From a virus: DNA of 27,881 nt. The translations under genes and the position numbers were made by a program. Below, in pieces: positions 1 to 27,881 of this stretch; positions within the stretch are counted from its first letter, which is position 1; the number at the start of each line of letters is the position of its first letter. The stretch lies in the IMG/VR virus record IMGVR_UViG_3300025646_000251, positions 1 to 27,881 of that record. The stretch is one strand, 5' to 3'. The notes under the pieces were generated by a model. It had not been told where the DNA came from. It saw only the letters and a list, made by a program, of their open reading frames with translations, and ran no database searches.

Positions 1-1370
1 GTAGCAGAGCTAGTCGAGGCACAGGTGGAGGAGGAGGAGCAAGCGGCGGCAGTGATTCAGGTGCTAGTGCCGGCCGTGACAGCGGTGGCTCAGCCGGCGA
101 CCCCTCTTCATGGATAGGAAGTAATAAGAGATCGTCCGGTGCGGGCGGTCAGATGTCAGAACAAGACATTAAAGACATGATCAAAGAACACGAAGGAGTT
201 CGTACAAGACCGTATAAAGACAGTTTAGGATTATGGACAGTTGGTGTAGGACACTTGATTGGTGACGGTAAATCACTACCGTCTGCGTGGAATCGTGAAT
301 TCAGTATGTCTGAAGTAAATGCTTTATTCGACAAAGATTATGAAAAACATAAAAAAGAAGCACAATCTAATGTTCCTGGATTCAACAAATTTGATTCAAT
401 GGGTAAAGGAGCACTTATTGACCTCACGTTCAACATGGGCGGAGGATGGCCTAGAAAATTCCCTAATACTAGCAGAAAATTAGGTGCTGGTGATACTGAA
501 GGTGCCGCTAGAGGATTAGAAGACAGTTTGTGGTATACTCAAGTTGGTCGTAGAGCACCTAAAATTGTTAACATGGTTAGAAATTCTAAAGTAACTGCAA
601 GAGACGGTGGACTTACTATGGGTCCTGAATCAGGTTACCCAGCTACTCTACACGGAAACGAGATGATCGTACCATCCGATACAGATAGTGCTTTAGCAAA
701 ATTAGGAAAAATACCACTTGAAAAAGATAGTGTTTTAGCTAAATTAGGTAAAATATCTAGTGGAGAATTTGACCTATCTGGATTAGCACTGTCAAAAGAT
801 TTTTCAAAATCTAGTGAATCTTTAGACATTGGAAAATCGCTTGATATTAGTTCGTTAACAGGCGCTCTTACTGATATGACTAGCACTTTGACGAAAAATG
901 TTGATATAGAATCGTTAACAGGCGGTTTTGCTGATTTTACTAGTAATTTGACAAAAAACTTTGATATAGGATCGTTAACTTCTGGTATAACAGATATTTT
1001 TACAAAAACAAGTGAATCTTTTAGCAAACAAGATAGTGAAGTTAATCTAGATCCACTGTCTAGACTTACTGACATGATGACCGTGACAGCGCAAGATTTA
1101 TCTGGTATAGGTTTGGCTGATATAGGTTCTCTTATTGAAAAGCTAGGTAAACCTGAAACAGTAGAAGAAGAAGTTGAAGAAAAAGCTCCTATGGGAGACG
1201 ATGAAATTTACGCTATGATATCTACTAAATTGGATACGATGATAGATAAACTAGACGGACAAAACGGAGCAATGGTTGGTGTGTTAGAGAAACATTTAAC
1301 TCAGATGGTCTCCAAACTAGACGATAACAACGATATCCAAGGCAAAATGTTACAGTACAGTAAAGTGTAA
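1..1370 (+). CDS. Tape-measure-like structural protein with T4-type lysozyme (GH24) domain, 5' partial
   Basis: The reading frame is open from the left edge (first full codon at 3), so this is the C-terminal part of a larger protein. The first 50 codons encode a Gly/Ser-rich linker. A GH24 muramidase domain follows. Counting from the Met at 153, Glu14, Asp23 and Thr29 have the same spacing as the T4 lysozyme triad E11-D20-T26, in HEGVRTRPYKDSLGLWTVG. After about residue 150 comes GPESGYPATLHGNEMIVPS, a motif I associate with C-terminal parts of phage tape measure proteins. Then come two LAKLGKI repeats, three 20-residue D-I-x-S-L-T repeats and an amphipathic C-terminus. A likely role is a tail or baseplate protein that cuts peptidoglycan during DNA entry. 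The Met at 153 has no convincing ribosome site, so a free lysozyme starting there is less likely. It lies directly upstream of the portal gene. Confidence 0.72.
   Translation, partial: SRASRGTGGGGGASGGSDSGASAGRDSGGSAGDPSSWIGSNKRSSGAGGQMSEQDIKDMIKEHEGVRTRPYKDSLGLWTVGVGHLIGDGKSLPSAWNREFSMSEVNALFDKDYEKHKKEAQSNVPGFNKFDSMGKGALIDLTFNMGGGWPRKFPNTSRKLGAGDTEGAARGLEDSLWYTQVGRRAPKIVNMVRNSKVTARDGGLTMGPESGYPATLHGNEMIVPSDTDSALAKLGKIPLEKDSVLAKLGKISSGEFDLSGLALSKDFSKSSESLDIGKSLDISSLTGALTDMTSTLTKNVDIESLTGGFADFTSNLTKNFDIGSLTSGITDIFTKTSESFSKQDSEVNLDPLSRLTDMMTVTAQDLSGIGLADIGSLIEKLGKPETVEEEVEEKAPMGDDEIYAMISTKLDTMIDKLDGQNGAMVGVLEKHLTQMVSKLDDNNDIQGKMLQYSKV
843..1022 (+). repeat. Three tandem 60-bp (20-residue) coding repeats
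   Basis: Units at 843-902, 903-962 and 963-1022 each begin GATAT and encode D-I-x-S-L-T. The first two are closely alike along their length (ending S-x-L-T-K-N), and the third diverges in its second half. The period is exactly 20 codons with no gaps, suggesting duplication of a helical or coiled segment. Confidence 0.8.
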
Positions 1371-1377
1371 CTAAATA
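1371..1377 (+). promoter_or_regulatory. Late promoter box CTAAATA before portal gene
   Basis: CTAAATA follows the stop codon of the lysozyme-containing gene and lies 21 nt before the portal ATG at 1399. An AAGAGAAA ribosome-site candidate sits between. The box resembles the T4 late consensus TATAAATA and recurs before other genes here. Function is inferred from position and recurrence. Confidence 0.6.
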
Positions 1378-1398
1378 TATTTAATTAAGAGAAAACCG

Positions 1399-3189
1399 AT
1401 GCCATATACAAAGAAGTTTACAAACAAGAGCGGACAGTCTAGTCCTATCTCGGGAATCAATAGTAATTCCGGATCTTGGAATGGCGTTGGCCCCAGCGAA
1501 ACCCCTTACGTAAACACAGATTTTGGTTATAAAAACTACATGAGTAGACTTCCTGAAGTCTACACAGGTCACCCTAACAGAATCGAACGTTACAATCAAT
1601 ATGAGATGATGGACGTTGATGCAGAGATCAATGCATGTTTAGATATCATCGCTGAATTCTCTACACAAAAGAACGAACACAATAAGACACCTTTTTCAAT
1701 CGAATTTAAAGAAGACCCAACACCAAATGAGATCGAACTGTTGATGAAGCAGTTACAGCAATGGTGTAAGTTAAACGAATTTGACACTAGAATGTTCAAG
1801 ATTTTCCGTAATACTATCAAGTACGGAGATCAAGTATTTGTACGTGATCCAGAAAACTTTAAACTGTACTGGATTGATATGGTTAAAGTTATCAAAGTGA
1901 TCGTTAATGAAAGTGAAGGTAAGCTACCTGATCAATACGTTATCAAAGATATTAACGTTAACTTACAAAACTTAACAGTTGCACAAAAGAACAACACTGA
2001 CTTTGCCGCTAACCCAACTACAGGGTTAGGTGGTACAGGTGGAGGAGGGGGAGCCGGCGGAGGTGGCTACACAGTACCATCGATGCCGTTTAATACTTCG
2101 GGTAGTAGATTTACTTTAGGACAAGCTGAGTCTGCTATTGATGCAAAACACGTAGTACATTTGTCATTGACTGAAGGCTTAGATCGTTTCTGGCCTTTTG
2201 GACAATCGATCTTAGAAAACATCTTTAAAGTTTATAAGCAGAAAGAATTATTAGAAGACGCTGTTCTTATCTATCGTGTACAACGTGCGCCAGAGCGTAG
2301 AATGTTTAAGATTGACGTTGGTAACATGCCAAGTCACTTAGCAATGGCGTTTGTAGATAGAATCAAGAACGAGATTCACCAAAGACGTATTCCAAGCGTT
2401 CATGGTGGCGCATCAGTAGTTGATGCTACATATAACCCTTTATCAATGAACGAAGATTACTTCTTCCCTGTAACAGCAGAAGGTAGAGGTTCTTCAGTTG
2501 AAGTATTACCCGGTGGACAAAACTTGGGTGAGATCGATGACTTGAAATACTTCAATAACAGACTAGCACGTGGTCTACGTGTACCAAGTTCATACTTGCC
2601 TACTGGCCCTGATGACAACACTACCCCTCTTAATGACGGTCGTGTTGGTACTGCAATGATTCAAGAATTTAGATTTAACCAGTATTGCGAAAGACTACAG
2701 AACTATATCTGTCAAAAACTAGACGAAGAATTTAAACTATTCTTGCGTTGGAGAGGATTCAACATTGATACTGGATTGTTCCAGTTGACATTTAATCCAC
2801 CTCAAAACTTTGCCGCTTATCGTCAAAGCGAACTTGATACTGCAAGAGTATCAACATTCTCGTCAATGGAAGCATTCCCTTACATCAGTAAACGATTTGC
2901 TATGGAACGTTTCTTAGGCTTGAGCGAAGAAGAAATTCAACGTAACGAAGAACTTTGGGAAGAAGAAAATACAGAAGCAACTGATTCTGATCCTCAAGGT
3001 TCTGATTTAAGAAACGTAGGTGTATCTACTGGCGACTTTGATGCTGACATTGATACCAGCGAAGAAATCGAAGCAGGTGAAGAAGCTGAAAATGCCGGAG
3101 ACTTAGGCCCTGACGTTGCAGGACCTGTAGTAGATGCAGGCTCAGCCGCACCCGCAGCCGGTGTTACTCCTCCAGCTCCGGGTGTTTAA
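1399..3189 (+). CDS. 20: Portal vertex protein (gp20-like)
   Basis: This is the dodecameric portal protein of the head-tail vertex, through which DNA enters and leaves; it also nucleates prohead assembly. The 596 residues show gp20 family features: an N-terminal block around residues 50-90 (RLPEVYTGHPNRIERY, then MMDVDAEINACLDII), the core GQSILENIFKVYKQKELLED near 268, RVQRAPERRMFKIDVGNMP shortly after, and VLPGGQNLGEIDDLKYFNNR near 369. It is longer than T4 gp20 (524 residues). The extra length includes a glycine-rich loop near residues 209-227 and an acidic, then Ala/Pro-rich tail after about 515. The start has a late box 21 nt upstream. Its stop overlaps the next start (TAATG), implying translational coupling. 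Confidence 0.95.
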   Translation: MPYTKKFTNKSGQSSPISGINSNSGSWNGVGPSETPYVNTDFGYKNYMSRLPEVYTGHPNRIERYNQYEMMDVDAEINACLDIIAEFSTQKNEHNKTPFSIEFKEDPTPNEIELLMKQLQQWCKLNEFDTRMFKIFRNTIKYGDQVFVRDPENFKLYWIDMVKVIKVIVNESEGKLPDQYVIKDINVNLQNLTVAQKNNTDFAANPTTGLGGTGGGGGAGGGGYTVPSMPFNTSGSRFTLGQAESAIDAKHVVHLSLTEGLDRFWPFGQSILENIFKVYKQKELLEDAVLIYRVQRAPERRMFKIDVGNMPSHLAMAFVDRIKNEIHQRRIPSVHGGASVVDATYNPLSMNEDYFFPVTAEGRGSSVEVLPGGQNLGEIDDLKYFNNRLARGLRVPSSYLPTGPDDNTTPLNDGRVGTAMIQEFRFNQYCERLQNYICQKLDEEFKLFLRWRGFNIDTGLFQLTFNPPQNFAAYRQSELDTARVSTFSSMEAFPYISKRFAMERFLGLSEEEIQRNEELWEEENTEATDSDPQGSDLRNVGVSTGDFDADIDTSEEIEAGEEAENAGDLGPDVAGPVVDAGSAAPAAGVTPPAPGV

Positions 3190-4043
3190 TGAAAATAAAA
3201 CATATTATCACATCCGGTTGCAGTTTTGCTGACCCGCTTACTGACTGGACTTGGCCTCATCTATTAGAACATTATGTAAAGACAATCGATCCTGAAGTTA
3301 CTTTCGATCATAGAGGCATGGGTCATCAAGGTCAAGAACTGATTCAAAAAAAATCAACACATGCTATTATGGATGCTTTCGAAAGAGGGGTAAAACCAGA
3401 AGAAATAGCAGTAGTAGTATCTTGGAGCGGCAATGATCGTAAAACTTGGTACATAACAAACAAAGACTACATCAACGAGATCAAAAATCATTGGGGTCAC
3501 TCAGGCGGAGATGATTGGGACATACAATTCTGTAATCTTGAGAATAATAAAGATGGGATTGATGTAATCGAATACAATAATAAACACGGTCATTATTTCG
3601 TACAGTATAATCCTGACGGGGGCTGGTATCACTCAGCTTGGCATCATAGAGAACCTAAATTTATCAATGACTATGTGATGCTTACTGAACCTGTCACTGA
3701 TAGAGATTACGACAAACATAACATTCACTCGTTACATCTCTCGCTAGAAAACATGATCATGTTACAAAACTTGTGTAAATTACACGGTATTACTTTTTAC
3801 CAGCAGTACTATATGAAACACACATATGCAGACATAGACAGTTTTAAAGATCATCCTATTATCAACTACCTTTACAGACAGATAGATCATGATACAAGAG
3901 TCTTTCCTGCTATACACGAATATGTTGCACCGATGGGGTTGACTCTATCAGAAGCAGATGTACATCCAAATGCAGAAGGGCACAAGAAGTACTTTGACGA
4001 TATTTTAAAGCCTTTCTTGCTAGAAAAAAACTTGTTTGACTAA
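3189..4043 (+). CDS. SGNH/GDSL-hydrolase-like protein
   Basis: This 284-residue protein carries motifs resembling SGNH hydrolase blocks: TSGCSF near the N-terminus (candidate nucleophile Ser12), WSGNDR with Asn82 in the position of the block III G-x-N-D, and EADVHPNAEGH with Asp257 and His259 as block V. SGNH enzymes remove acyl groups from sugars or lipids, so a role in modifying host surface glycans or virion glycans is possible; the substrate cannot be read from sequence. There is no signal peptide or membrane segment. Its ATG shares one base with the portal stop and there is no Shine-Dalgarno site, so translation probably depends on coupling to gp20. It is an accessory gene inside the otherwise ordinary gp20-gp21 interval. 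A second SGNH-like gene lies at 8319. Confidence 0.65.
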   Translation: MKIKHIITSGCSFADPLTDWTWPHLLEHYVKTIDPEVTFDHRGMGHQGQELIQKKSTHAIMDAFERGVKPEEIAVVVSWSGNDRKTWYITNKDYINEIKNHWGHSGGDDWDIQFCNLENNKDGIDVIEYNNKHGHYFVQYNPDGGWYHSAWHHREPKFINDYVMLTEPVTDRDYDKHNIHSLHLSLENMIMLQNLCKLHGITFYQQYYMKHTYADIDSFKDHPIINYLYRQIDHDTRVFPAIHEYVAPMGLTLSEADVHPNAEGHKKYFDDILKPFLLEKNLFD

Positions 4044-4046
4044 ATA
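4040..4046 (+). promoter_or_regulatory. Late promoter box CTAAATA 5 nt before an ATG
   Basis: The box overlaps the stop codon of the SGNH-like gene and ends 5 nt before the ATG at 4052. There is no Shine-Dalgarno site between. If it works like a T4 late promoter (-13 to -6), transcription would begin at the A of the ATG. Confidence 0.5.
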
Positions 4047-4051
4047 CTACT

Positions 4052-4282
4052 ATGAAATTATTTGAGATGTTTGATGCACCAGTTCCGGGTTTTCAAGATG
4101 TTGACAAAGACAACAGCAAACCTGTATGGAGAACCTCTAGAAAAACTAAACTTACTTTAAATCAAATACGTAAATTACGTAAAATGCTAGACGTAAGAAA
4201 CTACGAAAAAGCTAAACATCTAACCAAAGTGAGAAAACAATACGGTGCAAAACCTGAGGCTGAAGGCGCTCCAAGCATCTAA
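4052..4282 (+). CDS. Small basic conserved protein between portal and prohead core genes
   Basis: This is a 76-residue protein with a short N-terminal stretch MKLFEMFDAPVPGFQDV and a basic helical core RKTKLTLNQIRKLRKMLDVR. I recall similar small proteins at this position in marine T4-like phages, where T4 has gp67 and gp68, but no experimental function is known to me. The basic core contrasts with the strongly acidic protein encoded next, so a pairing in the prohead core is conceivable; that is inference. The ATG follows a CTAAATA box by only 5 nt and has no ribosome binding site. Confidence 0.8.
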   Translation: MKLFEMFDAPVPGFQDVDKDNSKPVWRTSRKTKLTLNQIRKLRKMLDVRNYEKAKHLTKVRKQYGAKPEAEGAPSI

Positions 4283-4297
4283 TATTATATCAATTTT

Positions 4298-4316
4298 CAA
4301 CCAAATTTCTTGGTTG
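4298..4316 (+). other. Hairpin CAACCAA-ATTTC-TTGGTTG
   Basis: A perfect 7-bp stem with a 5-nt loop lies 15 nt after the stop at 4282. No T-run follows it, so it is not a typical intrinsic terminator. It may stabilise the 3' end of the upstream mRNA or be an RNA-processing site. The rest of 4283-4433 holds an AAAAC-GTA-GTTTT mini-palindrome and the late box at 4391. Confidence 0.4.
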
Positions 4317-4390
4317 GACCTACAATTCACCTAAAATCTACCAAAAACGCAAAAAAGTAGCACTTAAAACGTAGTTTTGTTGACTACGCA

Positions 4391-4397
4391 CTAAATA
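4391..4397 (+). promoter_or_regulatory. Late promoter box CTAAATA before prohead core gene
   Basis: CTAAATA lies 36 nt upstream of the ATG at 4434, with an AGGAGA ribosome binding site at 4421-4426. This is the standard arrangement, with a leader, for a T4-like late gene. Confidence 0.65.
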
Positions 4398-4433
4398 ACT
4401 ATACAAAGCCATTCTTAATCAGGAGACATTATA

Positions 4434-5228
4434 ATGGACAACAAGAAATTTGAACAACTTATTGACCTCATTATCAATGAAAATGAGGAACAAGCAAAAG
4501 AACTCTTTCATGATATTGTAGTAGAGAAATCTAAAGAAATCTACGAAAACATCATGCAAGAAGAAATGATGGAAATGGACGATGACCTTGAAGAAGGCAT
4601 GGGCGGTCAAGTAGGTGATCTACTTGATGAGATCAATGCTGAAGAAGAGGGTGTTGCTGAAGGTGAAGACGAAGAAGAAATCGAGGTTGATTCTGAAGAA
4701 GTTTTCGACATTGAAGGTGACGAAGAAGAAAGTTCATCCTCAGAAGAAGTTGAAGATGCAGTTATTCGCATCGAAGACAAACTTGACGAATTAATGGCCG
4801 AGTTTGAAGAATTAATGGGCAAAGCCGATGACCTAGAAGGTCGTGACGATGAAATGGACGCTGATCTAAAAGACATCGAAGGCGACGAAGGTGAGGAAGT
4901 AGACATTGATGTTGATGCAGACGAAGAAGTTGTTGCAGAAGCAGTTGCTCTACAGAAAGTAGGCCTTCAGTATCCACACGGTGGAGACAACGGCGCTGAT
5001 ACAAAAAGCCCAGTAGACGCAAACTCAGGTAAAGCTGGCATGGACAGCAAGCCCGTCGATTTCGCTAAAGGCGATGAGAAAGGCCGTCCCGCACCTAAAG
5101 CAAAAGACGTAGATGGTGCATCTAGCTTCCAGAACGTACCTGGTAAAAAGAACGTAAAACTAGACAACGCTCCAAAGCCCGTAACAGCACAGGCTTCAGG
5201 CGTTAATAACAAATCTGTTATAGATTAA
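4434..5228 (+). CDS. Acidic prohead core protein (gp67/gp68-like)
   Basis: This 264-residue protein is extremely rich in Glu and Asp from about residue 40 to 165, including a run of four serines flanked by glutamates. The N-terminus (FEQLIDLIINENEEQAKELF, then VEKSKEIYENI) resembles prohead core proteins of T4-like phages. The last 90 residues are of mixed charge and low complexity. Such proteins fill the prohead interior with gp22 and are cut by gp21 before DNA packaging. Candidate L/V-x-E cleavage sites (for example VAE-G and VAE-A) are present. It is much longer than T4 gp67 (80 residues). The start is fixed by AGGAGA 8 nt upstream. The assignment rests on composition, the N-terminal motif and synteny. 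Confidence 0.8.
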   Translation: MDNKKFEQLIDLIINENEEQAKELFHDIVVEKSKEIYENIMQEEMMEMDDDLEEGMGGQVGDLLDEINAEEEGVAEGEDEEEIEVDSEEVFDIEGDEEESSSSEEVEDAVIRIEDKLDELMAEFEELMGKADDLEGRDDEMDADLKDIEGDEGEEVDIDVDADEEVVAEAVALQKVGLQYPHGGDNGADTKSPVDANSGKAGMDSKPVDFAKGDEKGRPAPKAKDVDGASSFQNVPGKKNVKLDNAPKPVTAQASGVNNKSVID

Positions 5229-5241
5229 GGAACTGATACAG

Positions 5242-5883
5242 ATGGCTTTGTATCTTAAGGAGCACTTGACATTCGACCGAGCAGAAATGGTGGTCGAATC
5301 TGTAAAAGAGGGTAATAGTGATTTAAAAACCCTCTATATGCAGGGTATCTTTATTCAGGGTGGGGTAAGAAACGCCAATGAGCGTGTCTACCCCGTCAAT
5401 GAAATTGAGAATGCCGTTGAGACTCTCAATTCTCAAATCAAAGAAGGACATTCAGTCCTAGGCGAAGTAGACCACCCAGACGATTTAAAAATCAACTTAG
5501 ATCGTGTATCACACATGATTACTAAGATGTGGATGGATGGCCCTAACGGTCTAGGAAAGTTAAAGATTTTACCAACTCCAATGGGTCAGTTAGTTCAGAC
5601 TATGTTGGAATCAGGGGTGAAACTTGGCGTTTCAAGTCGTGGATCAGGTAATGTAAACGACTTAGACGGTAAGGTAAGTGATTTTGAAATAATCACAGTT
5701 GACATTGTTGCTCAACCTAGCGCACCAAATGCATATCCGAAAGCAATTTATGAAGGGCTCATGAACATGAAGCATGGTCATAAAGTGTTAGAAGTAGCAA
5801 GAGAAGCTAGGGGCAACAAGCAAGTAGAACGGTATCTGAAAGACGAAGTAATGCGTCTAATCAGAGACTTAAAGATAGACTAA
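5242..5883 (+). CDS. 21: Prohead core protease (gp21-like)
   Basis: This is the maturation protease (MEROPS S77 type) that cleaves scaffold, core and capsid proteins after L/I/V-x-E motifs and then itself. At 213 residues it matches T4 gp21 (212). The family motifs are visible: NANERVYP near residue 45, GEVDHP with the catalytic His at 78, GVSSRGSG with the serine at 131 or 132, and a downstream DFEIITVDIVAQPSAPNAYP block. AAGGAA at 5227-5232 is the ribosome site. The gene follows the prohead core gene by 13 nt and precedes the scaffold gene by 19 nt, forming one assembly operon. Confidence 0.95.
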   Translation: MALYLKEHLTFDRAEMVVESVKEGNSDLKTLYMQGIFIQGGVRNANERVYPVNEIENAVETLNSQIKEGHSVLGEVDHPDDLKINLDRVSHMITKMWMDGPNGLGKLKILPTPMGQLVQTMLESGVKLGVSSRGSGNVNDLDGKVSDFEIITVDIVAQPSAPNAYPKAIYEGLMNMKHGHKVLEVAREARGNKQVERYLKDEVMRLIRDLKID

Positions 5884-5902
5884 AATCAGAGGGGATATCA
5901 GC

Positions 5903-7006
5903 ATGTTAGATGCTATCAAACCATTAATCGATTCAGGTCTCATTAACGAAGACGTTGCAGGCGATATTGAAACCGTCTGGAAATCTAAACTTAATGAAGC
6001 CAGAGATCAAGTTCGTGGAGAACTCCGTCAAGAGTATGCACAACGATACGAACATGATAGAAGTGTGATGGTTGAAGCCCTTGATAAGATGATTACTGAA
6101 TCTCTAAGTGAAGAAATTAAAGAATTTCACGAGGAGAAAAAAGCAATTAACGAAGACCGCGTAAAAGCAAAGATGAAACTTTCCGAGCAAGCATCAAAGT
6201 TCAATGAGTTCATGGTTACTAAACTAGCCGAAGAAATCAAAGAACTACGTGCTGATCGTAAGATTCAACTTGAAAACCAAGATAAGCTACAGAAGTTTAT
6301 CGTGCAAGCATTGGCCAAAGAGATTAAAGAATTTGCTCAGGACAAGCAAGCAGTGGTTGAACAACGTGTCAAGTTAGTAGCTGAAGGTCGTGAGAAATTA
6401 CAAGCACTCAAAGCAAAGTTTGTTGCAGAGAGCGCCAAGAAAGTATCACACGCAGTATCGTCTCATCTTAAAGGTGAATTATCACAATTAAAAGAAGACA
6501 TTCAAATTGCTAGAGAAAATACTTTTGGTCGTAAGATTTTTGAGACATTCGCATCAGAATTCTCAACAACTTATTTAAATGATAAAGCCGAAACACGTAA
6601 CATTGTTAAGACTTTAGAATCAAAAGAACAAGAACTAGCTAAGTCTAAGGCTCAACTTGCAGAAGCAAGAAAAGTCTTAGAGAACAAGGATCGTGAAGTT
6701 CAAATTATTAAAGAGTCAATCAGTCGTGAAAAGGCAATGGAAGAAATTCTTGCACCTTTAAACAAAGAGAAGGCTCAGGTAATGAGAAGTTTACTTGAAA
6801 GCGTACAGACACCAAAATTGAAGTCCGCTTTCGACAAGTATTTACCAGCAGTATTGAATACTGGAAGTGAAAAGAAAGCGAAAGCTCCTTTAACAGAAAG
6901 TGTTTCAGTTGTAGATGGTAATAAATCTGCCACGCAAGCCAAAGAAGTTGAGAGCGAAGGTAACTCAAACGTAATCGACCTCAAGCGTCTGGCAGGGCTT
7001 AATTAA
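5903..7006 (+). CDS. 22: Prohead scaffold protein (gp22-like)
   Basis: This is the major internal scaffold around which gp23 assembles; it is degraded by gp21. The 367 residues are almost all predicted helix or coiled coil, rich in Lys, Glu and Ala. Three diverged segments carry EEIKEF, EEIKEL and KEIKEF (about residues 70-150), which suggests internal duplication. The HLKGELSQLKEDI and ENTFGRKIFETFASEF stretches are typical of the family. Many candidate protease sites occur, such as ITE-S, LSE-Q, VAE-G, VAE-S, LLE-S and LTE-S, consistent with breakdown to small peptides. The ribosome site is AGAGGGG just upstream. It lies between protease and capsid genes as in T4. Confidence 0.93.
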   Translation: MLDAIKPLIDSGLINEDVAGDIETVWKSKLNEARDQVRGELRQEYAQRYEHDRSVMVEALDKMITESLSEEIKEFHEEKKAINEDRVKAKMKLSEQASKFNEFMVTKLAEEIKELRADRKIQLENQDKLQKFIVQALAKEIKEFAQDKQAVVEQRVKLVAEGREKLQALKAKFVAESAKKVSHAVSSHLKGELSQLKEDIQIARENTFGRKIFETFASEFSTTYLNDKAETRNIVKTLESKEQELAKSKAQLAEARKVLENKDREVQIIKESISREKAMEEILAPLNKEKAQVMRSLLESVQTPKLKSAFDKYLPAVLNTGSEKKAKAPLTESVSVVDGNKSATQAKEVESEGNSNVIDLKRLAGLN

Positions 7007-7009
7007 ATA
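7003..7009 (+). promoter_or_regulatory. Late promoter box TTAAATA before capsid gene
   Basis: TTAAATA overlaps the gp22 stop codon and lies 24 nt before the gp23 ATG, with an AGGAG ribosome site at 7020-7024. This would give the capsid gene its own late transcript in addition to read-through from upstream. Confidence 0.55.
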
Positions 7010-7033
7010 GACATAGATTAGGAGATAATTAAA

Positions 7034-8233
7034 ATGTCAAAAGTACTCTTAGAAAGCCGTTGGGACGAGACCAAAGAGGCCCTGTTAGAAGGCTTAAAAG
7101 GCACTCGCCGCTCAACAATGGGTGTTGTGTTAGAGAACACCCGTAAATCACTATTAAGTGAAAACGCTACCGCAGGTTCAACATCTGCTGGTAACATCGC
7201 AACTCTTAACCGTGTGATTCTTCCAGTAATCCGTCGTGTTATGCCAACTGTTATCGCTAACGAATTAGTTGGTGTTCAGCCCATGACAGGACCTGTTGGA
7301 CAGATCCACACATTACGTGTTCGTTACGCTCAGTCATTGACTGACAACTCAGCAGCCGCTACATCTGTAACAGCTGGTGAAGAAGCGTTATCACCATTCA
7401 AGATTGCACAGGCGTACTCACGTACAGCCCAAGCAACTGGAACTGCTAACTCTTATACTGGTGCTGATACAGCAACTTTAGAAGGTAACGGTGGTAAGCA
7501 AATCAGCGTACAAATCTTACGTCAGGCTGTTGAAGCTAAATCACGTAAGTTACAAGCACGTTGGACATTTGAAGCCGCTCAAGACGCACAGTCTCAGCAC
7601 GGTATTGACGTAGAAGCAGAAATTATGGCTGCTCTTGCTCAAGAAATCACTGCTGAAATTGATCAGGAGATTTTACTATCTCTACGTACTTTAGCCGCTA
7701 CAGAGTTTACATACAACCAAGCTACTGTATCAGGTACAGCTACTTACGTTGGTGACGAACATGCCGCATTAGCAGTTCTTATCAACCGTGTTGCTAACTT
7801 GATCGCACAGCGCACAAGACGTGGTGCTGGTAACTGGGCAGTTGTTTCTTCAGCCGCTCTTACAGTTCTTCAGTCAGCTACAACTTCTGCGTTTGCTCGT
7901 ACAACAGAAGGTACATTCGAAGCTCCAACTAACACCAAGTTCGTTGGTACATTGAATGGTTCTATGCGTGTATTCGTTGACTCATATGCCCCTGACACTC
8001 AAGCAGTGTTAGTTGGTTATAAGGGTTCTTCTGAAACTGACGCAGCCGCTTTCTACTGCCCATACATTCCGTTAATGAGCAGTGGCGTTGTACTAGATCC
8101 ATCAACATTCGAACCAGTAGTGAGCTTTATGACTCGTTACGGGTACATCGAATTAACAAACACTGCGTCATCGTTCGGTAACGCGGCTGACTATGTTGGT
8201 GAGATCGCAGTTCAAAACTTAACTTTCCAATAA
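7034..8233 (+). CDS. 23: Major capsid protein (gp23-like)
   Basis: This is the HK97-fold shell subunit. Family blocks are clear: AGNIATLNRVILPVIRRVMP, then PTVIANELVGVQPMTGPVG, the EAKSRKLQARWTFEAAQD helix and the AEIMAALAQEITAEIDQEIL helix. At 399 residues it is shorter than T4 gp23 (521), and I see no counterpart of the T4 insertion domain. The N-terminal propeptide of about 43 residues holds L-x-E sites; LSE43-N44, just before ATAGST, is the best candidate for gp21 cleavage and would leave about 356 residues. Codon use is regular and the ribosome site strong, as expected for the most abundant virion protein. A terminator follows. No gp24-like vertex gene is seen. Confidence 0.96.
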   Translation: MSKVLLESRWDETKEALLEGLKGTRRSTMGVVLENTRKSLLSENATAGSTSAGNIATLNRVILPVIRRVMPTVIANELVGVQPMTGPVGQIHTLRVRYAQSLTDNSAAATSVTAGEEALSPFKIAQAYSRTAQATGTANSYTGADTATLEGNGGKQISVQILRQAVEAKSRKLQARWTFEAAQDAQSQHGIDVEAEIMAALAQEITAEIDQEILLSLRTLAATEFTYNQATVSGTATYVGDEHAALAVLINRVANLIAQRTRRGAGNWAVVSSAALTVLQSATTSAFARTTEGTFEAPTNTKFVGTLNGSMRVFVDSYAPDTQAVLVGYKGSSETDAAAFYCPYIPLMSSGVVLDPSTFEPVVSFMTRYGYIELTNTASSFGNAADYVGEIAVQNLTFQ

Positions 8234-8236
8234 GCC

Positions 8237-8251
8237 GATTATTTAATAATC
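8237..8251. repeat. Inverted repeat GATTATT-T-AATAATC
   Basis: A perfect AT-rich 7-bp palindrome with a single central base sits between the gp23 stop and the terminator. It could be a protein-binding site or simply AT-rich spacer. No function is assigned. Confidence 0.4.
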
Positions 8252-8270
8252 ACAACTTATTACAAAGTAT

Positions 8271-8299
8271 GGGAGAGTCGAAAGACTCTCCCTTTTTTT
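8271..8299 (+). terminator. Strong intrinsic terminator after capsid gene
   Basis: GGGAGAGTC at 8271-8279 pairs perfectly with GACTCTCCC at 8284-8292 across a GAAA tetraloop, followed by seven T residues at 8293-8299. This is a textbook rho-independent terminator closing the head operon. Confidence 0.95.
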
Positions 8300-8306
8300 G
8301 CCATAG

Positions 8307-8313
8307 CTAAATA
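8307..8313 (+). promoter_or_regulatory. Late promoter box CTAAATA 5 nt before an ATG
   Basis: The box lies 8 nt after the terminator T-run and ends 5 nt before the ATG at 8319. No ribosome site exists between. Since the gene follows a strong terminator it needs its own promoter, which strengthens this call. The predicted transcription start is at the ATG itself. Confidence 0.6.
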
Positions 8314-8318
8314 TTGAA

Positions 8319-9089
8319 ATGAGCGAAACTATTTTAATCATAGGAGATAGCTGGGCCGCAACTGGTCATTCTATGCCATCCTCAGGTAACCCGGTAAACA
8401 CTCTTGATCCATCTGAAGATTTGTATAATTTAGATATAAACTTTCAATTAAAAGGATATGAAGTTGTCAATAAATCATGGTGGGGCGCGGCAAATTCTGA
8501 TACGCTAGCATCTTCTTTATTATATTTAAAATATAGACCAAACACACTCCCAAAAATAAAATTAATAGTTTTTTTATTTACAGAACTGCTCAGAGAAATA
8601 GATTTTAAATGGCCTCCGAATATTAGGTTTCTTCCGATACCTAAAAATAGAAGTATTCCTATTAGTAAAAAAGAAAAATACGGGGAGGGAGTACCTCTTA
8701 CATTCGAAGAAATACTAGAAGTTTCATATCAGTATCAAAAAAAATATGTTGATGCGATTAGAGAATTATGTCCAGATGTGCCTTGGGCAGTAATAGGAGG
8801 ACATGCTCCTCTATATAAACCAGAAGATTGGCAATGGGCAGATTTTGTGAAAGAAGACTGGAAATCAGAATTAGCAGGCCAAAAAGTACCTGCATGTCAT
8901 TCATTGGGAATAGAAGATTGGATAGAAAGTGCCTTTGACTTAGATATTAGAGAACGTGAGTTAAAACTAAAATTAGAAATTTTAAACATTATGGAACGAT
9001 TAAGGCATATTTTTCCGGATTCAATACACCCTAACATTACCTATCATGATGGACTTGCTAAAGAAATCATAAATCACTTTGATTTATAA
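8319..9089 (+). CDS. Second SGNH-hydrolase-like protein
   Basis: This 256-residue protein opens with ILIIGDSWAATG, a GDS-type block I with Ser11 as candidate nucleophile. It ends with PDSIHPN, a block V D-x-x-H (Asp234, His237). The segment where block III G-x-N-D would be expected reads LIVFLFTELLRE, so the usual Asn is not evident and activity is uncertain. Many aromatic residues occur in the middle. No signal peptide is seen. It is only distantly similar by eye to the SGNH-like protein at 3189. It may modify acylated glycans of host or virion, but the substrate is unknown. Its position immediately after the gp23 terminator marks the start of the accessory island. Start choice rests on the promoter box and the GDS motif at the N-terminus. 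Confidence 0.6.
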   Translation: MSETILIIGDSWAATGHSMPSSGNPVNTLDPSEDLYNLDINFQLKGYEVVNKSWWGAANSDTLASSLLYLKYRPNTLPKIKLIVFLFTELLREIDFKWPPNIRFLPIPKNRSIPISKKEKYGEGVPLTFEEILEVSYQYQKKYVDAIRELCPDVPWAVIGGHAPLYKPEDWQWADFVKEDWKSELAGQKVPACHSLGIEDWIESAFDLDIRERELKLKLEILNIMERLRHIFPDSIHPNITYHDGLAKEIINHFDL

Positions 9090-9115
9090 TTCGGGCAAAA
9101 AAAACACAAAAACGC

Positions 9116-9144
9116 TTGACTCTCCTGCAATCATAGTGTATACT
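9116..9144 (+). promoter_or_regulatory. Host sigma70-type promoter (TTGACT-17-TATACT)
   Basis: TTGACT at 9116-9121 and TATACT at 9139-9144 are separated by exactly 17 nt. AGGAG at 9164-9168 and ATG at 9175 follow. This is near-consensus for a bacterial housekeeping promoter, so it should be read early in infection, unlike its late-promoter neighbours. Confidence 0.8.
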
Positions 9145-9174
9145 ATAAATCTTAATAAATTATAGGAGTGTCTA

Positions 9175-9930
9175 ATGAAAAAGTATGTAGTACGAGGCGG
9201 TCGATACGGCGGTGAAGTTACTATCGGAAGAGTCTCTAAAGAATTTGTCGAATATTGGTCGCCTAAAGTAGAAGAAGACGGAGATGGAGACCTTATCAAT
9301 CACGTTGTCAATTTAGATTATGACGGTGCAGACGTTGATCCATCGTTGCCCACTATGACTGTTGATGGCAATACTGCTTGGTATGAGATCGATGACATCG
9401 AACATTCTAATGGTTACTATGCTGATAGTAACTTCTTTGTTACCGAATTAGATGAAGAAGGTAACGAGACAGGAGACGAAGTAGAATTCACAAACGCAAG
9501 TTTGTATGGCCGTGAAGCATACAACGAAACTTCAATGCCTGAACCTACAGAATATCTTACACAAGAAGACGTTGATAACTATGTCCCTGTTCTAGTATTT
9601 CATAGTGGAGAAAAGGGAGCTTTTGGTCAATGGATCATTGAAACCGAAGAAGACTTTGATCCTTATAAGTTTACGTTCTCTATCTTAGAAACTAATCTAG
9701 GAGAATTTGTTGAGCGGGTGTGGTACGACGGAGTAGAAATCGATTGTGATTACGATTGGTGCGACTCTATCGGTAAAGGGTACTATGCTCAAGTTGGCTA
9801 TATGAATCCTAAATGGCATGATTCGGCAGATAAGTATACTGATGAATACTTAGAAGACGAAGGCTTCTGGGAATCATTCAACGATAGTGTTGAATGGGAA
9901 AAAGAACAGGCAGGAAAAGAAAATGAGTGA
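9175..9930 (+). CDS. Acidic protein of unknown function
   Basis: I do not recognise this 251-residue protein. It is very acidic and rich in Tyr and Trp, with a basic N-terminal start (MKKYVVRGGRYGGEVTIGR), no signal peptide, no membrane segment and two cysteines in a C-D-Y-D-W-C cluster near residue 196. The acidic, aromatic-rich make-up is compatible with a small host-takeover or DNA-mimic type protein, but that is speculation. It is the first gene behind a near-consensus sigma70 promoter with a strong AGGAG site, so it is probably made early. Its last 8 bases overlap the start of the next gene, indicating a two-gene early cassette. Confidence 0.75.
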   Translation: MKKYVVRGGRYGGEVTIGRVSKEFVEYWSPKVEEDGDGDLINHVVNLDYDGADVDPSLPTMTVDGNTAWYEIDDIEHSNGYYADSNFFVTELDEEGNETGDEVEFTNASLYGREAYNETSMPEPTEYLTQEDVDNYVPVLVFHSGEKGAFGQWIIETEEDFDPYKFTFSILETNLGEFVERVWYDGVEIDCDYDWCDSIGKGYYAQVGYMNPKWHDSADKYTDEYLEDEGFWESFNDSVEWEKEQAGKENE

Positions 9931-10183
9931 CGAAAATAAAACTATTACAGAACCTCTTAAAATCACACCTAATAATTCTGGATCAGAAGTGGGTACGATT
10001 AAAGATGCCGAGTTAGTAGACGAATCTATCACGCCTATTACTGCACCACCCGTTGTATCAGACGAAGAAGCAGAAACATATAAAGTGGTAGAAGACAAAC
10101 TTAACTCAGCACCCGATGATGTTGACTGGGAAACTGAAGCAGTAGAAAAAGCGGCAGAACTAGTTGATCTAGATAAAAAGTGA
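9923..10183 (+). CDS. Small acidic protein of unknown function
   Basis: This is an 86-residue protein starting MSDENKTITEPLKI. An upstream in-frame ATG at 9887 exists, but the ATG at 9923 is preferred: it follows a GGAAAAGA ribosome-site candidate and overlaps the upstream stop by 8 nt (ATGAGTGA), a common coupled arrangement. The protein is acidic and apparently mostly disordered in its first half, with a helical C-terminal 30 residues. There is no recognisable domain. It probably shares the early transcript from 9116. Confidence 0.6.
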   Translation: MSDENKTITEPLKITPNNSGSEVGTIKDAELVDESITPITAPPVVSDEEAETYKVVEDKLNSAPDDVDWETEAVEKAAELVDLDKK

Positions 10184-10190
10184 GCGTTTA

Positions 10191-10898
10191 ATGAGGGTAA
10201 AACCCGAAGATTGTAATTTAGACACTACAAACTTCATTATTATCTGGTATCATAATTATTCTGGGGGCAAGTTCATGCTAAATTGTTTAGCATTAAATGA
10301 ACTTTCCCTATTCCCACATGATATCCTAGCTCAAAAACAAATAGAAGGGGAATTCACTGTAGAAGATAAGATGGATTATCTGCGATCCGAGTTGGGTAAA
10401 ATATCGAAAGGGATGTTTTGGACTGATCTAAATCTCAGCGATAATATCTTTTTTGGATTCGATAAAAGAGAGTATGCTGATCCTTGGAGAGGCATCCATT
10501 ACAAACCTATAGTAAAAGATGTCTCCTTCAGCGAATATAAATTTTTCAGAGCATCGCATGATATTAGAGAAGTTAGGAATATCACTAAGATATGGAAAAA
10601 TGCCAAGATTATTTTATTCACTCACCCGCATGCATATGTAGAGAAACGTGCAAAAAATGATCCTAAAATTAGGATTTATTATGAACAATTAAAATATCAC
10701 GAAGAACATTTAGAAGAACTTAGAAATTTTCCTAATGTTATATATGAATTTGATGTTAGGAAATATGAGTCAGAAACAGAAACGCTAGATGCAGTTCGTG
10801 ATCTTTACGAGATTTTGGATTTACCTAATTATAATAGAGAATTTCTATCAGAATACTATAACTTGTGGTATAATAAAATAGAAGAAATCAAATTGTAA
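10191..10898 (+). CDS. P-loop/sulfotransferase-like protein, function uncertain
   Basis: This 235-residue protein starts with a beta strand (FIIIWYHNY) that runs into SGGKFMLN, which looks like a nucleotide or PAPS-binding loop (Lys27). Later, after RASHDIREV, a second strand KIILFTHPHAYVEKRA and a C-terminal helical part (TLDAVRDLYEILDL) fit the pattern of distant sulfotransferase-like phage proteins. No standard Walker A is present, so the assignment is weak. No clear ribosome site is seen; translation may be coupled to the gene 7 nt upstream. The 3' end overlaps the minus-strand HNH-like gene by 11 nt. With two SGNH-like genes nearby, a shared theme of glycan modification is possible. Confidence 0.55.
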   Translation: MRVKPEDCNLDTTNFIIIWYHNYSGGKFMLNCLALNELSLFPHDILAQKQIEGEFTVEDKMDYLRSELGKISKGMFWTDLNLSDNIFFGFDKREYADPWRGIHYKPIVKDVSFSEYKFFRASHDIREVRNITKIWKNAKIILFTHPHAYVEKRAKNDPKIRIYYEQLKYHEEHLEELRNFPNVIYEFDVRKYESETETLDAVRDLYEILDLPNYNREFLSEYYNLWYNKIEEIKL

Positions 10899-11250
10899 TA
10901 TCTGAATCTGCTGGAATATCTAATAGCTTTTTATTTCTGCGTATTTTCTTATTGAACAGTCTACTACAATTGGCGCACAACGTCATTAAATTATTTTTAG
11001 ACTTGTCATTTACATTCCCATTGCGATATACAACGTCTAATTGAATCATGTCTTGTGGTACAAATCCGCACTCTATACAACGAGATTTTTTCTCTTGTAA
11101 GTGTTTAAATTTCTTATTATACACAGCCTTAGCACAGTCTACACAATACTTGTGCCACTTTTGAAATCCGTGTTTACTTTTACCGTTGGGTTTAGCTAAT
11201 GCAAACTTGCATTTTTTGCATAATGGTCTTGTAGGCTGTGAAGTTAACAT
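10888..11250 (-). CDS. Degenerate HNH-like zinc protein
   Basis: This 120-residue protein, the only clear minus-strand gene here, has four CxxC pairs (Cys11/14, 36/39, 58/61, 92/95). The second half resembles phage HNH nucleases of the form C-x2-C...LDVDHIDGN...NL-x-x-LC-x-NCH. Here it reads LDVVYRNGNVND and LMTLCANCSR: the D-H pair is Val74-Tyr75 and the final His is Ser96. Zinc ligands are kept but the metal-dependent catalytic His residues are lost, so a nuclease activity is unlikely; a DNA-binding or structural role may remain. I recall such proteins in other marine T4-like phages but cannot confirm that here. It is driven by a TATAAATA box 5 nt before its ATG and has no ribosome site. 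It converges with the gene ending at 10898. Confidence 0.75.
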   Translation of the reverse strand: MLTSQPTRPLCKKCKFALAKPNGKSKHGFQKWHKYCVDCAKAVYNKKFKHLQEKKSRCIECGFVPQDMIQLDVVYRNGNVNDKSKNNLMTLCANCSRLFNKKIRRNKKLLDIPADSDITI

Positions 11251-11255
11251 AAATT

Positions 11256-11263
11256 TATTTATA
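11256..11263 (-). promoter_or_regulatory. T4-consensus late promoter TATAAATA, minus strand
   Basis: The minus strand reads TATAAATA-AATTT-ATG, an exact match to the T4 late consensus ending 5 nt before the start codon at 11250. Its first base abuts the terminator stem. Confidence 0.65.
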
Positions 11264-11288
11264 AAAAAGCACTCCTTAGTGCTTTTTT
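11263..11288 (+). terminator. Intrinsic terminator ending the accessory island
   Basis: AAAAAAGCACT at 11263-11273 pairs with AGTGCTTTTTT at 11278-11288 around a CCTT loop, ending in six T residues. It would stop + strand transcripts that cross the antisense side of the HNH-like gene. The A/T symmetry would allow some function on either strand, but the minus promoter lies just beyond it. Confidence 0.85.
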
Positions 11289-11313
11289 CTGTGGTTTTTA
11301 TTTTCCAAATATG

Positions 11314-11320
11314 CTAAATA
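11314..11320 (+). promoter_or_regulatory. Late promoter box CTAAATA before first fibre gene
   Basis: CTAAATA lies 27 nt before the ATG at 11348 with a CGGAGAG ribosome site between. It follows a terminator by 25 nt, so it should be the entry promoter for the fibre region. Confidence 0.65.
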
Positions 11321-11347
11321 TATCATATAACGGAGAGAATAACCCTA

Positions 11348-12889
11348 ATGGCCGCAGAAAAATTCAATGCACTTACTGGATACTCGGTAGGTATTCCGGC
11401 AGTAGACGTAGTTGATGCTAATGGTAATGTAGTTACTAACGTAGTATCTCCATCAGGTAACGTCACGGCTAATGGTGTATATGCAAATTATTATTATTTT
11501 GCTAACGGAGCACCTTTTACTAGCGACCCCGCCGGAACTAACACAGAAGTTCAATTTAATAATAACGGCACGTTTGGCGCATCAGCAAATTTTACTTTCG
11601 ACTCAACTACGCAAACAGTCAGTGTAGGAAATTTTGCGGCATCAGGCGATTCAGTTGATTTAGGGGACGTAGAAAATCTTCATATCGATGGGGGTTTAAA
11701 CGGTTACGTCTTACAAACTGACGGTGCTGGCAATCTATCTTGGACTGCTCAAACAGGTAACGGTGGCGGAAATGGTTCTCCTGGCGGCTCAAACATGCAA
11801 GTGCAGTTTAATGACGCAGGCTTGTTTGGCGGTGACGCAGGATTTTTCTACGATAAAGATACAAACTTATTATCTGTAACTTATATCGAAGCAGATGCCG
11901 GCAATCTAACAAACGTACCCTATGCTAATATCACAGGTATCGGTAACGTATCTGCTGTAAATTTAGACGGTAACTCTCAACATGTATTATACGGTAACGG
12001 TGTGTTTGCAGGCATCGCCGCAGGTGCAACTGCAAACTATGCAAATTTTGCAGGAAACGTTGTCGGAAATGCACAGCCTAACATTACAAGTGTTGGTACC
12101 TTAAATGCGTTAGATGTAGCAACAACGATTCAAACACAAAATCTTTCAGCAAACGGTAATATCGGTGCTGACGGATTAGCAGTAACAGGTAATTCAATCT
12201 TTAATGGTCCTGTTACAATAAGCAGTATTGGAAATTTATCATCTTTCTCTAATGTAAATTTCACATCTTCACCCAACGTAAGTATGACAGTCTCAAACTT
12301 ACACATCAGTGGCGGTCTAAATGGTTATGTATTATCTACTGACGGTAACGGAAACTTAGCTTGGGTAGTTCAAGGTGGCGGAGGTGGCGGTGGCTCGCCA
12401 GGCGGAGCAAACACTCAAATTCAGTTTAATGATGCTGGATCGTTTGGTGGCTCACCTTACATGACCTTCAATAAGACTACGAATAAAGCAACGTTTGCAA
12501 ATGAATTATCTGCAAATACGTTTACTGTAGGCTCAGGATCATTTGAATTTAGAACAACCGAAGTATGTTTTGCTAATACAACATCTACTTCTAATGTAGA
12601 GTTGTGTAGTACACCGGTTGCTGATATTTCTGCTTTAAATTACGTTATTGTAGGCACAGAAGCAGGGACAGGAAAAAGACAATATGCTAAATTTGATGCT
12701 GTCTATTACGACACAAATTTAAGCTATAACGAAGTAAGCACTTTATATGTCGGTGGTGTCTTAGCTGATTTCGATATCACATACGTACCAGGAGATGCAT
12801 TTAATCCAGCACGTATTGTGTTGTGGGTGTCCCCTAGTACTACAAACGAGATCACGTATAAGGTATTGATAGATAAATTTTTAGATTAA
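11348..12889 (+). CDS. Fibre-like virion structural protein, 513 residues
   Basis: The N-terminus (FNALTGYSVGIPAVDVVDA) is a short leader shared in form with the genes at 12952 and 18333. Next come an ANYYYFANGAPF / VQFNNNGTFGASANFTFD module, the motif LHIDGGLNGYVLQTDGAGN, glycine-rich linkers, one AQPNITSVGTL repeat (about 246), a second LHISGGLNGYVLSTDGNGN and another VQFND-type module. The last 115 residues form a beta-rich C-terminal domain (VADISALNYVIVGTEAGTG onwards) like those ending the other fibre genes. Such low-complexity Gly/Asn/Thr proteins are typical trimeric fibres or whiskers. The role as a host-contact protein is inferred from composition and neighbours. Confidence 0.75.
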   Translation: MAAEKFNALTGYSVGIPAVDVVDANGNVVTNVVSPSGNVTANGVYANYYYFANGAPFTSDPAGTNTEVQFNNNGTFGASANFTFDSTTQTVSVGNFAASGDSVDLGDVENLHIDGGLNGYVLQTDGAGNLSWTAQTGNGGGNGSPGGSNMQVQFNDAGLFGGDAGFFYDKDTNLLSVTYIEADAGNLTNVPYANITGIGNVSAVNLDGNSQHVLYGNGVFAGIAAGATANYANFAGNVVGNAQPNITSVGTLNALDVATTIQTQNLSANGNIGADGLAVTGNSIFNGPVTISSIGNLSSFSNVNFTSSPNVSMTVSNLHISGGLNGYVLSTDGNGNLAWVVQGGGGGGGSPGGANTQIQFNDAGSFGGSPYMTFNKTTNKATFANELSANTFTVGSGSFEFRTTEVCFANTTSTSNVELCSTPVADISALNYVIVGTEAGTGKRQYAKFDAVYYDTNLSYNEVSTLYVGGVLADFDITYVPGDAFNPARIVLWVSPSTTNEITYKVLIDKFLD

Positions 12890-12919
12890 GGAAATCACAG
12901 TGCATATAAATGAAAATAA

Positions 12920-12927
12920 CATAAATA
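12920..12927 (+). promoter_or_regulatory. Late promoter box CATAAATA
   Basis: CATAAATA lies 24 nt before the ATG at 12952, with ACGGAG as ribosome site. A second similar string, TATAAAT at 12905-12911, is an alternative. Confidence 0.55.
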
Positions 12928-12951
12928 CAACTATAGTACGGAGACCATCAG

Positions 12952-15129
12952 ATGGCAATTAAACCATTCAATTCAGTAGCTGGATTCTCAGTAGGCGAAG
13001 ATCCAGCCAACATTATTTTAGGTAATGGTTATATCACAACTAACGGTGCTACATTTACAGCAAATATTGCGGCGCTCGGTGTTTTAACAGATAATCTATA
13101 TTACGCAAACGGACAGCCTTGGGACTTGCAATTACCTGCAGGTTCAAACAATCAAATTCAATACAATGATGATGGTTCTTTTGGTGCTAGTGCTAATTTA
13201 GAATTCGATCCTTCTACTAACATATTAACAGTAGGTGGCAATGTCGATATCGGAACAAACTATTATTTAGGTAATGGTGCATTCTTAGACGGCATTGACA
13301 CTTCATTAATTTCTAATGGTACTTCAAACGTAAGCATACCAGCAGTAGACGGAAATATTGAATTAAATGTTGACGGTAATTTAATTGCCAACATAACTGC
13401 TACAGGAGCTAACTTAGACGGTACATTGAACGTAACAGGTATTGTTACTATACCTAGTACTACTGGAGCAATCGATATAGCATTGGGAACACCCACACAA
13501 GGTAACTTAGTAAGTAATGCATTAACTTTAACAACTGCATCATCTGTATCTAATTCTATTGCTCAATTAAACGAAGTGTTAGGTAAACTAGTTCCACCTG
13601 CACCACCTAACTTTCCTAATAGTGTAACATTAGCAGTCGATTCGTTGTCATCGTATCGTATGGCAAACGGGTTTACTCAAACAGATAATACCCCCGGCGC
13701 CAACAAAGCAGTAGCAGGTGGTACAACAGTAACTTCAGTTAGACGTTCTGCTTCTTATTCAACTAACAATATCGCAAACGTTGGCCCCGGTGATACAGGA
13801 ACAATCACTGCTTACTTGAACGGAGCTGATGCAGGTAATGTAACTCTAACGGCAAACTTAGACGGTAATGGTACATATAGCAATTTGATCATCAGTAACA
13901 ACGTAGATTACTCAGTCATTGATGCAAACGTAGCCGCAGGTTTCTGGTCAGTATTTACAGCAGACTTAGCTGGTTCTGTTGCAGATGGCTGGAACGAAGT
14001 CTATATCGCAGACTCCGCTACTAGCAACACAAACACACCCGTATGGTACTATGACTCAAGCAATCCAGGAACACCACAATTTACGTCAATTAGTGTTACA
14101 GAACCCGGATCACCAAGTTATACATATACATCAACGGTACCTCACTATAACAATACTAATGCATTCGATGTACAGTTTAATGTAAACAGATTATCAGGTA
14201 ATATGTATCCAACTAGTAATACATTTATTACTGGTACTGCAGGAGGCGCATTCTCTGCACCTTCATCAGTGACTTATACTGATGCAGGATTGACGTTACC
14301 CTTACCACAAAACTTATATGTAAGTGCAGGTAGTGCAACTGTTACAACTACATCACAGATTATTTCAGGGTTCGGTGCAAGTTCAACAGGTCCTTCCGTA
14401 AACGCATATAACTCTTATTCAACAGGTGTGACAGCATTATCTCCTGGAGCTAATGTTCTGTATAAGACAGGAACTACATCAAGCGCAACTAGAATCGAAG
14501 AAGCAAACGTTTATATCGCATCTTCATTTGGTGTAGGTACAGGATTAGCATCAAGAATTATCAACCCTGGTTCTACAGATACTCCAACATTTACAGCAGG
14601 AGCGTCATTGTTCGACAGTCAATCAAGCACTCTACAAACATATGATGCTACAGTTGTTGCTGATATTCTAAAACACGATGAGACAGACTATTCTTCTGGG
14701 TATCTACCAGTAGGACCTGACTTATCAACAGGTAGATCAGGAACACAATACTTTACATTTAGAATTGTTCGTACATCAGTATCAAAATTTGATATCAAAT
14801 GGACAGGAACAATTGCAGGTTTATGGGTAGCACTACCCGGATCAACAATCGACAGCACATCAGGATTGAACGGCTGGTTAGACATGTCAATTGCATACGC
14901 AGGCGCAGGTGTCCCAGGTTCAAATACAGGTGCTGGTGGTAACGGGTCTGATGGTTGTGCTTTAGGCGGAACTGCACCGCTGAATACTAATCAAACTAAT
15001 AAAGCAGTTACAGTAACATTCGGAACTGTATCATCTTCAAGTACTGCAACTAACGAGATATACATAAGAATAGCACTAGATGCCGGACAAACTGTGACAG
15101 CACTATCACTACAAGCGGCGAGTAATTAA
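12952..15129 (+). CDS. Virion structural protein with conserved large C-terminal region, 725 residues
   Basis: The first 95 residues are the shared leader (FNSVAGFSVGEDPANI) plus the TDNLYYANGQPWDLQ / IQYNDDGSFGASANLEFD module. Residues from about 180 onward are different from the other fibre genes: ALTLTTASSVSNSIAQLNEV, a long non-repetitive beta-rich region, and a C-terminus with FDIKWTGTIAGLWVALPGS, NGWLDMSIAYAGAGVPGSN and GSDGCALGG. I recall very similar C-termini in structural proteins of marine T4-like cyanophages, where they are virion-associated. No AQPNITSVGTL repeat is present. So this protein combines the local family's N-terminal module with a more widely conserved body. It is followed 3 nt later by the next start, so translation is probably coupled. 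Confidence 0.78.
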   Translation: MAIKPFNSVAGFSVGEDPANIILGNGYITTNGATFTANIAALGVLTDNLYYANGQPWDLQLPAGSNNQIQYNDDGSFGASANLEFDPSTNILTVGGNVDIGTNYYLGNGAFLDGIDTSLISNGTSNVSIPAVDGNIELNVDGNLIANITATGANLDGTLNVTGIVTIPSTTGAIDIALGTPTQGNLVSNALTLTTASSVSNSIAQLNEVLGKLVPPAPPNFPNSVTLAVDSLSSYRMANGFTQTDNTPGANKAVAGGTTVTSVRRSASYSTNNIANVGPGDTGTITAYLNGADAGNVTLTANLDGNGTYSNLIISNNVDYSVIDANVAAGFWSVFTADLAGSVADGWNEVYIADSATSNTNTPVWYYDSSNPGTPQFTSISVTEPGSPSYTYTSTVPHYNNTNAFDVQFNVNRLSGNMYPTSNTFITGTAGGAFSAPSSVTYTDAGLTLPLPQNLYVSAGSATVTTTSQIISGFGASSTGPSVNAYNSYSTGVTALSPGANVLYKTGTTSSATRIEEANVYIASSFGVGTGLASRIINPGSTDTPTFTAGASLFDSQSSTLQTYDATVVADILKHDETDYSSGYLPVGPDLSTGRSGTQYFTFRIVRTSVSKFDIKWTGTIAGLWVALPGSTIDSTSGLNGWLDMSIAYAGAGVPGSNTGAGGNGSDGCALGGTAPLNTNQTNKAVTVTFGTVSSSSTATNEIYIRIALDAGQTVTALSLQAASN

Positions 15130-15132
15130 GAC

Positions 15133-18100
15133 ATGAGCATACAACAAGATCAAATCGTAGACTTACTGTATAAACAGGCATTTGGTGTAACCAAAACTGA
15201 TACAGAACAAAATAAAAGTCCATCTAACGAATCTATTCCAAGTCCGCTTTTAAATCGCGGTGACACCGCATGGACCGAAGCTAATCAGATTCCAGTTACA
15301 GCAGGTGCAGTTGCAGGCATCGTGCAGGCTTATACAGGTTCTAGTGCAGTAGAATGTACAGAAGATAATACTACAGTACCTATCAGCGGTATCTACCCAA
15401 CATGGAAAACAGGATTAACTTATTGGATTCCAACTGAGTTCGGTTCCACATATCAAGTTCAAGTATGGGTAGATAGTTCAGGTGTCGCAGACCCAACAGC
15501 AACAGGTACACAAATCTTTGCTGACGGTTCAGGCGGAGTAGGTGAGTGGTACTTTAATTATCAATCAGGTGTATTAAACTTTATCGGTGAGACTATCCCA
15601 ACAGCATTAACTGCTGGTAAGGTACTTTACATCGTAGGTTATCGTTATATCGGTCTAGTTGGGGTAACTAACTTACCTAGCAATACGTTTATTGGTGATC
15701 TAAACTTTACAAACACTACTATCTCCAGCACTTCAGCTAATGGTAATATTATCATTACTCCTGATGGCACTGGTGTATTACAAATCTCATCAGTATTAAT
15801 TGCTAATGGTAACATCGAAGGTGCAAACTTTACTACTAGCGGTGTAGTCTCTGCTACAGGCAACGTGTCAGGTGGCAACTTAACTACTTCTGGTAATGTT
15901 GACGGTGCTAACTTAAATCTAACAGGATTGATTGATGTAGCAGGTAATATCACTTCTACAGCAGGCATCTTTAACGGCGACGGTTATGGATTATCAAATA
16001 TCCCAGCCGCAAACATCACTGGCTTAAGTTTATCTTCTATCTCAAACGGCACAAGTAACGTAAGAGTATTTCAAGACGCTAACGTCACAACATCAGTTGG
16101 CGGCAACGCAAACGTATTAATCGTTACCGGTACTGGCATTCTGGTCAATGGTACAGGAAATACTATTCAGTCAGGTGCTATCTTAGCAAACGGCACTGTT
16201 ACTGCAAACGGCAACATCGATGCAACTAGTGCAAATATTTCAGGACAAGCAACTGTAGGTAATTTATATACAGATTCTATTCTTGCTCCTACAGGCAACA
16301 TAACAATTAGTGCCGCAGGTACTAATGAATCTATCTATCTAGTTCCAACAGGAACAGGTGTAGTAGACGTAGCCGGTAAGAAAATTACTGAACTTGCTAC
16401 TCCTACTAATCCAAACGATGCGGCAACTAAAGAATATGTTGACGCAATCGGTGGCACTGGTTTAACAATTCATAGCCCAGTAAGAGTTGAAGCAAACTCT
16501 GCTATTGGTGGTACATATGCTCAAGGTGGTACAACACCAACTGTAGATCAGATTACTGGTGGTAACACAATCGTATTCACTGCGTCTCATGGTTTGTCAG
16601 AAAACGATGGTATCGTATTTGACAACTCATTCAATGGATTGACAGCAGGTGAAGGCTATTGGGTATTCAGTGTTCCTTCAGCAACATCTATCACAGTTAA
16701 AGATGGATACTTTGGTGCTGAAGTTACAGGTTTAACAAACGGAACAAGTTTAGCAGAACCCTCACGTGCTAATCCGGGTGTAGGTGCTACATTAACAAAT
16801 AGCGGTGCTAATGCGGCACTTGTTATTGACGGCATCACAGTTGCGAATAATGACAGAGTTTTAATTTACGCAGAATCTACAGCCGCATACAATGGTGTAT
16901 ATGACGTAACAGACTCAGGTAACGCTTCAGCGGCTTGGGTACTTACACGTTCATCAGACATGAACAAATACATACCTGCTTCTTCAAGCGGTATGGGTAA
17001 AGGTGATTATCTCTTTATCGAAGAAGGTGCTTCTGGCGCCGGCGAATCTTATGTGTTAACCGCACCAGACGGTGAGATCATCATTGGTACTTCTAACGTT
17101 GAATTTACTCAGTTTAGTTCTGCAGGGTCATATACAGCAGGTGCTGGTATCGATATCAGCGGTACAACAATCAGTGCTAACGTAGATGGCGTAACTACAG
17201 CGATTGTTGGTGGAAACATTGCAGTTAAAACTTCTGCTCAGTTTACAACACCAAATATCGGTGTGGCATCAGGTACAAGTTTAACTGTAACAGGTAACGT
17301 AAGTGCTAATAACTTAAGTATTTCTAATATTGCAAACATCGACGGCAATTTAACTGTTGGTGCAAATATTATTGCAAGTGATGATATCACTGCAAATGCA
17401 AACATTTTTGCTAATAATGCAAACATTACAACGTTATTAGAAGTACCAACTGCAAATGTAACAAATGTTAACGCTACAAGCAATATCATTGCAAATACAT
17501 TAACTATTAACTTAGATGCTAGCATGAATACTGCTAACTTTAGCGGTAATGTAGTATTCTCAGGTGATCTTGTTACAATTGATAATGATTTATCAGGTAA
17601 TACAGGTAACTTTAGTGGTAACGTTGGAGTACTTGGATTATTAACAGATAACTTATATTACGCAAATGGTCAACCCTGGGACTTACAAGAAGCCGCAGGG
17701 TCAAATACACAAGTTCAATTCAATAGTAATAATGATTTTGGTGCGAGTGCAAACTTTACATTTGATACTGCTACAGACAACTTAACAGTAACAGGTAACG
17801 TTGTTGTTGCAACCGGTGCTTTCTATGGTGACGGTGGCGGCATCTCTAACGTAGTAGGTGCAAACGTAACCGGTCAAGTAGCAAACTCTGCCGTAGCCGG
17901 CACAGTTTACACTAATGCACAACCTAACATTACAAGTTTAGGAACACTAACTTCTGTTGACGTAAGTGGTACAGCTAATATCGATACTGGTGTAAGTATC
18001 GGTGCTAACCAGATATCTACTATTCAAGCGGCAACAGTAAATACAGTAAGTACTTCACAGACTGCTATTGCAACATTTGCAGTATCCGGAGTATCTGGTA

Positions 18101-18330
18101 TAGAATTTTTAGTAAAAGGCAGAGACGCCTCAGGTGGAAACACTAGCGTAGCCACAGTGTTGGCAGTGACTGATGGAAGTAATGTTGACTATTCAGTATA
18201 TGGTTCTGCTTACTTAGTAGGTGCGACCGGAGCACTAGCAGTCGGCATTAATGGGTCTAATGTTGAACTATTAGTTACCCCTTCAAGCGGAAACTCAACT
18301 CAGTGGATCACACAATATAGGTTTATTTAA
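15133..18330 (+). CDS. Large fibre-like virion protein, 1065 residues
   Basis: The N-terminal domain of about 175 residues (MSIQQDQIVDLLYKQAFGVT, NESIPSPLLNRGDTAW, WYFNYQSGVLNFIGETIP, VLYIVGYRYIGL) is distinct from its neighbours and resembles virion proteins of marine T4-like phages; it may be the particle-attachment part. Then follow NVSGGNLTTSGNVDGANL-type repeats, a FNGDGYGLSNIPAANITG module, the PTGTGVVDV / AATKEYVD / NDRVLIY / WVLTRSSD module (about 390-676), the LLTDNLYYANGQPWDLQ module (about 836) and one AQPNITSLGTL repeat. It ends in a beta-sandwich-like C-terminal domain of about 120 residues. The start follows the previous stop by 3 nt with no clear ribosome site, pointing to coupling. 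Confidence 0.8.
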   Translation: MSIQQDQIVDLLYKQAFGVTKTDTEQNKSPSNESIPSPLLNRGDTAWTEANQIPVTAGAVAGIVQAYTGSSAVECTEDNTTVPISGIYPTWKTGLTYWIPTEFGSTYQVQVWVDSSGVADPTATGTQIFADGSGGVGEWYFNYQSGVLNFIGETIPTALTAGKVLYIVGYRYIGLVGVTNLPSNTFIGDLNFTNTTISSTSANGNIIITPDGTGVLQISSVLIANGNIEGANFTTSGVVSATGNVSGGNLTTSGNVDGANLNLTGLIDVAGNITSTAGIFNGDGYGLSNIPAANITGLSLSSISNGTSNVRVFQDANVTTSVGGNANVLIVTGTGILVNGTGNTIQSGAILANGTVTANGNIDATSANISGQATVGNLYTDSILAPTGNITISAAGTNESIYLVPTGTGVVDVAGKKITELATPTNPNDAATKEYVDAIGGTGLTIHSPVRVEANSAIGGTYAQGGTTPTVDQITGGNTIVFTASHGLSENDGIVFDNSFNGLTAGEGYWVFSVPSATSITVKDGYFGAEVTGLTNGTSLAEPSRANPGVGATLTNSGANAALVIDGITVANNDRVLIYAESTAAYNGVYDVTDSGNASAAWVLTRSSDMNKYIPASSSGMGKGDYLFIEEGASGAGESYVLTAPDGEIIIGTSNVEFTQFSSAGSYTAGAGIDISGTTISANVDGVTTAIVGGNIAVKTSAQFTTPNIGVASGTSLTVTGNVSANNLSISNIANIDGNLTVGANIIASDDITANANIFANNANITTLLEVPTANVTNVNATSNIIANTLTINLDASMNTANFSGNVVFSGDLVTIDNDLSGNTGNFSGNVGVLGLLTDNLYYANGQPWDLQEAAGSNTQVQFNSNNDFGASANFTFDTATDNLTVTGNVVVATGAFYGDGGGISNVVGANVTGQVANSAVAGTVYTNAQPNITSLGTLTSVDVSGTANIDTGVSIGANQISTIQAATVNTVSTSQTAIATFAVSGVSGIEFLVKGRDASGGNTSVATVLAVTDGSNVDYSVYGSAYLVGATGALAVGINGSNVELLVTPSSGNSTQWITQYRFI
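16300..17160 (+). repeat. AATKEYVD / DRVLIY / WVLTR module, copy 1
   Basis: Residues about 390-676 contain PTGTGVVDV, DAATKEYVD, GVGATLTNSGANAALVIDG, NDRVLIYAE, NGVYDVTDSGN, WVLTRSSD and YTAGAGIDIS, in the same order as at 20737-21339 and 27264-27881. Copy 1 is the longest because an extra TPTVDQITGGNTIVFTASHG segment is inserted after the YVD motif. Confidence 0.8.
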
Positions 18331-18332
18331 CA

Positions 18333-19934
18333 ATGGCTATTCGACCATTTAATTCGATCGGTGGGTACACGGTCGGTACAAACTTTATCAATGTTATTGA
18401 TGATGTAGGTAACGTAACTGCTAACAATCTTACCGTTACTAACCTAGCAAATCTAGGTGCTGTTAGTAATATCACTATTACTGGCGGAACTAATGGTCAA
18501 GCATTAACAACAGACGGAAACGGCAATCTAAGTTTCAGTTCAATCGCATCTAATAAAGCGGCTCCCATGCCATACTACATTGGCAATACTGAGTCGTTTA
18601 TCGTAGATGAAAACTTTCAAGGTCTTTTCTCTCAACCAATTGAAATTGATGGTGAGCTAGTAGTCGACGGTGTATTAATCGAATTAGGTACATCACAGAA
18701 CGCTGAATCTACGCAAGTATATTTTGATAATAACGGCGTACTTTGGGGCAACTCAGGTTTCACATTCAACATCGCATCAGGCAATTTAGCAGTACCCGGT
18801 AACTTAAATCTAACCGGCGATATTATCCCAAGCGCAAGTAATACTTATAGTCTAGGTTCTAATTCAAACAGATGGAGTAACTTATATCTTTCTGGTAATA
18901 CTATTATCTTAGGTAATGCAACAATTACTGAAAATGAAGACGGCGCAATAGTGCTTACCAACGCAGAAGGTGGTACATTAACAGTTGAAGGTGCTGATGC
19001 CGTTGATACTTCAATGATTGCTAACGGCACTTCAAATATTCAAGTTGTAGCCAATGCAGGAGTTGCATTTAACTTGGCAGGCACCGGTAACGTAGTTACG
19101 ATTTCTGCTGATGGAGATATTTCTGGTGCAAATATTACTTCTTCTGGCAACGTAGCCGCATCAGGTGTTAAAACAGACAATTTTTATTACGCTAATGGAA
19201 CCCCAGTAAACTTTGGAGGAGACCCAGGCGGCTCTAATAACTATATTCAATATAACGATAATGAAACGTTTGGAGGTAGTGCTAATCTAACTTATGACGA
19301 TGCTTCTCAACAGTTAACACTGGTTGGTACAGCTAATATCACAAATGTTAATGTATCAGGTACAGTAGTAGCAACAGGCAACGTTAAAGCTAATGCATTT
19401 ATTGCATCATCAGGTACAGTACAGTTTGGTCTTCCACCTGGAGCAGGAACGATCACTGTAAGTAATGTTACGCAAACAGCAGGTATTTTTACTTCGGGCA
19501 TCACAGATGTTAACATCGGTCTTGCAGCCAACGTTGTTATTTGCGGTACAGGTAAAACACTAACTGCAAGGGGTAACGTTAATGCAGACAATCTTCAAGC
19601 AACTACGTTATCAGTAAATGATTTTTATAGCAGTAGAACAGGAGTTACGGTAGGTAGCGCAAATACTACTATTGATACGTTTAATGCGACTACATATCGT
19701 TCAGTAAAATACACAATCAAAGTTTCAGATTCTACAGGATATCAAGCTGTAGAAGCTCTTTTAGTACATGACGGCATAAATAGTATCATAACAGTATACG
19801 GCAGCCTTTCTACTACTGGAAGTGATTTAGTGACACTCACTACAGTACTGACAGGAGGCAACGTAGTTTTGAGAGCAACGCCAAATAATAGTAATACAAG
19901 CGTTAATCTCATGGCTACATACGTACCTGATTAA
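18333..19934 (+). CDS. Fibre-like virion structural protein, 533 residues
   Basis: The leader (FNSIGGYTVGTNFINVIDDV) matches the genes at 11348 and 12952. Modules in order are ITITGGTNGQALTTDGNGN, NFQGLFSQPIEIDGELVVDG (about 92-112, shared with the gene at 22673), VYFDNNGVLWGNSGFTF, the common fibre motif NTYSLGSNSNRWSNLYLSGN (about 173-192), a TDNFYYANGTPV / IQYNDNETFGGSANLTYD module, and a C-terminal domain of about 100 residues with YRSVKYTI, YQAVEALLVHDG and ITVYGS. That domain is paralogous to the end of the 882-residue protein. The ATG lies 2 nt after the previous stop without a visible ribosome site, so coupling is likely. Confidence 0.77.
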   Translation: MAIRPFNSIGGYTVGTNFINVIDDVGNVTANNLTVTNLANLGAVSNITITGGTNGQALTTDGNGNLSFSSIASNKAAPMPYYIGNTESFIVDENFQGLFSQPIEIDGELVVDGVLIELGTSQNAESTQVYFDNNGVLWGNSGFTFNIASGNLAVPGNLNLTGDIIPSASNTYSLGSNSNRWSNLYLSGNTIILGNATITENEDGAIVLTNAEGGTLTVEGADAVDTSMIANGTSNIQVVANAGVAFNLAGTGNVVTISADGDISGANITSSGNVAASGVKTDNFYYANGTPVNFGGDPGGSNNYIQYNDNETFGGSANLTYDDASQQLTLVGTANITNVNVSGTVVATGNVKANAFIASSGTVQFGLPPGAGTITVSNVTQTAGIFTSGITDVNIGLAANVVICGTGKTLTARGNVNADNLQATTLSVNDFYSSRTGVTVGSANTTIDTFNATTYRSVKYTIKVSDSTGYQAVEALLVHDGINSIITVYGSLSTTGSDLVTLTTVLTGGNVVLRATPNNSNTSVNLMATYVPD

Positions 19935-19971
19935 ACTAAAACTTAGTCAATAATATTGGGGAATTATTACA

Positions 19972-22620
19972 ATGGCGACAAAAAATTTCGTAGTTAAGAA
20001 CGGCTTAACAGTCGGTTTGGCATCTATCGATGCCGCAACTGGTAATCTTATCAGTAAAAATGCCAATCTAGGTAATCTAGCGTCAGCAAATATTTTTGCT
20101 GGATCAGGTGCAAATCTATCAAACATTGCTGGTGCAAACGTAACCGGCACTGTAGCAAATGCTACTCATGCGTCTACTGCTAATACAGTAACAACCGCGG
20201 CACAGCCCAATATCACATCAGTAGGTACACTGTCAAGTTTAACAGTATCAGGTAACACTGCTACTGGTGGCCTCTTAACAGACAGCATTTACTATGCAAA
20301 CGGCGACCCCTACGTCTTTGCAAACGCTGGCGGTGCGAATACACAAGTTCAATTCAATGACAGTGGTTCTTTTGGTGGAAGTTCATCTTTCACATTTAAC
20401 AAATCAACCGGTGCATTAACAGTTTCAGGTAACGTTTCTACCGGTAATATTTCAGGTGCTTTAGGTAACTTTACTACAGTAACAGGTACACTAACTACTT
20501 CAGCACAACCTAACATTACTAGCGTAGGTACTCTTACAAGTTTAGCAGTAACAGGTAATGCTAGCGCAGGTAATATCTCTGCCACTAACGGTGCTTTTAC
20601 TACAGTAGGCGGCACATTAACTACTGCGGCTCAACCTAACGTAACATCATTAGGTACACTAAGTTCACTAGACGTTACAGGTAACGTCACTACATCTGCT
20701 AACTTAGTGACAGATTTAATTCAAGGTAGAACATCTGGTATTTCTATTCGTGCAACAGGCACAAATCAAAATATCGAATTAAGACCTACAGGCACAGGCT
20801 TCACAGATGTATGGGGCGGAAGAATCGCTAACGTAGCGGCTCCAACAGCATCTGGCGACGCCGCAACAAAACAATACGTAGACGAAGTTGCACAAGGACT
20901 TGATCCTAAAGGATCTGTTGTTTTAGCAACTGCTTCTGCTTTACCATCTTACACATATAATAACGGCTCATCAGGCGTAGGAGCAACTATTACTGCTTCT
21001 TCTAACGGTGCATTAAGTGTTGATGGATCAACACCAAGTGCTGATGATCGTATTCTTGTTAAAGACGAAACAGGCGGTAATGCTCCTTATAATGGTATCT
21101 ATGTAGTTACTACAGTAGGTGACGCAGGTACTGCATTCGTATTGACACGTGCAACTGACTTTGACGGCGCCCCCGGATCAGAAATTCCTGGCGCATTCGT
21201 GTTCGTTGAAACAGGTAGCACATATGCAGATACAGGTTGGGTATGTACAACTGACGCTCCTGTAACTGTTGGTTCAACAGACATTACATTTACACAGTTC
21301 TCTGGTGCTGGTACATACACAGCAGGAACTGGCTTAACATTAAACGGTACTGAATTTTCAATCAGCAACACAACTGTAACAGCACAAGCATATGGCTCAG
21401 GTGATGCAGTTGCTACATTTACTGTTAACGCACAAGGTCAATTGACAGCGGCTGCTAACGTAGCAATCGCAGCCAACGCCGCTAACTTAACTGGCTCAAC
21501 ACTTTCTTCAAACATCACAACATCAAGTTTAACAAGTGTTGGCACATTAGGTTCATTAGACGTTACAGGTAATGTTGGTGCAGGAAATGTCTCAGCGACA
21601 GCCGGTAGCTTTACTACAGTTGCAGGTTCATTAACAACTGCATCACAGCCAAACATCACAAGCGTAGGTACATTAACATCGCTGGCAGTAACAGGTAACG
21701 CAAGTGCTAATAACATCAGTGCTACAAATGAAGTATCTGCTACAACTTTAAGCGGTACTTTATCAACAGCCGCACAACCTAATATCACAAGTGTTGGTAC
21801 ACTATCATCACTATCTGTAACAGGTAACGTGACAGCAGGCGGTGTTAAAACTGATAACTTATATTATGCAAACGGCAATCCCTGGGACTTACAAGAAGCC
21901 GCAGGTAGCAACACAGAAGTTCAATTTAACAGCAATGACGACTTTGGTGCTAGCTCAAACTTTACATTCAACAGTTCTACAAACAACTTAGCAATTAACG
22001 GCAACATCGTTGTTTCAACTGGTGGTTTTTATGGTGATGGCTCAGCCTTATCATCACTAACAGGTGCTAACGTAACCGGTGAAGTAAGCTATGCGGCAGT
22101 TGCAAACTCAGTATCAGGTTCTAACGTATCAGGTGCAGTCTCATTTGCAACGACTGCTAATAACGTTGCAGGTAGCAATGTTTCAGGTCAAGTAGGCAAT
22201 GCGGCAGTAGCCGGAACAGTTTACACTAACGCACAACCTAACATTACAAGTGTTGGTACACTAACATCTGTAACAACAACAGGACAAGTAAAAGCAGTAT
22301 CATTAGGAACACAACGTTCTAACGTCTCAGTAACAACTAATACAGTTGTTGATGAGTTTGATCCTAGCACTTACAGAACAGCAAAATATGTCTTCTCTAC
22401 ATCAGGAGACGATGGGTATCAGTCTGTTGAATGTTTATTAGTACATGATGGATCAGATTCATATATCACAATTTATGGTTCTGTCTGTTCTAATACATCA
22501 GCAGATATTGTAGAATTATCAAGTAATATTAATGGAGTATCAGGAAACGTAACAGTTTATGCTACTACAAATAGTGCAAACGTTGTGTTGAATGTGGTGA
22601 CAGCATACATTTTAACATAA
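19972..22620 (+). CDS. Fibre-like virion structural protein, 882 residues
   Basis: The leader is MATKNFVVKNGLTVGLASID. The body carries six AQPNITSVGTL-type repeats, two YYANG / VQFN / FTF modules, the FYGDGSALSSLTGANVTGEV module followed by short SGSNVSGAVSFATTAN-type units, and one PTGTG / AATKQYVD / DRILVK / FVLTRATD module (256-456). The last 100 residues (YRTAKYVF, YQSVECLLVHDGSD, YITIYGS) are the same C-terminal domain as in the 533-residue protein. The ribosome site GGGGA (19958-19962) lies in the loop of a weak AT-rich hairpin, AATAAT/ATTATT. It is probably a trimeric fibre or a capsid- or tail-surface adhesin; no receptor can be inferred. Confidence 0.78.
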   Translation: MATKNFVVKNGLTVGLASIDAATGNLISKNANLGNLASANIFAGSGANLSNIAGANVTGTVANATHASTANTVTTAAQPNITSVGTLSSLTVSGNTATGGLLTDSIYYANGDPYVFANAGGANTQVQFNDSGSFGGSSSFTFNKSTGALTVSGNVSTGNISGALGNFTTVTGTLTTSAQPNITSVGTLTSLAVTGNASAGNISATNGAFTTVGGTLTTAAQPNVTSLGTLSSLDVTGNVTTSANLVTDLIQGRTSGISIRATGTNQNIELRPTGTGFTDVWGGRIANVAAPTASGDAATKQYVDEVAQGLDPKGSVVLATASALPSYTYNNGSSGVGATITASSNGALSVDGSTPSADDRILVKDETGGNAPYNGIYVVTTVGDAGTAFVLTRATDFDGAPGSEIPGAFVFVETGSTYADTGWVCTTDAPVTVGSTDITFTQFSGAGTYTAGTGLTLNGTEFSISNTTVTAQAYGSGDAVATFTVNAQGQLTAAANVAIAANAANLTGSTLSSNITTSSLTSVGTLGSLDVTGNVGAGNVSATAGSFTTVAGSLTTASQPNITSVGTLTSLAVTGNASANNISATNEVSATTLSGTLSTAAQPNITSVGTLSSLSVTGNVTAGGVKTDNLYYANGNPWDLQEAAGSNTEVQFNSNDDFGASSNFTFNSSTNNLAINGNIVVSTGGFYGDGSALSSLTGANVTGEVSYAAVANSVSGSNVSGAVSFATTANNVAGSNVSGQVGNAAVAGTVYTNAQPNITSVGTLTSVTTTGQVKAVSLGTQRSNVSVTTNTVVDEFDPSTYRTAKYVFSTSGDDGYQSVECLLVHDGSDSYITIYGSVCSNTSADIVELSSNINGVSGNVTVYATTNSANVVLNVVTAYILT
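20737..21339 (+). repeat. AATKQYVD / DRILVK / FVLTR module, copy 2
   Basis: Residues 256-456 repeat the order PTGTGFTDV, DAATKQYVDE, GVGATITASSNGALSVDG, DDRILVKDE, NGIYVVTTVGDAG, FVLTRATD and YTAGTGLTL. It lacks the extra insertion of copy 1. The proteins align but the DNA is considerably diverged. Confidence 0.8.
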
Positions 22621-22672
22621 CTTACAATTTAAAATAAAAGTCAATTAGTTTGACATTGGGGAAAATGGAACC

Positions 22673-23248
22673 GTGGCATATAAAGACTTTAGAGTAAAAA
22701 ATGGCTTAACAACGCCATCTCTAACCGTTGAAGGAATTTCTAATCTAGGACCTATAGGTAATGTAACCATTACCGGTGGCACCAACGGTCAAGTCATAAC
22801 TACAGATGGCTTAGGCAATCTTTCGTTTGATGACTTATCTTCCTCTATATCCCCTATGCCCACTCTCATCGGTACAGGTACCGATGAGACCATCCCCGAA
22901 AACTATCAAGGTTTATTTGGTTTCCCGATCACGATTGACGGGTCATTAACTGTTGACGGTATCTTAGTAGATGTCAGCGGTGATGGCCCGGTAGTTGGTG
23001 GATCACAAAATCAAATTCAGTTTAATAATGGGTCAGATGACGTATTGGGTGCAAGTGACAAACTTACATTCAACACAGAAACTAGAGTGTTATATGCTAA
23101 TGGAATAATGCGTACAGGACAGTATGCTAATAATGCTTTACCAGATAGTGTTGCAGGTGGAATTATTTTTATTACCGGTGTCAACAAGCCTGCATACGGC
23201 GACGGTACAGGCTGGTATTATTTCGATACTAATGAGCAAGTTTCATGA
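22673..23248 (+). CDS. Short fibre-family protein, 191 residues, GTG start
   Basis: The best start is GTG at 22673, with GGGGA 10 nt upstream; the nearby ATG at 22665 is out of frame and stops after ten codons. The N-terminus (VAYKDFRVKNGLTTPSLTVE) resembles the leader of the 882-residue protein. The next 80 residues (VTITGGTNGQVITTDGLGN, NYQGLFGFPITIDGSLTVDG) are paralogous to the 533-residue protein. The last part (NQIQFNNGSDDVLGASDKL, then GGIIFITGVNKPAYGDGTGWYYFD) contains no terminal beta domain of the type seen in its neighbours. It may be a small adaptor or whisker, or a shortened relative of the larger fibres. Confidence 0.7.
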   Translation: MAYKDFRVKNGLTTPSLTVEGISNLGPIGNVTITGGTNGQVITTDGLGNLSFDDLSSSISPMPTLIGTGTDETIPENYQGLFGFPITIDGSLTVDGILVDVSGDGPVVGGSQNQIQFNNGSDDVLGASDKLTFNTETRVLYANGIMRTGQYANNALPDSVAGGIIFITGVNKPAYGDGTGWYYFDTNEQVS

Positions 23249-23275
23249 GATTTATAGCAGTCTTTTTAAAAAAAT

Positions 23276-23283
23276 AATAAATA
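23276..23283 (+). promoter_or_regulatory. Late promoter box AATAAATA
   Basis: AATAAATA lies 47 nt before the ATG at 23331, with AGGG at 23317-23320 as ribosome site. It is preceded by an A/T-rich run (TTTTTAAAAAAA) that could be an upstream element. Confidence 0.5.
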
Positions 23284-23330
23284 CAACATATGCGTGAGCA
23301 GAAAGTATCATAATATAGGGTAGACTTAAC

Positions 23331-26300
23331 ATGTTAATTTTAAAACAAAATGCGGCAAATTCAGTACCTACTCCGGCAGCGGGTAAGGGTACTATTTTCT
23401 TAAGCGATTCTGACGTACTATCAGTAAAGAATAGTTCAGGTAATGTAGAATCGTTTCCAACAGTAGGTGGCTCAAACACTCAAGTCATGTTTAATAATGA
23501 CGGGGCCCTTGCAGGTAATAGTAATTTTATCTTTGATAAAGACAGTTCGGTATTAACTATTACTGGCAACGTAGCGGCAACTAGAGTTCTTACTGACAAC
23601 TTATTGTATGCTAACGGAGCCGCTTGGGATTTACAAGAACCCGCTGGTGCAAACACGCAAATACAATATAATAATAACGGCGATTTTGGAGCTACTTCTA
23701 ACTTTACTTTTGATACTGATACTAATACGCTGACTGTAATTGGTGCTATTTCTGCAACTACCCTAGCAGGATCACTGACTACAGCCGCACAAACAAATAT
23801 CACAAGCGTTGGTACTTTAACAGGATTAGTAGTAAACGGTAACGCTTCTGCAACTGATTTATCAGCTTCTACCCTAAATATTACTGGTAATGCAGTTGCA
23901 GGCAACATCTCAACCGGTGGTGTGCTATCAGGCGATACGTTATCTATCACAAACGATGCAGTAATTAACGGTAATTTAGCAGTCAACGGTAATTTAACAT
24001 ACATCAATGTTGATGATCTTTCTGTAGAAGATCCATTGATTCAGTTAGGTACAGGTCCTAACGGAGCCCCTCTAACTTCTAATGATGGTAAAGATCGCGG
24101 TACTGTTCTTAATTATTACTCAGGTGGCGCATTACAAGCATTCATGGGCTGGGACAACTCTAACGCAGAGTTTTCATTCGGTAGCGATGTTACTGTAAAC
24201 AGTGATGTGATCACATTCAACACGTTAGGTAATGTACGTGCTGAAATGTTTCTTGGTAACGGCGCATCTCTTTCATCTATCACTGGCGCCAACGTAACAG
24301 GTACAGTTGCTAACGCAAACTTTGCAACATATTCTGGCACTGCTAACATTGCAAACGTAGCATATTCTGTTGATGGTGCGAACGTATCAGGTGAAGTTGC
24401 TTATGCGGCAACGGCAAATGCAGTAGCCGGTAGTAACGTTTCTGGCGAAGTTTCATTCGCAGCCACAGCAAACGCAGTAGCCGGTTCTAATGTTTCTGGA
24501 GAAGTATCATTTGCCGCAACTGCAAACGCAGTAGCTGGTTCTAATGTCTCAGGTGAAGTCTCATTTGCGGCAACAGCAAACGCAGTAGCAGGTGCTAACG
24601 TAAGCGGAACAGTTGCTAATGCAACATATGCTGATAGTGCAGGAACAGCAGATACAGTAACTACTAACGCACAACCAAATATTACAAGCGTCGGTACATT
24701 ATCTTCAATACTAGTAGCAGATGGTTCATTCGGTGATTTTGATGGCAAGATCGTTTCTGCTTACGGAAATACAGGTCAAGGGTCTACTGATTGGATCGGT
24801 GTAGTCGGTGAAGCGATCGGTAATAGTGCAAATGATGCAAATACAGGTATCGGTGTATTAGGTGTAGGTTCTACTACAGGAAACACTAGGGGTACTGGTG
24901 TTAAAGGTATCGCAGTAGTCGCTAACTCAGCAGACTCAGGTGCCGCAGTAGGTGTACGTGGTGTATCTGCTGAAACACACTCTGGTGGTTACAACATCGG
25001 TGTTTTAGGATCAGCCGGCGGCTCAGGCGTTCAAAACTATGCTCTCTATGTTCAACAGGGTAATATCGGTTCTATTGAAGCAGACGTACAATGGGATCTA
25101 AACGATAATTCAGCCACTGCATTAACATTTGGTTCTTCAGGTAAATCAAATATTTTCTTGATCGAAACTACAGACAATGCAGAAGGTGTCGCAACATCAG
25201 GTTACTTGAACGTAACAGGTAACGCTACAGTAGGCGGTATCAAAACAGACAATTACTATTATGCTAATGGCGCGCCATTAGACATGCAACAACCAGCTGG
25301 TTCAAATACTCAAGTCCAGTATAATGATGACAGTGATTTTGGTGCAAGTCCTAACTTTACGTTCGATTCAAGCACTAACATATTAGCAGTTACAAACGTT
25401 TCTGCAACATTACTGACAGGTACATTAACTACAGCAGATCAACCAAACGTTACTTCTTTAGGCACATTGACATCACTTGATGTTACAGGTAACGTAGGTG
25501 CAGGCAATGTAAGTGCTACTGACGTTTCAGGTACTACATTAGGTGGTACATTAACTACAGCGGCTCAGCCCAATGTAACAAGTGTCGGTACTCTTACATC
25601 ATTGGATGTAACAGGTAACGTGGGTGCAGGTAACGTAAGTGCTACAGCAGGTGATTTCACATCTGTAAGTGGTAACGGTTCTGCTCTAACAGCACTCACT
25701 GGCGCTAACGTAACTGGTGAAGTATCATTCGCCGCAACTGCAAACGCAGTAGCAGGTGCGAACGTATCAGGTGAAGTTGCATTTGCAAATACAGCGAATG
25801 CAGTAGCAGGCGCTAACGTCTCGGGTGAAGTTTCATTTGCAGCCACAGCAAACGCAGTTGCTGGCGCAAACGTATCAGGTGAAGTTGGATTTGCCGCAGT
25901 CGCTAACTCAGTAGCAGGCGCTAACGTTTCTGGTACTGTATCAAGTGCAACAACTGCTGGTACAGTAACAACAGCCGCACAACCAAATATCACATCAGTA
26001 GGTACACTTACTGGTTTAGGAGTGAATGGTAATATCACTGCTACAAATATCACTGCTAATACAGGTGTATTTACAGGTGATGCAGGTGGATTATCTAACG
26101 TAGTAGGTGCTAATGTAACCGGTACTGTATCAAGTGCAACAACTGCTGGTACAGTAACAACAGCCGCTCAACCTAACATCACAAGTGTTGGTACATTAAC
26201 AAGTCTATCAGTTACAGGTAATGTTTCAGCAGGTAACGTAAGTGCTACAGCAGGTGATTTCACATCTGTAAGTGGTAATGGTTCTGCTCTAACAGCACTA

Positions 26301-27881
26301 ACAGGTGCTAATGTCACAGGTCAAGTCGCATTTGCGGCAACTGCAAACGCAGTAGCAGGGGCTAATGTTTCTGGACAAGTAGGTAATGCACTAGTAGCAG
26401 GAACTGTGTACACGAACGCACAGCCTAACATCACATCAGTAGGTACTCTATCATCACTCTCTGTGACCGGTAACGTAGGTGCTGGTAACGTGAGCGGTAC
26501 AGGTGGTGTGTTTACATACGTATCAGGTGATGGTGCTAACTTAACATCAATCACTGGTCAAAACGTAACAGGCGAAGTCGATTTTGCACAAGTCGCTAAC
26601 TCAGTAGCAGGTGCTAATGTTTCTGGACAAGTAGCAAACGCACTAGTCGCAGGTACAGTATACACAGCGGCTCAACCAAATATTACAAGTGTTGGTTCAT
26701 TGTCATCACTTGATGTAACAGGTAACGCAACAGCCGCTAACGTGATTGCAGATACAGGTGCATTCTATGGTTCAGGTTCAGGCTTAACATCACTTAACGC
26801 ATCTAACTTGTCATCTGGTACTGTACCATCTGGTAGATTGAGCGGTTCTTATTCAATATCAGTAACAAGTGCTTCAACAGCCGGTACTGTAACAACAGCC
26901 GCACAACCAAATATTACAAGCGTTGGTACATTAACAAGTTTATCAGTTACTGGTAATGCTTCAGCAGGTAACGTCAGCGGTACAGGTGGTGTATTCACAT
27001 ACGTATCAGGTGATGGTGCTAACTTAACATCAATCACTGGTCAAAACGTAACAGGTGAAGTAGATTTTGCACAAGTTGCTAACTCAGTGGCAGGCGCTAA
27101 TGTATCTGGTACAGTTTCTTCTGCAACAACAGCCGGTACTGTAACAACAGCCGCACAGCCTAATATTACTTCAGTAGGCACATTAAGTGCAGTTACAGTA
27201 TCAGGTAATGCTACAGTTCAAGGTAACGTAGTAACTGACAAAGTACTAGGAAGAACAAACGCTAACTTAACGATCACTGCGTTCTCAGGCAATAACTCTA
27301 TCAAACTTGCTCCTACAGGAACAGGTGTAGTTGATGTTGGTGCAAAACGTGTTGTTAACGGTGCTGACCCAACAGCCGCTAAAGATTTAGCAACAAAAGA
27401 ATACGTAGACACAATCGCAGCCGCAGGCTTACATTATCACGCACCATGTCGTGTTGAATCACCTACAAACTTGAATGCAACTTACAACAACGGTTCTTCA
27501 GGTGTTGGCGCTACATTGACTAACGCAGGCGCTAATGCCGCACTATCAATTGACGGTATCACATTATCTACTAATGATCGTGTATTGATTTACCAGCAAA
27601 CAGATCAAACACAAAACGGTGTTTATGTAGTAACAACCGTAGGTGACGGTTCAACTGCTTGGGTACTAACACGTTCTAGTGACACTGACACATACAGCCC
27701 AAGTGATCCGGATGCATTTGGTGAAGGTGATGCTTTCTATGTACAAGAAGGTACAACTGGTGCTGGTGAACTTTATGTGATGAACACTTCAGGTCCTATC
27801 ACTTTTGGTACTACAAACATCACATTCGTACAAATTTCATCTGCTCAGATTTACTCAGCAGGTACAGGCTTAGACTTAACA
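23331..27881 (+). CDS. Giant repeat-rich fibre protein, at least 1517 residues, 3' partial
   Basis: I translated this frame by eye from the ATG at 23331 to the right edge (1517 codons) and saw no stop, so the gene continues beyond the window. Order: leader MLILKQNAANSVPTPAAGKG and IFLSDSDVLSVKN; YANGAAWDLQ/IQYNNNGDFG module; NVDDLSVEDPLIQLGTGPNG and FMGWDNSNAEFSFGS (about 225-285), a segment I recall from cyanophage structural proteins; five 18-residue NVSGEV units; a G-V-x-G repeat region (about 480-575); another YANG module; ten AQPNITSVGTL-type repeats in all; a second five-unit NVSGEV array; and the PTGTG/ATKEYVD/WVLTRSSD module at the edge. It is probably a long trimeric fibre or adhesin. 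It has its own late promoter box. Confidence 0.82.
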   Translation, partial: MLILKQNAANSVPTPAAGKGTIFLSDSDVLSVKNSSGNVESFPTVGGSNTQVMFNNDGALAGNSNFIFDKDSSVLTITGNVAATRVLTDNLLYANGAAWDLQEPAGANTQIQYNNNGDFGATSNFTFDTDTNTLTVIGAISATTLAGSLTTAAQTNITSVGTLTGLVVNGNASATDLSASTLNITGNAVAGNISTGGVLSGDTLSITNDAVINGNLAVNGNLTYINVDDLSVEDPLIQLGTGPNGAPLTSNDGKDRGTVLNYYSGGALQAFMGWDNSNAEFSFGSDVTVNSDVITFNTLGNVRAEMFLGNGASLSSITGANVTGTVANANFATYSGTANIANVAYSVDGANVSGEVAYAATANAVAGSNVSGEVSFAATANAVAGSNVSGEVSFAATANAVAGSNVSGEVSFAATANAVAGANVSGTVANATYADSAGTADTVTTNAQPNITSVGTLSSILVADGSFGDFDGKIVSAYGNTGQGSTDWIGVVGEAIGNSANDANTGIGVLGVGSTTGNTRGTGVKGIAVVANSADSGAAVGVRGVSAETHSGGYNIGVLGSAGGSGVQNYALYVQQGNIGSIEADVQWDLNDNSATALTFGSSGKSNIFLIETTDNAEGVATSGYLNVTGNATVGGIKTDNYYYANGAPLDMQQPAGSNTQVQYNDDSDFGASPNFTFDSSTNILAVTNVSATLLTGTLTTADQPNVTSLGTLTSLDVTGNVGAGNVSATDVSGTTLGGTLTTAAQPNVTSVGTLTSLDVTGNVGAGNVSATAGDFTSVSGNGSALTALTGANVTGEVSFAATANAVAGANVSGEVAFANTANAVAGANVSGEVSFAATANAVAGANVSGEVGFAAVANSVAGANVSGTVSSATTAGTVTTAAQPNITSVGTLTGLGVNGNITATNITANTGVFTGDAGGLSNVVGANVTGTVSSATTAGTVTTAAQPNITSVGTLTSLSVTGNVSAGNVSATAGDFTSVSGNGSALTALTGANVTGQVAFAATANAVAGANVSGQVGNALVAGTVYTNAQPNITSVGTLSSLSVTGNVGAGNVSGTGGVFTYVSGDGANLTSITGQNVTGEVDFAQVANSVAGANVSGQVANALVAGTVYTAAQPNITSVGSLSSLDVTGNATAANVIADTGAFYGSGSGLTSLNASNLSSGTVPSGRLSGSYSISVTSASTAGTVTTAAQPNITSVGTLTSLSVTGNASAGNVSGTGGVFTYVSGDGANLTSITGQNVTGEVDFAQVANSVAGANVSGTVSSATTAGTVTTAAQPNITSVGTLSAVTVSGNATVQGNVVTDKVLGRTNANLTITAFSGNNSIKLAPTGTGVVDVGAKRVVNGADPTAAKDLATKEYVDTIAAAGLHYHAPCRVESPTNLNATYNNGSSGVGATLTNAGANAALSIDGITLSTNDRVLIYQQTDQTQNGVYVVTTVGDGSTAWVLTRSSDTDTYSPSDPDAFGEGDAFYVQEGTTGAGELYVMNTSGPITFGTTNITFVQISSAQIYSAGTGLDLT
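24366..24635 (+). repeat. Five tandem 54-bp units (18 residues, NVSGEV array 1)
   Basis: Units begin at 24366, 24420, 24474, 24528 and 24582. Three central units encode the same or almost the same 18 residues (AVAGSNVSGEVSFAATAN) while their DNA differs mainly at third codon positions. The outer two are more diverged in protein. Confidence 0.85.
24781..25026 (+). repeat. G-V-x-G repeat region in giant fibre gene
   Basis: Encoded motifs IGVVGEA, IGVLGVG, TGVKGIA, VGVRGVS and IGVLGSA occur at intervals of about 14-21 residues. This differs from the rest of the fibre and looks like an inserted beta-repeat segment. Confidence 0.6.
25692..25961 (+). repeat. Five tandem 54-bp units (18 residues, NVSGEV array 2)
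   Basis: Units begin at 25692, 25746, 25800, 25854 and 25908 and encode x-V-A-G-A-N-V-S-G-E-V-x-F-A-x-x-A-N forms. The array is a second copy of the type at 24366-24635 in the same gene, flanked by AQPN repeats. Confidence 0.85.
25932..26167 (+). repeat. 47-bp direct repeat pair
   Basis: 25932-25978 and 26121-26167 are identical by eye over 47 bp (starting GGTACTGTATCAAGTGC), spaced 189 bp (63 codons) apart. They encode GTVSSATTAGTVTTAA. Confidence 0.8.
26514..27055 (+). repeat. 59-bp direct repeat pair, 483 bp apart
   Basis: 26514-26572 and 26997-27055 are identical by eye over 59 bp (starting ACATACGTATCAGG). They are part of longer, nearly identical paralogous segments encoding TGGVFTYVSGDGANLTSITG and following residues. 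The 483-bp offset is 161 codons. Confidence 0.82.
27264..27881 (+). repeat. ATKEYVD / DRVLIY / WVLTRSSD module, copy 3 (at window edge)
   Basis: Residues from about 1312 show PTGTGVVDV, DLATKEYVDT, GVGATLTNAGANAALSIDG, NDRVLIYQQ, NGVYVVTTVGDG, WVLTRSSD and YSAGTGLDL. The order matches the other two copies. Confidence 0.8.

Follow-up and report, generated by a model that had tools for sequence, protein, structure and literature searches.

Fixed ends, exchanged interiors and a stop-straddling two-domain unit in a seven-gene fibre array of a T4-like jumbo phage

The locus downstream of gp23

The window, by which we mean the whole 27.9 kb stretch analysed here (positions 1 to 27,881 of IMG/VR virus record IMGVR_UViG_3300025646_000251), carries a T4-like head module in its first part, followed by an array of seven fibre-like genes, A to G (Table 1). 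Besides the portal, protease and major capsid protein, which stand in the conserved order gp20, gp21, gp23 of gp23-type jumbo myoviruses, the head module includes a coil protein. These genes are syntenic with those of GAP32, PA5oct and Vibrio phage 2.275.O, and gp23 is 65-70% identical to its counterparts in the named jumbo phages Vibrio 2.275.O, Sinorhizobium Phosso, PA5oct and GAP32, in all of which the stretch after gp23 is variable. The window belongs to a T4-like jumbo phage, an uncultured virus of bacteria. No tRNA genes or Rfam families were found within it, and the late-promoter pattern TATAAATA was no more frequent than chance. Terminator-like sites, scored in the region by consensus scan only, were fewer than chance, and this sparsity is consistent with a single transcript for the array.

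Several smaller ORFs accompany the head module. Those at 3189-4043 and 8319-9089 look by eye like SGNH-type hydrolases (GCSF/GDSW, GND-like and DxHPN-like motifs; no Pfam match), and the first of them is missing from more distant relatives. A 235 aa protein at 10191-10898, with a WYHNYSGGKF motif and no PHROG or Pfam match, is conserved at 63-75% within the close clade. Between gp23 and the array, a minus-strand ORF (10888-11250), small, rich in cysteine and zinc-finger- or HNH-like, is retained at the same place in many close relatives.

Table 1. Positions of the head-module genes, fibre genes, domains and repeats within the window
Feature	Position	Strand	Description
Portal (gp20)	1399-3189		PHROG profile match, phrog_213
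Protease (gp21)	5242-5883		PHROG profile match, phrog_207
Major capsid protein gp23	7034-8233	+	phrog_138, E 5e-100; anchor upstream of the array
Terminator-like hairpin	11263-11288	+	ahead of gene A; consensus scan only
Gene A	11348-12889	+	leader, YANG/QFN and TTDG modules, one AQPN repeat, gp9-like tip (about 12545-12886)
Gene B	12952-15129	+	B/C-slot leader, YANG/QFN/FGAS module, domain B8 at the end
Domain B8	13480-15126	+	phrog_8578, E 5e-97; ends exactly at the gene B C-terminus
B8-C9 junction	15127-15132	+	stop codon TAA and 3 nt, inside the travelling unit
Gene C	15133-18330	+	C9 start, interior [P] (about 16423-17130), repeats, B/C-slot tip (about 18019-18327)
Domain C9	15133-15678	+	phrog_9417, E 6e-29; gene N-terminus directly after the B8 gene
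Gene D	18333-19934	+	leader, TTDG and YANG modules, D-type tip (about 19623-19931)
Gene E	19972-22620	+	VKNGLTVG leader, six AQPN repeats, [P] (about 20863-21310), E-type tip (about 22300-22617)
Gene F	22673-23248	+	short, fibre-like, GTG start; 47% to part of D, C-terminus different
Gene G	23331-27881	+	incomplete at the contig end; holds ten AQPN repeats, [P] (about 27390-27837) and many NVSGEV units
Exact repeats in gene G	25626-27055	+	50 nt at 25626/26229; 47 nt at 25932/26121; 59 nt at 26514/26997

As the original prediction had it, the seven fibre-like genes are consecutive and fill the plus strand from 11348 to 27881, with G open at the contig end. Their ORFs encode 513, 725, 1065, 533, 882, 191 and more than 1517 aa, respectively, and Pfam scans of the fibre proteins gave no match above cut-off. 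The predicted sharing of modules was borne out, since motif counts far exceed those of residue-shuffled proteins (24 against 0.1 for NVSGEV-type, 10 against 0.005 for QFN-type and 6 against 0.04 for YANG motifs) and the proteins align pairwise in many partial combinations (E < 1e-3). The count of 18 AQPNITSVGTL repeats was exact, with 1 in A, 1 in C, 6 in E and 10 in G. For the terminal LLVHDG domain, the literal string is absent outside D and E, whereas a profile of this C-terminal domain also picks up A and C, as well as many relatives; B and F have other C-termini, and the end of G falls beyond the window. Complete G genes in relatives encode 1394-1593 aa with a VVEVLVGKN-like end, which is preceded by a YADLAEK motif in two of them (L099 and L177). 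Exact DNA repeats of 47-59 nt occur within G only, the one gene with recent internal expansion. The longest exact repeat between genes is 26 nt, so that the inter-gene duplications are old.

In the closest relative (G016, the contig holding L183; gp23 98% identical), A to G have one-to-one counterparts in the same order, with identities of 71, 84, 61, 82, 82, 82 and 62%, and gene G is complete at 1593 aa. Further on in that contig are proteins of 777 and 366 aa whose counterparts in L099 match the large and small subunits of ribonucleotide reductase; in relatives, the array lies downstream of gp23 and ends before nrdA/nrdB. L093 taken with L099 likewise has the genes in one-to-one order. A second close relative (G018; gp23 97.5%) lacks E and F and carries the other five genes, and fused, split or additional fibre genes occur in more distant relatives. 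In L099, a frameshift, perhaps an assembly error, seems to divide the orthologue of G (1642-5786) into pieces of 736 and 657 aa. Single genes of about 3000 aa are found in the relatives L150 (6647-15607), where the gene holds dozens of the same repeats as the array, and in L173 (10316-19342).

Slot ends and interiors

To describe inheritance along the array, we refer to each gene position as a slot, with a leader at the start and a tip at the end. A tree of the C-terminal domain, built from 110 columns with many inner forks unresolved and with tip labels taken from end motifs, separates the slots: it needs 5 label changes, against a minimum of 4 and a mean of 47 on shuffling. Leader class, assigned by motif, agrees with tip class; for genes that start with C9 (B/C tips in 21, A tips in 3), the leader was read from the upstream B8 gene. 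A tree of [P], a large interior domain shared between genes, in which slot labels were assigned partly by motif and 13 of 57 sequences stayed unassigned, barely tracks the slots, with 23 changes (minimum 5; shuffled mean 26.7). Along gene C, identity to the closest relative is 75-95% in the C9 start, 33-60% in [P] and mostly 65-85% in the stretch towards the tip. Judged by these identities, the [P] domain of gene C is a replacement relative to the closest relative. At the level of sequence comparison, each slot is shown to keep its own tip, by the tree, and its own leader, by motif, while interiors are replaced, expanded or lost.

These results divide the earlier proposal of a duplication and shuffling system with terminal domains as the likely specificity or trimerisation units. 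Module exchange holds for the interiors, as in the [P] tree, and one-to-one orthology without such exchange, which would have spoken against the proposal, is seen for gene order in the closest relative and not for the interiors. The tips are slot-fixed and do not move from one slot to another, and a dedicated shuffling system finds no support. That seven old paralogues simply diverged by vertical descent, without exchange, would agree with the one-to-one genes of the closest relative and with tips that stay in their own slots; contradicted by the [P] tree, by the relocation of the cassette described below and by the absence of E and F from G018, this account is very improbable.

Recent copies, defined as at least 90% identity over at least 80 nt, were found between genes in 6 of 201 loci, while intragenic repeats were found in 36 of 201. 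Inter-gene copies that are rare beside commoner intragenic ones would fit occasional homologous recombination with no dedicated engine, and we propose that modules are exchanged by ordinary homologous recombination between repeats. High repetition and a gene content that varies between close relatives could point to a retroelement, invertase or site-specific recombinase that drives the shuffling. However, no retroelement or recombinase gene matched among those window proteins that were searched, no inverted-repeat switch was found in the window, and the array has no long inverted repeats, only two minor inverted-repeat pairs. Together with the rarity of recent inter-gene copies, this leaves a dedicated system highly unlikely.

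Phage receptor-binding proteins (tail fibres and tailspikes) are known as modular mosaics (PMC10684548). The array resembles them in that interior domains are exchanged between proteins and between phages. It differs in being seven paralogues in one array with both ends of each slot fixed, so that a variable, exchanged C-terminal specificity domain is not found, and in that one of the exchanged units extends across a stop codon and the start codon that follows.

A unit spanning the B8-C9 gene boundary

This unit consists of the domain that ends gene B (B8) and the domain that starts gene C (C9), and the phrog_8578 and phrog_9417 profiles match over the respective domains. When B8 and C9 were scanned separately in IMG/VR, B8 was followed by C9 in 139 of 140 testable loci and C9 was preceded by B8 in 137 of 138, the loci overlapping between scans and comprising 71 distinct pairs. 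Both adjacency exceptions come from L296, a single locus whose C9 start is called early and whose two genes overlap as called. The modal gap between the two in relatives is 2 nt. B8 always lies at a protein end and C9 nearly always at a protein start. Separate searches of named phages with B8 and with C9 each gave 52 records and 77 places, with matching organism tallies. B8 and C9 identities are correlated across the stop codon over very divergent phages (Spearman 0.94), and pairs with B8 at 60-75% have medians of 66% in B8 and 73% in C9, compared with 42% and 39% in the adjoining 100 aa.

The unit stands in different places in different phages. A single gene holds both the B leader and the C tip in P096, P094, P021, P150, P028, P034 and P100, while in the window group the B/C slot is interrupted by B8, a stop codon, a few bases, a start codon and C9. 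Split and unsplit B/C slots require at least 5 changes on the tip tree. Four phages have the unit in slot A, where the C9 gene, if complete, has an A tip; P035 has it in what looks like slot D, and in P030 it stands alone between other genes. On a gp23 DNA tree, cassette location, scored as six states, requires at least 8 changes, where 5 is the minimum. When DNA of slot-A and slot-B/C phages is compared, one 2.3 kb block over B8 and C9 matches at 78%, with different flanks. Comparative evidence of this kind shows B8, stop, few bases, start and C9 to be inherited as one block and to occupy different slots in different phages. The B8/C9 pairing was not found in our literature searches of open-access papers, and the stop-straddling unit, which went unnoticed in the earlier sequence-only reading, is our main new result.

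Homologues of the two domains occur in adjacent genes of phiCbK-like phages (Dolichocephalovirinae), which differ in being siphoviruses and in that their last C9 protein is bare. In phiCbK, gp73 and gp74 are a simple B8/C9 pair. Caulobacter phage C1 has a chain, gp122-gp124, in which a protein ending in B8 is followed by gp123, which begins with C9 and ends with B8, and then by C9 again; Bajun has the same chain. No AQPN-repeat modules were found near the B8-C9 genes of phiCbK-like phages and C1. A bare C9 protein of 186-232 aa follows B8 in some phages.

The AF2 model of B8 is confident (pLDDT 89.9) and has an N-terminal helix followed by a string of beta domains. Its PDB matches are not close, and the Ig-like label for the beta domains rests on these generic matches; a fold search also found the B8 fold in jumbo phage proteins. 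The model of C9 with the tip is poor (pLDDT about 40-80), and the shaft model is of low confidence. In this model, Foldseek matched T4 gp9 (1qex, prob 1.00) and Fri1 tailspike 6c72; it printed no positions, and we placed the gp9 match on the tip as the only confident stretch of that length in a weak model. Since gp9 is a connector, the tip may not bind receptors. The [P] domain matches PDB chain 9efk, which is present in 18 copies and whose source was not identified in searches of open-access papers.

Proposed fibres and a possible joint

Taken together, the array most likely encodes a set of adhesion fibres whose ends are fixed and whose interiors can be exchanged. Proteins of this kind are known; their arrangement here is unusual. 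We propose that the products of A to G, encoded between gp23 and nrdA/nrdB of a T4-like jumbo phage, are seven adhesion-fibre proteins, that they would form trimeric fibres of the tail adsorption apparatus, and that their shafts would be made of repeats with gp9-like C-terminal domains. Within the B/C slot, the B8 end could, less certainly, dock to the C9 start, turning one fibre polypeptide into a two-part jointed fibre whose leader and tip would still be those of the original gene. As a whole, the explanation, comprising seven fibre proteins, slot-fixed ends, exchanged interiors, a block-inherited B8-C9 unit and putative docking, is probably correct.

Placement of the fibres on the tail and not the head is putative. 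That the array follows the capsid gene, that phrog_2647, which matches [P], is labelled head decoration, and that phiCbK gp73 and gp74 lie between capsid genes and gp76, a proposed head filament (PMC3556154), would suit head (capsid) fibres. In L325 (10048-12699), gp73 and gp74 occupy that position and may belong to the filament. Against head fibres, the tip matches T4 gp9 and tailspikes in fold, and the jumbo phages with the same head module (portal, protease, coil protein and gp23), namely GAP32, PA5oct and Vibrio 2.275.O, have a variable region with fibre genes after gp23. There, GAP32_254 is accompanied downstream of gp23 by a tail fibre assembly protein. PA5oct gp324, detected by mass spectrometry, is annotated 'putative tail fiber protein H'. 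The post-gp23 fibre genes of these three phages, including both of these, have no detectable module similarity to A to G. We regard head fibres as unlikely and favour the tail.

The working model for the joint is the T4 long tail fibre, in which several proteins, gp34-gp35-gp36-gp37, are joined end to start in one jointed fibre; we know of no movable joints in it. No sequence similarity to its proteins was found, and here the joint is read from linkage, co-inheritance and chain architecture. B8-C9 may be a portable plug-and-socket joint whose in-frame insertion splits a fibre protein into halves that reassemble end to start. We advance this docking only tentatively because linkage cannot separate a joint from an insertion block that leaves two working genes. 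Such a viable block, with B8 as a fibre tip, C9 as a virion anchor and two independent fibres, is quite plausible, if short of an even chance: B8 is found at the end of a protein in every case and C9 at the start in nearly all, and tandem duplication of the block would also yield a C9-B8 chain. Yet the bare C9 that follows B8 without a fibre is easier to read as a cap or socket than as an anchor, and the tight co-inheritance of B8 and C9 over very divergent phages also speaks against it. The bare C9 proteins and the C9-B8 chain tilt the reading towards docking.

In the usual description of phage fibres, the base is constant and the tip is exchanged. In this array both of these stay constant and exchange affects the interior, which shifts the place where specificity should be sought. 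Reading B8 and C9 in this way gives a testable role to gp73 and gp74, two proteins of the model phage phiCbK with no assigned function. If B8-C9 is a joint, fibre jointing would itself be a movable trait, and such a plug-and-socket unit would let phages gain further joints, relocate them or increase their number in fibres built on unrelated plans, among them the fibres of the phiCbK group.
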